Source: PVC group bacterium (lineage in GTDB: Bacteria > Verrucomicrobiota > Verrucomicrobiia > Chthoniobacterales > SZAS-18). Taken from it: a DNA stretch of 63,229 bases. Every line of letters starts with the position of its first letter. Positions within the stretch are counted from its first letter, which is position 1. Below the pieces are notes generated by a model. That model was not told the origin of the DNA. It searched no databases and was given only the letters and a program-made list of their open reading frames with translations. The DNA lies in contig CAHJWO010000001.1 in the NCBI GenBank assembly GCA_903642295.1, forward strand, positions 1 to 63,229, in the 5' to 3' direction. Below, piece by piece: positions 1 through 63,229 of this stretch. The position numbers and the translations under genes were made by a program.

Positions 1-2
1 CG

Positions 3-2132
3 CCGGAGACGTTCTCGGATTTGTCGGTGGCGTCCATCGCGGAGACGCCGACGGCGATCCTCGAAACCCTGCGCGAGACGGCGGACCTGTCGTTCGGCGA
101 GCCGCTGATCGTGATGCTCTCGCCGGGGCCGGGCAACGTGTTTTACACGGAGCATTCCTTCCTCGCGCGGCGCATGGGCGTACCGCTGGTGCAGGGGAGC
201 GATTTGTTGGTTTTGGATGATCATGTTTATCTGAAGACCATCAGCGGGTTGGAGCGGGTGCATGTGATCTATAACCGGGTGGTCGATCATCTGCTGGACC
301 CGCTGGTCCTGGAACGCGGCTCGTCGATGGGCGTACCGGGGCTGGTGCATTGTTTGCGCAAGAAGACCGTGTCGCTGGTCAACGGGCTGGGCAGCCACCT
401 GGCGGACGACCGGGCGCTGCTGCCCTACGTCCCGCGCATCATCCGGTTTTACCTGGGTGAACTGCCTATCCTGCCCACCATGCAGACGTACTGGTGCGGC
501 GACCCGGACCAGCGGGAGGTCGTGTTGAGCAACCTCGCCGATTTTCGCATCCTGCCGCGCATCGGCGAGCGCCTGCTCGGCAACCGGCACGGGCTCGTGC
601 CGACGGAGCACGAGGAGAAAACGTTGCGCCAGGAGATCCAGAAGACGCCGGAACTTTTCACCGCCCAGCCCATCGCGCAGGGCGCGCGGACACTTTGCTT
701 CGAGGCGGGCGCGAAGGTCGAGCGGCGGCAGGATCACATGGTCTTCGCGCTGCGCAAAGGGGACGAGGTGGAAGTGTTCCCGGGGGCGCTGACGCGGGTC
801 GCGCCGGAGGGGAGCCTGTTCACTTCGGCGGGGTTGGGCGGCGGCTCCAAGGATTCGTGGGTGCTGGCAGGGGACGCGGAATCGATCACCTTGCAGTCGA
901 GGCCGCGGCGTCCGCGGGAAATCCAGCTTCCGGCCCGGCGCGTGACCAGCCGCGTGGCGGAGGTTTTCTATTGGATGGGGCGGTACCTGGAGCGGGCGAA
1001 TAATCTTGCCTACCTCGTGCAGACCGTGGAGACGCTGGAGCTGGAAGAACTCAACGCGACGGAGCGCAAGCTGTACCGCCCGATGTGGAACCGGCTGCTG
1101 CCGCACCTGGAGGGCAGCGGGCGGCGGTCCATCGCCACGCCGTGCGACCGCTACCGGCTGGTGCTGCAACGCGACGAGCCGGGCGCGCTGGTCAATGCCT
1201 TGCGGCGGGTGTTGAACAACGCGGACGAGATTCAGGACGCGCTCAGCCCCGAGGCGTGGTCGAGTCTGAGCCGATTGCGGAATATTTTTACCAAGGAACG
1301 CTTCCAGAAAGACCCCCCGGTGCATGTGTGTACGAGGGTAACGCGCAAGCTGGCGGAGTTGACCACGCATTTGATCCCGCAGTTTTATGGATTGGCCGAG
1401 AACTCCATGATGGGCGACGACGGGTGGCGGTTCTGCCGGCTGGGGCAGCAACTGGAGCGGGCCGTCATTACGGCGAACGCGCCGCTGGCCTGCGCCAAGG
1501 CGTTCACGGGTCCGGCGGACCGTCCGGCGCGGCTGGGGCACCACACGGAGATCGAGTTGTCGGCGTTTCTGCGGCTGCTGGGGACGAGGGATGCGTACCG
1601 GCGTGTGTACCAGATGCGGGCCGAGCCGCTGCCGGTGTTGCAACTGCTCTTCCAGAACCCGGAAGCGCCCCGGAGCGTGCTGCACAGCCTGACGAACTGC
1701 GCGCAGTTGCTGCGGAGCACGGGCGACCCGGGCGAGGGACCGGATTTTACGAATCGACCGGTGGCGGCCATCGAGGCATTCTGCGACCGGCTGCGGCGGA
1801 TCGACTGGGCGTCGTACTTCGAGCATCCGCTGCCGGTGTCGGAGGATTTTCCGGCAGCGGCGGCGATGGGCGATGCGTCGCCGGTGCGCGCCGCGGCGGC
1901 GATGGTGGATGGAGAAGGGAGCGGGAGTTTTGGAGATGCGACGATGGAAAACGCCGGGACGGCCCCGGTGAATCCGACCGCGCACGGGCAGGCGCTTTCT
2001 ACTCTATTGGGTCAGGTACTGCGGGGGACGATGGATTTGCACAACGTCATCGCGGACGTGTTCCTGAATCATCAGGCGCGGATTTCGACGCCGACGCAGC
2101 CGTATTTGAAGGGGTTGGCGTACGGGGCGTGA
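3..2132 (+). CDS. Circularly permuted ATP-grasp / alpha-E fusion protein (5' partial)
   Basis: The reading frame is open to the left edge of the window (first full codon at base 3), so the gene starts upstream; the TTG at 21 is internal. Counting from that TTG, residues 1 to about 290 match the C-terminal part of the CP-ATP-grasp type 2 family (motifs VNGLGSHLADDRALLPYVPR and YWCGDPDQREVVLSNLADFR). Residues from about 305 to 700 match the helical alpha-E family, starting at RVAEVFYWMGRYLERANN. In many genomes these two domains are separate adjacent genes; here they are fused. Comparative genomics predicts that such proteins make amide or peptide bonds using ATP, together with transglutaminase-like partners, and two of those follow immediately. 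Substrate unknown. The family call is confident; the biochemical role is inference. Confidence 0.88.
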   Translation, partial: PETFSDLSVASIAETPTAILETLRETADLSFGEPLIVMLSPGPGNVFYTEHSFLARRMGVPLVQGSDLLVLDDHVYLKTISGLERVHVIYNRVVDHLLDPLVLERGSSMGVPGLVHCLRKKTVSLVNGLGSHLADDRALLPYVPRIIRFYLGELPILPTMQTYWCGDPDQREVVLSNLADFRILPRIGERLLGNRHGLVPTEHEEKTLRQEIQKTPELFTAQPIAQGARTLCFEAGAKVERRQDHMVFALRKGDEVEVFPGALTRVAPEGSLFTSAGLGGGSKDSWVLAGDAESITLQSRPRRPREIQLPARRVTSRVAEVFYWMGRYLERANNLAYLVQTVETLELEELNATERKLYRPMWNRLLPHLEGSGRRSIATPCDRYRLVLQRDEPGALVNALRRVLNNADEIQDALSPEAWSSLSRLRNIFTKERFQKDPPVHVCTRVTRKLAELTTHLIPQFYGLAENSMMGDDGWRFCRLGQQLERAVITANAPLACAKAFTGPADRPARLGHHTEIELSAFLRLLGTRDAYRRVYQMRAEPLPVLQLLFQNPEAPRSVLHSLTNCAQLLRSTGDPGEGPDFTNRPVAAIEAFCDRLRRIDWASYFEHPLPVSEDFPAAAAMGDASPVRAAAAMVDGEGSGSFGDATMENAGTAPVNPTAHGQALSTLLGQVLRGTMDLHNVIADVFLNHQARISTPTQPYLKGLAYGA

Positions 2133-2161
2133 TCGGTGGGTGGGCTGGGGAGGTGGGATAC

Positions 2162-2200
2162 AACGCAGAGACGCAGAGAGGGAGGAGACTCGCAGAGGAA
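2162..2200. repeat. Interspersed CGCAGAG-type repeat, copy 1
   Basis: A short purine-rich block built on AACGCAGAGACGCAGAG, followed by GGGAGGAGACTCGCAGAG. A close copy lies at 35930-35968. Both are in intergenic gaps next to other repeats. Confidence 0.6.
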
Positions 2201-2210
2201 ACGGGGGTAA

Positions 2211-2263
2211 GGGAAGCTGGAGCTTCCCAGACAGGTGCGTTCCCAAGCCGGAACTTGGGAACG
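2211..2263. repeat. Double-hairpin interspersed repeat, copy 1
   Basis: Two perfect hairpins in tandem. The first has arms GGGAAGCT and AGCTTCCC (2211-2228). The second has arms CGTTCCCAAG (2238-2247) and CTTGGGAACG (2254-2263). It is followed by the period-10 tail CGAGGGTAACGAGGGTA. The same architecture recurs at 61160-61210, next to hicA. It sits in the 249-bp gap between the ATP-grasp and transglutaminase genes. Confidence 0.7.
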
Positions 2264-2381
2264 AGGGTAACGAGGGTACGAAAGCCACTTCGATTTCACA
2301 CCAAGTGTTCTATTCTTCCTGCTTGACCGCAGTAGGGGCGGACGGTGAGCTTGGAGCCTGCCGCTCGGATCGGGCAAAACG

Positions 2382-3293
2382 ATGGAATTCGAGATCAGCC
2401 ACATCACCGATTATTCGTACCAGAACGCCGCTGCCGAGGCGTACCTGGAGGCGCGGCTGACCCCGCCGGATTTGCCGTCGCAAACCGTGAAGAGCCGGAA
2501 GCTGATCGTCGAACCGGCGGTCAAACTCAGCGGGTACCTGGATTATTTCGGGAACGCGGTGGATTTTTTTACCCTGCCGTACCGGCACCGGTCGCTGGTG
2601 GTCACGAGCAAGGTGGAGATCGAGACCCACGCGCCACGCCGTCCGACGGACGCGCTGGAAGTGAGCATCAACGAGGCGCGCCAGCTTTTGTCGGGCTCGC
2701 CCGCCGACGTTTTCGATTATTTGCAGCCGACGGAGATCGTCGTGAAGAGCAAAGAGTCGGCCCAATGGACCCAGCGTTACCTGGCGGGGCAACGACCGCT
2801 CGGGGAGGCGTTGGAGGCGCTCAATCTGGCGGTGAACCAGCAGTTTGCGTACGTGAGCGGGTCCACGAACAATTCGACGCCGCTGGCGACGATCTGGGAG
2901 CAGAAAAAGGGCGTGTGTCAGGATTTTACCCACGTGATGTTGAGCGTGCTGCGGACGGCGGGGTTGCCCGCGCGATACGTGTGCGGGTACATCGAGGCGC
3001 TCGCACCACCGAGCGCGAGCGCGGCGAATCCCATCGGGCGCGCCGGGCGGACGCTGGTGGGCGCGATTGCGACCCATGCGTGGGTGGAGGTGCTGGTGCC
3101 GGGCATGGAATGGGTGGCGCTCGATCCGACCAACAAGCAATGGTGCGGCGAGCGGCACATCACGGTTTCGCGCGGGCGGGATTTCCGGGACGCGACGCCG
3201 TTGCGGGGGACGTTCAAAGGCACCGGCAAGCAGACGATGAAGGTGAAAGTGTTCGTGAAACGACGGGTGCAGGCGGAAGCGAAGAAGGGTTGA
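2382..3293 (+). CDS. Transglutaminase-like cysteine protease-fold protein, first of two
   Basis: A 303-residue cytoplasmic protein without signal peptide or membrane segment. The N-terminal beta region (MEFEISHITDYSYQNAAAEA onward) is the bacterial transglutaminase N-terminal domain. The transglutaminase core follows, with the triad visible as Cys179 in KKGVCQDFTHVM, His232 in THAWVEV and Asp248 in ALDPTNK. Length and domain order are typical for the COG1305 group. It follows the ATP-grasp/alpha-E gene and precedes a second transglutaminase paralogue, the usual neighbourhood of this predicted peptide-modification cassette. Whether it cleaves or crosslinks peptides cannot be told from sequence. 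The ATG has no clear ribosome-binding site; it was chosen because homology begins at residue 2. Confidence 0.9.
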   Translation: MEFEISHITDYSYQNAAAEAYLEARLTPPDLPSQTVKSRKLIVEPAVKLSGYLDYFGNAVDFFTLPYRHRSLVVTSKVEIETHAPRRPTDALEVSINEARQLLSGSPADVFDYLQPTEIVVKSKESAQWTQRYLAGQRPLGEALEALNLAVNQQFAYVSGSTNNSTPLATIWEQKKGVCQDFTHVMLSVLRTAGLPARYVCGYIEALAPPSASAANPIGRAGRTLVGAIATHAWVEVLVPGMEWVALDPTNKQWCGERHITVSRGRDFRDATPLRGTFKGTGKQTMKVKVFVKRRVQAEAKKG

Positions 3294-3380
3294 AGAGGTG
3301 GAGGGATGGCACGAGCCCGGGTTAGCGCGGGTTGCCGTTGAATGAGTGTTGGCGGAGGGCGCGGTTGCCAGACAGTCAAT

Positions 3381-3406
3381 GACGGCTGGGACAGCCGTCC
3401 CTACCT
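3381..3406. repeat. Hairpin repeat ending in CCTACCT, copy 1
   Basis: Stem arms GACGGCT and AGCCGTC around GGGAC-type sequence, followed by CCTACCT. A near-identical copy is at 36192-36218, and a diverged member with the same trailer is at 4508-4536. It lies in the 329-bp gap between the two transglutaminase genes, where no other feature was seen. Confidence 0.6.
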
Positions 3407-3622
3407 AATCGGAGATGCGCCGCAGCGCGGCAGAGGCTGAGGCAAACGCAAGGCGCGGTCGGCTCTGCCGCGCACGCGGTGGTGGCAACCGCAGAGGGTC
3501 GCCCCGCAATCGGCAGGATTACCCTGTTGGGAGGAGTTTCGAGCCGTTTGTTCCCCCTTTTGGTTTCTTGCGCACCTTTCGGTTTCTTTTGCCGCGATCC
3601 CCTGTAACCTAGGCACTTGTCC

Positions 3623-4504
3623 ATGCCCATCCGTATCCGCATCGACCACCGCACGCACTACGAGTATGAGCGCCCGGTGAGTTTGTCGCCCCACCTCGCC
3701 CGCGTGTTTCCTCGCACCGAACCCGGCCGGCTCGTGCAAAAAATCCAGTTCCGCACCCACGAGAGCGCCGACATCCAGTACCGGCGCGATCTGTATGACA
3801 ACTGTTACGCGCGCTGCTATTATCCCGACCCGGTCGCGGACCTGCGATTCGATTACTCGGTGGAAATGGAACTGCACGAAACGAACGCGTTCCATTTCCT
3901 GCTCGATTTCGACGCGGCGGAATATCCTTTCCGTTATCAACCCGATCTGGCGGCGAAGCTTGCGCCGTCTTTGACCCCGCGGGGGAAAGATGCGGCGATT
4001 GCGGTGGGCGGAAAGCTGCTGCCGCTGCCTTTTTGGACCATGCCGCCCGCCGGAACCAGTACGGTGACTTTGCTCGTGAGCTTGATCGAAGCCCTGCATG
4101 GGCAGATCGCCTACGAGGTGCGCGAGGAAGGTGTGGCGAGGTCGCCAGAGGAGACGCTCAAGCTCGGGACGGGCGCGTGCCGGGACACCGCGGTGTTGCT
4201 GGCAGCCATTCTGCGGGAGATGGGGCTGGCGGCGCGGCTGGTCAGCGGGTATTTGTGCGAGTTCGGTGCGGAAGCGCGCCAGCGACGCGCCGAAGGGGCG
4301 ATGCACCTGTGGACCGAAGTCTATCTGCCCGGCGCGGGTTGGACCGGGTTGGACGCGACCAACGGGATCTTTTGCAACCACAACTTCATCGCGACGGCGG
4401 TGGGCTTGACCACGGCGGAGGTGACGCCGATCAGCGGACGGTATTTCAGCCAGGACGTCGTTCCGGCGAAGATGACCGCGAAGCTGGAACTGACGGCTTT
4501 GTAG
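3623..4504 (+). CDS. Transglutaminase-like protein, second of two
   Basis: A 293-residue protein with the transglutaminase N-terminal beta domain (MPIRIRIDHRTHYEYERPVS) and a catalytic core. From the ATG at 3623 the triad reads Cys186 (GTGACRDTAVLL), His228 (AMHLWTEVYLPG) and Asp244 (GLDATNG). A TTG two codons earlier is possible, but the ATG fits the family start better. It differs from the preceding gene around the catalytic Cys (ACRD versus VCQD) and in its N-terminal half, so the two are not a recent duplication. Pairs of this kind next to CP-ATP-grasp and alpha-E genes are widespread. The shared substrate, if any, is unknown. Confidence 0.88.
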   Translation: MPIRIRIDHRTHYEYERPVSLSPHLARVFPRTEPGRLVQKIQFRTHESADIQYRRDLYDNCYARCYYPDPVADLRFDYSVEMELHETNAFHFLLDFDAAEYPFRYQPDLAAKLAPSLTPRGKDAAIAVGGKLLPLPFWTMPPAGTSTVTLLVSLIEALHGQIAYEVREEGVARSPEETLKLGTGACRDTAVLLAAILREMGLAARLVSGYLCEFGAEARQRRAEGAMHLWTEVYLPGAGWTGLDATNGIFCNHNFIATAVGLTTAEVTPISGRYFSQDVVPAKMTAKLELTAL

Positions 4505-4507
4505 AGC

Positions 4508-4536
4508 GGGAAGGCCTCGGAGAGGCCTCCCTACCT
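4508..4536. terminator. Hairpin between convergent genes, probable bidirectional terminator
   Basis: Arms GGGAAGGCCT and AGGCCTCCC around CGGAG, trailed by TACCT. It lies just after the second transglutaminase stop codon and before the convergent end of tagJ. It resembles the CCTACCT hairpin repeats at 3381 and 36192. There is no long T-run, so the terminator role is inferred from position. Confidence 0.45.
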
Positions 4537-4564
4537 CGGTGACGAACCCGCTTCGCGGCGGAGG

Positions 4565-5404
4565 CTACGCGTTGGCGACGGGCGGCTCGATGCTGGCAGC
4601 CGTTGCGACGGGGTCGGGCTGCGTCAGCTTGATAAGCCGAATTTCCGAGAGGGCGAAATCTGCCTCGCTCGTCACGAACGAGCGGTGACCTTGCCCGATA
4701 TAAAAGTTTTCTTCCTTTTGTTCCCAATCGGTTCTGCGACCGAGGCGAATTTGCGGGTCGGCGCTCGTTTCCGCGCCGGGGTAGCGAACCGGAATGTATC
4801 CGGCGGCCTTGCCCTCGTTGAGCCATTCAAAATCGACCGGTGCCCAGATGGAGTCCATCAGGTGCGTGCGTGGGCGGAAGGAAAGTTCCCGCATGTGCTC
4901 GAACGGAATCCAGTAATACTTGCCTTCGATGTAAGCTTCGACCAACGGTCCCAGGCGGCTGTCCCCATCGGCGATCCACGCCACTTCCTGGTTGTTGATG
5001 CGCGCGGCGACCGCCGGGGCGGCTTCAAACGCCCTGGCTTGGCTGGCAGCCGCAGCGGGCCAGTTGCCGGCGCGACCCAGGCGGAATGATTCCACCATGC
5101 CGCCGATCCACTCGGGCGGCTCACCGAACAGGGTCGGGTCCTGTTGCCCGGAGAAGACGGCGCGGCGGTCCGCCTCACAGGCGAGCAATTTCTCGCACAC
5201 GCCCGCGAACATCACCGTGGACGGGTCGATCTCGGTGAACACTTTCAACTGCGTCTGCGCGCCGTCCCAATTTCCCATCACGCAGTAAAGCTGGAAAAGG
5301 ACACTCCGGTGGGCCGTGTCGGACGGCGCCTTGCGCACCGCGTCCTTCGCGGCGGCAAGCGCGTCGTCCAAACGGCCCTCCTTGAGGGCAGCCGTCGTGT
5401 CCAT
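4565..5404 (-). CDS. tagJ: Type VI secretion accessory protein TagJ (ImpE family)
   Basis: A 279-residue protein of the ImpE/TagJ family. The N-terminal TPR-like helices (KEGRLDDALAAAKDAVRKAP, then VLFQLYCVMGNWDGA) and the C-terminal conserved stretch YIPVRYPGAETSADPQIRLG are typical. In other systems TagJ binds the sheath protein TssB and is a sheath-associated accessory factor that is not always essential. It is the last gene of the tssA-tssB-tssC-hcp-tagJ island, 39 bp after hcp and separated from it by a strong GC hairpin. It is convergent with the transglutaminase genes, so the island ends here. The length is normal for the family. Confidence 0.9.
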   Translation of the reverse strand: MDTTAALKEGRLDDALAAAKDAVRKAPSDTAHRSVLFQLYCVMGNWDGAQTQLKVFTEIDPSTVMFAGVCEKLLACEADRRAVFSGQQDPTLFGEPPEWIGGMVESFRLGRAGNWPAAAASQARAFEAAPAVAARINNQEVAWIADGDSRLGPLVEAYIEGKYYWIPFEHMRELSFRPRTHLMDSIWAPVDFEWLNEGKAAGYIPVRYPGAETSADPQIRLGRRTDWEQKEENFYIGQGHRSFVTSEADFALSEIRLIKLTQPDPVATAASIEPPVANA

Positions 5405-5416
5405 GATCCAGGGGAC

Positions 5417-5434
5417 GGGGCCATCCCTGGCCCC
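5417..5434 (-). promoter_or_regulatory. GC-rich hairpin between hcp and tagJ
   Basis: A perfect 7-bp stem (GGGGCCA/TGGCCCC) with a 4-base loop in the 39-bp gap after hcp. With no U-tract it looks more like a partial terminator or an mRNA 3'-end stabiliser than a full terminator. Either would raise Hcp output relative to TagJ. Confidence 0.45.
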
Positions 5435-5443
5435 GGAAATCGA

Positions 5444-5941
5444 CTAACCTTTTTCGTTCTTGTGCAGGTCCCAGAAGGTGGGGATGGCCGAGCCGGCCTT
5501 GCCCGTCTTATGGTCGGTCGGGGTGTACTTCCAGTTGATCTTGCCGTAGGCGAAGCTGACGGTTTCCATCGGGAGCGGGTCGCCGCCCTGGGGGCTGCCG
5601 CTGACCTGCACGGAGGTAATGATCACGTCGTTGAACTTGTAGTTCATGTACTCGGGCTTGGTTCCGTCCGAGCGATGGAGCTGCACTTCCACGTTGGGGA
5701 TGTGTTCGCCGCTGGAGCACATCTGGTTGAGCTTGGGCGAGGTGGCGTCCAGCGTCTTGCTGATGGAGAAGTCGGCGTGATCCGTCCGGCCCGCCGAACG
5801 ACCGCCGCCGCTGCTCACCGAGCCGCTGGCCGTCTGGCTGACGCCGTGGCTGAAGGAAAGGACCTCCACCCACTTCTGGTGCTTGGCGTCCTCGGACTCG
5901 CCGTCCACGCCGTCTAATTTGATGAAACAATCGAATGCCAT
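5444..5941 (-). CDS. hcp: Type VI secretion tube protein Hcp
   Basis: A 165-residue Hcp-family protein that stacks as hexameric rings to form the inner T6SS tube. Family signatures are MAFDCFIKLDGVDGES at the N terminus, DFSISKTLDATSPKLNQMC in the middle and VSFAYGKINWKYTPTD near the C terminus. No signal peptide is expected or seen. A possible ribosome-binding site, AGGAG, lies about 12 bases upstream of the ATG. The gene follows tssC after 89 bp. No effector extension is fused to it, so any cargo would have to be a separate protein encoded elsewhere. Confidence 0.95.
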   Translation of the reverse strand: MAFDCFIKLDGVDGESEDAKHQKWVEVLSFSHGVSQTASGSVSSGGGRSAGRTDHADFSISKTLDATSPKLNQMCSSGEHIPNVEVQLHRSDGTKPEYMNYKFNDVIITSVQVSGSPQGGDPLPMETVSFAYGKINWKYTPTDHKTGKAGSAIPTFWDLHKNEKG

Positions 5942-6030
5942 AACGTTTTCTGACTCCTAATAGCGTTGATGCGCCGAACAGATTTCCCGTCGCTCCGCCG
6001 GCGCAAACTCGGCTCAACGGGGGTTTATCT

Positions 6031-7533
6031 TCAACTGCCCTGTTTGACAGAAGGAAGCTTGGAAACCAACCGCAGGGACACCGTCAATCCCTCCAGTTGA
6101 TAATGCGGACGGAGGAAAAATTGCGAGGTGTAGTAACCGGGGTTGCCGGGCACTTCCTGCACCTTCACCTCGGCGGCGGCCAGCGGGTATTTCGCCTTCT
6201 GGTATTCGCTCGCGGAGGAATCCACCGTGTACTGCATGATCCACTTGTTGAGCCAGTCCTCCATGTCCTGACGCTCCTTGAAGCTGCCGACCTTGTCGCG
6301 CACCATCGTCTTGAGATAATGGGCGAACCGGCAAACGGCAAAGAGATAGGGCATCCGGGCGCTCATGTTGGCGTTGGCCGTGGCGTCCGGATCGTCGTAT
6401 TCCGCCGGTTTCTGGAGCGATTGCGCGCCCATGAACACCGCGTAATCCGTGTTCTTCCAATGCGAAAGCGGGATGAACCCATTGCCAGCCAGCTCGGCCT
6501 CGCGGCGGTCGGTGATGGCGATTTCGGTGGGGCACTTCATGTCCACGCCGCCGTCGTCGGTCGGGAAAGTGTGACAAGGCAAGCCCTCGACCATGCCGCC
6601 GCTTTCCGGGCCGCGGATGGAGGCGCACCAGCCGTAGAGCTTGAAGGCGCGGGCGATGTTGACGCCCATCGCAAAGGCCGCGTTGGACCACACGTAATTG
6701 CTGTGGCTCGCGCCCTCCGTGTCTTCCTCGAAGGCAAATTCCTCGACGGGCGAGGTCTTCGCGCCGTAGGGCAGACGGGCGAGATAGCGGGGCATCGTCA
6801 GACCCAGGTAACGGGCGTCTTCCGAGGCGCGGAGACTGCGCCACGGAGCGTACTCGGGGCTGCTGAAAATCTTGGTCAGGTCGCGCGGGTTGGCGAGTTC
6901 CTGCCACGAATCCATGTTCATGACCGTGGGCGCCGCCGCCGCAAAGAACGGACAATGGCCCGCCGCCGCGATCTTCGCCATGCCGGAGAGGATGGCCACA
7001 TCGGGCGGCGTGTGGTCGAACTGGTAGTCGCCGATCATGCAGCCGTAGGGCTCGCCGTTGGGCGTGCCGAACTCTTCTTCGTACAGTTTCTTGAAGAGCG
7101 GGCTCTGGTCCCACAGCGCGCCGGGGAAGTTCTTGATGGTCTTGCCCACGTCCTTCTTGGAGATGTTCATGACCCGGATCTTGAGGGTCTCGTCGGTCTC
7201 CGTGTTGAAAACCAGGTGGTGCAAGCCGCGCCAACTGCCTTCCAGGGTCTGAAAATCCTGGTGGTGGATGATCAGGTTGACCTGCTCGGTGAGCTTCTTG
7301 TCGATCTCGGCGATGATGGCCTCGATGGCGCGCGTCGAATCGCTCGAAATCAGCTTGGTCTGGCCCAACGCCTGCGCGGCGAGGGTGCGGACAGCGGATT
7401 CCACCGCCGTTTTACGCTCGTCCGTGCGTGGCTTGAACTCCTGCTGGAGCATCGACTCGAAGTCGCTGAGTTGCCCCGGTGCGGCTTCCGTCGTGGTGGA
7501 AGCGGCGGTATCCCGCGTCATTTCTGCGCTCAT
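6031..7533 (-). CDS. tssC: Type VI secretion sheath large subunit TssC (VipB/ImpD)
   Basis: A 500-residue TssC. With TssB it forms the contractile sheath that propels the Hcp tube. Recognisable blocks are QTLEGSWRGLHHLV, YGCMIGDYQFDHTPPD, the segment around FGAKTSPVEEF-type (here PYGAKTSPVEEFAFEE), and the C-terminal YTSQFFLRPHYQLEGLTVSL. The length is normal for the T6SS class i type. It starts 35 bp after tssB, and the pair is presumably co-translated from one transcript. No frameshift or missing block was seen, so the sheath appears functional. Confidence 0.96.
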   Translation of the reverse strand: MSAEMTRDTAASTTTEAAPGQLSDFESMLQQEFKPRTDERKTAVESAVRTLAAQALGQTKLISSDSTRAIEAIIAEIDKKLTEQVNLIIHHQDFQTLEGSWRGLHHLVFNTETDETLKIRVMNISKKDVGKTIKNFPGALWDQSPLFKKLYEEEFGTPNGEPYGCMIGDYQFDHTPPDVAILSGMAKIAAAGHCPFFAAAAPTVMNMDSWQELANPRDLTKIFSSPEYAPWRSLRASEDARYLGLTMPRYLARLPYGAKTSPVEEFAFEEDTEGASHSNYVWSNAAFAMGVNIARAFKLYGWCASIRGPESGGMVEGLPCHTFPTDDGGVDMKCPTEIAITDRREAELAGNGFIPLSHWKNTDYAVFMGAQSLQKPAEYDDPDATANANMSARMPYLFAVCRFAHYLKTMVRDKVGSFKERQDMEDWLNKWIMQYTVDSSASEYQKAKYPLAAAEVKVQEVPGNPGYYTSQFFLRPHYQLEGLTVSLRLVSKLPSVKQGS

Positions 7534-7568
7534 GGTAGGAAGGAACTAGAGATGGATTTGATGGAGGA

Positions 7569-8090
7569 TCAAGCCTTGGGCGCTTCGTCCGCCGGCTTGG
7601 CACCGGAGGCCACCTGAGCAAGCAACGTACTGTCGTTCAGCATTTTAGAAAGCAGTTCTTCCGCGCCGCCCTTGCCGTCCATGTAAGTGAGCAGGTTGGC
7701 GAGTTCGTTGCGGGCTTCGAGGAGCTTGTTGAGACCCTCGACCTTGCGCGCGACGGCGGCGGGCGAGAAATCCTCCATGCTCTCGAAGGTGATGTCCACG
7801 CTGACATTACCCTCACCCGTGAGGGTATTAGGCACCTGGAAGGCGACGCGCGGCTTCATGGCCTTGAGGCGATCCTCGAAGTTGTCCATGTCGATGGAAA
7901 GGAATTTGCGCTCGCCGACGGCGGGCAGCGGTTCCTTGGATTTGCCGCTCAGGTCGGACATGACGCCCAACACGAACGGGAGTTGGATTTTCTTCTCCGC
8001 GCCGTAGGTTTCCAGATCGTATTCGATCTGAACACGAGGCGCGCGATTTCGGGCAATAAACTTTTGGCTGCTGTTGCTGGCGGCGGGCAT
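7569..8090 (-). CDS. tssB: Type VI secretion sheath small subunit TssB (VipA/ImpB)
   Basis: The small sheath subunit, 173 residues from the ATG at 8090 (MPAASNSSQKFIARNRAPRV). The frame stays open to a TTG 39 bases upstream, but family homology starts after the ATG. Conserved features are RVQIEYDLETYGAEKKIQLP, the MSDLSG motif, ERKFLSIDMDNFEDRLKAM and the C-terminal helical part LLEARNELANLLTYMDGK. It heterodimerises with TssC. It lies 66 bp downstream of tssA. Confidence 0.95.
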   Translation of the reverse strand: MPAASNSSQKFIARNRAPRVQIEYDLETYGAEKKIQLPFVLGVMSDLSGKSKEPLPAVGERKFLSIDMDNFEDRLKAMKPRVAFQVPNTLTGEGNVSVDITFESMEDFSPAAVARKVEGLNKLLEARNELANLLTYMDGKGGAEELLSKMLNDSTLLAQVASGAKPADEAPKA

Positions 8091-8156
8091 AAGGATAGGA
8101 TTGTGAATCGGTTGCGAAAACGCAACCAAAAATTTTCGGAGGGCGTTTCGCTATCA

Positions 8157-9191
8157 TCAGGCGGCTTCCTCGGGCAGCGGCCCGGCGATCACGTCCATCT
8201 CCGCGCGGCCGCCCGGAGCCAGGTTGTCGATGAGGTCGAGGAAGCTTTTGCCGACGAGGCGCTGGGCGCGCATGAGCAGGATCGGCACGGGGCTGGACGG
8301 CTCGGCGGCGGCGTAGTAGTCGCAAAGCTTCTGGAGCATCCGGCGCACGTCGTCCGGGGACTGGATGTCGCCGGAGATGGCCTGCCCGCCCGTGCGCGCC
8401 ACCGTGGCGGCGGAACCGGCGAGAGCGGCCGCCGTGCCCGAGGCCCCGGCGCCAGCCGGGGCCGACACGCCGCCGGTAAGGGCGTCAAACGGGCGCAGTC
8501 CCTTGTCGAGCGCCTTGATGAGCACGTCGAAGGATGGCGCGTTGGTGCGGCCCAGGGTCTCGATGAGGAAATCGTCCAGCGAGTGAACGGCGTTGACGAT
8601 TCGCTTGAGCGCGTCCACCCCGGCGGCGACTTCCTCGGGGTTGGAGTTGGCAACGATCTCGGGCAGGCGCGTGAAGCCCAGCGCCGTGCCGCCGCCCGCG
8701 GTGGGGGATTCGGTCTTGAGGTAATTGAGGGTCACCGGCCCCAGACCCGGCGCGCGGAAGATTGCCGCCGCGCTCAGCCGGTCGATGTATTTGATGGGGT
8801 CGCCAAAGCTGCCGGGCTCGACGGCGAGCTGGGAGAGGATGTTGACGCGCTGGGTTGGATCGTTGTCATCCGGGTCGATCTGCGGGTGGACGGTCGGCCA
8901 ATACTGGCGGACCAGCCCCGTGATGAATTCGATGCCCTTGGCCGCGCCTTCCAGGCCGCCCGTCTGGGAGATCGAGACGACGTAGTACACGGCGATCTGC
9001 AAGTCCTTGGAGCGTTTGAGGCCGTCCTCGGCCATCTTGCGGACGGCGGGCCAACTGGGTTCCTTGGCCTCGGAGAACTGGGTCTCCGGCGTGCCCTGGA
9101 TGAGCACGGCCAGTTCGTTGTAGATCGGGTCGTAGGAAAGGTCCTCGCCGGTGGGCGAGTCGGCGGAGACGGGTTCGAGGAGAGGGTCCAT
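8157..9191 (-). CDS. tssA: Type VI secretion protein TssA (ImpA N-terminal domain)
   Basis: A 344-residue protein that opens with the ImpA N-terminal signature (LLEPVSADSPTGEDLSYDP, then LKRSKDLQIAVYYVVSISQT). TssA proteins cap and guide polymerisation of the tube and sheath from the baseplate. This is a short form of the family, and its C-terminal region lacks an obvious large extension. An Ala/Pro/Gly-rich linker lies near residues 235-275. It is the first gene of the T6SS island. The leader directly upstream of its ATG is made of heptamer repeats (9201-9242) with a hairpin just beyond, and no Shine-Dalgarno motif is visible. Confidence 0.9.
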   Translation of the reverse strand: MDPLLEPVSADSPTGEDLSYDPIYNELAVLIQGTPETQFSEAKEPSWPAVRKMAEDGLKRSKDLQIAVYYVVSISQTGGLEGAAKGIEFITGLVRQYWPTVHPQIDPDDNDPTQRVNILSQLAVEPGSFGDPIKYIDRLSAAAIFRAPGLGPVTLNYLKTESPTAGGGTALGFTRLPEIVANSNPEEVAAGVDALKRIVNAVHSLDDFLIETLGRTNAPSFDVLIKALDKGLRPFDALTGGVSAPAGAGASGTAAALAGSAATVARTGGQAISGDIQSPDDVRRMLQKLCDYYAAAEPSSPVPILLMRAQRLVGKSFLDLIDNLAPGGRAEMDVIAGPLPEEAA

Positions 9192-9200
9192 GTGGGGAGA

Positions 9201-9242
9201 GGATGAAGGCTGAAGGATGAAGGCTGAAGGCGGAGGGCGGGG
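9201..9242. repeat. Heptamer tandem repeat in the tssA leader
   Basis: Six head-to-tail heptamers on the plus strand (GGATGAA, GGCTGAA, GGATGAA, GGCTGAA, GGCGGAG, GGCGGGG). The array begins 9 bases upstream of the tssA ATG and would form most of the immediate 5' leader of the T6SS transcript. Confidence 0.8.
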
Positions 9243-9263
9243 AATTCTGTTTTATCATCCATC

Positions 9264-9283
9264 GCGCGCTTTTTGAAGCGCGC
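9264..9283 (-). promoter_or_regulatory. Hairpin upstream of tssA
   Basis: Perfect 8-bp stem, GCGCGCTT/AAGCGCGC, with a 4-base loop, about 75 bases upstream of the tssA start. On the plus strand it has no U-tract. A short nonamer duplication (ACCTGCGTT twice) follows at 9290-9308. It could terminate readthrough from tpsA or structure the tssA leader; sequence alone does not decide. Confidence 0.4.
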
Positions 9284-9580
9284 ACATGCACCTGCGTTAC
9301 CTGCGTTATCTTTTTTGCGTTTTTCCTCGGAAGATTTTTTATTTAAGCGCGCCGTGGATGGTTCTTTGGAGGGTCGTTTATCCGCCTTGGTGCAGTGCTG
9401 CCAGCTTCCCGCGCTTCCGGCGCCCCTCCGGGGCGCGCTCGCTTGGTGGATGGATTCCGGGGGGGTTTACCGCGACTGATTCTTGCACCCCTCCGGGGTC
9501 GCCGGAGGGACCAGGCAGACTTGGGAGCCTGTCAATACCAAGCAGTTGAGCGAATGTTTGCGGTAGATGGTTTCCCTCTG

Positions 9581-9704
9581 GGGGAGCGCAAGCGCCTCGC
9601 GTGCCCGCTTTGGCGCCTCGCCAAAGCGCGGGGGGCGCCACCACACCGGAGCCGGAGCCCACGGCGGGGCGCCGTCGGCAGCACGCGAGGCGCGTGCGCT
9701 CCCC
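9581..9704. repeat. 124-bp palindromic repeat element, copy 1
   Basis: An element bounded by inverted ends (GGGAGCGCAAGCGCCTCGCG at the left; the complement of GCACGCGAGGCGCGTGCGCT at the right). Inside are two hairpins: CGCTTTGGCG/CGCCAAAGCG and ACGGCG/CGCCGT. A second copy of about 115 bp is at 58003-58117. With no coding capacity it resembles a non-autonomous MITE- or REP-like element. It occupies most of the gap between tssA and the end of tpsA. Confidence 0.8.
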
Positions 9705-9764
9705 GACCGGAGCCAATGGAAAGACCTCAAGAAGAGAGCTCATAGGCTTGTCAGTGTTGATGGT

Positions 9765-12700
9765 TCATAGGCCAGCGAGGCTCGTCGGCGGGTTGTTCGG
9801 CGGCCCGGGTAGCGAGCACTCAGCGGTGCGGGGACCAGCGGGCGGCCCGTCCTGATCCACCATTTTCAAAGGGGCCTCTTTTTTCGCGGCGGGCGAGGCG
9901 GCGGGCGCGGGGGAGGTCGCCGGGCCGGGGCTCGCCATCGGCGGCGCGGGCGGCAGCTTCGAGGAAGGCGCTTTTTGCGCGGGCGGCAGGGCCTTGCGTT
10001 GCGCGTTGATGACCTTGACCATGTCGTCCGAGGACGGGTTGCTCATCCCCAGGTCCGACACGATGTGACCTTCCGCCTTGGTCACTTCCACCGGGGTCAG
10101 ACCCATGTGTTCGATGTAGCCGAAGAGGTTGTCGAAACCACGCGCGGCATTGTCCACATCCGGGTACTGGCCCGCCTTCTCCTTGAGGTAGGGGGCAAAG
10201 CCGTCGGGCTGGTCGGTTTTCTTTTCGACCGTGTAGTCGTCGTAGGCCTTCTGGTAGGCGGTGCCGATAACCGGGGCCTTGGCCTTGTCCTTGCCGTAGA
10301 GGTCCTCGAACGCCTTGAGGATCGTCTGCACCTCGCGCTCGCTCATGCGGTCCACGACCACGACGTACTCGGAGGGCACCAACTGGCTGACGCCGCCCTT
10401 GATGGGCTGGAGCCGCCCGTAGTTCTCGGTGTCCTTGCTGTCGACCAACTGGGCGAAGAGAGCCCGCTTGGAACTGGCGCCGTACTCACGCTTCTCCGCC
10501 TTGCGCGGATTGATGCCGAGCTTGCGCAGCTCCTCCATCTGGCTGGCGCTGATGTTGACATCCACCGGGATGTCGAGCGGCTTCTGGTCAGGCAGCGCGC
10601 CGGAGATCGCCGCCGCGGTGTCGAGCGTCTGCGAACCGCCGCCGATGGGCTGCTGCGGAATCGCAAAATCGAACAGGCCCGTGGAAGCCAGCGCGCCAGT
10701 GCCCCGGAACTGCGCGGCCAGGTTGGGATTGCGGAAGACGGACAGCCCCAGGCGGCGCGCGATGGTGGTGGACCCGGTCGTGGTGACGAAGCTGGCCGTC
10801 TGGGGGGCGGACCGGTCGGCGAACTGGAGGTTCGCGCCGCCGAAGTTGATGCTCTGACCGGCGGCGAACGTCAACCCGCCGTCCACCCCGAGGGTGTTCA
10901 TCGCGCCACCGGGGCGGTTGAGCAGGAAGATCGTGTCCGCGTTGATGCGCAACGTGCGGCCCGCCGCGAGGTCGCCCACCGTGGCGACGCCGCGGCCCAC
11001 GTCGATGGTCAGCGCGCCGGGAGCGTAGAGTTTTTGCAGGTCGCCCATCTGGAAGCTGTCGCCCTTCACCAGCACCGAATTGCTCGTCAGCACGATGGTG
11101 GAATAGCGCAAGCGATCGGGCGCGTTCGTGTTCGGGTCGCCGTTGAAAACGACGGTGCCGCTGCTCGTGTAGTTGCTGCCCTCCAGCAGCAGGAGTTCGC
11201 CGCTCGCGGCGAGATTCAGGTCGCCCGAAAGGACGTTGGCATCTTCGGCCAGGCGGATGCGGTTGCCGGTCGCCGTCAGGTTGCCCGCCGCGCCCGTCAC
11301 GGTGCGGTTGAAGATCAGGTCGCCGCCGTTGGATTTGAGGGTGGTCGTGCCACCCGCGTTATCGGCGTTGGTGGTGACCAACCCGTTATAGACCTGGCTG
11401 TTGACGGTTTGAACCAGACCGCCGTTGATGAACGCCTGATGGCTGCTGCCGCCTTCGGGGGTGGTGTCGCCCGGGGCGTCGCCCAGGGTCAGGCTGGCAA
11501 GGGCGCTGGCGTACCCGACGCGGCCGTTAAAGACCGTGGACCCGGGGCTGGAAAGCGTGACGTTGCGGGTCTGGGCGGTGCCGGCGTCCAGCGTGGAATT
11601 GAAGGTGAGGCCGCCGTTGCCGCTGACCAAGATGATGTCGCCGTTGCTTTGCCGGCTCGTGCCATCCCCCAACGAGACGGGCAACGAATAGGTCTGGAAA
11701 TCGTTCGTCTGCACACGGTCGGTGTTGAGGACGATCTTCTTGCCGGTGCCGTCCACCGTCAGACTGGCGGCGTTCGTCACCTCGCCATCGAGGGTCGCCG
11801 TATTGCTGACGGTGAAACGCGTGGCCCCGGTGCCGGTGATCCGGTCGAGGAACGTGGCGTTGACCGCGTTGACGGTCAGGGCGTTCGCGTTGCCGGTGAC
11901 GGCGCTCCGCGCCAGGACGTTGCCGAGGGTGCTGGTCAGGGTGGCGGGCTTGCCCAGGGTGATCTCGCCACCGTATTCCTGGTTGTCCCGCGTCGTGACG
12001 CTGCTGCCGTTGAGCGCCAGGGCACCCGACACGGCCAGGCGGACGGCACCCACCGTGTTGCCGAACACCGTGCGGTTGGCGGTGATGTTCAGGAAGCCCG
12101 CCCGGTCAACCGGGCCAAATTTCGCCGTCTGCGCGGTGACGTTCAGGTCGTGGCCATTGGCGGTGACGGGGGACTCGAAATCCACCGTCCCCCCATCGGA
12201 GCGGAAATTCTCCGTCGTCCCCCGGGCCGTGTTGAGAATCACCTGACCGGTGAAGAGCTGGTCGCCCGCCGTGTGGATGGAATCGGTGTTCACCGTGACG
12301 ACGCCATTGCCCCGGATGCTCAGGCTGGCGACGCCCGCCGCGCCGGTGGCCGCTCCGACCGTGCCGTCGAGGGCCGTCGGGCCGTTGACGGTCCAATCCA
12401 GCGCCCCGGTGTTGGTGATCGTGTTGAAGGACGCGGCGGTCGCACCGGTGATCGTCAGAGGCAGCGCACTACCATTCAGGGAGTTGGCAAAAGTGATCTG
12501 GCCGTTGGCGGCGAGGGTGGTCGCCTTGGCCAGCGTGACGCCGTCGTTGAAGGTCTGGACGCCGGTGGTGGTGATGGACCCGCCGTTCAGGAGGGTGGTG
12601 CCGGGGGCATCGGTGACGAGGCTGGCGAGCGCGCCGCCCGTGCCGATGGTCCCGTCAAACTCGGTGGTCCCGGCGGTATTCAGCGTCAACGCGAATGTGC

Positions 12701-15700
12701 CGTCCAGCGTGGCGCGGAAGATCAGCAATCCGGCGGCGTTGCTGGTCAAGGTGGTGCCGCTCTGGAGGGTGACGCCGTCGCCGAAATCCTGCTTGCCGGT
12801 GGTGGTGATCGTGCCGGCTTTCAGGATCGTCGTGCCCGCGGCGTCGGTGGTGAGGCTCGCCAGCGGGACCCCGTTACCGACCGCGCCGTTGAGCCGCGTG
12901 GCGGCGGCGGTGTTGAGCGTCAGCGCGAACGCGCCGTCGAGCGCCGAATTGAACGTGAGATCGCCGGTGGCCGTGCTGGCCAACGTCGTATCCCGGGCCA
13001 GGGTGACCGCATCCCTGAACGTCTGCGCGCCGGTGGTCGTGACCCCACCCGCGTTGAGCACCGTGGTGCCGGGCGCGTCGGTGGTGAGGCTGGCGAGCGG
13101 GACCCCGTTGCCGACCGCGCCGTTGAACTGCGTGGTCCCGGCGGTGGCGAGCGTCAGGGCAAACGCGCCGTCGAGCGTCGAGCGGAAGATCAGCAGCCCG
13201 GCGGCGTTGCTCGTCAAGGTAATGCCGCTCTGGAGGGTGACGCCGTCGCCGTAGTCCTGCGCGCCGGTCGTGGTGATCGCGGTGGTGTTGAGCACGGTGG
13301 AACCGGGGGCGTCCGTGGTGAGGCTGGCCAGGGGCGTGCCGCCGCCGACGATCCCGTCGAATTCCGTGGTCCCGCCCGTGTTGAGCGTCAGCGCGAACGC
13401 GCCGTCCAGCGTGGCGCGGAATGTGAGCCCGCCGCCGCCCGCTAGCACCGTGGTCTGCGCGAGCGTCGCCGCGCTCCGGTAGGTCTGCGCACCGCCGGTG
13501 AGCACGCTGGGCTGGGCTGCGCTGGCCCCGACGACGTTGAAGAACACCGGCCCAGTCGCGGTGAGGTCCCCGGTGACGCGCACCCCCGCCGGGGCGGCCG
13601 TGCCGGTGAGCACCTGGTTGAACTGCGTGCCGCCGCCGTTCGTGGTCAAGTTGGCGAGGGCGGTCGTGCTGCCGACGAGACCGTTGAAGACCTGGAGCGC
13701 ACCGGTGCGCAGGGTCAGGTTGGACGGGCCGTCCAGCGTGGAATTGAAGACCAGCGAGCCCGCCAAGCCACCGACGAGCGCTGTGTCCTGCCCGAGCGTC
13801 GCCGCGCCGTTATAGGTCTGCGAACCGCCGGTGAGGATCGTGGGCTGGGCAAGGCTGCTGCCGGTCGCCTCGAAGCTGACGGCGTCGTTGATCGTCACGT
13901 CGCCGACGACGTTGACGCCCGCCACCGCACCGCCAACGGGCATCCGGAAGTACGCCGTGCCGCCGACCGGGCCGGGGTTGTCGGTGGTCAGGCTGGCGAG
14001 CGGGCCGACGTGGCCGACGAGGCCGTAAAAGTATTCGTTGCCGGAGGTGTTGAGGTTCAGCGCGCGCGCGGGACCGGCGGGGTCGCTGTCCACCGTCCCG
14101 TTGAAGGTGAGGTCGCCACCGCCGGTGCTGGTCAGCACGGTGGGCGCGCCGAGCAGCAGGCCGACGCGGTAGGTCTGCGCGCCCGCCGTGGTCAGGCCGC
14201 CGCCCGCCAGTTCGACGAAGCCCGCCGTGCTGTTGTCGTTGGGCGCGACGGAGAGCAGGCCGGGCAGGGTGACCGGACCGGCGAAGGTGGCATTCGCGCC
14301 GCCGAGGTCGAGGCTGCCGACGTTGATCGTCGAGGCGAAGCGCGTGGTGCCCACGCCGCTGCGCACGGAAAGGTCGCTGCCGCCGACGCTGGTGAGGCTC
14401 GTGCCCGGGGCGATGTTGAAGGAGATGGCTCCGCCGCCGGTAAACGCGCCGCCGGGCGCGGGCAGGGTGTCCGCGCTGGTCAGGAACGTGTTGGCGGCGA
14501 GCCGGACGTTGTTGGTGTACGCCTGGTCCGCGTTGACGGGCGGCAGGGTACCGATTTGCGCGACCGTCAGGACGCCGGGTTGCGCGAGGCTCGCGCCCAG
14601 GATGTCGAAACGCACGTCGTCGTTGATCGTCACCGCACCGTTGACGGTCACGCCCGCACGGGCACCCCCCACGGTTATGTTGAATTGGGTTTCCTCGCCG
14701 GGCGATCCGGTCAGAGTGCTGGTCAGGCCGGTGAGCGGCGTGCCGCTGCCGACGACCCCGTTGAACACCGTCAGGCCGCCGGTGTCGAGCGTGAGGGCAA
14801 ATGCGCCGTCCACCGTCCGGTTAAAGGTGAGATTGCCGCCGCCGGTGCTGTTGAGCGCGGTGGACGCACCCAGTTGAACCGCATCGTTGTAGGTCTGGTT
14901 GCCGCTGGTCAGGGCGGTGCGGACGGTGGTGATGGTCCCCCCGGCCAGCAGGGTCGTGCCGCCCGCGTCGGTCGTCAGGCTGCCGAGTGCCGCGCCGCCG
15001 CCGACCGCGCCGTCGAATTCCGTGGTGCCGGTCGTGTTGACCGTCAGGTTGCGCGGGGTGGCCGGTGCGTCGCTGTCCAGCGCCCGGGCGAAGCGGATGT
15101 CCCCGCCCGTGCTGGCCGCCACGGCGTCCGCGCCCAGGGTCACGGGCGACCGGTAGGCCTGGAAGCCGACGGTGTTCACCTGCCCGCCGTTGATCCGGGT
15201 CACGCCCGAGCCGTCGGTGCCCAGGCTGGCGAGCGGCGTCGTGCCGCCGACCGCACCGTCAAACTCGCGCACGGACGAGGCGAGGAGGTTCAGCGCAAAC
15301 GCGCCGTCTAGCGTCAAGTGGAAGGTGATCGTACCCGCGCTGACGCCGGACAACGTCGTGTCATGGCCGAGGGTCACCACATCGCCATAGAATTGCGCGC
15401 CGGAGACGAACACCTGCCGGGCGTTGAGCAGAGTCGCGCCCGGGGCGTCCGTGGTGAGACCGGCCAGCGGGGTCAGGACACCCACGCCCGCGTTGAACAC
15501 GGTGTTGCCGCCGGTGTTGAGCGTGAGGAGCTGCGCGCCGTTGAGCGTGGAGTTGAAGGTCAGGTCGCCGCCCGCGCTGCTGCTGAGCACGTTGTCCGAC
15601 CCCAGTTGCACGGCGTTGCCGTAGAACTGCGCTCCCGTCGTGGCGACCAGACCACCGTTCAGGCGCGTGACCCCGGCGGCGGTGGTCGTCAGGCTGGTGA

Positions 15701-18700
15701 GCGCGGCGGAGTTGCCGACCGACTGGTTGAAGGTCGTGAGCCCGGCGGTGTCGAGTGTCAGGGCGTGCGCGCCGTTGAGTGGGTCGTTGAAGGTGAGGTT
15801 GCCCGCGTTGGTACTGGTGAGCAGCGTGTCCGCGCCCAACTGCACGGCGTCCTTGTAGGTCTGGCCGTCCACGGTCTGGACCAGGCCGCCGCTGATGGTC
15901 AGGAAGCCACCGCCGCCCACGGTCAAGCTTTCCGCGTACACGGAGCTATCGAACCCGACCGCGCCGCCCGTGCTGATCGTCAGGTGATAAGGCGTGCCGA
16001 GGAGGGACGCTCCGAAGTGGATACCCCCCCCGCCGGTGCTGGTCAGGGTCGTATCTGCTTTCAAGAAAACGATTCCGTCGTAGTTCTGGGAGCCGGTGGT
16101 GGTGACGCTGCCGCCGCTGATCAGCAAACCGTTGCCGTTTATCTGCAAACTGGCGACGGAAACCGCCCCGCCCAAGTTCGCCGATCCCCCAAAGTTCAGG
16201 GTGAGGGCAAAGGGGCCGGTCACCGTCGAATGGAGGTCGAGGGAACCCAGGCCGTCGTTGAGAATGGTGTCCGCCCCGAGCGTGACGGGGTCGTTGTAGG
16301 TCTGCCCGGCCACGGTGTTGACCGCGCCACCCGCCAGCAGGGTCGTCCCCGGGCCATCGGTCGTGAGGGTGGACAAGCGGCCGGTGCCGCCAACCACGCC
16401 GGAGAACCGGGTCTGGCCACCGGTGTTGATGGCCAGCGAGAAATCGCCCAGGTCGGGCAGGATGGCGACAGAGTCCACCGTGGAGGCGAAGGCGATATCC
16501 CCACTGGCGGTGCTGGCAAGCGTCGTGTTCGCACCGAGCAGGACGGCGTCGCCGTAAGTTTGCGCGCCGGTGGTGCGGATCAGGCCCCCGTTGATTTGCG
16601 TGGTGCCGCCCGCGTCCGTCGTGAGGCTGAGCAGCGGAGTGGTGCCGCCGACGGGGCCGTCGAAGACCGTCAGGCCGCCGGTATTCAGCGTGAGGGCGCG
16701 CGGCGTGGCGGGGGCATCGCTGTCCACCGTGGAGAGGAAGGTGATGTTGCCGCCCGCCGCGAGGACCGTGGGGGCGGTCAGGATGACGGCGGTGTTGTAC
16801 TGCTGCGGGCCGGTGGTCGTGAAGGTGCCGCCCACGGCCACGCTCCCGCCGGTGCCGCTGTTCGGCTCCACGGAGAAAATCCCCACCGGGCCGACCTGGC
16901 CCGTGAACGTGGCGAGCGCGCCGCCGAGGTCGAAGCTGGTCGCGTCCACGCCGCCGGGCAGTTGCGTCTGGCCGACGACGGTGCGGACGTAGAGGTTCTG
17001 CCGTCCCGACGCGCTGCTCACGGTCGAGCCGAACGTGATCTGGCCGTTAGCGGTGTACGCTGGATCGGTCGGCGCTCCGGCGGTGCTGGTGAACACGGTC
17101 TGACTGCCCAGGAGGACCGGGTTCGCGTAGGTCTGCGGGCCGTTGCCGAACGTGAGCACGGTGGGGTTGGTCAGCGTGCTCCCGGCGACCGCAAAGCGCG
17201 CCTCGTCGTTGAGGGTCACCGCGCCGTTGACGCGCACCGCCGCCAGCGCGCCGAACTGCGCCTCGTCGGTGGGCGTGGGGGCGACGCCCGGAAAGAGCGG
17301 GTCCGTGGCGAATCCGCCCAGCGCGGTCGTGCCGCCCACCGGCCCGTTGAACACCTCGTTGCCCGGGGTGGAAGCGGCCAGGGAGACCGGGCCGTCCACC
17401 GTCCCGCCGAAGGTGATGGCGCTGGTCGCGCCGGTGGCCAGCAAACCGGTGTTGAGCTGGAGCGTCACCGCGCCGTTGTAAGTCTGCACGCCGACAGACA
17501 CCACGCTGGGATGGTCGGCGGTGGTCAGGGTGCTATTCGCCTCGTTAAAGAACGCGGGGCCGGTGACGGTCAGGCCGGTGGTGCCCACGTTGACGCCGCC
17601 CTTGCCAACCGTGGAGGCCCCCGCGCCCATGTTGAAGTGCGTGCCGCTGGTGGCAGTGGTACCCGAGGTGGAGACATTCAGCCCGGTCAGGGCGGTATCG
17701 TTGCCGACCAGATCGTTGAAGACCACCTGCGCATCCGGGCCGGTGACGCCAATTGCCAGCAGGGTCGCCCCGTCCACCCGGGAGGCGAAAGTCACGGCCC
17801 CAACCGCGTTGAGGCTCGGGTTGTTCGCCAGGGTGACGAGGTTGCCGTAGGCCTGCGCGCCCGTGGTGGTGAAGGCACCGTTGAGCAGCGTGCCGCCCGC
17901 GCCGTCGCTGGAGAAATTGGCCACGTTGGCGAACGCGCCCGGCACCGTGATCTGCCCGCCGAAATGCACGCTGAGGTCGTGCTGGTTGAAGTCCAGGGTG
18001 CCGCCGCTGGTCAGCGTCCCGCCGCCCCTGAGCGCGGTGTTCTGGCTGGCCGAACCGCCCTTGGCGTAGGTCTGTGAACCTCCGGTCAGCACCGTGGGCT
18101 GGCCGGGACTGCTGCCCATGGCCCCGAAGGCCACGGCGTCGTTAATCGTCACGTCGTTTGCAACGTTGACCCCCGCCGCCGCCGTTCCGATGGTCATGTT
18201 GAACCGCGTCGTGCCGGTGGTTACGCCCGCGTTGTCGGTCGTCAGGCTCGCCAGCCGCCCGGTCGTGGCGCTGCCGACCAGACCCGTGAAGACCTCGTCC
18301 CCGGCGGCGTTGACGACCAGCGCCTGCCCGCCGTCGGTCGTGCCATCGAGCGTTTTGTCGAACGTCACGTTGCTGCCCGTCGAGGAGAGCAAGGTCGAGG
18401 CCGCGCCGAGGGTGACGGAGCCGTTGTACTCCTGGAAGCCCGTGGAGCGGACCGATCCGCCGTTCAGCTTGATGACGCCGCCGCCGGTCACCAGCAGATT
18501 CCCCAGAGGACCGCTGCCCGCCACGGCGCCGCTGCCCACCGCTCCGCCGAAGGTCGTCGTGCCGCCGGTGCTCAGGGTGAGCGTGGGCGTGCCGCTGGCG
18601 GTGTTGTCCAGCGTCGAAACAAAATTCAGCGCACCGAGGCCGCCGGTCGCGGTGTCCTGCAAAACGGTGTTCGCCGCGCCGACCGTGACGGGTCCCTGGT

Positions 18701-21700
18701 AGAATTGACCTCCCGCAAAGGTGGTCACGCTCCCGCCATTGATTTTCGTGGTCCCGGTGCCCAGGGCATTCAACTGGTTGAGCGCCGCCAGATTGCCCAC
18801 CGGTCCGCTGTACACCACCGCGTTGGACGTGCTCGTGGTCAGTTGCCTGGTGTTGGGAGTCAGGCCGTTGACCGCGAAGAGGAAGTCGATCTCGCCGCCG
18901 GAAGTGCTGGTCAGCGTCGTGGGTCCTCCGGGCGCGCCCAGCACGACCGCCCCGCCGTAGCTTTGCCCACCGGTCGTGGTGATCGCGCCGCCGTTGAGCG
19001 AGATCATGCCGGCACCGGTGGTGATCGTCAGCGCAGCGAGCGGTGCGCCCCCGCCGCCGACCCCGCCGTTGAAAGCCACCGGGCCGGTGGTGTGCAGGGT
19101 CAACGCGAAGGCGGTGCCGGGGCTGCTGAGGGTGAACGGGGTGCCGCCCGGGTTCGAGCCGAACTCGAAGCCGCCCGGCCCGGCGTTCAAAGTGGAATTC
19201 GCGGTGAGCGTGGTGGGGTTGTCGTAATGCTGGTAGCCGGTGGTGGTGAAGGCCGCCGGGGAATTGGTGGCGATGGCCGTGCCGCCCGCGCCGTTGCTGG
19301 TGAAGTTGTGGATGTTGGTGAACCGGTTGCCGAGCGGGATCGTCACCAGGCTGGAAAGCGTGAGCGTCAGGTCGTGCGTCTGGGCGTTGACGACGTTGCC
19401 CGTGCCGTTCACCGTCACCGTCGAGCCGACGAACGTGGTGTCCGTCCCGAGCAGCACGCCGCCGGTGTAGTTCTGCGCGCCCAGCGTGTTGACCGAGCCG
19501 CCGTCGATGTGGATCGTCGGGCTGGTCACGGTCAGCGTGTTGAGCGCCGACGCGTTGAGCGGGGCCAGGCCGCCGCCGACCGCCCCGCCAAAGGTGACGG
19601 CCTCACCGGCGGCGTTGCCGGTCGTCACCGTCAGGTTGCTCGCGGGCGCGCCCGCCGACACCAGCGTCTTGTTGAAGGCGATGCTGCCGCCGGTCGAAGT
19701 GAGCGTCAGGCCGGTTGCGCCCGTGCCCGCCGCCGCGCTCTGGACGACCACCGGCCCCTGGTAGGTCTGCGTACCCGCCGTGGTGAAGGCGGCGTTGTTG
19801 AAGATCGTGCTGCCGTTGACGCTGGTGGTCAGGTTGTTGATCGGGGCCGCCGCCGCGCCGCTCCCCAAGCCGAACACCGTGTTGCCGCCCTGCGTGGCCG
19901 TGGTGAGGTTGAAACCCGCCCCGCCGAGCGTCGAGCCGAAGGTGACGGCCCCCGCCGCCGGGTCGGGGTTGGTGGTGGTCAACGCCACGTTCGCGCCGAG
20001 GGTCAGCGGGCTGTTGTAGGTTTGCGTGCCGGTCGTGGTGATGCCCGTCGTATTGAGCGCGGTGCCCGCGCCGCCCGCGTTGATCGTCAGGCTGCCGAGC
20101 GCATTGCCCGCGCCCGCGCCGACCAGTCCGTTGAACGTCGTGGTCCCGGCGGTAGCCAACGTCAGGTCGCCCCCGCCCACCACCGTGGAGCCGAAAGTGA
20201 TCGCACCCAGCGCGCCGATTCCGTTGTTTTTGAGCAACGTCCCGGTGCTCACCGTCGCCGCCCCGTTGTAGGTCTGCGCGTCCAACGTCTGCACGGTGGG
20301 ATGGGCCGCCGCGACGCCCGTGGCCTGGAACAGCGCGCCGTCGTTGATCTTCAGCGCCCCGGCGATGTTGACCCCGGCGGGGTTGAGGGCGTTCGCGCTG
20401 CCCGCGTTCATCTTGAACTGCGCCTGGCCGGTCGCCGGGCCGACGGCGTCGGTGGTCAGGCTCAGGAGCGGGACCCCGCCGCCCACCAGCCCGTTGAAGA
20501 CCTCGTTGCCGGGGGTGTTCAGGGTGAGAGCAACCGCGCCGTCGAGCGTCGAGTTGAACGTGATGTCGCTCGGATTGCCCGCACCCGTCCCGGCGGTGAG
20601 AACGGTCGGGAGCGCCGCCAAGGTCAGCGTGACGGGGTTGCCATAGGTTTGGCTGCCCGTGGTGCTGAAATTCCCCGCGATGGTCGTGGTGCTCGCGGGG
20701 CTGGTGCCGTTGCTCGTGAAGTTCTTGACCCCGGTGTAGAAATTGGCGAGGACGTTGCTGCTGAGCGTCAGCGTCAGGTCGAAGCCATTGCCGGCGAAGG
20801 CAGGAGTGATCACCGTCGTCGTGTTAGGTACGACGGGGGGTAAGGTGGTGGTCAAGGTGGTATTCCCGGCGAGCGACACGCCGTCGGCGTAGGTCTGAGT
20901 ACCGGTGGTGGTGACGCCGCCGTTCAGGCTGGTAGCGGCGGTGGCGGGAAGATCGGTCGTCACGCTCGCCAGGGGAGTGGTCCCGACGAACCCGCCGAAG
21001 GTCGTTTTGCCCGCCGTGTTGACCACGAGCGCCTGCGCGCCTGCCGTGTTGCTGTCCACCGTGCGGATGAAGGTAATATCGCCAGCGTTCAGCGAGGTCA
21101 GCGTGGTCGTCTGGGCGGCTCCCCCGGGCTGACCGAGGATGACCGGACCATTGTACGTTTGCAGGCCGTTCGTCCGGACCGTGTTCCCGCGGAGCGTCGT
21201 CGTCCCTGTGCCGGTGACGAGGCTGGCCAGGGCGTTCGCGGCCCCCACCGTGCCGGTGAAGGTCTGCGCGCCGGATGTCGTCAGAGTGAGCGCCTGTGTC
21301 AGCGGCGTGTTTCCTTCGACCGTGGAGATGAAATTGATGGGCCAATTGCCCGCCGCAAGGATCGTGGCGTTCGTGGCCGGGCCGAGGGTGACCGGGCCGT
21401 TGTACGCCTGTCCGCCCGCGCCGCTCGTGTTCACGGCACTCCCATTGAGCAGGACCGCGCCCATCCCCGTCGAGAGGCTGGCCAGGGGCACGGCGACCGT
21501 GCCCACCGCGCCGCCGAGGGTCGTCGTGTTCCGGGTGCTGATCGCCAACGCCTGGATTCCCGCCGTGGTCCCGGTGACCGCACCGGTGAGGCTCACCGGA
21601 CCCGGCCCTGCCGTGAGCGTCGTGGTGCCCGTCCCGCCGAGGACCACCGGGCCGTTGTAGGTCTGTCCCGCCGTGTCACTGGTGATGACGTCGGAGGTGT

Positions 21701-24551
21701 TGAGGTTGGTCGTGCCAGTGCCGGTGGTCAGCGAGGAAAGCGGCGAGGTGGCGATTCCGGTGCCGACCGGCGCGTTGAACGTGGTCGTGCCGTTATTGGT
21801 GATGCCCAGGCTGAACGCGGGGGGCGGTGTCGTGGTCGTCAGCGTGCCCCCCCCGCGCTGGAAGGTGATCGTGCCGCCCGCCGTCGCCATCCCGCTGACG
21901 GTGCTGGCAAGGGTCGAGTTGGTTGTCAGGAGCACCGCGTCGCCGTAGGTCTGCGCGCCCGTGGCGGTACCGTTGTTGACCGTGGTCACCGCCGCCGCGC
22001 CGCCGGGGACGTTGAGGATCGTGGCGTCATTCGCGCCAGCCTGGTAATCCGTGGCGAACCCGCCCAGCGCGGCGCTCACACCCGGCGCGGGGCTCCCGCC
22101 CACGGCGGCGTTGATCTGCGTGACCCCGCCCGTGTTGATCGTCAGCGTGTGGGCGTCCGTCGTCGTGGTCATCCCCATGGTCGTCGTGCTGCTGTACAAT
22201 GGCCCGTTCAGGGTCACCCCGACCCCCCCGGCGTTGCCCGCCGCCAGCGTTGCATCATGGGAAAGCGTGATGGGGCTCGTGGAGCCCGGGCTGTCGTAAA
22301 CCTGGCTGCCCGTCGTGATGAAATTGTTCCGATCAATCGCCACCCCGCCCGTCCCAAGCGACGCGAAGTTTGCCACGCTGTTGTTCACGATGCTCGCCAG
22401 CGACACCACCACGCCCAGCGTGAGGCTCAGGTTGTGCGTGCCTCCGTCGAGCATTGTACCCCCGCCGCCGATGGTCAGGCTGCCCGCCGTCAGGCTCGTG
22501 TCGCCCGTGAAGGTCGGCGCGGCGGCGAAGTTGATCGTCCCCGCCGGAGTGGTCGTCAGGTTGATCGTGCCGGGCGTCGTGCTGCCCGCCGTGTTGATCG
22601 CGTTGGCCGTCGCCGACCCCAGCGTGATGGCCGTCGGCGCCGCGCTCGTCGTCAGGGTGGCGGTGGTCCCCGTGCCGCCCACCGCAACGGCTCCGCCCGC
22701 CCCGGCGGTGGACGACGTGTTGAGGGAATAAACCTGGATCGGCCCCGGCACAATCGCCGTGGTGCCGGTGAGTTGCAGGGTAACGCTCCCGCCCCCCCGT
22801 ACCGCCGAAGACGTGTTGATGCTGCCGATCTCGATGGCGTTGGCGCTGGCGTTGCCGCCGGTGCTGTTGATCCCGCCCGCCGACGGTCCGCTCGCGGAAA
22901 TCGTCACGTTGCGCCCCGGCGCCAGGATGGTGTCCGGTGGGGCGGTGGCAACTAGGCCCGCAATGGTTCTTGCTGTCGAGCCCGCCATCACAAAGGAGCC
23001 CGTGCCGCCCACCCCCGCACGGAACGTCACCGTACCGCTCGTCGTGGCCGTCGCCGGGGCCAGGTTGAGGAAGCCACTGTTGGCCGGTGTATCCAGGCGG
23101 AGGCCCAGGTCCTCGATGCGGATGTCCTTGGTCGCCTCCAGGTCGATGTTGATGCCTGCGCCCAACGCTTCGAGCGAGGAGGCGGAGATGGTCGTCGGCG
23201 TGGCGTCGGTCGCCGCTACCGTGCCGTTGGCGGGCACGGTGCCGACGCCTGCGCCGGTCGTGGGCGTGATGTCAATGTTGGTCGGGTCGAGCAGCAAACT
23301 GCCCACCTTGCCCGCCGGGGCGTTCGCGTTCACCCCGCCCGTGAAGCCGAGTTGCCCGTGGCTGGAAACCTCCACCTGCCCGCCGTCGCCGCCCTGCCCG
23401 CCCGCGTTCGCGCTGATCTGTCCCTGGTAGCTCGTCAATCCGTCGGACCACAACACCACCGTACCGCCGTTACCGGTCGCGCCGGTCGCGTCGGCCTTGA
23501 TGGTGGTCGCCGCGTCCACAATAGTCGTCGCAGCGTGGGCCAGGTTGCCCTGCCCGTGGAAATCCCCGCCCACGCGCACGCTGCCACCGCCCGCTGTGCC
23601 GCTGGCGTCGAGCGTCGCACCTTTGAGGGCTACCGTGCCGCCGAGCACCTGGATGCTGCCACCCTTGGCGTCAGCGGTCGCGCCCGGCGCGCCGCTGGTG
23701 GCGGCGATTTTGCCGCCGACGGTCGCCGTACCGGCCCGCCCGGCGTTGACCGTGACGCTGTGGCCCTGGAGCAGGCCGGAATTGGAAATCGCGGTTGAAT
23801 ATAGGTCACCGCCGCCGATCAGCACCCGGGGTGCGGCCACTGTGCCGCTGTTGATGATGCTGCCGCTGCTCCCTTTCGCCGCCGTTGCACCCCCTGCTGC
23901 CGAGGTGCCCGCCTGCGACTTGCCGTTGGCTTGGACGAAGATGTTGCCGTCCTTCTCGCCGACGTACACGTCCTTGCCCGAAACCATCATCGCCATGCCC
24001 TTCGCGGCGTTGAGCGAGCCCGTGTTGACCACGTTCGCACCCATCAGGGCGATGCGGTTGTCGGCGGCCACGACGCCGTCGTTGCGCACGTCGCCCGCGA
24101 GGTCGGTAAAATGGACCTTGCCTCTGGCGAAGTCGGCGTCGCTCAGGTTGCCCGCGCCCGCGTAGAGGCTGCCCACGTTGATGACGCTGCCGTTACAAAA
24201 GTAAATGCCGTAGGGATTGACGATGAAGACGCGTCCGTTGCCTTCGAGCATCCCGAAGATCTGCGTCGGGTTCGCGCTGCCGACCACGCGGTTGAGCACG
24301 GAGCTTTGCGCGCTGGGCTGGACGAACTGCACCGTCTCGCCCGGCGCGATGTTGAAGCTGCCGTAGTTGATGATCGACTTGTTCCCGGCGGTGATGACCG
24401 TCAAGTTGCCGTTCTGCTGGAAGGTGGCGGTGCCGCTGACGACGTGCCCGCCCTTCGGCGCGGCGACGACGTAGGTGTCCGTGTAAGACACCAGCATGAA
24501 CAGCAGCACGCAAAACTTGCGGAGCGAAAGGGGTTTCCCGGTGGGTTTCAT
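9765..24551 (-). CDS. Giant two-partner-secretion adhesin (TpsA, filamentous haemagglutinin type)
   Basis: A 4928-residue exported protein. Residues 1 to about 31 form a signal peptide (hydrophobic FCVLLFMLVS, probable cut near VVAA). The TPS domain follows, with INYGSFNIAPGETVQFVQPS, then IFGMLEGNGRVFIVNPYGIY (a variant of the NPNG motif). From about residue 870 to 4390 the protein consists of some 45 imperfect repeats of about 78 residues with the core LTLNTGGTT-FDG-VG-G-PLASLTTDA-G-T-LN-G-ITTTGAQTY-DAVTLG, predicted to form a long beta-helix rod. The C terminus (from about 4600) is non-repetitive, charged, and ends in a Pro/Ala-rich tail. The transporter gene lies upstream in the same operon. 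Likely role: surface attachment or contact. Intact frame over 14.8 kb. Confidence 0.92.
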   Translation of the reverse strand: MKPTGKPLSLRKFCVLLFMLVSYTDTYVVAAPKGGHVVSGTATFQQNGNLTVITAGNKSIINYGSFNIAPGETVQFVQPSAQSSVLNRVVGSANPTQIFGMLEGNGRVFIVNPYGIYFCNGSVINVGSLYAGAGNLSDADFARGKVHFTDLAGDVRNDGVVAADNRIALMGANVVNTGSLNAAKGMAMMVSGKDVYVGEKDGNIFVQANGKSQAGTSAAGGATAAKGSSGSIINSGTVAAPRVLIGGGDLYSTAISNSGLLQGHSVTVNAGRAGTATVGGKIAATSGAPGATADAKGGSIQVLGGTVALKGATLDASGTAGGGSVRVGGDFHGQGNLAHAATTIVDAATTIKADATGATGNGGTVVLWSDGLTSYQGQISANAGGQGGDGGQVEVSSHGQLGFTGGVNANAPAGKVGSLLLDPTNIDITPTTGAGVGTVPANGTVAATDATPTTISASSLEALGAGINIDLEATKDIRIEDLGLRLDTPANSGFLNLAPATATTSGTVTFRAGVGGTGSFVMAGSTARTIAGLVATAPPDTILAPGRNVTISASGPSAGGINSTGGNASANAIEIGSINTSSAVRGGGSVTLQLTGTTAIVPGPIQVYSLNTSSTAGAGGAVAVGGTGTTATLTTSAAPTAITLGSATANAINTAGSTTPGTINLTTTPAGTINFAAAPTFTGDTSLTAGSLTIGGGGTMLDGGTHNLSLTLGVVVSLASIVNNSVANFASLGTGGVAIDRNNFITTGSQVYDSPGSTSPITLSHDATLAAGNAGGVGVTLNGPLYSSTTTMGMTTTTDAHTLTINTGGVTQINAAVGGSPAPGVSAALGGFATDYQAGANDATILNVPGGAAAVTTVNNGTATGAQTYGDAVLLTTNSTLASTVSGMATAGGTITFQRGGGTLTTTTPPPAFSLGITNNGTTTFNAPVGTGIATSPLSSLTTGTGTTNLNTSDVITSDTAGQTYNGPVVLGGTGTTTLTAGPGPVSLTGAVTGTTAGIQALAISTRNTTTLGGAVGTVAVPLASLSTGMGAVLLNGSAVNTSGAGGQAYNGPVTLGPATNATILAAGNWPINFISTVEGNTPLTQALTLTTSGAQTFTGTVGAANALASLVTGTGTTTLRGNTVRTNGLQTYNGPVILGQPGGAAQTTTLTSLNAGDITFIRTVDSNTAGAQALVVNTAGKTTFGGFVGTTPLASVTTDLPATAATSLNGGVTTTGTQTYADGVSLAGNTTLTTTLPPVVPNTTTVITPAFAGNGFDLTLTLSSNVLANFYTGVKNFTSNGTSPASTTTIAGNFSTTGSQTYGNPVTLTLAALPTVLTAGTGAGNPSDITFNSTLDGAVALTLNTPGNEVFNGLVGGGVPLLSLTTDAVGPATGQAQFKMNAGSANALNPAGVNIAGALKINDGALFQATGVAAAHPTVQTLDAQTYNGAATVSTGTLLKNNGIGALGAITFGSTVVGGGDLTLATAGTTTFNGLVGAGAGNALGSLTINAGGAGTALNTTGITTTGTQTYNSPLTLGANVALTTTNPDPAAGAVTFGSTLGGAGFNLTTATQGGNTVFGLGSGAAAAPINNLTTSVNGSTIFNNAAFTTAGTQTYQGPVVVQSAAAGTGATGLTLTSTGGSIAFNKTLVSAGAPASNLTVTTGNAAGEAVTFGGAVGGGLAPLNASALNTLTVTSPTIHIDGGSVNTLGAQNYTGGVLLGTDTTFVGSTVTVNGTGNVVNAQTHDLTLTLSSLVTIPLGNRFTNIHNFTSNGAGGTAIATNSPAAFTTTGYQHYDNPTTLTANSTLNAGPGGFEFGSNPGGTPFTLSSPGTAFALTLHTTGPVAFNGGVGGGGAPLAALTITTGAGMISLNGGAITTTGGQSYGGAVVLGAPGGPTTLTSTSGGEIDFLFAVNGLTPNTRQLTTSTSNAVVYSGPVGNLAALNQLNALGTGTTKINGGSVTTFAGGQFYQGPVTVGAANTVLQDTATGGLGALNFVSTLDNTASGTPTLTLSTGGTTTFGGAVGSGAVAGSGPLGNLLVTGGGVIKLNGGSVRSTGFQEYNGSVTLGAASTLLSSTGSNVTFDKTLDGTTDGGQALVVNAAGDEVFTGLVGSATTGRLASLTTDNAGVTTGTTRFNMTIGTAAAGVNVANDVTINDAVAFGAMGSSPGQPTVLTGGSQTYAKGGSASQNTALRGGGTLTSGGTLDFNQHDLSVHFGGQITVPGAFANVANFSSDGAGGTLLNGAFTTTGAQAYGNLVTLANNPSLNAVGAVTFASRVDGATLLAIGVTGPDAQVVFNDLVGNDTALTGLNVSTSGTTATSGTHFNMGAGASTVGKGGVNVGTTGLTVTGPAFFNEANSTLTTADHPSVVSVGVQTYNGAVTLQLNTGLLATGATSAITFGGTVDGPVSLAASTPGNEVFNGPVGGTTALGGFATDPLFPGVAPTPTDEAQFGALAAVRVNGAVTLNDEARFAVAGSTLTNPTVLTFGNGPQTYANPVLLGSQTVFTSTAGAPTDPAYTANGQITFGSTVSSASGRQNLYVRTVVGQTQLPGGVDATSFDLGGALATFTGQVGPVGIFSVEPNSGTGGSVAVGGTFTTTGPQQYNTAVILTAPTVLAAGGNITFLSTVDSDAPATPRALTLNTGGLTVFDGPVGGTTPLLSLTTDAGGTTQINGGLIRTTGAQTYGDAVLLGANTTLASTASGDIAFASTVDSVAILPDLGDFSLAINTGGQTRFSGVVGGTGRLSTLTTDGPGTTLLAGGAVNTVAGQTYNDPVTLGADTILNDGLGSLDLHSTVTGPFALTLNFGGSANLGGAVSVASLQINGNGLLISGGSVTTTGSQNYDGIVFLKADTTLTSTGGGGIHFGASLLGTPYHLTISTGGAVGFDSSVYAESLTVGGGGFLTISGGLVQTVDGQTYKDAVQLGADTLLTSTNAGNLTFNDPLNGAHALTLDTAGLTTFNQSVGNSAALTSLTTTAAGVTRLNGGLVATTGAQFYGNAVQLGSDNVLSSSAGGDLTFNSTLNGAQLLTLNTGGNTVFNAGVGVLTPLAGLTTDAPGATLLNARQVFVSGAQFYGDVVTLGHDTTLSGVSAGTITFHLTLDGAFALNLLASSVREFDGAVGGTTPLASLGTDGSGVTRINGGQVNTVGFQAYRSPVTLGADAVAASTGGDIRFARALDSDAPATPRNLTVNTTGTTEFDGAVGGGAALGSLTTDAGGTTLLAGGTITTVRTALTSGNQTYNDAVQLGASTALNSTGGGNLTFNRTVDGAFALTLDTGGLTVFNGVVGSGTPLTGLTSTLTGSPGEETQFNITVGGARAGVTVNGAVTINDDVRFDILGASLAQPGVLTVAQIGTLPPVNADQAYTNNVRLAANTFLTSADTLPAPGGAFTGGGAISFNIAPGTSLTSVGGSDLSVRSGVGTTRFASTINVGSLDLGGANATFAGPVTLPGLLSVAPNDNSTAGFVELAGGGLTTAGAQTYRVGLLLGAPTVLTSTGGGDLTFNGTVDSDPAGPARALNLNTSGNEYFYGLVGHVGPLASLTTDNPGPVGGTAYFRMPVGGAVAGVNVVGDVTINDAVSFEATGSSLAQPTILTGGSQTYNGAATLGQDTALVGGLAGSLVFNSTLDGPSNLTLRTGALQVFNGLVGSTTALANLTTNGGGTQFNQVLTGTAAPAGVRVTGDLTATGPVFFNVVGASAAQPSVLTGGAQTYRSAATLAQTTVLAGGGGLTFRATLDGAFALTLNTGGTTEFDGIVGGGTPLASLTTDAPGSTVLNTTAITTTGAQDYGDGVTLQSGITLTSNAAGLLIFRSTLDGAFALTLATAGTTQFNGAVGNGVPLASLTTDAPGTTVLNAGGVTTTGAQTFRDAVTLARDTTLASTATGDLTFNSALDGAFALTLNTAAATRLNGAVGNGVPLASLTTDAAGTTILKAGTITTTGKQDFGDGVTLQSGTTLTSNAAGLLIFRATLDGTFALTLNTAGTTEFDGTIGTGGALASLVTDAPGTTLLNGGSITTTGVQTFNDGVTLAKATTLAANGQITFANSLNGSALPLTITGATAASFNTITNTGALDWTVNGPTALDGTVGAATGAAGVASLSIRGNGVVTVNTDSIHTAGDQLFTGQVILNTARGTTENFRSDGGTVDFESPVTANGHDLNVTAQTAKFGPVDRAGFLNITANRTVFGNTVGAVRLAVSGALALNGSSVTTRDNQEYGGEITLGKPATLTSTLGNVLARSAVTGNANALTVNAVNATFLDRITGTGATRFTVSNTATLDGEVTNAASLTVDGTGKKIVLNTDRVQTNDFQTYSLPVSLGDGTSRQSNGDIILVSGNGGLTFNSTLDAGTAQTRNVTLSSPGSTVFNGRVGYASALASLTLGDAPGDTTPEGGSSHQAFINGGLVQTVNSQVYNGLVTTNADNAGGTTTLKSNGGDLIFNRTVTGAAGNLTATGNRIRLAEDANVLSGDLNLAASGELLLLEGSNYTSSGTVVFNGDPNTNAPDRLRYSTIVLTSNSVLVKGDSFQMGDLQKLYAPGALTIDVGRGVATVGDLAAGRTLRINADTIFLLNRPGGAMNTLGVDGGLTFAAGQSINFGGANLQFADRSAPQTASFVTTTGSTTIARRLGLSVFRNPNLAAQFRGTGALASTGLFDFAIPQQPIGGGSQTLDTAAAISGALPDQKPLDIPVDVNISASQMEELRKLGINPRKAEKREYGASSKRALFAQLVDSKDTENYGRLQPIKGGVSQLVPSEYVVVVDRMSEREVQTILKAFEDLYGKDKAKAPVIGTAYQKAYDDYTVEKKTDQPDGFAPYLKEKAGQYPDVDNAARGFDNLFGYIEHMGLTPVEVTKAEGHIVSDLGMSNPSSDDMVKVINAQRKALPPAQKAPSSKLPPAPPMASPGPATSPAPAASPAAKKEAPLKMVDQDGPPAGPRTAECSLPGPPNNPPTSLAGL

Positions 24552-24610
24552 GGAAAGAACGGCGTTGCGAACGGTTTTACGGAAAATTGGAGGTTAAACC
24601 CAGCAGAAAA

Positions 24611-24861
24611 GGAGGCAGGAGGCAGGAGGCAGGATGCGGGATGCAGGATGCAGGATGCAGGATGCAGGATGCTGGATGCTGGATGCAGGTGGTGGGAGAC
24701 AGGATGCAGGATGCAAGATGCAGGATGCAGGATGCAGGTGGTGGGATTCCGAGACGCGAGGAGAGAGATGTCGGAACCCGTTGGCTCTGTCTGCATCTTG
24801 CATCCTGCATCCTGCATCTTGCCTCCTGTATCCTGCATCCTGCATCCTGTATCTTGCCTCC
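24611..24861. repeat. Inverted heptamer array between tpsB and tpsA
   Basis: Left arm: about 20 consecutive heptamers based on GGATGCA (24611-24750), with variants GGAGGCA, GGATGCT and GGTGGTG. Right arm: ten heptamers of the complement, based on TGCATCC (24792-24861), ending 5 bases from the tpsB stop codon. About 40 unique bases separate the arms. In the tpsB-tpsA transcript the arms could pair into a stem of up to about 70 bp, 60 bases before the tpsA start. Confidence 0.92.
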
Positions 24862-24866
24862 TCCTC

Positions 24867-27182
24867 TCAGTACGAGATCACCCCGACAAAGCTGATATGG
24901 CTGGAGCCGACCGTCACGGGCCGGGAAGTCTTGCTGTCGTCCACGGCGCTGAGCGGGAATCCCCAATCCACCCGCAGGTTGAGGTAGCGCGACACCTGCA
25001 CTTCGACCCCCGCGCCGACGCTCGTGAGCAGCCGGTTCGCCTCAATGGTCTGAATGTCGTTGTTCTTGACGTAACCGAGGTCGTAAAACACCCGCAGGAT
25101 CACGTCGAGATCGGGGCGTCCGAGGATCGTGGGCGGACGGATGGCGAACTTCGGCAGCTTCGTCGGATCGACCTCGCCTTTCTGGTCGGTGTCGGCGGGT
25201 TTGAGGATGCGCGGCAGGTGGAAGCGGTACTCCGCGTTGAAGATGATGGAATCGTCGCCTGCCGTGAACGCTTCCGGGTAGCCGCGCACGGACACGAAAC
25301 CGCCGATCACATCCTCGAACTGCGGGATGAGGCGCTTGTCGCCGAAGGTGTACTGCCCGTGGACCTGGAAGGACAACTCGTGCGCGTCGGTGACCAACTT
25401 CCAGTAGCCCTTGCGTTTCCCGGCATCGGTCTCGTCCTCGTAACCCTTCCAGGCTTTGCGGAAAACGATGGGTTCGAGAAAGGCGCTGCCGCCGAAGCTG
25501 TAGCGCGCGATGACGAAATCCCGGTCCACGAGCAGGCGGCCCATGTTCTGGAGTTCGCTGTTGTCGGTGCCGATGACGCTGGGCAGATTGACCTCGACCT
25601 GGGCGTTGCCGAACACGCTGTACCGGTCCGTCAGCCGGTCGGTGGAGATGCCCGCGAGCGGGAGCAGGAAGTTCGTCGCACCGTTCTCCTGCCCACCGCC
25701 CACGTCCTTGATGTCCACGTGGCGGAATTCGACGCCCGCGAACAGGTCGATGGGGAATCCCTTCACATAATAGGGCGTGTAGATGGCCAGCAGACCCGCC
25801 GTGACGCTCTCGCCCCGGAAGGCCGCGAGGTCGAAACCTACGTCCTCGGCCAGGAACTTGCCGTAACCGCCGTAAGCCTTGAGCTTGAGCTTGTCCGGGA
25901 AAATCACCGCCGCCTGATAGGAACCGAAGGCCGAATAGGTGGCCGAGGAAAGCGAGGTCTCGAAACTGGCGTCGAGCAGGTCGTCCAACCCGGCGAGCTG
26001 CCGCAGCTCGAACCCGAGGCGCGTGCGCCAGGTGCCCGAGGCTTCCGTGCCGGTGTTGGAGGTCTGGTCGAAGAGGAAAATGGACGGCTTCTCCGCGTGG
26101 ACGATGTAGTCGAGCACCACGCCGCCCTCCTCGCCCGAGGCGCTCACGGCCACGTCCACCCGGCGGCCCGGGAAGCGGTTGATGCGGTCGAGGTAATCCT
26201 GGAGTTCGGAGCGGCGCAGCAGGCTGCCGGTGCCGGGCTTGTCCTTGTCCGCCGCCTTGAGGGGCGAATTCTTGGTGATCTTGTTGTACTTGGGATCTTC
26301 CACCGTCGTGGCCAGGCCCTTGAAGGGCGGCTTCGGCACGGGTTTGACGATGGTCCGCACCGTCTTGATCTCGCTGGCGTAGATCAGCAGGGTCAACTCG
26401 GTGCTGCCGTTGCGCTTGTCCTCGCCGGTGGAGGGCACGATCTGGTCGGGGTCGGGAATGACGAACACCCCGTAGATCCCCTTTTTGTTGACCTCGCCGG
26501 AGAGGGCCAGGGACAGGCTTTGCAGCGCATCGCCGGAGAAGACTTCCGCCGTCTTGAACTTGCCGAGCACCACCGGCACGTCTCGCGCCCCCGCGCCGGC
26601 GGCGACGTAGCCGCCGTTGGGGTCCTTGGATTCGCCCAGGGTGAGCGGCGCGTTGGCGAGGGTTTCCACCGGCGGCAAGCCGGGGTGCGGCGGGTTCTTG
26701 GGCGGACCGTACTTGATCGTGAACCGGGAAACCTTGTACTTGAGGTCCTTGACATTGACGGGCACGGCGGGCTGTTCGACGAGCGGGCCGCTAGTGCCGA
26801 AGTTCAACCCGGGCAGGATGGGCACGGGCTGGAGCGGCGTTTGGCCCGGGGGGATGAGTTCCATCGTCGGGGTGTCGCTGCCCGGCCTGGGCAGGGCGTC
26901 GCCGGTGCCGAAACCGGGCAGGCCCACCGCCGGGGTTTCGGGGCTGGCCGCGGACGGTCCGGCGGGCACGGTTGGCACCGCCGGGGTGGACGGGCTGGCC
27001 GGCACCACGGGATCAGCGGCAAAAGAGCGGAGCGCGCCCGGCACGACGATCAGCAGGCAGGCCGCGAGGACGAAGGACCCGCGGACGAAGGACGAGCGAC
27101 CGCGAAGGCGCGCCGACGATTGGCCCCGAACACCGGTCGGACGCGGAGAATTACCTGGGGTCGGCGTGTGCGCTGTCTGCAT
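24867..27182 (-). CDS. Two-partner-secretion outer-membrane transporter (TpsB, Omp85/ShlB family)
   Basis: A 771-residue protein that should export the adjacent giant adhesin. After a long basic N terminus there is a signal peptide (SFVLAACLLIVVPGALRSFA) and a Pro-rich linker (about 60-140). POTRA-like sequence follows, including SELQDYLDRINRFPGRRVDV. The rest is a beta-barrel. The hallmark Omp85 loop-6 motif VRGY is present at about residue 630 (GGFVSVRGYPEAFTAGDDS), and the chain ends with an aromatic residue (VGVISY). The start ATG has a good ribosome-binding site (AGGAGA, about 8 bases). The order is transporter first, adhesin second. The Pro-rich linker and extended POTRA region make it longer than typical ShlB or FhaC, which have about 560 residues. 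Confidence 0.9.
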   Translation of the reverse strand: MQTAHTPTPGNSPRPTGVRGQSSARLRGRSSFVRGSFVLAACLLIVVPGALRSFAADPVVPASPSTPAVPTVPAGPSAASPETPAVGLPGFGTGDALPRPGSDTPTMELIPPGQTPLQPVPILPGLNFGTSGPLVEQPAVPVNVKDLKYKVSRFTIKYGPPKNPPHPGLPPVETLANAPLTLGESKDPNGGYVAAGAGARDVPVVLGKFKTAEVFSGDALQSLSLALSGEVNKKGIYGVFVIPDPDQIVPSTGEDKRNGSTELTLLIYASEIKTVRTIVKPVPKPPFKGLATTVEDPKYNKITKNSPLKAADKDKPGTGSLLRRSELQDYLDRINRFPGRRVDVAVSASGEEGGVVLDYIVHAEKPSIFLFDQTSNTGTEASGTWRTRLGFELRQLAGLDDLLDASFETSLSSATYSAFGSYQAAVIFPDKLKLKAYGGYGKFLAEDVGFDLAAFRGESVTAGLLAIYTPYYVKGFPIDLFAGVEFRHVDIKDVGGGQENGATNFLLPLAGISTDRLTDRYSVFGNAQVEVNLPSVIGTDNSELQNMGRLLVDRDFVIARYSFGGSAFLEPIVFRKAWKGYEDETDAGKRKGYWKLVTDAHELSFQVHGQYTFGDKRLIPQFEDVIGGFVSVRGYPEAFTAGDDSIIFNAEYRFHLPRILKPADTDQKGEVDPTKLPKFAIRPPTILGRPDLDVILRVFYDLGYVKNNDIQTIEANRLLTSVGAGVEVQVSRYLNLRVDWGFPLSAVDDSKTSRPVTVGSSHISFVGVISY

Positions 27183-27366
27183 AAAAATGTCTCCTGCCCA
27201 GCGCTGCGCGAAAGTCGCCCTCCGGCTGAAGGAACCCGGAGCAGTGCCTTTCCGAGTTGTAAACAGCCGTGCGCCAGTGGAAAGAGAGATTTGTTTTGGC
27301 CAAAGATCTGCCTGGGTGGCAAGAAAAATCTTCGGAGAAATCTACGGCCGCCCCGGGCGAGACAAT

Positions 27367-27382
27367 CTTCGCTAAGGCGAAG
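27367..27382. terminator. Small hairpin at the end of the yheT-like gene
   Basis: Arms CTTCGC and GCGAAG with a 4-base loop, overlapping the stop codon of the hydrolase gene. The stem is short and lacks a strong U-tract, so it is a weak terminator candidate. The remaining gap to tpsB (27183-27366) holds the tpsB leader and nothing else recognisable. Confidence 0.3.
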
Positions 27383-28379
27383 CACGAAGTTCAACGCCGC
27401 GAATCGGTTGCAAACCTGCACTCACATCGCTGAGAAACGATACCACGCGCCGCTCTGCCCAGGTCCGCCCGTGGCCCTCGGCGAAATCCACGAAGCCGAC
27501 GTGTCCACCGCGGGCGGGCGCTTCCAGGAAGAAATGCGGGTTCGCCTCGGCCTCGGGAAACGGGAAACACTCCGGCGGCAGAAAGGGATCGTCCCGGGCG
27601 TTGATGAGCAGAGTGGGCACGGAGATACCCGCGAGGTATTGGCGCGAACTGGATTGCCGCCAGTAATCCTCCGCGTTGCGGAAGCCGTGCAGCCGCGCCG
27701 TGTAGCGGTCGTCGAACTCCTGGAAGGTCCGCACGCGCCGGATGCCGGTCAGGTCGATCTCGCCGGGAAAGCCCCGCGCCTTTTCCTCGACCTTGGCGAT
27801 GAGCGTTTGCAGGAACCGCCCCAGGTACACACGGTTGTCCCAGCGCCGGTCCAGCGTCCGGGCGCTGGCGGCCAGATCGACTGGCGCGGAGATCGCCGCG
27901 CCGCCGAGGATCGCGGGGCTGGGTGGGGCTTCGCCCAAATATTTGAGGGTCATGTTGCCGCCGAGGCTGAACCCGACCAGGGCGATGCCGTCCGGGTAGC
28001 CGGGCGCGGCGTGGCGGATGACCGCGCCGAGGTCGCCGGTCTCGCCGCTGTGGTAGAAGCGCAGCAGGCGGTTGGGACGCGGCCCGCAGCCGCGAAAGCT
28101 CCAGGCCAGCACGTCCCAGCCCGCCGCGCCCAGCGCCGCCGCCATCCCCCGGATGTAACCGGCCTCCGCGCTGCCTTCCAAGCCGTGTGACAGGATCGCC
28201 AAACGGCGGTGGCCGGATTTTTTCCAGTTGAGGTGGAGAAAGTCGCCGTCCGGCAGTTCGAGGATTTCCGCGTGGTCCAGCCGGGGCAAACGCCGACGCC
28301 AGAAGACCGGCAGGATCGTTTGCAGGTGTCCGCCGCGCAGCCAGCGGGGCGGGTGGAAGCCGGGAGGGAGGACGGGCAT
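27372..28379 (-). CDS. Alpha/beta-fold hydrolase, YheT family
   Basis: About 335 residues from the ATG at 28379 (MPVLPPGFHPPRWLRGGHLQ). A TTG 18 bases earlier lies inside the heptamer array and is less likely. YheT/COG0429 signatures are the opening RGGHLQTI, LSHGLEGSAEAGYIRGMA, WSFRGCGPRPNRLLRFYHSG, the nucleophile elbow GFSLGGN, the acid in INARDDPFLPPECF, and the base in RGGHVGFVD. These are cytoplasmic esterase-like enzymes of uncertain substrate. There is no signal peptide. The gene is transcribed towards tpsB, with about 190 bp between them. Confidence 0.9.
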   Translation of the reverse strand: MPVLPPGFHPPRWLRGGHLQTILPVFWRRRLPRLDHAEILELPDGDFLHLNWKKSGHRRLAILSHGLEGSAEAGYIRGMAAALGAAGWDVLAWSFRGCGPRPNRLLRFYHSGETGDLGAVIRHAAPGYPDGIALVGFSLGGNMTLKYLGEAPPSPAILGGAAISAPVDLAASARTLDRRWDNRVYLGRFLQTLIAKVEEKARGFPGEIDLTGIRRVRTFQEFDDRYTARLHGFRNAEDYWRQSSSRQYLAGISVPTLLINARDDPFLPPECFPFPEAEANPHFFLEAPARGGHVGFVDFAEGHGRTWAERRVVSFLSDVSAGLQPIRGVELRASP

Positions 28380-28390
28380 GGGTGGGGAAA

Positions 28391-28451
28391 GATCCAAGAT
28401 TCAAGATCCAAGATCCAAGATCCAAGGAAGATTCAAGGTTCAAGGTCCAAA
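28391..28451. repeat. Heptamer tandem repeat in the yheT leader
   Basis: Consecutive heptamers GATCCAA/GATTCAA (five copies), a short interruption, then GATTCAA, GGTTCAA and GGTCCAA. The array starts about 12 bases upstream of the hydrolase ATG, the same arrangement as at tssA. Related GGTTCAA/GATTCAA units occur inside hrpA at 38577-38597. Confidence 0.8.
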
Positions 28452-28480
28452 GGGGATAGGACAAACGTGTCTCAAAACTC

Positions 28481-28665
28481 TGTCATCCTGAGCGGAGCGA
28501 GGCACGAGCGCAGTCGAAAGCCGAGTCCGCGAGACAGCCATAGGCAAACCTTCCGGCCGCCGGCAGGCAACGCTTTTTGTCCACCCCGCTTCGAACTCTT
28601 CGCCGACCGTCGCTGCCGCGGGCCGGAAGGTCCTTCGATCTCGTTGCACTCGCCTCAGGATGACA
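28481..28665. repeat. 185-bp interspersed element with TGTCATCCTGAG ends, copy 1
   Basis: Perfect 12-bp terminal inverted repeats, TGTCATCCTGAG and CTCAGGATGACA, plus inner inverted segments around CCTTCCGGCC/GGCCGGAAGG. Bases 28483-28565 reappear in reverse complement at 33643-33726. The element fills the gap between the hydrolase and SUI1 genes; no open reading frame in it looks real. Confidence 0.75.
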
Positions 28666-28723
28666 GAATTTGAAGATGCGTCCGCCCTGTCCGGAAAAGG
28701 TCCGAAACACGGTCGCACGAATC

Positions 28724-29119
28724 TCATTTTACTCCGGCAACCTGGAAGCCCTCCGCTTCGAGCGCGGCGCGGACTTTGTCGGGCTGGTCGCCCTGGATTT
28801 CCACACGGCGATCCTTCACCGTGCCGCCGCAGCCGCAGGCCGCGCGGACCCGTTTCGCCACGGCTGCGATCACGGAGAGGGGCAGGTGGGTAGCGAAATC
28901 GTCGATGACCACCACCGTCTTGCCGCCCCGGTGGGCGCGTTCGCGGCGCAGGACGACGCGGCCCATTTTCCAGAGCGGCGTGGGTGCCTCTCCCGGAGGC
29001 GCAACGGGTCCGGCGGGAAGATCGGCGGGCAGCGCCACCCCGGCAAAGGCATCGCTGAGACCCGTCAGCGGCGATGGGGCAGCGTGGGTGTCGAGGCGTT
29101 TTTTCGGTTCGGGACGCAT
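28724..29119 (-). CDS. SUI1/eIF1-like translation factor (YciH family)
   Basis: 131 residues from the ATG at 29119 (MRPEPKKRLDTHAAPSPLTG). Earlier in-frame ATGs at 29146 and 29218 exist but precede the family homology. The C-terminal 80 residues are a SUI1 domain: the basic GRVVLRRERAHRGGKTVVVI, then LRAACGCGGT-type (here RVRAACGCGGTVKDRRVEIQ) and ALEAEGFQV. Bacterial members bind the ribosome and can influence start-codon selection, but their physiological role is poorly defined. The Ala/Pro-rich N-terminal 50 residues are probably disordered. Confidence 0.88.
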   Translation of the reverse strand: MRPEPKKRLDTHAAPSPLTGLSDAFAGVALPADLPAGPVAPPGEAPTPLWKMGRVVLRRERAHRGGKTVVVIDDFATHLPLSVIAAVAKRVRAACGCGGTVKDRRVEIQGDQPDKVRAALEAEGFQVAGVK

Positions 29120-29241
29120 GGGAAAGGGGCGAAGTGAGAGGAGCATGAACGGAAGCTGCCGCTGATTCAATCTGCTTCCTGCGTGGTACGAAGGCATTTT
29201 CCCGCCCTGCGCAGGCATTTCCCGACACCATTCCCTCTTCC

Positions 29242-29269
29242 AATCTGCGGAAATCTGCGAAATCTGCGG
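29242..29269. repeat. AATCTGCGG nonamer repeat
   Basis: Three copies of AATCTGCGG or AATCTGCGA at 9- to 10-base spacing in the gap between the SUI1 gene and the ATPase gene. It is similar in design to the nonamer arrays at 9290 and 33427. Confidence 0.5.
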
Positions 29270-29305
29270 ACAAATTTCCCCCGCCGCCGTTGGCCGGGGG
29301 TCGAT

Positions 29306-32029
29306 TCAACCTTCCCGGCGCAGGTCGATGACCTCGCCGATGCCCCGGTAACGGTCGGGGTGGCAGGTGCAGACCAGGATTTGCAGGCCCCGGCCCGCCG
29401 CGTCGCTCAGGAGGTCGAGCACCCGCTGCTGCCGGTCGGCGTCCGTGTTGACCAATACGTCGTCGAGGATGAGCGACTGCGGCCCCTCCCCTTTCCCGGC
29501 GAGTTCCTCCGCGATGGCCAGCCGCAGGCAAAGCAGGAGTTGCTCTTTGGCACCCTGAGAGAGGTCGGCAAAGTGGACGAGTTCCCCGTCCTTGCGACCG
29601 AGGCCACGGACCGCCAGCGATTGATCCAGGAAGACCCGGCGGTCGCGCTCGCCACTGACCTGCGCGAACCGTGCGCCCAGCCGTTCCTGCAACGGAGCCA
29701 GCACCGCAAGGGTCGCGGCTTGCTTGCGGCGGGCGATCAGGTCGTGAACCAACCGCGCCGCCCGGCTGCGGGCGCGGGCGTGGGTGACCTGCGCGGCGAG
29801 GGTTTCGCGCTCCGCCTGGCAAGCCGCCTCGCGGGAGTGCAGCGACTGGGAACCGAGGAGTTCGAGCCGTCCGCGCAGGGCGGCCAGCGTGTCGCGCTTG
29901 CGCGTGAGTTCGCCGTGGACCTGTTCGACGGCGGCGGCGGCGCGGCGGTGGCGGTCGGGCAGGGTGTCGGCGTCGGGCGGGAGTTTTGCCTGGGCTCGCT
30001 GGTGAATGATCTTGGCCTCGACAAACGTTTCCTCGGCGGCATCGCGTGCGGCCTGCAATCCCTCGGGGTAGCGGGCCAGGATGTCGGCGGATTGGCGTTG
30101 GAGGTTTTCCTGCTGGAGCCGCAGGGTGAGGAGCGCGCGCTCCGCCTGCTCCCCCGCCCGTGCAGCATCCCCGGCGGCTTCGCGGGCGGCCTTGAGGCGG
30201 TGGTCCAACTCTTTTTGTTCCTGCCGTCGGCTTTCGGATTGCACGAGCGCGCGTTGCTCGGCGGCGTCGAGGTCGGGGCGGGAGACGGCGCGCTCTTCGT
30301 CGGTGAGCCCGAGTTCGTCTTCGAGCGCCTGGAGTTGGCGGCGTTCCCCGGCGAGCTTCGTGCGCAGGGCATCGGCAGTTTCCTCGCCGCCGAGCACGGC
30401 GGCAAGGGCCTTGTGGGCGGCGGAAAGACGCGCGTCGAGCGCCCGGGCGGTTTCAACGAAGCCGCGCATGGTTTCCACGTCCGGAGCGCCGAGTTCGGAG
30501 AGTTCGCTGCGAAGAGTTGCCTCGTCCACCGCAAGGGTTTCGCCCAGGGCGCGCGCCTCGCCCGCACCGCTGCGCACCCGCACCTGGCCCCAACCCGGCA
30601 GGTCGAGTACGGCGCTCCCCACGGCGCGCAAAACGTGCGTCGCCCCGGCGCGGATGACGGGCAGCGCGGCGGCAGGGGCTTCGTCGGTACGGGCGGTGAC
30701 GACCACGTCGGCGGAAGGGAGCAATTCCACCGAGAGGCTGAGGGCTTCCACCCGGGCGCGGTTCGTGCGGACCGATTCCGCGAGCTTTTCCAGGCTGCGC
30801 AGTTTGGCGGGCGGGACGGTGGGGATTTCGGCGCGTGCCCTCGTCGAGGTTTCGATGGCGGCGACCTCCGCGTTGCAACGCTCCAGCGCGGCGGCGTGGC
30901 GGGCGGCGTTTTCGGCGGTCTGGCGGTGCTTCGCTAGGCGGCCCGAACGGTGGACGGCGGCCTGCACGACCGCGAGCGCGGCGGCGTTTTCCTCGCGGGC
31001 GGTTTCCAGGGTGCGGATGGCGTCTTCGGCGCGGACGGTGGCCTGTTGGCGGCGCTGGAGATCGGTTTCGGCGGTGGCGAATTGGCGGGCGAGTTCGGTG
31101 CCCTCGCGGGCGTGGTGTTCCAGGGCGTCGGCATCCCGGCGGACGGCGCGGAGGCGGTCCTGGGCCGTCTCGAAAGCCTGCCGGGATTTTTCGGCCTCGG
31201 AGGTGAGGACGGCGACCTGATTGGCGGCTTCGCGGAGGCGGTCGGCCTCGCGTCGGCAGGCGGCGTGTTCCGCTTCGCGGCGGGGCAGTTCGTCGGCGAG
31301 GCGCAGGTAGGTTTCCTCGTCGGCCTGGAGTTGCTGACGGGTCCCGGCGATCTCGGCCAGTTCTTCTTCCACGCGGGCGAGCTTGGCCTCGGCGGCGAGG
31401 AGGGTGCCCCCGGCCTTGGGCTGGCCGGTGGCGGGGGTAAAGTTCTCCAGGTAGGCCGCCCACAGACGCTCGCGGACGGCTTCGATGAAGGGGTCGATCT
31501 CCACCTTGACCAGCATTCCCTGGACGAGCTGGCCCGCCGCGTTCCGATGCCACTCGGGCCATTCGGCGAGTTCGCCCTGGCGCGTCCAGAGGTAGCCGAG
31601 CATCCCCCAGTGGGCGATTTCCGTCGCGCCCCGGCCCGGCTTGCTGGATTGGAGCAGGGCGTTGAGGCGGTCGTCGGCGGCGTCCCCGTCGGCGACGAGC
31701 CGCCAGTCGTCCGCGCCGTGGTATTCGTGCAATTCGCTGCGGAAGCTTTGGAGGAAAGTTTTCTCGACGCGGAACCGACCGGCGACCGTGGTAAAATCCA
31801 CCGTGACGACCGGCGCGAGGGCCGTGCCGACCGGGCGGAGGTTTTTGATCTCGCGGGCGGTGCAGGTGTGGCGGTCGAACAGGGCGCGGCCAGCGGCTTT
31901 GAGGAGGGTGGTCTTGCCGGTTTCGTTGGGCGCGGCGAGGATGTTCAAGCCCGGCGCAAAGGGTCCAGCGACGACCGGCGGGCCGACAAAAGGTCCGACG
32001 TTGGCGGCGGTCACGCGGTGCAGGATCAT
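29306..32029 (-). CDS. SbcC/YhaN-like SMC-family ATPase
   Basis: 907 residues from the ATG at 32029 (MILHRVTAANVGPFVGPPVV). The frame is open further upstream, but that part overlaps the nuclease gene in another frame. Walker A is at residues 33-41 (APNETGKTT). Long Glu/Arg/Ala-rich coiled coils follow for about 650 residues. The C-terminal signature LSQGAKEQLLLCLRLAIAEE and Walker B SLILDDVLVNTD close the head. No CxxC zinc hook is seen at the apex, as in YhaN rather than canonical SbcC/Rad50. The start codon overlaps the stop of the upstream nuclease gene (ATGA at 32026-32029), so the two are translationally coupled. Probable role: ATP-driven partner of the nuclease in DNA end processing or repair. 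Confidence 0.88.
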   Translation of the reverse strand: MILHRVTAANVGPFVGPPVVAGPFAPGLNILAAPNETGKTTLLKAAGRALFDRHTCTAREIKNLRPVGTALAPVVTVDFTTVAGRFRVEKTFLQSFRSELHEYHGADDWRLVADGDAADDRLNALLQSSKPGRGATEIAHWGMLGYLWTRQGELAEWPEWHRNAAGQLVQGMLVKVEIDPFIEAVRERLWAAYLENFTPATGQPKAGGTLLAAEAKLARVEEELAEIAGTRQQLQADEETYLRLADELPRREAEHAACRREADRLREAANQVAVLTSEAEKSRQAFETAQDRLRAVRRDADALEHHAREGTELARQFATAETDLQRRQQATVRAEDAIRTLETAREENAAALAVVQAAVHRSGRLAKHRQTAENAARHAAALERCNAEVAAIETSTRARAEIPTVPPAKLRSLEKLAESVRTNRARVEALSLSVELLPSADVVVTARTDEAPAAALPVIRAGATHVLRAVGSAVLDLPGWGQVRVRSGAGEARALGETLAVDEATLRSELSELGAPDVETMRGFVETARALDARLSAAHKALAAVLGGEETADALRTKLAGERRQLQALEDELGLTDEERAVSRPDLDAAEQRALVQSESRRQEQKELDHRLKAAREAAGDAARAGEQAERALLTLRLQQENLQRQSADILARYPEGLQAARDAAEETFVEAKIIHQRAQAKLPPDADTLPDRHRRAAAAVEQVHGELTRKRDTLAALRGRLELLGSQSLHSREAACQAERETLAAQVTHARARSRAARLVHDLIARRKQAATLAVLAPLQERLGARFAQVSGERDRRVFLDQSLAVRGLGRKDGELVHFADLSQGAKEQLLLCLRLAIAEELAGKGEGPQSLILDDVLVNTDADRQQRVLDLLSDAAGRGLQILVCTCHPDRYRGIGEVIDLRREG

Positions 32030-33273
32030 GGGCAGACGTTGGCGGCGGCAGCCTGGACCCCGCCGAAGAGGAGGTCGCGCGCGGCGAGGAAGTCCGCCGG
32101 GGTGAGGGCGGCCAGTTCGAGTTTGGCGTCGGCGGCGAGCGTTTGGGCTTCGGCGAGGGTGATCGCGGGGCCGGTGGGAAGGGTGGCGTTGGCGGGAGCG
32201 GTGCCGGTGGCGAGGAGTTCGAGCTGGTTCAGGTCGGCGAGGACCTGGCAGAGGATGGGATGCTCGCGCTCCAGGGCGGCGAGTTCCCCGGCGGAAAGGA
32301 CGGGGACCGTTTCGTCCTCGACCTTGAAATAGAGGGTGTCGCCGAAGAGGGCATGGAGCCAGGCGAGGGCGGCGGCGCGGTCGTCGAGCGAGGCAGGGCC
32401 CGTGAGGCGGACGCGGCAGACGTTGGCGGGGGCGTCCCCGGACCAACCGTTGACGTGGTCTTGCAGGGCGGCGCGGTGAGTGTCGAAGCTGGTAAAATCG
32501 CAGTCCCAATGGGTCCAGCGCAGGGAGCCGACGCGGACCTTTTCCACGCGCGGCGGCGCGCCGGGGCCGTCGATCTCCACGCAGGCGACGTGACCGGCGT
32601 TCTCCTGGCCGAAGGCGTCGGGCTCGGGGGTACCGGGCATGACGAGGCGGTCGTCGGCATCGTAGGTCTGCCAGTTGTGCCAGTGGCCGATGCCGAGGTA
32701 GTCCAGACCGGCGCGGGTGGCGGCGCGGGGGTCGATGGGAAAATCGTTGGGCTGGTGCTTGCCGGGGATGGCCAGCGCGCCGTGGGTCAGGCCGATCTTG
32801 ACGCGGTCGGCGGGTGGTTGGCGGGCGAGTTCGCCGAGGCAGAGGCTGGGGTCGTTGGAGGACACCTTCTGGCGCAGCGGGGAGACGAGGAGGGTCACGG
32901 GGCCGAGGGCGTGGGCGCCGGGCTCGCGGAAGACGACGACGTTGGGCGGCAGGGCATCGTCGCGGAACTGGCGGCGGCTCCAGAGGGAGGCCGGGCCGCT
33001 CGCGGGGTCGTGGTTGCCGGGGAGCAGGCGGACAGGGAGATCGGGGAAGTCGGCGAAGAGCTGGAGGACGGCGTCCACCAGGGCGTCCTCGACGAGACTG
33101 TCCTCGAAGAGATCGCCCGCGACGAGGAAGGCGTCGGCGGCGCGGACGCGGGCGAGTTCGAGGGCGGTACGCAGCGTGGCAAGGCGCCGGGCGCGAAGAT
33201 GTTCGGCGTGAGGGCCGAAACCGGAGAGGCGAGCGCCGAGCTGCCAGTCGGCGGAATGGATGAAACGAAACAT
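32026..33273 (-). CDS. SbcD/YhaO-like metallophosphoesterase, predicted DNA repair nuclease
   Basis: A 415-residue calcineurin-fold phosphoesterase of the SbcD/Mre11/YhaO group. Motifs in order: IHSADWQLG (His6, Asp9, with Gln11 at the place usually taken by His), VAGDLFED (Asp54), LLPGNHDP (Asn87-His88), and later GHWHNW and VMPGTPEPDAFG. The C-terminal region is a capping domain that should contact the ATPase. The Gln is seen in some SbcD-like subfamilies and need not abolish metal binding. The gene is immediately upstream of, and overlaps, the ATPase gene. Substrate preference (double-strand ends or hairpins) is inferred from the family only. Confidence 0.88.
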   Translation of the reverse strand: MFRFIHSADWQLGARLSGFGPHAEHLRARRLATLRTALELARVRAADAFLVAGDLFEDSLVEDALVDAVLQLFADFPDLPVRLLPGNHDPASGPASLWSRRQFRDDALPPNVVVFREPGAHALGPVTLLVSPLRQKVSSNDPSLCLGELARQPPADRVKIGLTHGALAIPGKHQPNDFPIDPRAATRAGLDYLGIGHWHNWQTYDADDRLVMPGTPEPDAFGQENAGHVACVEIDGPGAPPRVEKVRVGSLRWTHWDCDFTSFDTHRAALQDHVNGWSGDAPANVCRVRLTGPASLDDRAAALAWLHALFGDTLYFKVEDETVPVLSAGELAALEREHPILCQVLADLNQLELLATGTAPANATLPTGPAITLAEAQTLAADAKLELAALTPADFLAARDLLFGGVQAAAANVCP

Positions 33274-33426
33274 GGAATCCGGCGCGCCGGGAGCGTTGTC
33301 CCGCTGTAGCAGAGGGGGCGGGCCGGGTAAAGCAAAACGTTGGCGGCAGCGGGGTGATGAGGGGAGCGGTGGGGCGGGGTCGGCATGTCTGTTTTCATGC
33401 GCTGAGGGAAGAGATTTGTCTCGTGC

Positions 33427-33545
33427 GCCTGCGACGGGTGCGACGCCTGCGACCTCTTTTTTGCGGAAGAGGTGTTTTTATTTTTTGCAGCGGAAAATGC
33501 GGAGAAAAGGGGGATTACGTCGCAGGCGTCGCAACTGTCGCAGGC
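33427..33545. repeat. Inverted nonamer repeat element
   Basis: The left arm (33427-33453) is three nonamers: GCCTGCGAC, GGGTGCGAC, GCCTGCGAC. The right arm (33519-33545) is their complement: GTCGCAGGC, GTCGCAACT, GTCGCAGGC. The arms match at 25 of 27 positions. The T-rich centre contains a smaller hairpin (CCTCTT/AAGAGG). It lies in the 600-bp gap between the divergent nuclease and beta-glucosidase genes. Confidence 0.75.
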
Positions 33546-33642
33546 GTGGTGGGAGGGTGATGACGAGGAAATGGGGGCGCGGGACCGTGATGTGAATTCG
33601 TTTTTCTCGTCATCGCGTTCCATCCGAAGCCGCGATTTGGCT

Positions 33643-33828
33643 GCCGCCGGCCGGAAGGTTTGCCTACGGCTGTCTCGCGGACTCGGCTTTCGACTGCGCT
33701 CGTGCCTCGCTTCGCTCAGGATGACAGAAGGGGGACGGGCGGGTCGGGCGGACGGTGGACGGGGAGGTGGTACTTTGCGGAGAGGTCCTTCGACTGCGCT
33801 CGCGGACTCGCTTCGCTCAGAATGACGG
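33643..33828. repeat. CTCAGGATGACA-type repeats, copy 2 and a partial copy
   Basis: 33643-33726 is the reverse complement of the left part of the element at 28481, with only a few differences. 33785-33828 resembles its right part (GGTCCTTCGA... ending in CTCAGAATGACGG). Together with the nonamer element, this accounts for most of the gap upstream of the beta-glucosidase gene. Confidence 0.7.
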
Positions 33829-33875
33829 AGTTTTTGGCGGCAGCGCGCGGCCGAGGAAACGATTAGGATGGGAGC

Positions 33876-35231
33876 ATGACAATTTCCTTTCCCGCCGGGT
33901 TCGTCTGGGGTGCGGCGACCTCGGGCTACCAGATCGAGGGCGCGCCGGAGGCCGACGGCAAGGGGGCGTCCATCTGGGATACCTTCGTGAAGGTGCCGGG
34001 CAAGATTCTGCACGGCGATACCGGGGCGCGGGCTTGCAATACTTACGACCCGAAGCAGTTGGAAGCGGATATGGACTTGATGGTGAGGCTGGGGCTGAAG
34101 TCTTTCATTTTTTCCGTGCAGTGGCCGCGCATTCAGCCGGACGGCCGCGGTGGGGCCAATGCGAAGGGATTGGATTATTACCGACGGCTCGTCGATGGGT
34201 TGCAGGCGCGGGGAATCGCACCGGCGCTCACCTTGTACCACTGGGAGTTGCCGCAGGCATTGCAGGACCGTGGGGGTTGGGTGAACCGGGAGACCGTGGC
34301 GCGGTTCGTGGAGTACGCGACGATTTTGTACGATGCGCTGGCCGCGCAGGTGCCGATCTGGGTGACACAGAACGAGCCGCACACGACGGCGTGGCTCGGT
34401 TACGGGTACGGCAAACACGCGCCGGGGGTGGCGGACGAGAAAAGCGTGTTTGCCGTGGCGCATCATTTGTTGCTCTCGCACGGGTTGGCCGTGAAGACTT
34501 TGCGCGGACGCGTGGCGAACGTAAAGACGGCGTTTGGACCGGTGCTGAACGTGACACCGGCGCGACCGGTAAGGCCGGACTCGGAACATGACCGGCTGGC
34601 GGCAAAACGGTTCGACGGCGATCAGAACCGGTTGTTCCTCGACCCGATTTTCCGGGGAGAATATCCGGCGGACGTGGTCGAGTACCGGCGCGAGGCGGCG
34701 GGCGGGTGGAAGTTCGTGCGGGCGGAGGACCTGGAGATTATCCATACGGCGGTGGATTTTCTGGGCGTGAATTATTACACGCCGACCATGATCGCCGCCG
34801 GGCCGGGGGATCGTCCCGAATGGCGGCCCAACCCCGGTCCGACGACCGCGATGGGTTGGGCGATTGATCCGGCGGGTTTGCATGAGGTGTTGGACAGAGT
34901 GCGGACGGAGTACACGGGGAATCTGCCGCTATACGTTTCCGAGAACGGGGCGTCGTTTCGGGATTATCTAAATCCGGAGGGCGAGTGCCGGGACCCGGAG
35001 AGGGTGGATTTCTTGAGGGGGCATTTGCGGGAGGCGCACCGGGCGATTGAAGACGGGGTGCCGCTGGCGGGGTATTTCGTGTGGTCGTTGCTGGACAACT
35101 TCGAGTGGGACAGCGCTTACCGGGAACGGTTCGGGTTGGTTTACGTCGATTATCCGACGCAACGGCGGGTGCCGAAGAGTTCGTTCGAGTGGTATCGGGA
35201 GGTGATCGAGCGGAACGGGCTGGAGGGATGA
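33876..35231 (+). CDS. Family GH1 beta-glucosidase
   Basis: A 451-residue cytoplasmic glycoside hydrolase family 1 enzyme that hydrolyses beta-glucosides such as cellobiose. It starts with the typical FPAGFVWGAATSGYQIEGAP. The acid/base is Glu167 in VTQNEPHT and the nucleophile is Glu356 in LYVSENGAS (Ser where Thr is common). The C-terminal WSLLDNFEWDSAYRERFGLV is the expected GH1 block. A purine-rich ribosome-binding site (GGATGGGAGC) precedes the ATG. No sugar transporter or regulator is adjacent, so it appears to be a stand-alone gene. The exact glycoside cannot be told from sequence. Confidence 0.95.
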   Translation: MTISFPAGFVWGAATSGYQIEGAPEADGKGASIWDTFVKVPGKILHGDTGARACNTYDPKQLEADMDLMVRLGLKSFIFSVQWPRIQPDGRGGANAKGLDYYRRLVDGLQARGIAPALTLYHWELPQALQDRGGWVNRETVARFVEYATILYDALAAQVPIWVTQNEPHTTAWLGYGYGKHAPGVADEKSVFAVAHHLLLSHGLAVKTLRGRVANVKTAFGPVLNVTPARPVRPDSEHDRLAAKRFDGDQNRLFLDPIFRGEYPADVVEYRREAAGGWKFVRAEDLEIIHTAVDFLGVNYYTPTMIAAGPGDRPEWRPNPGPTTAMGWAIDPAGLHEVLDRVRTEYTGNLPLYVSENGASFRDYLNPEGECRDPERVDFLRGHLREAHRAIEDGVPLAGYFVWSLLDNFEWDSAYRERFGLVYVDYPTQRRVPKSSFEWYREVIERNGLEG

Positions 35232-35319
35232 AGGAAGTGGGAAGTCGGTTGTGTCTCGCTCCGCTCAGGAGGACAGAGTTTTGTAGGCGGCGTCGTGTTG
35301 CCGGGGTTATGGAAGAGAG

Positions 35320-35877
35320 ATGGAGCCCGTGTTTTTTCCGACGCCGGGAGATTTGCGAGCGTGGTTTATGCGGTATGCCACGGCGGAGAAGGAATTGCTC
35401 GTCGGCTATTATAAGAAGGGATCGGGGAAGGCGAGCGTGACCTGGCCGGAGACCGTTGACGAGGCGCTTTGCGTCGGGTGGATCGACGGGGTGAGAAGGA
35501 GTTTGGGAGAAGAGTGTTACACGGTGCGCTTTACGCCGCGGAAGCCGGGGAGCATCTGGAGCGCCGTAAATATTCGGCGCGTGGAAGTGCTGACGGCGGA
35601 AGGCCGGATGCGGGCAGCGGGGCTGGCCGCGTTTGAAAGGCGGAAGGAAGCGCGCTCGGGGGTCTATGCGTATGAGCAGAAGGAGGGTGCGGAGTTGCCG
35701 GAGTGGTGCGTCGGGCGGTTTCGGAAGGAGGCAGCGGCGTGGGAGTGGTTTCAGGGACAGGCGGCGTGGTATCGCAGGACGGCGGCCTGGCGGGTAATCA
35801 GCGCGAAGCAGGAGGCAACCCGCGTGAAGCGGTTGGAGGCGTTGATCGAGGCGGCGCGAAGGGGCGTTCGGTGGTGA
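35320..35877 (+). CDS. YdeI/OmpD-associated (OmdA) family protein
   Basis: A 185-residue protein with the family hallmarks LVGYYKKGSGKASVTWPETV, DEALCVGWIDGVRRS, and FTPRKPGSIWSAVNIRRVEV, followed by the C-terminal basic helix AKQEATRVKRLEALIEAARR. Homologues are annotated as bacteriocin-protection or OmpD-associated proteins, but no biochemical activity is firmly established. The ATG at 35320 is well placed. A decayed CTCAGGA-type repeat (35251-35277) lies in the gap after the beta-glucosidase gene. Probably monocistronic. Confidence 0.85.
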   Translation: MEPVFFPTPGDLRAWFMRYATAEKELLVGYYKKGSGKASVTWPETVDEALCVGWIDGVRRSLGEECYTVRFTPRKPGSIWSAVNIRRVEVLTAEGRMRAAGLAAFERRKEARSGVYAYEQKEGAELPEWCVGRFRKEAAAWEWFQGQAAWYRRTAAWRVISAKQEATRVKRLEALIEAARRGVRW

Positions 35878-35929
35878 AACGGTCGGGGGATGGACGGATT
35901 TGGAATGTGCGATGGAAACGCGGATTTTT

Positions 35930-35968
35930 AACGCAGAGGCGCAGAGAGGGAGGAGATTCGCAGAGAAG
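35930..35968. repeat. Interspersed CGCAGAG-type repeat, copy 2
   Basis: Matches the block at 2162-2200 almost throughout (AACGCAGAGGCGCAGAG, then GGGAGGAGATTCGCAGAG). It is the first of three repeat types stacked in the 372-bp gap before hrpA. Confidence 0.6.
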
Positions 35969-36028
35969 AAGTGGGGGGGGAAGAAGCGGGAACCGGAGGT
36001 CCCGAGCACCGGGGTGCCGGAGTATGGA

Positions 36029-36106
36029 ACCGGGAGGACGGGGCTCGAAACCGGGAGGACGGGGCTCGAAACCGGGAGGACGGGGCTCGAAACCGGGAGG
36101 ACGGGA
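36029..36106. repeat. 21-bp minisatellite
   Basis: Three identical 21-bp units (ACCGGGAGGACGGGGCTCGA plus A) and a truncated fourth copy. The perfect identity points to recent expansion. It is intergenic, about 150 bp upstream of hrpA. Confidence 0.9.
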
Positions 36107-36191
36107 GAAAAGGAGCGAAGAGGATGGCGGCGCGGTTTCACGCGGCAAGCGGAGCGCCTGCCCAGCAACGGGAGGGGCCTGCGGCCCAATG

Positions 36192-36218
36192 GGGACGGCT
36201 GGGACAGCCGTCCCTACC
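36192..36218. repeat. Hairpin repeat ending in CCTACCT, copy 2
   Basis: Same stem (GACGGCT/AGCCGTC) and trailer (CCCTACCT) as at 3381-3406. It lies 32 bases upstream of the hrpA start and would fold in the hrpA leader. Confidence 0.65.
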
Positions 36219-36249
36219 TTGTTTTGGATTTTGAGTGTAGCTTGGGCGC

Positions 36250-39200
36250 TTGTCTTCGCCGCCGATCATTCCTGTTCGCTATCCTGCCGAGTTGCCCGTG
36301 ACCGCGCGACGGGAGGACCTGCTGGCCGCGCTGCGGACGAGCCGGGTGGTCGTGGTGGCGGGGGAAACCGGTTCGGGGAAGACCACGCAGTTGCCCAAGA
36401 TGTGTCTGGAGGTGGCACAGGAGCGCGGAGGGTTGGTGAGAACCATCGGTTGCACACAACCCAGGAGAGTGGCGGCGCTGAGCGTGTCGCGGAGGGTCGC
36501 GGAGGAATTGGACGTGACCTGGGGGCGGGAGGTGGGTTGTAAAATCCGGTTCGGCGACAGCACCAGCCGGGAGACGCGCATCAAGTTCATGACCGACGGC
36601 ATCCTGCTGGCGGAGATCCAGTCCGATCCCCTGTTGCGGGCATACGGGACCATCATCCTCGACGAAGCACACGAGCGGTCCCTGAACATTGATTTCTTGT
36701 TGGGATACTTGCAAGGGCTATTGAAGCGCAGGCCGGACGATTTGCAGGTCGTAATCACCTCGGCGACCATCGACACGGCGGCGTTTTCGGCGGCGTTCGG
36801 CGACGCACCGGTCGTGGAGGTTTCCGGGCGGTTGTATCCGGTGGAAGTGCGGTACCACGTGCCGGACCCGGATGACGACGAGGAGGATGATCCGAGCCAC
36901 GTTCTGACGGCGGTGCGGACCGTGGAGGACGTGTTGATCGAGTCGGACGACGGGGACGTTCTGGTGTTCATGCCAACGGAGCGGGATATCCGGGAGACGC
37001 GCGATTTATTGGAGACACGGCTGGGCAAGGGGATCGAGGTGCTGGGCTTGTTCGGGCGGATGCCCGCCGGGGAGCAGACGCGGATTTTCTCCGTGGGCGG
37101 GCAGAGAAGAGTCATCGTTGCGACGAACATCGCGGAGACTTCGCTGACGATTCCGCGCATCCGATACGTGGTCGATGCGGGCTTGTCGCGGATGTCGCGC
37201 TACAATCCGCGGACGCGGACGAAACGGCTGCCGGTGGAAGCGATTTCACAAAGCAGCGCGAACCAACGGGCGGGGCGCGCGGGGCGGCTGCGGGACGGGA
37301 TTTGTATCCGGCTATATAACGAGGAGGATTTCGAGAAGCGGCCGAAGTTCACGCAGCCGGAGATCCAACGCGCGAACCTGGCGGAGGTGATCCTGCGGAT
37401 GAAGGCGTTCCGGCTCGGCGAAATCGAGACGTTCCCGTTTTTGAGTCCGCCGCTGCCGACAGCGATCCGCGCGGGGTATGATCTGCTGCACGAGCTGGGC
37501 GCGCTGGATGACGCGCATGGGCTGACGCCGCTGGGCAGGGAGTTGGCCAGGTTGCCTTTAGATCCGACACTGGGCAGGATGTTGTTGCAGGCGCGGGAGG
37601 AGGGGGCGGTGGAGGAGGTGCTGGTGATTGCCGCCGGGTTGAGCGTGCCCGACCCGCGCGAGTGGCCGGATGATGCCAAGGACGCGGCGGCGGCGGCGCA
37701 CAAGCAGTTCGCGGTGGCGGAGTCGGATTTTTTGACGTTGTTGAAAATCTGGCGCGCGATGCCGGAGTCGGGCAGCGGGAATGCGCTCAGGAAGTTTGCA
37801 AAGGCGAATTTTTTGTCGCAATCGCGGTTGCGGGAGTGGCGGGATGTTCACCGGCAGTTGGCGGAGGTGATGGGGGATGGGGGGGCAGAAGGCAGAAGGC
37901 AGAAGGATGAAGGCAGAAGGCAGAAGGATGAAGGCAGAAGGATGAAGGCAGAAGGAGAAAGAACCAGTGAAGCGCGCGGCGAGAAGGTACGCTCCGCTCA
38001 GGATGACAAAAGTGGGATGCGACGATCTTCGTTGGAGGGAAATGATGCGGCGGTGCATCGTTCCATTTTGACGGGTTTGTTGGGACAGATTGCGCAACGG
38101 AAGGAGCGCAACCTTTACCTAGCATCCGGGAACCGGCAGGTGACCGTATTTCCGGGGTCGGCAATGTATCAACGGCAGGAAAAGAGGCGCAAGGGAGAAG
38201 CGGGAAAGGAGGGGGGCGGCGCGGACGTGGCGAAGAGCGGGCAGCCGCCCTGGATCGTCGCGGGCGAGATCGTGCAGACCTCGCAGCTCTTTGCGCGGAC
38301 GGTGGGGAAGATCAACCCGGAATGGGTGGCGGAACTGGGAGCGCACCTGTGCAAATTTAGTTATGCCGACCCGCATTGGAACGAGAAGGCCGGGCGTGTG
38401 CTGGCCTGGGAGCGGGTGCTCATGCACGGGTTGGAGGTCTTGAAACGGCGGGTGGATTACGGTCGGATCGACGCCGAGAAGGCGACGGAATTGTTTATTC
38501 GAGGAGCGCTGGTAGGGGGAGAAAAGGAACCAAACGGAGAAGATCCAAGGAACCAGGGAACCAAGGAACCAGGGAAGGTTCAAGATTCAAGGTTCAAGGA
38601 GGGGAATGGCGGACGGGCGGACTCGGTGGAGGGTCATCGGTTTTTTCAGCACAATGGACGGTTGCGGGAGAAGATCGAGGCGGCGCTGACGCGGGTAAGG
38701 GACCGGCGCGTCGATGATCTGAACGAGGCGTTCTACCGATTTTATGCGGAACGGATCGAAGGGGTGTCGTCGGTGCACGATTTGAACAAACTGGTGCGGG
38801 AACGGATCGGGCGGGAGCCGGATTTTTTATGCGCAGACGAGGAGACTTTGCTGCCGTCGGGTGAAGCGGGTGGGCTGGCTTTTGATCGGACGCTGTTTCC
38901 CGAGCAGGTGTCGCTGGGCAACACCGCGCTGCCGCTGACCTACGCCTATGCGCCGGGTGAGGATCGCGACGGCGTGACCGTGCGCGTGCCGCTGCCCGTG
39001 GCCGAAAGCCTGACCACCGGACAGTTGCAGTGGATGGTGCCGGGGTTGCGCGAGGAACAGGCCGCGACCCTGTTGCGGGCATTGCCCAAGACGGTGCGGA
39101 AGACGCTGATGCCGCTAGAGCCGAAGGCGCGCATCGTCGCGACGGAGTTTCAGCCGGGGCGCGCGGATTTTCTCGGCGCGCTGGCAGTGTTTTTGGGGCG

Positions 39201-40284
39201 AAGGTTCGGAGTGGAGGTGCGCGCGGAAGATTGGGCGGCGGGAAGTTTGCCCGCCCACTTGATGCCGCGCGTGGAAGTGGTGGACCGGCACGACCGGACG
39301 CTGGCGAGCGGGCGGGATCTGGGGGTAATCCAGGCGACGCTGGAAAAGTCGGAAGTGCGGTCAGACGCGTGGGAACTGGCGGCGAAACGGTGGGCGCGTC
39401 CGGCAGTGAAGACGTGGAGCTTCGGAGACTTGCCCGAGTCTGTCGTGGTGGAGACCATCGGGGGAGCACCGTCCCTGGGTTACCCGGGTTTGAGCGTCCA
39501 CGAAACGGAAGTGGACGGGCGGCTTTTTCGGAAGCGGGAGGAAGCCGAGGCGGCATCACGCGAGGGCGTGCGGCGGCTGGCGGAGCGGGCGTTGGAACGC
39601 GATCTGGCGTGGGTCCGGAAGGAGTTGGGGACGCTGTTGAACAAGGGAACGGCGGCGGTGCGCAAACCGGCGGCGGATTTGCGGTCCGCGCTGGACGCCT
39701 GGGGCGGAAATGCGAAACCCGGAGCGGTCAGCGGCAAGGGGGGCGCGACGGGCGCGAGTGAAGGATTGCAGGAGGCAACCTATCGGCACGTCGTCGGGTT
39801 GGCTCTGACGCTGGAGCCCGTGCTGCCGCTGCGGGAGGCACGGTTTCAGGCGTTGGTGAACACGGCGCGGCGGGATTTGCCGCTGCTCGCACGACGCACC
39901 GGGGAGCAAGTCGCAGCCATCATCGAGCAACGGCGGCAGATTTTAGCTGCGCCGAAGCGTTACGCCGGGATGCAGACAGACCTGGCGCGGCTCGCGTCGG
40001 AGGATTTTCCCGCCCGGACGCCGCCGGGTCAATTGGCGCACGTGCCGCGCTATCTGCGGGCGGTGGCGGTGCGGGCGGAGCGGGCGGTGGTCAGCCCCGC
40101 GAAAGATGCCGACAAGGCACGGCTGCTGGCGGAATTTGACGGATGGGAAACGCGAGTATCCGTGGCGCAGCGGGAGACGTTTCGGTGGCTGTTGGAGGAG
40201 TACCGGGTTTCGGTGTTCGCGCAGGAGTTGGGCACCGCGCAACCGGTGTCCGCGCAGAGGTTGAAGGCGCTGGGGGATTGGTAA
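36250..40284 (+). CDS. hrpA: ATP-dependent RNA helicase HrpA (DEAH box)
   Basis: A 1344-residue HrpA-type helicase. Walker A GETGSGKTT is at residues 38-46, DEAH at about 138-141, SAT in VVITSATIDTAAF, and the HrpA-type QRAGRAGR motif in the second RecA lobe. HA2 and OB domains follow, then the HrpA-specific C-terminal domain. The family acts on RNA and rescues stalled or collided ribosomes. The start is TTG at 36250, with GTG at 36298 as alternative; no ATG precedes Walker A. Two in-frame low-complexity insertions encoded by tandem repeats interrupt the middle of the protein (about residues 545-590 and 760-785), at places where E. coli HrpA has short loops (recalled, not aligned). Confidence 0.93.
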   Translation: MSSPPIIPVRYPAELPVTARREDLLAALRTSRVVVVAGETGSGKTTQLPKMCLEVAQERGGLVRTIGCTQPRRVAALSVSRRVAEELDVTWGREVGCKIRFGDSTSRETRIKFMTDGILLAEIQSDPLLRAYGTIILDEAHERSLNIDFLLGYLQGLLKRRPDDLQVVITSATIDTAAFSAAFGDAPVVEVSGRLYPVEVRYHVPDPDDDEEDDPSHVLTAVRTVEDVLIESDDGDVLVFMPTERDIRETRDLLETRLGKGIEVLGLFGRMPAGEQTRIFSVGGQRRVIVATNIAETSLTIPRIRYVVDAGLSRMSRYNPRTRTKRLPVEAISQSSANQRAGRAGRLRDGICIRLYNEEDFEKRPKFTQPEIQRANLAEVILRMKAFRLGEIETFPFLSPPLPTAIRAGYDLLHELGALDDAHGLTPLGRELARLPLDPTLGRMLLQAREEGAVEEVLVIAAGLSVPDPREWPDDAKDAAAAAHKQFAVAESDFLTLLKIWRAMPESGSGNALRKFAKANFLSQSRLREWRDVHRQLAEVMGDGGAEGRRQKDEGRRQKDEGRRMKAEGERTSEARGEKVRSAQDDKSGMRRSSLEGNDAAVHRSILTGLLGQIAQRKERNLYLASGNRQVTVFPGSAMYQRQEKRRKGEAGKEGGGADVAKSGQPPWIVAGEIVQTSQLFARTVGKINPEWVAELGAHLCKFSYADPHWNEKAGRVLAWERVLMHGLEVLKRRVDYGRIDAEKATELFIRGALVGGEKEPNGEDPRNQGTKEPGKVQDSRFKEGNGGRADSVEGHRFFQHNGRLREKIEAALTRVRDRRVDDLNEAFYRFYAERIEGVSSVHDLNKLVRERIGREPDFLCADEETLLPSGEAGGLAFDRTLFPEQVSLGNTALPLTYAYAPGEDRDGVTVRVPLPVAESLTTGQLQWMVPGLREEQAATLLRALPKTVRKTLMPLEPKARIVATEFQPGRADFLGALAVFLGRRFGVEVRAEDWAAGSLPAHLMPRVEVVDRHDRTLASGRDLGVIQATLEKSEVRSDAWELAAKRWARPAVKTWSFGDLPESVVVETIGGAPSLGYPGLSVHETEVDGRLFRKREEAEAASREGVRRLAERALERDLAWVRKELGTLLNKGTAAVRKPAADLRSALDAWGGNAKPGAVSGKGGATGASEGLQEATYRHVVGLALTLEPVLPLREARFQALVNTARRDLPLLARRTGEQVAAIIEQRRQILAAPKRYAGMQTDLARLASEDFPARTPPGQLAHVPRYLRAVAVRAERAVVSPAKDADKARLLAEFDGWETRVSVAQRETFRWLLEEYRVSVFAQELGTAQPVSAQRLKALGDW
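37884..37960. repeat. Heptamer tandem repeat inside hrpA, array 1
   Basis: Eleven consecutive heptamers, seven GGCAGAA, three GGATGAA and a final GGAGAAA. Because 7 is not a multiple of 3, the array encodes a 7-residue period (EGRRQKD). It is followed at 37981-38009 by a fragment of the CTCAGGATGACA repeat, also read in frame. Gain or loss of a single unit would shift the hrpA frame. Confidence 0.9.
38545..38597. repeat. Octamer and heptamer repeat inside hrpA, array 2
   Basis: Four octamers alternating CCAAGGAA and CCAGGGAA, then three heptamers GGTTCAA, GATTCAA, GGTTCAA. The heptamers are the same units found in the yheT leader at 28391. The array encodes a hydrophilic loop in HrpA. Confidence 0.85.
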
Positions 40285-40377
40285 GGAGTTGGCGGTGAAA
40301 GTTGAGCGGGTGGGAAAGGGGAGATTGAATGCCGCCGCCGCATTTGAACGTTGGCCCGGTTCGTTCTAATTTCGAGG

Positions 40378-41364
40378 ATGCAAACGCGCACACTTGGTAA
40401 ATCAGGTCTGACCACTTCTGCTCTCGGTCTGGGATGCATGGGAATGAGCGAGTTCTACGGGGCGGGCGACGATGCGGAATCCATCGCCACGATTGAACGA
40501 GCCGTCGAGCAGGGCTGTGTTTTTCTCGACACGGCGGACATGTACGGCGTGGGCCGCAACGAGGAACTGGTTGGCAAGGCCATCAAAGGCATCCGCGACA
40601 AGGTGTGTCTCGCCACGAAGTTCGGTAACATGCGCGGGGAGGACGGGAGTTTCAAGGGGGTCAACGGCAGGCCGGAGTATGTGCGGGCCTGTTGTGAGGC
40701 GAGCCTGCGACGGTTGGGCGTCGAGACGCTTGATCTTTATTATCAACACCGCGTGGACCCGAATACCCCCATCGAGGACACGGTCGGCGCGATGGCCGAA
40801 TTGGTGAAGGCAGGCAAGGTGCGCTTTTTGGGTCTGTCGGAGGCGGCACCCGCGACGATTCGCCGCGCGCACGCGGTGCATCCCATCGCGGCGTTGCAGA
40901 CGGAATACTCCTTGTGGAGCCGGGACCCGGAGGACGAGATCTTACCGACGTTGCGAGAGTTGGGCATTGGATTCGTGGCGTACAGCCCGCTCGGGCGCGG
41001 GTTTCTCACCGGACAAGTCAAGCAAATCGCGGATTTGGCCCCGGACGATTACCGCCGCAACAGCCCGCGTTTTCAGGGGGAGAATTTTCAGCGCAACCTG
41101 GACCTGGTGACCAAGGTGGAGGAAATCGCGCGCGGGAAGGGCTGCCAGCCGTCGCAACTCGCGTTGGCCTGGGTGCTCGCGCAGGGCAATGATATCCTCC
41201 CGATTCCGGGCACGAAACGGCGCACGTATCTGGACGAAAATCTCGGCGCATTGGACGTGGCCCTGAGCGGGCAAGACATCGCGGCCATCGACCGCGCCCT
41301 GCCCCACGGGACCGCCGCAGGCACGCGTTATCCAGAATCGGGCATGAAAAATGTGAACCGTTAA
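40378..41364 (+). CDS. Aldo/keto reductase
   Basis: A 328-residue NADPH-dependent aldo/keto reductase of the YajO/AKR13-like group. The catalytic tetrad is visible: Asp51 and Tyr56 ([13 protein letters not shown]), Lys81 (LATKFGN) and His124 (YYQHRVD). The cofactor-binding C-terminal region includes [13 protein letters not shown]. The start ATG follows GAGG very closely, at 3-bp spacing. An open frame to a TTG 27 bases upstream is less likely. The gene stands 93 bp after hrpA. Physiological substrate unknown; detoxification of carbonyl compounds is the usual inference. Confidence 0.93.
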
Positions 41365-41461
41365 CTTTGCTTCACGGGGTTGGCAGCCCATCCGTTGCCC
41401 GTTGGGAAGGACGGGCGGAACGTCTCAAAAATAAAAGACCTGCTTTTGGGCATTGAGGATT

Positions 41462-41498
41462 GACCGAGATGTGCAAAACATCTATTGCATGTCGGTCT
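41462..41498 (+). promoter_or_regulatory. Imperfect hairpin upstream of a small gene
   Basis: An outer stem GACCGA/TCGGTC encloses alternative inner pairings: AGATGT/ACATCT, or TGCAA/TTGCA. It ends 7 bases before the ATG of the small gene at 41506. It could be a terminator for the aldo/keto reductase or a leader structure. Confidence 0.4.
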
Positions 41499-41505
41499 TC
41501 TTGCT

Positions 41506-41772
41506 ATGGACTCGTCGCCGCCACCCGTCAAGGTTCTCAAAGCGCTCATCGCTCCCGCCCGCCACAGCGACGGCCCTACCTTGTACCTGATTTGCCAGGA
41601 ATCGAGGACCGGTCAGTGGGAGATCCACGAGCACTTGCCCGACGGAAAGTGTCTGGTCTGGAGCGATCCGCCGGTGGTCGGCCCCCAACAGGCGGAGGCA
41701 GCCATCTACGGCTGGACGCGTGACGCGGCGGCGCCCACCGGGCCAGACGCCGGGAAACAGGCAGGGAAGTGA
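41506..41772 (+). CDS. Small protein of unknown function
   Basis: An 88-residue protein (from the ATG at 41506) that I do not recognise. It has no signal peptide or membrane segment. The middle is aromatic and charged (TGQWEIHEHLPDGKCLVWSD) and the C terminus is Ala/Pro/Gly-rich. Its stop codon overlaps the GTG start of the next gene (GTGA at 41769-41772), so the two are probably co-translated. It may be a plain leader or a partner of the exported delta-60 protein. Confidence 0.55.
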   Translation: MDSSPPPVKVLKALIAPARHSDGPTLYLICQESRTGQWEIHEHLPDGKCLVWSDPPVVGPQQAEAAIYGWTRDAAAPTGPDAGKQAGK

Positions 41773-42986
41773 GCGCCGTGCTACGGGCCGGGATTTTCGG
41801 CGCATTGGTTTGTTGCCTGCCGCCAAGCGCCCACGCGCAGCACGACGGCGCATTGGACAGGGAATTCCGGGCGGGCGCGGGGGCGTCGGACGACGTGCTA
41901 ACGGCGGCGGCACTGCCGCAGGGTGCCAAGCTGTTGGGCGGCTATTTCACCACTTTTGACGGCCACGAACGGTGGCGGCTCGCACGGTTGCGAGCGGACG
42001 GCGAACTGGACGCCGGATTCGATCCCGGGGAAAGCAGCGGAGCCGCCGCAGTTTCACAGGTTGCCGCCGGACCGAATGGGGCGGCTTTTGTCGCGGGATC
42101 GTTCGCGCGGTTCGGCGGGTTGCGGCGACCGCTGGTGGCACGGCTCAAAGCCGACGGCGCGGTGGACACGGGGTTCGACGCCACGCCTGCCTTCGCGGGG
42201 GTGGCGGGCCGGGTCAACGCTTTGGCGATGCTGCCCGGGGGCAAGTTGCTCGTCGGCGGGCGCTTTGATCCGTCGGCCGGGCAGCGTCACCTGGCCGGGG
42301 CCCTGGTGGTGCGGTTGCTGGAGACGGGGCGATTGGACGAAACTTTCGCGTGCGAGCTGATCCCTTCGACACGGGAGGATCAGATCAGCGCGATGGCGGT
42401 CCTGCCCGATGGCAAGCTGCTGGTGGGCACCCGGGAGGGAATCACCCGGCTGGAAGCGAACGGCGCGCGGGACGCGGGATTTGAGACGGCAAAGGACGCG
42501 GGCGAAGTGTCGGCGCTGGCGGTACAGGGTGACGGCAGGATTGTCGTCGCGGTGCGCCGGGTGGCGGGTTGGCGGATGGCGCGGTTGGGAGCAGACGGCA
42601 AGGCGGACCCGTCGTTTCGCGCCGTGGAGGGGACGGGTGAGGAAGCGGGGAGCGTGGCCGTGCTCGCGCAGCAAGCGGACGGAAAGATTCTCGCCGGAGG
42701 GAGTTTCCGGGAGGTGGAAGGTGTGCATCGACATGGACTGGCGCGGTTGAATGGCGACGGCACGCTCGACCGGACGTTCGATCCCGGGACCGGCGTAGAG
42801 GTGATTCCGTTCGAGGAAGCCGACGAAACGCCGGAAGCCATCGTCCGCGTTTTGAGCCCCCTGACGGAGGGCGGTCTGCTGGTGGCGGGGCGGTTTGATC
42901 TGTACAACGGGATGCCGTGTCACAACGTGGCGCGGTTGTTCAATGGCGTCACCGCGACGCCCACCGTGACACCACCGGGCAAGTAA
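41769..42986 (+). CDS. Exported delta-60 repeat protein
   Basis: A 405-residue protein that starts with GTG and a signal peptide (AGIFGALVCCLPPSAHA, cut before QHDG). The rest is about seven delta-60 repeats of roughly 55 residues, each with the form G-LLVGG-F---G-----LARL-ADG-LD--FDPG (clear at KLLGGYFTTF, RLKADGAVDTGFD, ILAGGSFREVEGVHRHGLAR and LLVAGRFDLYNG). These repeats are predicted to form beta-propellers. Delta-60 proteins are common secreted or surface proteins of unknown function in Verrucomicrobiota, Bacteroidota and myxobacteria. No C-terminal sorting domain is visible. Confidence 0.85.
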   Translation: MSAVLRAGIFGALVCCLPPSAHAQHDGALDREFRAGAGASDDVLTAAALPQGAKLLGGYFTTFDGHERWRLARLRADGELDAGFDPGESSGAAAVSQVAAGPNGAAFVAGSFARFGGLRRPLVARLKADGAVDTGFDATPAFAGVAGRVNALAMLPGGKLLVGGRFDPSAGQRHLAGALVVRLLETGRLDETFACELIPSTREDQISAMAVLPDGKLLVGTREGITRLEANGARDAGFETAKDAGEVSALAVQGDGRIVVAVRRVAGWRMARLGADGKADPSFRAVEGTGEEAGSVAVLAQQADGKILAGGSFREVEGVHRHGLARLNGDGTLDRTFDPGTGVEVIPFEEADETPEAIVRVLSPLTEGGLLVAGRFDLYNGMPCHNVARLFNGVTATPTVTPPGK

Positions 42987-43064
42987 TTTCCCTGCGGCCA
43001 CGCTGGTCTGGACGGCCGCACTTCGCCGTGGACGTTTGCGCGGCTTACGCCTAAGGTCCTGCTG

Positions 43065-45503
43065 GTGAGAAGATTCGCTGACTTGCCAACGTGGCGTGGA
43101 TTGGTCCTGGCGAGCGTGTTCGGCGCTTTTGTGGCTGCCGTCCACGCCGGGGCCGCCCCGTCACCCAGACCGGCGTCCACCACACCCGCGACTGCCCCGA
43201 CGGCTACTCCAGCACCCTCCCCTCCCCCGTCACCCACCCCACCGACGGACGGTGCCTCGACCGAGATCATTTCCCGGGGGCAAGACGACCTGGGCACGCT
43301 CAAAGGCTGCGAGCCGGAAAGCGGCGCGGACCAAGCCGTTTCGCCCATTGACGATGCCCTCTCCGACCTATCAAAAAAGATCGACGATCTGCGCGACCAG
43401 GGCACCAAGGCCAGCGTCACCTCGGAAACCTCGCTCAACGACCTGCAACGCTTGCAGACCGGCTGGAAGAACCTCGAAGACACGCTGATCGCATACAGCA
43501 GCACTCTGAGCGGACGCGGACAGGCGCTCGAAGCAGAGGCAGCCAAGGTCCAGGAGATTACCACGCGGTGGAAAGCCACGCGTGACGCGACCGGGGTGAA
43601 GGATGTCAACGCGTCGGCGGTAACCGCCAAGGTCATCCTCGACGTGCTCGACAAGGCCACGCTCGCGGGGAACCGCATCAACTATCGCCAGAAGGACGTT
43701 CAGAATCTGCAAGACAGCGTCCATGCACTGCTCGCGCGAGTCGACTCCGGCGAGGACGTGGTCGATCAGGAGGTAGGGGCGGCCTACGATAAGCTGCTGT
43801 GGCGCGGGAGCCCGCCAATCTGGAGCCCCGACGCCCGACCCGAGCCTGACCTCTGGAGCCGGATGCGCGCGGACTTCTACCAGCAGGCCGCCCCCGTTCA
43901 AAATTACATCGCTGCGCACAGAGAACTTTGCGGCGTTCATTTGTTGGTCTTTCTCGGGTTGGCCAGTTTGTTCCTGTGGCTGCGGCGGCTGATCCACCGA
44001 TGGACGGAGGACGAGCCGCACCTCCAGCGCGCCGCGCCGATTTTCGACGTGCCGCTGGCCACGGCACTGGCGATTTCATTTCTCGTGATGGGCGGGCGGC
44101 AGGTCGACGCGCCAGACCTGCTGCAGGCGGGGTTCGCCGCAGCGGCGCTGTTGCCCACGGTGGTTATCCTGCGGAGAGTCCTGGCGCGGCGTTTGTTTCC
44201 CGTGTTGTACGCGCTGGCGGGGTTCACCGTGATCGATCACGTGCGCGAGGCGATGAAAACCCTACCGGCGACCCGGCGGTGGTGGTTCTGCTTCGAGATG
44301 GCGGCGGTAGCCGGGACCTTCCTGTGGATGCTGTGGACCCGGATGGGCGGCGATCAAACCACGCGGCCCGCGTTGGGCCGCCGGGTGTCGGTGTGCTGCC
44401 GGCTGGCCACGGCAATTTTTCTGGCGGCGCTGGGCGCGAGCGTCGTGGGTTACGTCCAGTTGGGAGACCTGCTGGGCATGGCGGCGCTCAAGAGCGCGAA
44501 CTGCGCGGTGTTTCTTTACGCGGTGTTGCGCGTGCTGGAGGGGTTGATCGTCATCACGCTGCGCGTGCGCCCGGTGTCGGTTTCGCGCATCGCGCGGACG
44601 TACCGGGACCAGGTGCAGACACGGGTGTACGCGGTGTTCCGGGCTGCGGCGATGTTGCTGTGGCTCCGGTATGCGCTGGAGCAGTTTCAAATCGCCAAGC
44701 CGCTGACGACCGGCGTCATGGACGTGCTGACCCGCAAAATTTCTCTGGGCGGACTGACTTTCTCGCTGGATCAACTGTTGTGGTTCGGGGTGGCCATCTG
44801 GGCCTCGCTGCTGATCTCGCGCCTGCTGCGGTTTTTCCTGAGAGAGGAGGTTTTCGAACGCGTGCAACTCGCGCCCGGGTTACCCTACGCCATCTCCACG
44901 ATGCTCAACTACGTCGTGCTGCTGGTTGGTTTTCTGATCGCCCTGGGGGTGCTGGGCATCCCGCTGACCCAGATCACGCTGATCACGGGAGCGTTGTCAG
45001 TGGGTCTGGGTTTCGGATTGCAGAACATCATCAACAACTTCGTTTCGGGCATCATCCTGTTGTTCGAGCGGCCCGTGAGGGTGGGCGACGTGATCCAGTT
45101 CGGCGACGCCACCGGGGAGGTCAGGTGGATCGGCATTCGCGCGAGCATCATCCGCACGCGCGACGGTGCGGACATCATCCTGCCCAACGGCAATTTGATC
45201 TCCAGTCAGGTGACCAACTGGACCTACGGGGACCGGGGCCGCACGGTGGAGGTAGCGCTCAACATCGCCACTGGCCCCGCGCCGGAGCAGGTGGTAAGTT
45301 TACTCAAAGCCGCCGCCGACCGCGACCCCGCCGCGCAGGATCGGCCCGGGCCGGAAGTGTTCGTGACCGGGCTGCTGGCGAACGGCTTCACGGTGGTCGT
45401 ACGTGCGTGGACAGGGCGTTCCGAGGATTGGGTCGCCGTGCGGAGCGAGTTGAACGTGACGCTGCACGAGGTGTTGGTGCGCGAGAACATCCGGCTGGCG
45501 TAG
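43065..45503 (+). CDS. Large MscS-family mechanosensitive channel (MscK/MscM-like)
   Basis: An 812-residue inner-membrane channel. It starts with GTG and a signal-like segment (LVLASVFGAFVAAVHAGA), followed by a Pro/Thr-rich stretch. A periplasmic helical region (about 75-280) leads into a series of membrane segments between about 290 and 600. The MscS core is at about 605-800: pore helix TLITGALSVGLGFGLQNIIN, then NNFVSGIILLFERPVRVGDV, then LPNGNLISSQVTNWTYGDRG. Such channels open under membrane tension to release solutes during osmotic downshock. It resembles MscK and YbdG-type multi-helix members rather than the small MscS, but is shorter than E. coli MscK. Confidence 0.92.
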   Translation: MRRFADLPTWRGLVLASVFGAFVAAVHAGAAPSPRPASTTPATAPTATPAPSPPPSPTPPTDGASTEIISRGQDDLGTLKGCEPESGADQAVSPIDDALSDLSKKIDDLRDQGTKASVTSETSLNDLQRLQTGWKNLEDTLIAYSSTLSGRGQALEAEAAKVQEITTRWKATRDATGVKDVNASAVTAKVILDVLDKATLAGNRINYRQKDVQNLQDSVHALLARVDSGEDVVDQEVGAAYDKLLWRGSPPIWSPDARPEPDLWSRMRADFYQQAAPVQNYIAAHRELCGVHLLVFLGLASLFLWLRRLIHRWTEDEPHLQRAAPIFDVPLATALAISFLVMGGRQVDAPDLLQAGFAAAALLPTVVILRRVLARRLFPVLYALAGFTVIDHVREAMKTLPATRRWWFCFEMAAVAGTFLWMLWTRMGGDQTTRPALGRRVSVCCRLATAIFLAALGASVVGYVQLGDLLGMAALKSANCAVFLYAVLRVLEGLIVITLRVRPVSVSRIARTYRDQVQTRVYAVFRAAAMLLWLRYALEQFQIAKPLTTGVMDVLTRKISLGGLTFSLDQLLWFGVAIWASLLISRLLRFFLREEVFERVQLAPGLPYAISTMLNYVVLLVGFLIALGVLGIPLTQITLITGALSVGLGFGLQNIINNFVSGIILLFERPVRVGDVIQFGDATGEVRWIGIRASIIRTRDGADIILPNGNLISSQVTNWTYGDRGRTVEVALNIATGPAPEQVVSLLKAAADRDPAAQDRPGPEVFVTGLLANGFTVVVRAWTGRSEDWVAVRSELNVTLHEVLVRENIRLA

Positions 45504-45657
45504 GCAGGGCGTCCGATCAGGAAAGAGCCTGCCATGCTGAAAAGTGGTCCTGAATTGTCATAGCCGGACCCGAAGATTTCACCGGGGGTGCCAAACGAGG
45601 AACCAACGAGAAATCGAACACCCTGGCCAACGGTGGGCCGTGAATCGACTTACCGCT

Positions 45658-45789
45658 TATCCGAAAAACCCGGTTCCAGCCCCGGCAGGGGCGGCAGAGT
45701 TTAGCCCGGGGCGTAAGCCCCGGGGAAAAGCGCCATTCGCCCGAAGCCCCGGCAGGGGCGTAAGAAAAAACGCGTGGGTTTTCCGGATA
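45658..45789. repeat. 132-bp element with terminal inverted repeats
   Basis: The 14-bp ends TATCCGAAAAACCC (left) and GGGTTTTCCGGATA (right) match at 13 of 14 positions as an inverted pair. Inside are two copies of CCCCGGCAGGGGCG and a hairpin CCCGGGGC.../GCCCCGGGG. It lies in the 449-bp gap between the convergent MscS and odhA genes and encodes nothing evident. It resembles a non-autonomous mobile or palindromic repeat. Confidence 0.7.
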
Positions 45790-45920
45790 GGCAGTTATGT
45801 CTGGGTACATTTGTGGCGGATGGCAGCAGCACGACCACACGCGCCTTTTCCCAAAGTTCCGGCACGCAAGGTTTTTACCGTGTCCGGGCGCAACGCCCCC
45901 TTCCTTTCAGGCTGATAAAT

Positions 45921-45947
45921 ACCAAGTGGTCAGGCGTCCTGCTTGGT
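45921..45947 (-). terminator. Possible terminator after odhA
   Basis: Imperfect hairpin ACCAAG-CAGG / CCTG-CTTGGT just downstream of the odhA stop on the minus strand, followed by ATTTATCAG. It has no strong U-tract, so the call rests mainly on position. Confidence 0.35.
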
Positions 45948-45952
45948 GGACC

Positions 45953-48718
45953 TCACAAGTTGAACGCTTCCGCCACCAACTCCTTCTGTTCTTTATCATG
46001 GAGCGTCTTCGCACCGACGGCCGGGCTGGCGCTGGCGTTGCGGCCCGCGTAGGTGAGCTTTGCGCCGGGCGGGAGGATTTCCGCCAGCAGCGGCGCGATA
46101 AAACTCCACGCTCCCATGTTCTGGGATTCCTCCTGGCACCAGACCCACCTGGCGACCTTCGCGTAGGGCTTGAGGATTTCCTTCAGGCGTTCGCTGTGCA
46201 GCGGATAAAGCTGTTCCACCCGGATGATCGTGGTGTCATTGGCCCGGTTGGTGTCGCGCGCTTTGAGCAGGTCGTAGTACACCTTGCCCGTGCAGAAGAT
46301 GACGCGTTTCGTTTTCGCAGCTCCCGCCGGGGCAGACGTTTCCAGCACCTCGGAGAAACCGGCTTTCGTGAAGTCGTCCGCCTTCGACACCGCCGCTTCC
46401 GAGCGCAACAGGCTCTTGGGCGTCATAATGACCAGCGGCTTGCGGAACGCGCGCATCATCTGGCGGCGCAGGACGTGAAAATACTGCGCGGGCGTCGTCA
46501 GGTTGCACACCTGGATGTTGTCCTCGGCGCAGGATTGGAGGAACCGCTCGACGCGTCCGCTCGAATGCTCGGGCCCCTGCCCTTCGTAGCCGTGCGGCAA
46601 CAGTAGCACGATGCCGCTGGGGCGCTGCCACTTGGATTCCGACGACACGATGAACTGGTCGATGATCGTCTGCGCGCCGTTCACGAAATCGCCAAACTGC
46701 GCTTCCCACAGACAGAGCATGTCGGGGTAATCCAGCGAATAGCCGTAGTCGAAACCGAGCACCGCCGCCTCGCTCAGGGGCGAGTTGTAAACGCAAAAGC
46801 TCGCCTGCCCTTCGGCGAGGTTGTTGAGCGGGATGTAGCGCTCGCGGTCGTCCGCGTCGTAGAAGACGCTCATGCGCTGGGAAAACGTCCCGCGCCGGCT
46901 GTCCTGACCGCTCAGGCGCACCGGCTTGCCATCGAGCAACAAAGAACCGAACGCCAGCGTCTCCGCGAACGACCAATCGTAGGGGCCGCCCGCCTCGAAG
47001 ACCTGTTTGCGCCGGTCGAGCAGCGTGCGCTTGAGCTTGGGCAGGATGTTGAAATCGTCCGGCACGTGCGTCACTGCCGCGGCGACCTTGGCCAGCACTT
47101 CCGGCGTGATGGCCGTGTTCGTCGGCGCGTGGGAATACGGCGGCTGGAAAACCGCCGTCGAACCGGCGAAGACTTTCTTCGAGCCCGACGATTGGTCGGC
47201 GGCGCTGGATTTGACCGCCGTCAACGCGGCGTCGCACTGCGCCTCGTAGCCCTTGAGCAGCCCGTCGGCGTCTTCTTTGGAGACGCGGCCTTCCCTGGCC
47301 AGCTTCTCGGCGTAGAGCGTGGCAACGCTCGGCTGCCGGGTGATCTTCGCGTAAAGATCGGGCTGGGTATAGACGGGTTCGTCACCCTCGTTGTGGCCGT
47401 AGCGGCGGTAACAGTACATGTCGATGACGACATCCCGCTTGAACTCCTGCCGGAACTCCGCCGCCAGCGCGCCCACGAAGCAGACGGCCTCCGGGTCGTC
47501 GCCGTTGACGTGGAAAACCGGCGCTTCGATCATCTTGGCCACGTCCGTGCAATACGTGGACGAACGCGAGTCCGCCGGGAGCGTGGTGAAACCGATCTGG
47601 TTGTTGATGACAACGTGGACCGTGCCGCCCGTGCGGTAGCCGGGAAGCTGACTCATGTTGAGCGTTTCCGCGACAATGCCCTGACCGATGAACGCCGCGT
47701 CGCCGTGAATCAACAGGGGCAGCACCTTTTTGCGGTCCTGCGTGTCTTCGAGGATGCGCTGGCGGGCGCGGGCCTTGCCCTCCACCACGGCATCGACGAA
47801 TTCCAGGTGGCTCGGGTTGCTGGCCAAGCGCACGCCGACTTCCTGGCCATCCGCGAGTACGCGATTGGTCTCGTAGCCGAGGTGATACTTCACGTCGCCG
47901 TCGCCGTTGGTGAGGTTGGGCGTGTAATTCTCGCTGAACTCGGTGAAGATCATCTCCACCGGCTTCTTCATGAAATTGGCCAGAACGTTGAGCCGCCCCC
48001 GGTGGGCCATGCCCATCACAATTTCCTTGATCCCGAGGCCGGAACATTTACCCAGGATGGTTTCCAGCAGCGCCAGCAAGGCCTCGCCGCCTTCCAGTGA
48101 AAAGCGCTTCTGGCCGACGTAGCGCGTGTGCAGAAACCGCTCGAACGCTTCGGCGGTCAGGAGGTGGCTGAGGATGCCGCGCTGGGTCCCGGCGTCCGGC
48201 ACCGGCGTCTCGGGCCACGCCTCGATGCGGTCGCGCACCCAGTTGCGCACCTTGGCGTTCTGGATGTGCATGAACTCCACGCCGATCTTGCCCGCGTAGG
48301 TCTTTTGCAGCAGAGCGAGCATTTCGCGCAGGCGCATCCCCTTGCCGCCCATGAAATACCGGGAAGCCACCACCTGATCCAGGTCCGCCTCGGAGAAGCC
48401 GAGGGCTTCCAACGTCAGGAGCGGTTGCTCCGGGCGCGGGCTGGCGAGCGGGTCCAACTGCGCCAGCGTGTGCCCGAGCTGCCGATAGGCCTGCACCAGG
48501 TCGTCGGCGCGCGTTTCCAGCCGGGCGGCCATCGCGGCGGAGTCAGCGGCGGGCACGGCCTTGTCGCCACCCGGTTTGGGAGGCGTCGCGCAACCGAGGG
48601 AAAACCCTTCAAAAAACGCGGCCCACTTGTCATCGACGGACGCCGGATCGACCTGCCATTTGGCGTAATACTCTTCGATCAGGGCAGCGTTCCAGTGGTT
48701 GGCGGAGGACGGTCTCAT
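45953..48718 (-). CDS. sucA: 2-oxoglutarate dehydrogenase E1 component
   Basis: A 921-residue thiamine-diphosphate enzyme of the TCA cycle that decarboxylates 2-oxoglutarate and passes the succinyl group to E2 (SucB). The N-terminal segment NAALIEEYYAKWQVDPASVD is the E2-binding motif region of OdhA/SucA. Other landmarks are GMAHRGRLNVLANFMKKPVE, the TPP-binding HGDAAFIGQGIVAETLNMSQ, GGTVHVVINNQIGFTTLPAD, and YRRYGHNEGDEPVYTQP. The length is typical. AAAGGAA lies about 6 bases before the ATG. sucB and lpd are not adjacent, so the complex is encoded at separate loci. Confidence 0.97.
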   Translation of the reverse strand: MRPSSANHWNAALIEEYYAKWQVDPASVDDKWAAFFEGFSLGCATPPKPGGDKAVPAADSAAMAARLETRADDLVQAYRQLGHTLAQLDPLASPRPEQPLLTLEALGFSEADLDQVVASRYFMGGKGMRLREMLALLQKTYAGKIGVEFMHIQNAKVRNWVRDRIEAWPETPVPDAGTQRGILSHLLTAEAFERFLHTRYVGQKRFSLEGGEALLALLETILGKCSGLGIKEIVMGMAHRGRLNVLANFMKKPVEMIFTEFSENYTPNLTNGDGDVKYHLGYETNRVLADGQEVGVRLASNPSHLEFVDAVVEGKARARQRILEDTQDRKKVLPLLIHGDAAFIGQGIVAETLNMSQLPGYRTGGTVHVVINNQIGFTTLPADSRSSTYCTDVAKMIEAPVFHVNGDDPEAVCFVGALAAEFRQEFKRDVVIDMYCYRRYGHNEGDEPVYTQPDLYAKITRQPSVATLYAEKLAREGRVSKEDADGLLKGYEAQCDAALTAVKSSAADQSSGSKKVFAGSTAVFQPPYSHAPTNTAITPEVLAKVAAAVTHVPDDFNILPKLKRTLLDRRKQVFEAGGPYDWSFAETLAFGSLLLDGKPVRLSGQDSRRGTFSQRMSVFYDADDRERYIPLNNLAEGQASFCVYNSPLSEAAVLGFDYGYSLDYPDMLCLWEAQFGDFVNGAQTIIDQFIVSSESKWQRPSGIVLLLPHGYEGQGPEHSSGRVERFLQSCAEDNIQVCNLTTPAQYFHVLRRQMMRAFRKPLVIMTPKSLLRSEAAVSKADDFTKAGFSEVLETSAPAGAAKTKRVIFCTGKVYYDLLKARDTNRANDTTIIRVEQLYPLHSERLKEILKPYAKVARWVWCQEESQNMGAWSFIAPLLAEILPPGAKLTYAGRNASASPAVGAKTLHDKEQKELVAEAFNL

Positions 48719-48818
48719 GGGCGTTCCTTTGCGCGCGATTCGAGAAACAGAGGGGTTGGATTGAGAGGAGGAAATCAGCGCAAAAGGGAGGAGAAACTAA
48801 GCGCGCAACCTTGACAAA

Positions 48819-50471
48819 TCAAGTCCCTCCCCGGTGATCGCGCCCGGATCTTTCCGGGTCGGCGGCCCACTCGCCGCCGATGGCCCGGACCAGTGCAATC
48901 GTCGCCGCAAAGCGCGCTTGCAGCGTTTGCACGCCGTTGAGTTCCGCGTTGAGCATCGTGCGCTGGGCGTCCACCACGTCGAAATAATTCGTGGACCCGG
49001 CCAGATACCGCTCGTTGGAAAGCTGGAACACCTGCGCGGCGTCCGCGTTCGCTCGATACCGCGCCTGGGCCTGGACCGCGCGCTGGCGTAAATCGGACAG
49101 GGCGGTTTCCACTTCCTTGTACGCCGTGACTGCCGTGCCGCGATAGGCGGCCAGCGCGCCGTCGCGCCGGGCCCGGGCCGCGCGCAGTTCGGCGATGTTG
49201 CGTCCGCCCTCGAAGATGGGAACGTGGACCTCGCCGATCACCGACAGGGCGCGGCTGTCCGCGTCGAAGAATTCGTCGGCGAACGCCGCTTCCAGACCCG
49301 CGTTGCCCCGGATGGAGAACGTCGGCAGGAAGTTCGCCTTCGCCACGCCGATCTCCTCGTTCGCGGAGGCGAGGCGGCGCTCCGCTTCGATCAGGTCGGG
49401 GCGGCGCGCGAGCAGTTGCATCGGAACGCCCGGCGGCACGGTCGGCGGCGGGGCGTCTTCCAAGAGGTTCGCGGGCAGGTGGAACGTGCTGGCGGGTTGT
49501 CCGCAGAGGGCGGCGAGGTTGTTTTCGGTTTCCGCGCGCTGGCGCACGGCATCCGCCAGCGTAGCCTCGGTGTTGTCCTGCTCTACCCTGGCCCGGGCCA
49601 GGTCGAGCGGACCCGTCACGCCAGCGTTGAGCCGTTCCTGGCTCAGGCGCACGGCGTCCTGGCGCAAGGCGAGCCCGCGATGCAGCACGGCGACCTGTGA
49701 GTCGAGCGCGCGCAGGGTGAAGTACGTCGTCGCCACCTCGGCGCTCAGGCCCAGCTCGACCGCGCGGCGGTCGGCCTCGGAGGCCTGGCCCAGCGCCCGC
49801 GCGCTGGCGACCGAATGGCGAACGCGCCCGAAAACGTCCAGTTCGTAGGCGACCGTGAGCGGCGCATTGTACTGGTTGAACGTGGAGGATAATCCCCGGC
49901 TGGCAAAGGCCGGGATCTGCCCGTTGCCGCCGGTCTGGCCGAGCAGCGCGCCGAAGGCGCCGGCGTTGCCCACGATCTGCGCGCGTCCGACGGGATTGCT
50001 GTTCGTGGTGCGCACCCGCTCATAACCGAGATTTGCTTCGACGGTCGGATAGTAGCTCGCCGTCGAGCGGGCGGTTTGCTGGCGAGCCTCTTCGATCCGC
50101 GTCACGGCCTGGCGCAAATCCTGATTGGCCCCGGTGGCGGAACGTTCCAGGTCGTCCAAGGTTGGATCGTGGAAAATCGACCACCACGGACCGGCGGGCG
50201 CAGAGGATGGCGCGGGCTGACCGGAGGTGGTTCCGGGCCGCGCGTTCGGGGCATTTTTGAAATGCGCCGGTGCCTCGACCGGCGGCGGCGCGGGCGGCCT
50301 GGGCGCGGCTATACCGGTACCCCCCAGCAGGAGAGATAGCAGGAAACAGGCGGCGGCACCGCAGCGACCTACCGACGGCGCCCGGAGGTCGCCAGCCACC
50401 TCCAGAGAAACTGGCAGCCCAACGCGGAAGCCTGGAATAGGCGGCAGAACCTGGGAGCAGAAATTTCTCAT
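48819..50471 (-). CDS. Outer-membrane efflux factor (NodT/OprM family)
   Basis: 550 residues from the ATG at 50471, which overlaps the stop of the upstream membrane-fusion gene (ATGA at 50468-50471); the longer open frame upstream is a shadow of that gene. TolC-fold signatures are present twice: ARRPDLIEAERRLASANEEI and GVAKANFLPTFSIRGN, with the barrel/coil repeats SLSAEVATTYFTLRALDSQ and TAYKEVETALSDLRQRAVQA. Most NodT members are lipoproteins; here a signal-like segment (CFLLSLLLGGTGIAA) is present but no lipobox Cys follows, so it is probably not lipidated. It would form the outer-membrane duct of the EmrAB-type pump. Confidence 0.9.
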   Translation of the reverse strand: MRNFCSQVLPPIPGFRVGLPVSLEVAGDLRAPSVGRCGAAACFLLSLLLGGTGIAAPRPPAPPPVEAPAHFKNAPNARPGTTSGQPAPSSAPAGPWWSIFHDPTLDDLERSATGANQDLRQAVTRIEEARQQTARSTASYYPTVEANLGYERVRTTNSNPVGRAQIVGNAGAFGALLGQTGGNGQIPAFASRGLSSTFNQYNAPLTVAYELDVFGRVRHSVASARALGQASEADRRAVELGLSAEVATTYFTLRALDSQVAVLHRGLALRQDAVRLSQERLNAGVTGPLDLARARVEQDNTEATLADAVRQRAETENNLAALCGQPASTFHLPANLLEDAPPPTVPPGVPMQLLARRPDLIEAERRLASANEEIGVAKANFLPTFSIRGNAGLEAAFADEFFDADSRALSVIGEVHVPIFEGGRNIAELRAARARRDGALAAYRGTAVTAYKEVETALSDLRQRAVQAQARYRANADAAQVFQLSNERYLAGSTNYFDVVDAQRTMLNAELNGVQTLQARFAATIALVRAIGGEWAADPERSGRDHRGGT

Positions 50472-51643
50472 CGGACCCGCACGTTGACCACCACTGACAA
50501 GCCGGGCCGGATGCGCGTTTCGTACCCGCGCACGCTTTCGCGGTCGAACACGATTTTGACCGGCACCCGCTGCACCACCTTCGTGAAGTTGCCGGTCGCA
50601 TTGTCCGGCGGCAACAGCGCGAACTGCGCCCCCGTCGCGGGGGAAATGCTGTCCACTTTTCCGGTGAACGTCTTGCTGCCGAGGGCGTCGATGGTCAGTT
50701 CCACGGACTGGCCTTCGCGCATCCGGGTCAATTGCGTTTCCTTGAAGTTGGCCACCACCCAAAGGTCGGGCTGGACGAGCGCATAGAGCGCCTGCCCGAC
50801 CTGCACGCGGTTGCCGAGTTCGATGTTCTTGTTGCCCACCGTGCCATCCACGGGGGCGGTGATCGTGGCGTAACCGAGTTCGCGCTCGGCGTCGCGCACC
50901 GCCGCCTCGCTGGCGTTGACGGTCGCCTCGGCGGCGGTCACGGCCGCCTCGGCGCTCTCGACCTGCGCCTGCGCCGCCAGCACGTTCGACTTCACCCCGG
51001 ACACGTTCGCCTTGGCCGCGTCGAACGCCGCCTGCGCCGCGTCGAAACCGCCCTTCGTGGTATCCACCTCGCTCTTGGCGATGGCGCGCTGGTCGCTGTT
51101 GTAAAGTTTGCTGTTGCGGCTGAAATCGGTGTTCGCCGTTTCGAGTTGTGCCCCGGCGCGGGTCACCTGGGCGGTGGCCTGTTCCACCTGGGCCTGCGTT
51201 TGCACGACCTGCGCCTTCGCCTGATCCACCGCCGCGTGCGCGCGGCCCGCCTCGGCCTTGGACTGCGCCAGCATCGCCTGGGCGCGGTGCAACGCGATCT
51301 CGTACTCCAGCGGGTCGATCCTCGCCAGGGTTTGTCCTGCCTTCACGGGGCGATTCTCATCGACGAGCACCTCCGTCACCGCGCCCGCGACACGTGGCGC
51401 GATCTGGTGAACGTGCCCGTTGATATACGCATCGTCCGTCTCCGCGAAAGTCAACAGGTGATGGACGAACTGCGCCGTCCAACCCAACGCCGCCACGCCC
51501 ACCACCAGCATCACCAGCCAAAACACGGGCCCGCGCTTTTTCTTGACCGGCGGGGCCGGGATCGGCGCGCGGTCTTCGTCCAGTGGACGGTCCACCGGCA
51601 ACGGTGCCGCCGCCACGTTTGTTTCATCGTCTAACTTTGCCAT
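50468..51643 (-). CDS. EmrA/HlyD-type membrane fusion protein
   Basis: A 391-residue periplasmic adaptor. There is a cytoplasmic Pro-rich N terminus, then one membrane helix (VFWLVMLVVGVAALGW, about 39-56), then the FAETDDAYINGHVHQIAPRV block typical of EmrA. A lipoyl half-motif, a long Ala/Gln coiled coil (AQVVQTQAQVEQATAQVTRA), a second lipoyl half-motif (ATITAPVDGTVGNKNIELGN) and the beta-barrel domain VVANFKETQLTRMREGQSVE follow. It links the EmrB-like permease to the outer-membrane factor encoded immediately downstream. Confidence 0.93.
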   Translation of the reverse strand: MAKLDDETNVAAAPLPVDRPLDEDRAPIPAPPVKKKRGPVFWLVMLVVGVAALGWTAQFVHHLLTFAETDDAYINGHVHQIAPRVAGAVTEVLVDENRPVKAGQTLARIDPLEYEIALHRAQAMLAQSKAEAGRAHAAVDQAKAQVVQTQAQVEQATAQVTRAGAQLETANTDFSRNSKLYNSDQRAIAKSEVDTTKGGFDAAQAAFDAAKANVSGVKSNVLAAQAQVESAEAAVTAAEATVNASEAAVRDAERELGYATITAPVDGTVGNKNIELGNRVQVGQALYALVQPDLWVVANFKETQLTRMREGQSVELTIDALGSKTFTGKVDSISPATGAQFALLPPDNATGNFTKVVQRVPVKIVFDRESVRGYETRIRPGLSVVVNVRVR

Positions 51644-51687
51644 AAGTGGGATTCACTTCTATTTTTTGCCGGCCGATTTTTTGATTT

Positions 51688-53319
51688 TCAATGCGCCGCA
51701 GCGGCGGCCTCCGCCGCCTGTCTGGCCGGACGGCCACCCAGCAACAACAGCAGCGGCAGCGATGCCACGAACGCCACCGCGACGTACGAGAAAATGTCGG
51801 AGTAGGCGATCAGCGCCGCCTGCCCGTTGACAATCCGGTCGATCACGCCCAACGCGCTATGCTGAGCCGCCGCCGGGTCGGTGTTCCCTCCGAAACCGGC
51901 GGTCATCAGATGGAGGCGGTCGAGCACCGGTTGCCGGTACGCGGTGACGTGGCTGACCAGCGTGACACGATGCTGCGCCATGCGCCGGGTGACCATCGTG
52001 GTGATCAACGCGATGCCGATGGAACTACCCATCTGCCGCGTCAGGCTATACATGCCAGAGCCCGCCGCGATTTCCCGCTTGGGCAGCGGCCCCAGCGTGG
52101 CCAGGCTCAGCGGCATGAACATCATCACCGAACCCACCGCGCGCAGGATCAGCGGCCAGAAGATCGTTTGCACACCCGTATCCGGGTTGAGCCCCATCAG
52201 CAGCACGCCCGTGGCGGTGGTCATCAACGCGCCAATGCCGACCATCATGCGCGGGTCGAAGCGGGACAAATATTTTCCGTACAGGATCATCGTCACGGCC
52301 GAGGCAATCGCCCCCGGCACCTGAAGCACCCCGCTCTGGGTCGGGGTGTAGTGCAGATATTCCTGCACGAACACCGGGATGGCGAACATGATGCCGTAGA
52401 TGCCCATCCCCAGGATCGCGGAGTACAGGCTGCCGCCGATCATGGACCGGTGCCGCAGCACGCGCAGGTCCACCGCCGGTTTTTCCACGCGCAATTCCCA
52501 CCAGATGAACAGGCCGATGCCCGCCGCCGCCAGGAACGCCATCAGCGTGATGAAGCGCGAGCCAAACCAATCGTCCTGCTGCCCTTCCTCCAGCATGGTC
52601 TGGAATGAGGCCAGACCCACGGCGAGCAAGGCGATGCCGGTCCAATCCACGCGGCCCGTGCGGTCGAGTTTCTCCGGTTCGTCCGCCGGGAAGAACGTCA
52701 TGCACATCAGCACCGCAAAAATGCCGAAGGGCACGTTGATGAAGAAAATCCACCGCCAACCCATCTGGTCGGTCAGCCAACCGCCCAACACCGGGCCGAG
52801 CGCTGGACCCGCGATGACTCCCAACCCGAAAATGGCCTGCGCCGCCCCGCGCTCCGCCGGGGCGAACGACTCGAACACCACGGACTGCGCCTTCGCCAGC
52901 AGCCCGCCGCCCGCGATCCCCTGCAACACCCGCGCCGCGATGAGGAACCCGAGATTGGGTGCCAACCCGCACAGCACGCTCGACGCGGTGAAACCGACCA
53001 ACGAAAAGACAAAATAATTCTTGCGTCCGAAACGATCCCCCAGCCACGCCGACAGCGGAATGATCACCACGTTGGCGCACGCGTACGCCGTCGAGACCCA
53101 ACCGGCTTCCGACAACGTCGCGCCCAGGTTGCCCTGGATGTCCGGCAGCGCGACGTTGGTGATACTGGTGTCGATGACCTCCAAAATCGCTCCGAACGAC
53201 GCCGCCAGCGTGATGATCCACTTGAGCAGGCCGCGCTCCAGCAACCGCGCGGCCAGCGGCCCGAGCAGGCGCGGGTCCGAGCCGTATAGATGCAGGGATT
53301 GGTCGGTGCGGGCGCTCAT
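51688..53319 (-). CDS. DHA2-family (EmrB/QacA) drug:proton antiporter
   Basis: A 543-residue, 14-helix MFS exporter. DHA2 signatures are the motif-D-like EVIDTSITNVALPDIQGNLG in helix 1, motif A LSAWLGDRFGRKNYFV, and motif C around GVIAGPALGPVLGGWLTDQM. The C terminus ends in Ala-rich sequence. It should export amphipathic drugs by proton antiport as a tripartite pump with the next two genes. Its ATG overlaps the stop of the tetR gene (ATGA at 53316-53319), and emrA follows after 44 bp. Confidence 0.95.
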   Translation of the reverse strand: MSARTDQSLHLYGSDPRLLGPLAARLLERGLLKWIITLAASFGAILEVIDTSITNVALPDIQGNLGATLSEAGWVSTAYACANVVIIPLSAWLGDRFGRKNYFVFSLVGFTASSVLCGLAPNLGFLIAARVLQGIAGGGLLAKAQSVVFESFAPAERGAAQAIFGLGVIAGPALGPVLGGWLTDQMGWRWIFFINVPFGIFAVLMCMTFFPADEPEKLDRTGRVDWTGIALLAVGLASFQTMLEEGQQDDWFGSRFITLMAFLAAAGIGLFIWWELRVEKPAVDLRVLRHRSMIGGSLYSAILGMGIYGIMFAIPVFVQEYLHYTPTQSGVLQVPGAIASAVTMILYGKYLSRFDPRMMVGIGALMTTATGVLLMGLNPDTGVQTIFWPLILRAVGSVMMFMPLSLATLGPLPKREIAAGSGMYSLTRQMGSSIGIALITTMVTRRMAQHRVTLVSHVTAYRQPVLDRLHLMTAGFGGNTDPAAAQHSALGVIDRIVNGQAALIAYSDIFSYVAVAFVASLPLLLLLGGRPARQAAEAAAAAH

Positions 53320-53984
53320 GGTTGCGGCGTCACTTTCTTCCGCTTGGGGGCGGCGATGCCGCGGATGAACAGGTCCAACGCTGTCTCCAAATATCGCTCC
53401 ACCGGGTAGTCCGGCGCGAGCGATGCGGTCCGCCGCAGCACGTCCATGAAGACCATGCTGCCCAGCAAATCCGCCGCGATCAGGGGATCGACGTCCGCCC
53501 GCACGGCACCGCGTTTCCGCGCGGCGTGGATGGTGGCCATCAGCTCGACTTTCAACGGGGCAAAGATGCCCTTGAGTACCTTGGCTTCGTGTTCGCGGTG
53601 CCGATGGATTTCACCGATCAGCGTGCGCAGCAGGAGAATATTGCGCCGGAGCAAGTCCTCGTAGTTTTGGATGTACTGCCGCAATCCCGCGCGCAGGTCG
53701 GTCGGTCGCGCCGGGTATTTACCCTTCGCGGCCACGGCAAGCCCTGCCTGATCCTGCAACGCTTCTTCCGGTCCGCTGAATGTCCGTTGCAGCACGGCGC
53801 TCAGCAGCTTGTCCTTGGATTGGAAATGCCGGAAAAGCGTGACCTCGTTGACCCCGGCCTCCCGGGCAATTTCGCGGGTGGTCGCGCCTTCGAGTCCACT
53901 GCGCGCGAACACCTGCGCCGCCGCTTCCAGCAGCCGCCGATGGGTTTCCGATACTCCAGCGTTGTGGTTAACCAAGGCTGCCAT
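53316..53984 (-). CDS. TetR-family repressor of the efflux operon
   Basis: 222 residues from the ATG at 53984 (MAALVNHNAGVSETHRRLLE). A GTG 12 bases upstream is an alternative. The N-terminal helix-turn-helix is clear (GATTREIAREAGVNEVTLFR, then HFQSKDKLLSAVL). The ligand-binding domain has the C-terminal arrangement of AcrR-like regulators. As first gene of the operon, with an operator-like palindrome over its start codon, it probably represses itself and the pump until an inducer binds. Confidence 0.9.
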   Translation of the reverse strand: MAALVNHNAGVSETHRRLLEAAAQVFARSGLEGATTREIAREAGVNEVTLFRHFQSKDKLLSAVLQRTFSGPEEALQDQAGLAVAAKGKYPARPTDLRAGLRQYIQNYEDLLRRNILLLRTLIGEIHRHREHEAKVLKGIFAPLKVELMATIHAARKRGAVRADVDPLIAADLLGSMVFMDVLRRTASLAPDYPVERYLETALDLFIRGIAAPKRKKVTPQP

Positions 53985-54001
53985 GCAAGTATGCACTTAC
54001 A
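53984..54001. promoter_or_regulatory. Operator-like palindrome at the tetR start
   Basis: The 18-bp TGCAAGTATGCACTTACA is an imperfect palindrome (TGYAAGT, 4-base centre, ACTTRCA). It overlaps the first codons of the tetR gene and resembles AcrR/TtgR-class operators in size. The match is by shape only. Confidence 0.5.
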
Positions 54002-54094
54002 TTACAGGACGAAATCCAGGCGCGCAAGCCCCGGAATTTTCAAATTTCCGCGCTTCAAAGCCGCCGCCAGAAATCCCTCGGGATGCCTTTATAG

Positions 54095-54330
54095 GCGGCG
54101 ACTTCCGGGGGCATCGCCGGAGAAACGATTGTCTCGGCGCTGACGGGTACGGCGGGCTTCACCGCGACCAACTCCATCGGGACCAGTACGGGTTACCCTC
54201 TCCGCTTGCAAGGTGACCTGTCGGGTCTGCGTGGAACGGTCAACGTCGGCAACGGCGACCCAAACACCGGCGGCAGCTACGTTCGTCCCGACCATGCCGC
54301 TTCCCCGCCTGCCCATTTTCACCTCCAGAA
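54095..54330 (+). pseudogene. Remnant of a beta-strand-repeat (autotransporter-like) surface protein
   Basis: The frame open after a stop at about 54093 translates to segments such as ALTGTAGFTATNSIGTSTGY, then LQGDLSGLRGTVNVGNGDPN. This Gly/Thr/Asn-rich pattern is typical of autotransporter-associated beta-strand-repeat proteins. There is no start codon with a signal peptide and no continuation, so it looks like a decayed fragment. It sits in the 930-bp gap between the divergent tetR and MFS genes. The remainder of that gap (54331-54736) shows nothing I recognise. Confidence 0.35.
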
Positions 54331-54736
54331 CTTCTCTGTAACCGGCACCACCCGCTTATGCGCCGACGGCAACGGTGCGGCGCTGGCCAAGCTATCTCAG
54401 ATGTGGACTACTTTGTCAGGCGGCCTTTTATCCTCGCAACAACCGATGAACGCGACACACCCGGCGATCAGCAGTTACCATTTTACGCCGAACGCTTCGA
54501 CATGGTGGGAGTCAGTTGACTCAATTGCCCGCTGGCCGTGCGAGGGAGTTCGCGGCAATGAGGCCCGTTCCCCGGCAAGCGCTCCCCGGTTCACTCAAGC
54601 CGACGCGGTCGTTACGGCACCCGGCGGAAAACAACCACGCCACGACCCGCAAAACGCTTGGTTTGCAAAACGAAGCGCCCTGCCCTACTCTCCGCGTGCC
54701 CGTTGTTCCCCAGAGCAAGCCGGTGAACCTACGGAC

Positions 54737-54883
54737 ATGCCCATTTACAAAATCTCCCGGCGGGCAACCGCCGAAAAACGAGCGCGCGTGGCGTTTGTGC
54801 GTGTCCGCTTTGTCTCGCTGCTTCTCACCGGTCTTTTGGGGGCAGGCACCGTCTGGCTCCTCCTTTACGGCACGCGTCATTGA
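54737..54883 (+). CDS. Possible small membrane protein upstream of the MFS gene
   Basis: A 48-residue frame from ATG: a basic N terminus (MPIYKISRRATAEKRARVAF) followed by one hydrophobic helix (VSLLLTGLLGAGTVWLLLYG). The stop lies directly before a GTG that opens the MFS frame. It has the shape of a small single-span protein, but there is no homology I recognise and no clear ribosome-binding site. Confidence 0.3.
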   Translation: MPIYKISRRATAEKRARVAFVRVRFVSLLLTGLLGAGTVWLLLYGTRH

Positions 54884-54934
54884 GTGCGTAAGGGCGTTCC
54901 CCCACCGTCGCTCCCGGGCTGCCGGGGATCTTCC

Positions 54935-56284
54935 ATGCGCACCCAAAGTCCTGCGGCGGACGCCGACACCGCCGACCGGAATTGGCGACGATTCGTGTGG
55001 TTTCGGGTACTCTTCAACGCCCGATTTTACTATCCGGTACTGGCCGTATTTTTCCTGGATCTGGGACTGAGCGCGACGCAGTACACGTTGCTCAATTTTG
55101 CCTGGGCGCTGGCCATCGTGGCCGTGGATCTCCCCGCCGGCGTGCTCGCCGATCGCATTGGCCGCCGGCCGCTGGTGCTCGCGGCGGCGGCTTCGATGGT
55201 GCTGGAAATGGTCTTGCTTTGCCTGGCGCCGCGCCACGGCGGCATGACGCTTTTTCTGTGCTGCCTGGCCAACCGCATCCTGTCGGGCGCGGCGGAGGGA
55301 ATGGCCAGCGGCGCGGACGAAGCGCTCGTTTTCGATTCGCTGGCCGAGCGTGGACGTGAAAAGGAGTGGCCGCAGGTGCTCGATCAGGTGATCCGCTGGC
55401 AATCGCTGGGTTTCGTCGTGGCGATGCTGGTGGGCGGCGTGGTGTACGACGCGTCGTTCTTGAGCCGGGTTTTCGGGTGGCACTTCGAGCAGGCGACGAC
55501 CCTGCGGTTCCCGATCTACCTGAACCTGCTTTCCGCTTTGGCGACGCTGCTGGTGGCCTTCGGCCTGCGCGAGCCGAACCAGCGAAAATCCGCCGCTGCA
55601 TCTGCCGTCCCTGAAACCGCACACAACGCAACGGGCCCGCTAGCTCACCTCCTGACCGCGGGGAGGTGGATCGCCCACACGCCGCTGGCCCTCTTCGTCA
55701 TCCTGGCAGGGGTAACCCTGGATTGCATTGTGCGTTTGTTCATGACCTTTTCGAGTTCGTACTTCCGGTTGATCCACCTGCCCGCCGCGAGTTACGGGCT
55801 GATCGGAGCCGCGCTGGGCGGGCTGGGGCTGGCGGTGTCGCCGCTTGCCCGCCGGATGGTTTCGCGCGGCAGCCCCGTGGGTAATTTTGCGTGGTTGGCG
55901 GCGGTGACTCTCGCCGGGTTGCTGGGCATCGCCACCCGGTGGACGGGCTGGGGTGTGCTCTTCACCGTGCCATTGGGCATGGCGATGTCAGCCGTGGGTT
56001 ACATGGTATCGTACTATCTAAATGCCGCCGTGGATTCGCGGCAGCGCGCCACGGTGCTGTCTTTCAAGGGCATGGCCTTCAATCTGGGTTATGGGCTGGT
56101 CAGTCTGGCGTTTGCGGGTGCGTTGCGCGCCCTGCGTGGCAACACGCCGGAGGAAAGCTTCGGGCGTACCTTGCCGTGGCTGCCCGTGTGGTTGGGGTTC
56201 ACACTCGCACTGCTGGCCATCGGGTTCTGGCGAACCCGCGCCGTTTTAACGGTCCGGGCACGTTCCGTTGCGCAGAGACCCTGA
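54935..56284 (+). CDS. Major facilitator superfamily transporter
   Basis: 449 residues from the ATG at 54935. A GTG at 54884 would add 17 residues of Pro/Gly-rich sequence, which seems less likely. About 12 membrane helices. MFS motif A is present as GVLADRIGRRPLVL between helices 2 and 3. Helix 1 carries NARFYYPVLAVFFLDLGLSA, seen in a group of uncharacterised drug- or metabolite-type permeases. The second half starts near HLLTAGRWIAHTPLALF. No substrate can be assigned. It is divergent from the efflux operon and separated from it by a long gap. Confidence 0.88.
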   Translation: MRTQSPAADADTADRNWRRFVWFRVLFNARFYYPVLAVFFLDLGLSATQYTLLNFAWALAIVAVDLPAGVLADRIGRRPLVLAAAASMVLEMVLLCLAPRHGGMTLFLCCLANRILSGAAEGMASGADEALVFDSLAERGREKEWPQVLDQVIRWQSLGFVVAMLVGGVVYDASFLSRVFGWHFEQATTLRFPIYLNLLSALATLLVAFGLREPNQRKSAAASAVPETAHNATGPLAHLLTAGRWIAHTPLALFVILAGVTLDCIVRLFMTFSSSYFRLIHLPAASYGLIGAALGGLGLAVSPLARRMVSRGSPVGNFAWLAAVTLAGLLGIATRWTGWGVLFTVPLGMAMSAVGYMVSYYLNAAVDSRQRATVLSFKGMAFNLGYGLVSLAFAGALRALRGNTPEESFGRTLPWLPVWLGFTLALLAIGFWRTRAVLTVRARSVAQRP

Positions 56285-56794
56285 GCGTCACTCACGACGA
56301 CTGAGCCGGGTTTACCGTGGTTTTCAGGGCGATGGAAACAGCCGGACCTGGGCGGTGGATCGTGCCCTGTAGTATCTACAAAAGTTTGATGGCTCCAACG
56401 CCGACCAAAGCGGCAACGCCATTCTCCGCGCCCTCATCGACAATCGACGTGATGAAACCATCGCTGCCCCATCACTGGCCTGACCACCCGCTCAACCCGA
56501 CCGCCACGGCGGCCTTGCTCTTTTCGATTCGCTAGAGGGGAACCAAACCCGTCTCAGCATTCCCGTCTTGCACCTCTCTCAGTCATTTCCGGGTCATGAG
56601 CATCACCTCCGGCGCCATGCATGCCACAAGCGCCCCGTGCCGTCGCCGCTCACTCCCGGCAGGCTTTTCTACCTACCTGTTCGTACCCAGGATGACGCCG
56701 CGCGTCAGGCAGTCGAGGGCTATCTTCCGCCAGGCGAGCACGATGCTGGCGTTGTCCTCCGGCGGCAGATTGCGTAGCCGAGTGCCTTTCCCCT
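56285..56794. other. 510-bp gap without a recognisable gene
   Basis: Between the convergent MFS and beta-lactamase-like genes. Short frames occur on both strands but none has a convincing start or homology. The minus-strand peptide ending LTRGVILGTNR (stop at 56673) looks protein-like but has no start codon of its own. Confidence 0.5.
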
Positions 56795-57910
56795 TCAACT
56801 CTCCTTCTTCGCCGGATGCGCCTCCAGATTGGCGACCGCCGCCTTCAACTTTTCCTGCGTGGCGGAGTTCTCGGGCAACGCCTTCGCCTGAAAAGCAGGT
56901 AGCAGCTTGTCCCAGATGGCGTTCAATTCGCCTTGCATGTCGCCCGTCTGAGCGGTGATGGCGACCACCGCGTCCTGGTCGCGCATCACGACGCAGAACT
57001 GACCGCCGGCCCCGTCGCCGCGAAAGGCGTCGTGGGTGCAGCGCCAGAACTGGAACCCGTACCCTTGCTGCCAATCCGCGCCGATTTTCGAGTGGTCCTC
57101 CTGCTCGTTCGGCACCTGCTTGCTCGTGGCCTGTTCCACCCAGGCCTTCGGAATCAACTGCTTGCCCTTCCACTCTCCGTTCTGCAAGTAAAGCTGACCA
57201 AACCTGGCAATGTCTTCCGTGCGAAGATGCAGTCCGTACCCACCGAGTGAGTTGCCCTCGGGGCTGCGGTCCCACTCGGGGTTGTCGATCCCCAGCGGCT
57301 CGAACAAGCGAGGCTTGAGATAATCGAGCACCGTCTGCCCGGTCACCTTGGTGACGATGGCCGACAGGGTATAGGTGCCCAGGGTGTTGTACTGAAAATG
57401 CGTGCCGGGCTGGTGCACGACGGGATGAGCAAGAAACAGCTTCACCGTCGGCGCCCCGCGGACCGCCTTCGCCTCGGTGTCGTGCCCGCCGGTCATGGTG
57501 AGCAGATCACGCACGGTCATGGCCTTGAGGTGGTCGGAAGGCTCGGCGGGGGCGTCGTCGGGAAAGAACTTCAGCACGGGATCGTTCAGGCTGAGTTTGC
57601 CTTCCTCGATGGCCAGCCCCACGGCGGTCGAGGTGAAGCTCTTGCTCAATGACATGAGGATGTGCGGCTTGTCCGCCGCCTCGGGTTTCCACCAGCCTTC
57701 GGCGATGACGAAACCGTGCCGCACGAGCATGAAGCTGTGCAGCGTGTCGATCTTCCGATCGACCGTCTCGACAAAATCGAGCACGGCCTGCGAGGGAACA
57801 CCCTGTGCCTCCGGGGTGCTTCGCGGCAGCGAAACGTCCGCCGCGTGCAGGCGGGGAACGGCGGCCAGAATCAGGGCGAACAAGGCGGGAAGGGGACGTG
57901 GGTTTTTCAT
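56795..57910 (-). CDS. Exported serine hydrolase of the beta-lactamase class C superfamily
   Basis: A 371-residue protein with a signal peptide (LPALFALILAAVPRLHA, cut before ADVS) and a PF00144-type domain. The active-site SxxK is Ser87-Leu-Ser-Lys90 (HILMSLSKSFTS). Tyr174 stands in the second motif (HFQYNTLGTY), where the Asn of the classical YxN is replaced. Other landmarks are DLLTMTGGHDTE and the C-terminal GQFCVVMRDQDAVVAITAQT. Such proteins are usually esterases or D-peptidases; beta-lactam resistance should not be assumed. It acts in the periplasm. The neighbours give no pathway. Confidence 0.9.
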   Translation of the reverse strand: MKNPRPLPALFALILAAVPRLHAADVSLPRSTPEAQGVPSQAVLDFVETVDRKIDTLHSFMLVRHGFVIAEGWWKPEAADKPHILMSLSKSFTSTAVGLAIEEGKLSLNDPVLKFFPDDAPAEPSDHLKAMTVRDLLTMTGGHDTEAKAVRGAPTVKLFLAHPVVHQPGTHFQYNTLGTYTLSAIVTKVTGQTVLDYLKPRLFEPLGIDNPEWDRSPEGNSLGGYGLHLRTEDIARFGQLYLQNGEWKGKQLIPKAWVEQATSKQVPNEQEDHSKIGADWQQGYGFQFWRCTHDAFRGDGAGGQFCVVMRDQDAVVAITAQTGDMQGELNAIWDKLLPAFQAKALPENSATQEKLKAAVANLEAHPAKKES

Positions 57911-58002
57911 GGGAGGGAGTACCCTGATGAACTACCTCAAAACAGCCGCGATGCAAAGCAGTCTTGATCGTTCCGCAAGGTCTTTCCGTTTGTGGAAAAT
58001 CC

Positions 58003-58117
58003 GGGGAGCGCACGCGAGGCGCGTGCCCGCTTTGGCGCCTCGCCAAAGCGCGGGGACCGCCACCCCGGAGCCAACGGCGGGGCGCCGTCCGCAGCACGCG
58101 AGGCGCGTGCGCTCCCC
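58003..58117. repeat. 115-bp palindromic repeat element, copy 2
   Basis: Second copy of the element at 9581-9704, sharing the inner hairpins CGCTTTGGCG/CGCCAAAGCG and the CGGCGGGGCGCCGTC block, with ends GGGGAGCGCACGCG and GGCGCGTGCGCTCCCC. It fills part of the 424-bp gap between the hydrolase and doxX genes. The remaining 58118-58334 holds only a doubtful 45-codon frame overlapping the doxX start. Confidence 0.8.
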
Positions 58118-58334
58118 CAAACCGACCCGCTTGTGTCAAACTGAATGACCTTGGATCGTTCCGCCGCTGCTCCGGCTTCCGATAAGCTAACCCCGACAAT
58201 ATGACGGGTGCTGACGAGGTGCGCCGGAGCAGCCGGCAGAAGGCGCAGGCTGAAAAGCAAAACGTTGGCGACCAGGTAACTACCACCCGGTTTCTTCTCT
58301 CGCATTTACCATCCATCCATTCTCTATTCTCATT

Positions 58335-58718
58335 ATGAGAATTGTCACACTTATCTGCCGCCTCCTGCTCGGTCTGGTCTTCGTGGTCTTTGGCCTGAAC
58401 GGCTTCCTGCACTTCATTCCGCAGCCCCCGCCTTCGGGCTTGGCGTTGGAGTATCTCATGGTCATGCTCAAGTCGCACTCCATGGTATTGCCCTTCGCGC
58501 TCCAGATCGTCGGAGGAGTGCTCCTGCTCCTCAACCGCTACGTGCCCCTGGCGCTCGTGCTGCTCGGCCCGGTCATCGTCAACATCCTGATGTTCCACGC
58601 GCTGATGGCTCCCGAAGGCATCGCCCCCGGGCTGGTCGTGGCCATCCTCTGGTCGGTCGTGTTCTTCCGGGTGCGCACGGCGTTCGGCGGCATCTTCGAG
58701 CCGCACCCGGCCGCCTGA
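58335..58718 (+). CDS. DoxX-like membrane protein
   Basis: A 127-residue protein with four hydrophobic helices (LICRLLLGLVFVVFGLNGFL; LPFALQIVGGVLLLL; VPLALVLLGPVIVNILMFHA; LVVAILWSVVFF). The first helix, with GLNGFLHFIP, matches the DoxX family. DoxX proteins have been tied to thiol/redox complexes or to thiosulfate:quinone oxidoreductase, but most family members are uncharacterised. It lies upstream of the convergent SDR gene. The 208 bp after it (58719-58926) show no credible gene. Confidence 0.85.
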   Translation: MRIVTLICRLLLGLVFVVFGLNGFLHFIPQPPPSGLALEYLMVMLKSHSMVLPFALQIVGGVLLLLNRYVPLALVLLGPVIVNILMFHALMAPEGIAPGLVVAILWSVVFFRVRTAFGGIFEPHPAA

Positions 58719-58926
58719 CCTCAGCGTCCGACTCCACGATCTCGCCCAGATCGGTGAGCGCGGTGTCGGTGATCAGGACCTGACCGTCTGTTCCGCCATC
58801 AACGCGCGAGCTTCCCCGGCGCGCGCCGAGTCGCCCGGGCGGCGTGCCGATTGGCGCCCGCCGCCGCTTCCAGCAAGGCCAAAGCGGCCAAGAAGCTCCC
58901 TTTACCCAAACCAATCCCACGGGGGG

Positions 58927-59829
58927 TTAGCGGAAATACTCCGGCCGATTGATGTCGTGGATCAACCCGGGTTCCCTTGGCTCCCATCCCAGGCGCGCTT
59001 GGGTCCGGGCGCTGGACGCCGGGCCGTTGCCAGCGACCCACGCGGTCAAGGGACCGAAGTGTCCGGCCGCCTCTCCGGGGGAGATGGATCTGGTTGGCAC
59101 GCCCAACTGCTCGCCGATGGCCTCGGCGATCTGCCGGAACGGGACCCCCTCGTCAGCCACCGCGTGGAAAGGGCCGCCCTGCGCACCCGCTTCCAGCGCG
59201 AGACGGTAGACGCGCGCCGCGTCGAGTCGGTGCACCGAGGGCCAGAGGTTCCGGCCCTCGCCGACAAAGGCGGAGACACCCTTCTGCCGCGCAAGGTTCG
59301 CCAGCATCGGAACGAAGCCGTGCCGCTCGCCGACGCCATGCACCGAGCGCGGCAGCCGCACCCAGGTGGCGCGCACCCCCCTGGCGGCGATGGCAAAGGC
59401 CGTCTGCTCCGAGGCGCGGGGAAACTCCGGGTTGATCGGGGCCAGCGGCCCGTCCTCGGTGAACGTCTCGCCCGCAGGCAGCAGACCAAAGCCGCTCGTG
59501 ATGATCACTGGCCGGTCGGACCCGGCGTAGACTTCGCCGAAGGCCTCGATGGCTTGCCGATCTTCCCGGGCCAGCGCGTCGATCTTCGAAAAATCGATGC
59601 CGAAAGCCAGGTGGACGACGCCATCCGCGTCGGAGGCAGCCCGCTTGAGCGTCTCCAGATCGTCGAGCGAGCCGAGCACGGGTTCCCCGCCTGCGGCACG
59701 CAGCGCTTCGGCTTTCTGCTCGGAACGGACGAGGCCAGTGACTTGGTGGCCAGCCGCGATCAACTCAGGGACCAGGGCCGATCCCACCCACCCGTTTGCA
59801 CCGGTCACAAATACACGCATCATCATCAT
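58927..59829 (-). CDS. NAD(P)-dependent SDR-type oxidoreductase/epimerase
   Basis: A 300-residue Rossmann-fold protein starting with a run of four ATGs; GGAAAAA gives the first the best spacing. The nucleotide-binding motif is VTGANGWVGSALVPEL. The substrate region includes VHLAFGIDFSKI, IITSGFGLLPAG and VRLPRSVHGVGERHGFVPML. The canonical YxxxK catalytic pair is not visible where expected (RASEQTAFAIA), as in several atypical extended SDRs, so it may bind cofactor with altered chemistry. It is divergent from a TetR gene, with a perfect palindrome between them, so it is likely the regulated target. The substrate is unknown. Confidence 0.88.
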   Translation of the reverse strand: MMMMRVFVTGANGWVGSALVPELIAAGHQVTGLVRSEQKAEALRAAGGEPVLGSLDDLETLKRAASDADGVVHLAFGIDFSKIDALAREDRQAIEAFGEVYAGSDRPVIITSGFGLLPAGETFTEDGPLAPINPEFPRASEQTAFAIAARGVRATWVRLPRSVHGVGERHGFVPMLANLARQKGVSAFVGEGRNLWPSVHRLDAARVYRLALEAGAQGGPFHAVADEGVPFRQIAEAIGEQLGVPTRSISPGEAAGHFGPLTAWVAGNGPASSARTQARLGWEPREPGLIHDINRPEYFR

Positions 59830-59962
59830 TTTTCCTTTCGAGGTTTTGTTGGTTTTGGGTCGATTCCTTCCCGCAGGTCACCTGGACCCGTGGGAGCGGC
59901 CACGACCCGGCGAGCCGCTCGGTTGACGTTTCGTTATGTCAGTCTATGACTCTAAAACGTAA

Positions 59963-59977
59963 TGACAGTCACTGTCA
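59963..59977. promoter_or_regulatory. Palindromic operator between SDR and tetR genes
   Basis: TGACAGTCACTGTCA is a perfect 7+1+7 palindrome, 16 bases upstream of the tetR start. On the minus strand it overlaps a TTGACA -35 box (59978-59973), with TTAGAG as a weak -10 after 17 bases, pointing to the SDR gene. Repressor binding here would block that promoter. Confidence 0.6.
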
Positions 59978-59993
59978 AACCGGATAAACTGAC

Positions 59994-60596
59994 ATGATGC
60001 CCCGCAGCGGAGAACCAGCGCGCCGACGCTTGCAGCAAGCCGCCATCGAGTTGTTCTGCGAGCGCGGCTATGACCAGACCACGACGGCCGAGATCGCCAC
60101 GCGAGCCGGTGTCACCGAGCGGACTTTCTTTCGCCATTTCCCCGACAAGCGGGAAGTGCTCTTCGACGGCCAAGGGAAGCTGCGGGAGATGTTGACCGGT
60201 GCCGTCGCCAAGGCACCTGCGACGCTCAAGCCGCTGGAGGCCTTGTATCGGGCGTTCCGTTCATTTGAGCAACCTTTGGAAGACAACCGGCCCTTTTCCC
60301 TCCCGCGCCAGCAGGTGATCGACCGCACCCCCGCGCTGCAAGAGCGGGAATTGACGAAAGTGGCGGCTCTCGCCGAGGCGCTGGCCTTGGCTCTCCGACA
60401 ACGCGGCGTGGACGAGCGGCTGGCGGCCTTGGCGGCCCAGACCGGGATGGCGACCTTCCGTTACGCGGTCGCGTCCTGGTTCGCCGATCCAACAGGCGGG
60501 TTGGGGACCCATCTGGACCGCGCCTTCGATGAACTGGACGGGCTGGCATCGTCGTTCTCCACGAGGCAAGAGCGGCGGGGGCAAGGTATCAGGTAG
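59994..60596 (+). CDS. TetR-family transcriptional regulator
   Basis: A 200-residue regulator starting at a double ATG. The helix-turn-helix is in residues about 10-55 (RRRLQQAAIELFCERGYDQT, TTAEIATRAGVTERTFFRHF, then FPDKREVLF). The C-terminal domain is of the common MftR-like type with ALEALYRAF-like helices and DELDGLASSF near the end. It is divergent from the SDR gene with the operator in between, so local control of the SDR gene and itself is the simplest reading. The inducer is unknown. Confidence 0.9.
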   Translation: MMPRSGEPARRRLQQAAIELFCERGYDQTTTAEIATRAGVTERTFFRHFPDKREVLFDGQGKLREMLTGAVAKAPATLKPLEALYRAFRSFEQPLEDNRPFSLPRQQVIDRTPALQERELTKVAALAEALALALRQRGVDERLAALAAQTGMATFRYAVASWFADPTGGLGTHLDRAFDELDGLASSFSTRQERRGQGIR

Positions 60597-60654
60597 GAAT
60601 CGGAGCTTCGCGGGCAGGACCATCCCGAACGGAGCCCGGGAACGAGGGGAAACA

Positions 60655-60954
60655 TCAAACGGCTGGAGACACGGCGGGCAGGTCCGCCAGCAATTCGTCC
60701 GCCGGAACCGTCGTCAGGAGGTCACCGGGATCGAAGGTGTATTCACCGCTGCTGATGTGATGCTCCATGCCTTTGGCCACGGGCAGCGTTTCCCCATCCT
60801 CCAGCATTCCCTCGAAATGGAAACGCAGGGCCGAGTGCATCTCCGCCAGCGTCGTTTCCACGGTTTTGCCGGTGGCGATGCAGCCGGGCACGTCGGGCGA
60901 AAACGCTGCGTAGCCGGTGGCGCTTCGCTCAATCACGATCAGGTAATCTTCCAT
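60655..60954 (-). CDS. hicB: HicB family antitoxin
   Basis: A 99-residue HicB-like protein: a degenerate RNase H fold, MEDYLIVIERSATGYAAFSP, DVPGCIATGKTVETTLAEMH and ALRFHFEGMLEDGETLP. The C-terminal extension is acidic, without an obvious ribbon-helix-helix. HicB neutralises the HicA mRNA interferase and often represses the operon. It starts 6 bases after the hicA stop, the usual hicAB order. Because hicA seems to have lost its start codon, this antitoxin may now be an orphan. Confidence 0.88.
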   Translation of the reverse strand: MEDYLIVIERSATGYAAFSPDVPGCIATGKTVETTLAEMHSALRFHFEGMLEDGETLPVAKGMEHHISSGEYTFDPGDLLTTVPADELLADLPAVSPAV

Positions 60955-60960
60955 GGGAAA

Positions 60961-61146
60961 TCAGCGTAGCCCTGCTTGCTTGAGAATACTGTGTTGAGTT
61001 TTCTTCGGCAAGTCGTCGTTTGCGGCGGCGGGGACGGTGACGGTGCCTGGCTTGGTGGCGTGATGGAACTGGCGATGGCTGCCGCGAGTGCGGACCAGAA
61101 ACCAGCCGTCGTCTTGGATCAGCCTGATGAGGTCGCGGACTTTCGT
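60961..61146 (-). pseudogene. hicA: HicA toxin with ACG in place of the start codon
   Basis: The minus-strand frame translates as a full HicA double-stranded-RNA-binding-fold toxin: KVRDLIRLIQDDGWFLVRTR, GSHRQFHHATKPGTVTVPAA, and LPKKTQHSILKQAGLR. The catalytic His is present in GSHRQF, and the stop at 60961 is 6 bases from hicB. In this family the first residue before KVR is Met; here the codon (61144-61146) is ACG. No other ATG, GTG or TTG precedes it before an in-frame TGA 12 bases upstream. There is no Shine-Dalgarno motif, and a hairpin repeat begins 13 bases upstream. It is probably silent, or translated poorly from ACG. Confidence 0.85.
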
Positions 61147-61159
61147 GGGTGGGCGTCAG

Positions 61160-61210
61160 GCGAAGTGCAACTTCGCGGACAAGCGCGTTCCCAAGTGCAA
61201 CTTGGGAACG
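61160..61210. repeat. Double-hairpin interspersed repeat, copy 2
   Basis: Hairpin one has arms GCGAAGT and ACTTCGC (61160-61176). Hairpin two has arms CGTTCCCAAG and CTTGGGAACG (61186-61210), followed by AGGG. It has the same plan as 2211-2263. It occupies the place where the hicAB promoter would be expected. Confidence 0.75.
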
Positions 61211-61253
61211 AGGGAAAAAATAACTTCCACGGGCCTGTCGGGTAAACCGCTGG

Positions 61254-61856
61254 TCAGCCCTCCGGATCGGCCAGGATTTCTTCCAATCGCCGACGTAACG
61301 TCTCCGGCAGCCGTGGTAGCCACCCGGCGTCGATCAACCCGACACCGAGTAAGTCGCGCAGATGCACCCGGTCCTTGTCGCGGAAGGCCGAGAGCTTCAT
61401 GCGCACCAAGGCCTCCAGGGTCACGAGGCGGAAGTCGCCCGCGTCTTCGCCCTCCTCGACTTCCGCGTTCGTCACCGGCTGGTCGGGACGGGTGCGCTCT
61501 CCGGCAAAGACAATGTGCAAGGCGTCGCCGACCCGGCGCTCCGGGCCATCCAAGAAAATGTCCATCGCGTCCGCCTGCCCCAAGGATGCCACCCGGCGAT
61601 GCTGGAAACCGGCGGTTTCCAGGGCGGCAGTCGCGGCGGGCAGATCGACGCGGCGCAGGAGCAAGTCCACGTCACGGGTGTTGCGTACCGCCGACTCGTC
61701 CACGCGCGAAACCCATGCGGCCACGGCGTTGCCACCCACCACCGCATACGGCACCCCTGCCGCGTCCAACGCCGCCGCGGCGCGCAAAAGCCGACGACGG
61801 ACAGCCTCGACCGCCGCGCTCATGCGGGACCACGAAACCGGTAGAAGCACGGGCAT
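61254..61856 (-). CDS. Nucleotidyltransferase-fold protein
   Basis: A 200-residue protein of the nucleotidyltransferase superfamily. The core motif is VVGGNAVAAWV (Gly41-Gly42) followed by VRNTRDVDLLL (Asp62 and Asp64, the metal-binding DxD). The later LVTLEALVRMKLSAFRDKDR is typical of the AbiEii/nucleotidyltransferase-like group that transfers nucleotides to proteins or RNA. The start at 61856 is taken; ATG at 61823 would remove 11 residues. It lies 44 bp upstream of the repeat before hicA. It could belong to an old toxin-antitoxin or defence island, but no partner gene is visible. Confidence 0.82.
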   Translation of the reverse strand: MPVLLPVSWSRMSAAVEAVRRRLLRAAAALDAAGVPYAVVGGNAVAAWVSRVDESAVRNTRDVDLLLRRVDLPAATAALETAGFQHRRVASLGQADAMDIFLDGPERRVGDALHIVFAGERTRPDQPVTNAEVEEGEDAGDFRLVTLEALVRMKLSAFRDKDRVHLRDLLGVGLIDAGWLPRLPETLRRRLEEILADPEG

Positions 61857-62058
61857 GATGGGTTCATTTTGAAAGCTCTTCGAAAAGCAACGCTTGAATC
61901 AAGTATGACTATGTTTTAGTTAATACCAAGACGAATTGCCATCTCCTAATTAGTCAGGCGGCTGCGCCGCAAAGGGAACCCATGGCGCCCGGAGGTCGCC
62001 ATCCACCTTCCCGAGTAGCCACTCGGTCCTTTGACCGTAGCGGACATCCCCCGCAAAA

Positions 62059-62089
62059 CAAAACCCGCGTGGGTCACACGCGGGTTTTG
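62059..62089 (-). terminator. Intrinsic terminator of rpsA
   Basis: A perfect 13-bp stem, CAAAACCCGCGTG/CACGCGGGTTTTG, with a 5-base loop, 36 bases after the S1 stop codon. On the minus strand it is followed by TTTTGC after the stem, so U-rich sequence follows the hairpin. Confidence 0.85.
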
Positions 62090-62125
62090 CAAACGTTCTG
62101 CTGATTGCCAGCAAGCAAGAAGTCG

Positions 62126-63229
<1,104 letters not shown>

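Follow-up and report, generated by a model that had tools for sequence, protein, structure and literature searches.

Inverted heptamer arrays between tpsB and tpsA in a PVC group bacterium belong to a dispersed class of strand-oriented intergenic repeats

Introduction

The window analysed here, a 63,229-nucleotide stretch of a PVC group bacterium genome, carries two facing arrays of heptanucleotides in the spacer between two genes of a two-partner secretion (TPS) system. An earlier note on this DNA described a giant potential hairpin which, as RNA, could terminate, protect or be processed within the operon and thereby set the ratio of transporter (TpsB) to adhesin (TpsA). The question raised by the locus is whether the arrays serve these two genes or belong to something more general. 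We conclude that the tpsB-tpsA hairpin is one of dozens of dispersed intergenic heptamer arrays, and is not a TPS device.

Results and Discussion

Structure of the tpsB-tpsA spacer

The spacer and its flanking genes comprise the following features, in order of transcription.

24867-27182, minus strand: tpsB, an Omp85/ShlB-type two-partner secretion transporter (open reading frame; Pfam PF03865 ShlB, E 8.9e-8; 66% identity to a same-genus relative); the start is uncertain, and our own gene caller favours 27044
24791-24862, minus strand: 5' sense arm (TRF period 7, 10.3 copies, unit CTGCATC, 80% matches)
24739-24790, no strand: centre (loop) of 52 bases between the two complementary arms
24610-24738, plus strand: purine arm, the 3' sense arm (TRF period 7, 18.4 copies, unit AGGATGC, 86% matches)
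~24687-24699, plus strand: 13-base interruption of the purine arm, read from the sequence, at which the array scan splits the arm
24552-24609, minus strand: remaining tpsA leader, 58 nt from array to start codon (sequence and open reading frames)
9765-24551, minus strand: tpsA, a 4928-aa TpsA-type exoprotein with a TPS secretion domain (PF05860, E 6e-22; TIGR01901, E 6.7e-18)

The inverted, complementary heptamer arrays described earlier were recovered by TRF (~18 versus ~10 units), and the Pfam ShlB and TPS domain matches bear out their location, with a TpsB-type transporter gene on one side and a TpsA-type adhesin gene on the other. The shorter arm holds ~10 heptamers, the number first given, is purine-rich (GGATGCA) on the minus strand and starts 4 nt past the tpsB stop (24867-24869, minus strand). 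The longer arm holds ~18 GGATGCA-type heptamers, somewhat short of the ~20 claimed; it is purine-rich on the plus strand and pyrimidine-rich (CTGCATC) in the sense strand of tpsA, whose ATG lies at 24551. Split by its interruption, the longer arm consists of ~11 and 5.5 clean units, and a motif resembling the interruption, AGGTGGTGGGA, recurs at its inner end. The centre measures 52 bases and not 40 as had been stated, is unrelated in sequence to the centres of other inverted pairs, and lacks any promoter- or terminator-like site. Because the assembly is a draft of 407 contigs, several of which have an end within arrays of this kind, the unit counts may be collapsed; long arrays are under-counted for the same reason. 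Variation in unit number is plausible, arm lengths being uncorrelated (r = 0.16).

Both strands of the spacer are predicted to fold stably as RNA. The plus strand (24560-24900) scored -185.6 kcal/mol versus -124.3 for shuffles (z -11.9), and the minus strand, which is the true sense strand (24541-24885), scored -153 kcal/mol versus -102.6 (z -9.5). The predicted fold of the sense-strand gap contains 77 arm-to-arm pairs, which agrees with the hairpin potential proposed earlier (up to 70 bp). In a tpsB-tpsA transcript the arms would fold into a long stem starting just past the tpsB stop. A duplex of such length is a likely RNase III-type substrate. The most likely molecular consequence would be RNase III-type cleavage or locally altered decay of the mRNA, which may be tolerated rather than evolved as a regulator of the TPS genes; a protective or RNA-processing role at this locus is possible.

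No intrinsic terminator (GC-rich stem and T run) was found in 24552-24866. Rfam returned 0 families at gathering threshold in 24000-28500, and a known RNA family was rejected on this basis. A search for related loci with TpsB as query returned nothing, and the literal repeat strings had no occurrence in the literature searched. Another genome of the same genus (G001) also has tpsB and tpsA adjacent, at 61-65% identity, and no array is present in their 145-bp gap.

Heptamer arrays across the genome

The window's genome (G000) is a draft MAG of 4.38 Mb in 407 contigs and is 91.7% complete. Matches to four GGATGCA units with at most 3 mismatches number 181 in forward and 146 in reverse orientation. 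A heptamer array is present in 59 of 701 sampled intergenic spacers, and 93 of 115 arrays are intergenic. When 454 kb were sampled for strict tandem arrays, 15 had period 7 and each period other than its multiples had 0-3, which excludes chance as their origin. Over 1.8 Mb, 103 arrays had period 7 and no period outside the multiples of 7 exceeded 17, so that only period 7 and its multiples are enriched. At least five unit families can be distinguished among the arrays: GGATGCA; AAGGATG; AAGGCAG/CTG/CGG; AAGTCGG/AAGTGGG/AACGCGG; and AAGATCC/AAGATTC/AAGAACC/AAGGTTC. Three further arrays lie in the window itself.

28389-28450, plus strand: AAGATCC/AAGATTC/AAGGTTC array, ~10 nt from a gene start, same orientation rule as described below
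9200-9240, plus strand: AAGGCTG/AAGGATG array, 8 bp upstream of the start of an ImpA-type gene, same rule
37884-37959, plus strand: AAGGCAG/AAGGATG array inside a long open reading frame

Other features of the window were recorded alongside. A second inverted repeat, CTGTCATCCTGAGCGAG...CGAAGGACCTTCC, occurs at 28470-28700 and at loci L043, L046, L047, L054 and L086, and is often nested within a heptamer pair. A perfect tandem repeat of 3.7 copies of the 21-base unit AACCGGGAGGACGGGGCTCGA (100% match) lies at 36028-36105 on the plus strand. Type VI secretion genes (VipA, ImpA) are located just beyond the far end of tpsA (7569-9191, minus strand).

Orientation at gene boundaries

Genes were called by codon usage in 1.8 Mb with a home-made caller, on which the boundaries used here depend. 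A single rule governs arrays from at least five unit families: the purine strand runs outward from the adjacent gene. Sense-strand pyrimidine prevails in start-adjacent arrays (67 of 70, or 67:3) and sense-strand purine in stop-adjacent arrays (48 of 53, or 48:5), and the inverted pairs of all 30 spacers that hold one are purine-first (RY 30, YR 0; p = 2e-9). Some of the sampled contigs had been chosen for holding arrays; in the part sampled without regard to arrays the figures are 48:3 for starts, 27:2 for stops and 21:0 for pairs. At tpsB-tpsA, the tpsB-side arm follows the rule closely, and the tpsA-facing arm follows it in orientation but lies 58 nt from the gene.

Of 123 arrays, 95 have an edge no more than 20 bp from a gene, versus 50 expected under random placement in the same spacer. 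Occupancy differs with the type of spacer: 3 of 137 convergent spacers hold an array versus 71 of 513 tandem spacers (p = 3e-5), and in the part sampled without regard to arrays occupancy is 9.9% for tandem, 8.8% for divergent and 2.6% for convergent spacers. A flush-hairpin score applied to all spacers missed many arrays, their arms being offset.

Termination was considered as a general role and is unlikely, because convergent spacers, which most need terminators, are depleted in arrays (2.2% occupied); in the tpsB-tpsA gap itself the search of 24552-24866 had yielded no candidate site. The proposal of a terminator is not upheld on either count. Avoidance of upstream ATG was rejected as the cause of the orientation, since families whose purine strand lacks ATG follow the same rule (30:1 at starts, 22:2 at stops). 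Avoidance of SD-like sequence was rejected in the same way, arrays without an SD-like tetramer also conforming (7:1 and 6:0). A promoter bracketed by the arms was rejected as well: centres are slightly AT-richer (48% versus 41%) and show no sense-strand bias of sigma-70-like sites.

Leaders without arrays are still pyrimidine-rich and SD-poor (SD-like 10.8% versus complement 25.1%), and judging from this composition such leaders are a plausible reason for the start-side rule. Leader bias leaves the purine sense after stops unexplained, and unpaired stop-adjacent arrays are also purine-sense (21:4). In this SD-poor genome, the window encodes a small SUI1-domain protein (SUI1 being a translation initiation factor) at 28727-29146 on the minus strand.

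Turnover at orthologous spacers

The genes flanking 30 array-bearing spacers were searched in two genomes of the same genus, and the spacers were then compared. The length filter left 19 orthologous spacers, of which 10 are empty and 9 hold arrays. Occupancy of 9/19 exceeds that of other spacers in the same stretches (11/65; Fisher p = 0.012, a recurrence result that rests on 19 spacers). The unit in the occupied spacers is usually different: AAGATCC in G000 is exchanged for GGATGCA and AAGGCGG in G001 (L043/L085), AAGATCC by a GAATGAC-type unit (L053/L284), and AAGTCGG by a GGATGTG/GAGATAT-type unit (L117/L288). Orthologous spacers with both arms are purine-first every time. Re-occupation of the same sites with new units hints that selection may act on the bracket itself.

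The two arms of a spacer resemble each other in unit and differ freely in length. Unit sharing is 0.64 between arms of the same spacer versus 0.34 between different spacers, the highest of 10,000 permutations reaching 0.52, and arm lengths within a spacer are uncorrelated (r = 0.16). Shared units with unlinked lengths would fit inverted copying followed by independent slippage; the sharing of units would also fit selection for complementarity.

Relatives and other phyla

Pair order can be scored independently of gene calls. It is 9:0 purine-first in the same genus, and, counted from match coordinates among the places listed, purine-first in seven of seven pairs of G006 (same family) and in four pairs of G025, whose unit is AAGCAGT and which belongs to a different family of the order. 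GGATGCA loci in other phyla give 16 RY and 2 YR pairs. With crude gene calls, the same cross-phylum set follows the rule 27:11 on the stop side and is even on the start side (5:5); the missing start-side signal is probably due to the crude calling.

Exact (GGATGCA)4 was found in more than 92 stretches, from Bacteroidales, Nitrosomonadales, Gallionella, Chloroflexi, Methanophagales and others (loci L155-L234). G018, of the same order as the window's genome, carries many strand-biased GAACTCC/GAACCCC arrays (366 forward versus 152 reverse matches) and, unlike its relatives, has no inverted pairs among the places listed by match coordinates.

Comparison with known repeats

The STRR heptamers of heterocystous cyanobacteria, including that of the tRNA-Leu intron hairpin, are heptanucleotide arrays, some of which form hairpins via complementary units; in both respects they resemble the arrays described here. 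REP/BIME elements are likewise dispersed extragenic inverted repeats, but their unit is a 20-40 bp palindrome, accompanied by a RAYT transposase, and not a tandem heptamer. Direct repeats of the heptamer TAACTGA in marine Beggiatoaceae, some Cyanobacteria and Bacteroidetes likewise occupy SD-poor leaders, a few nt ahead of the start codon; they differ in being direct only (one inverted case), in having one fixed unit and in lacking a purine/pyrimidine tract (PMC4679880).

The closest known system is that of the intergenic GGGAATC / GGGGA(C/T)T heptamers of Xanthomonas and Nostoc, for which G-quadruplexes were discussed and the function was called unknown (Rehm et al., 2015; PMC4692102). The G-rich strand of those repeats is non-coding upstream of ORFs and coding downstream, within 0-50 bp, and 70-75 convergent inverted pairs occur per Xanthomonas genome (Rehm et al., 2015). 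Common to both are the 7-nt unit, the dispersed intergenic location, the outward purine strand near ORF ends and the convergent inverted pairs. The Rehm-type repeats have one quadruplex-forming unit per genome, whereas G000 has many units, nearly all without three-tetrad capacity, and 16% of the former lie between convergent ORFs, where the latter are depleted. Sites are mostly kept between close species in the published case (83% the same between two of them), whereas those of G000, compared with same-genus genomes at a median of 64% protein identity and thus more divergent than the species of Rehm et al., are often empty or re-occupied by another unit. The G000 arrays are the same kind of repeat without the quadruplex, with many units and fast replacement.

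Origin of the arrays

The arrays have a unit of seven nucleotides, are dispersed, lie at gene boundaries with the purine strand outward, share units between arms, and are lost or replaced between species. The tpsB-tpsA feature is probably one member of a genome-wide class of fast-turnover intergenic heptanucleotide arrays that are grown by slippage, copied in inverted orientation and oriented at gene boundaries. Such arrays would be born and grow through 7-nt slippage during replication, and a second arm would arise by inverted copying, through fold-back or template switching, after which the length of each arm would change on its own. A constraint at gene boundaries that is independent of the unit (pyrimidine sense before starts, purine sense after stops) would remove the other orientation. 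Some observations count against this reading: the bias of leaders fails for the stop side, where even unpaired arrays keep the orientation, and orthologous spacers are re-occupied with new units more often than neighbouring spacers are occupied.

Loss of SbcCD was rejected as the reason inverted repeats persist, SbcD being present in the genome (full SbcD at G000:C6). An MRE11/RAD50-like pair lies in the window ~4.4 kb from the array (29306-33273, minus strand), and consists of an SbcC/RAD50-like ATPase with a weak Walker B match and an adjacent calcineurin-type phosphoesterase with partial SbcD similarity.

Alternatively, the target of selection may be a hairpin whose ends abut both genes, whatever its sequence. 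Read-through transcripts would have the pyrimidine leader locked by the purine arm, insulating neighbouring genes from each other and leaving the units free to turn over. This would account for the strict RY order across unrelated unit families and genera, the placement flush with genes, the matching of units within a spacer, the near absence of arrays between convergent genes, and the rebuilding of the same bracket from different heptamers at L043/L085, L053/L284 and L117/L288. We nonetheless consider it unlikely, as roughly every second orthologous spacer is empty, tpsB-tpsA included, some pairs combine mismatched families (L040, L095, L133), many arrays have no partner arm, and centres carry no sense-oriented promoter signal; a hairpin alone would, moreover, permit YR as well as RY.

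The dedicated TPS role proposed earlier draws on the very stable predicted fold and on the location between the two genes. Like arrays adjoin unrelated genes, and the orthologous gap of the same genus has none, which leaves the ratio-setting role without support; together with the lack of a terminator-like site in the gap and the depletion between convergent genes, these findings make a dedicated device improbable. Slightly more improbable still are mobile palindromes of the REP/BIME or MITE-like kind with heptamer arms. Dispersal, intergenic location and inverted arms would suit such elements, as would the recurrence of the unit order AAGATCC-AAGATTC-AAGAACC-AAGATCC or near variants at L043, L053, L118 and L138, but centres are unrelated, arm length and unit vary freely, single arrays are common, and neither a common element core nor an Rfam family was found. 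Regulation by G-quadruplexes, the reading put forward for the GGGAATC repeats of Xanthomonas and Nostoc (Rehm et al., 2015), shares the placement rule and the convergent inverted pairs, but for the G000 genome it appears largely refuted and very improbable, since four GGG runs (three-tetrad capacity) occur in only 2 of 123 arrays, the other 121 keep the rule, and the window's R arm carries two GGG runs.

Conclusions

Within its genome the tpsB-tpsA locus is ordinary, but the rule it follows stands out: unrelated heptamers in unrelated bacteria keep to one strict strand orientation where genes begin and end, and there is no agreed explanation for this. The G-quadruplex interpretation in the literature is weakened by the data, which also speak against avoidance of spurious start codons or ribosome-binding sites as the whole explanation. 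Whether the asymmetry originates in slippage, R-loops, translation or RNA decay is a testable question. It is conceivable, although we hold this only tentatively, that a spacer bracket independent of sequence exists in several bacterial phyla. It would consist of complementary heptamer arrays with the purine strand always leaving the gene, repeatedly rebuilt with new units at the same boundaries, and selected or created by an RNA- or replication-level asymmetry at gene ends. If so, G-quadruplexes would also have to be dropped as the cause in Xanthomonas and Nostoc.
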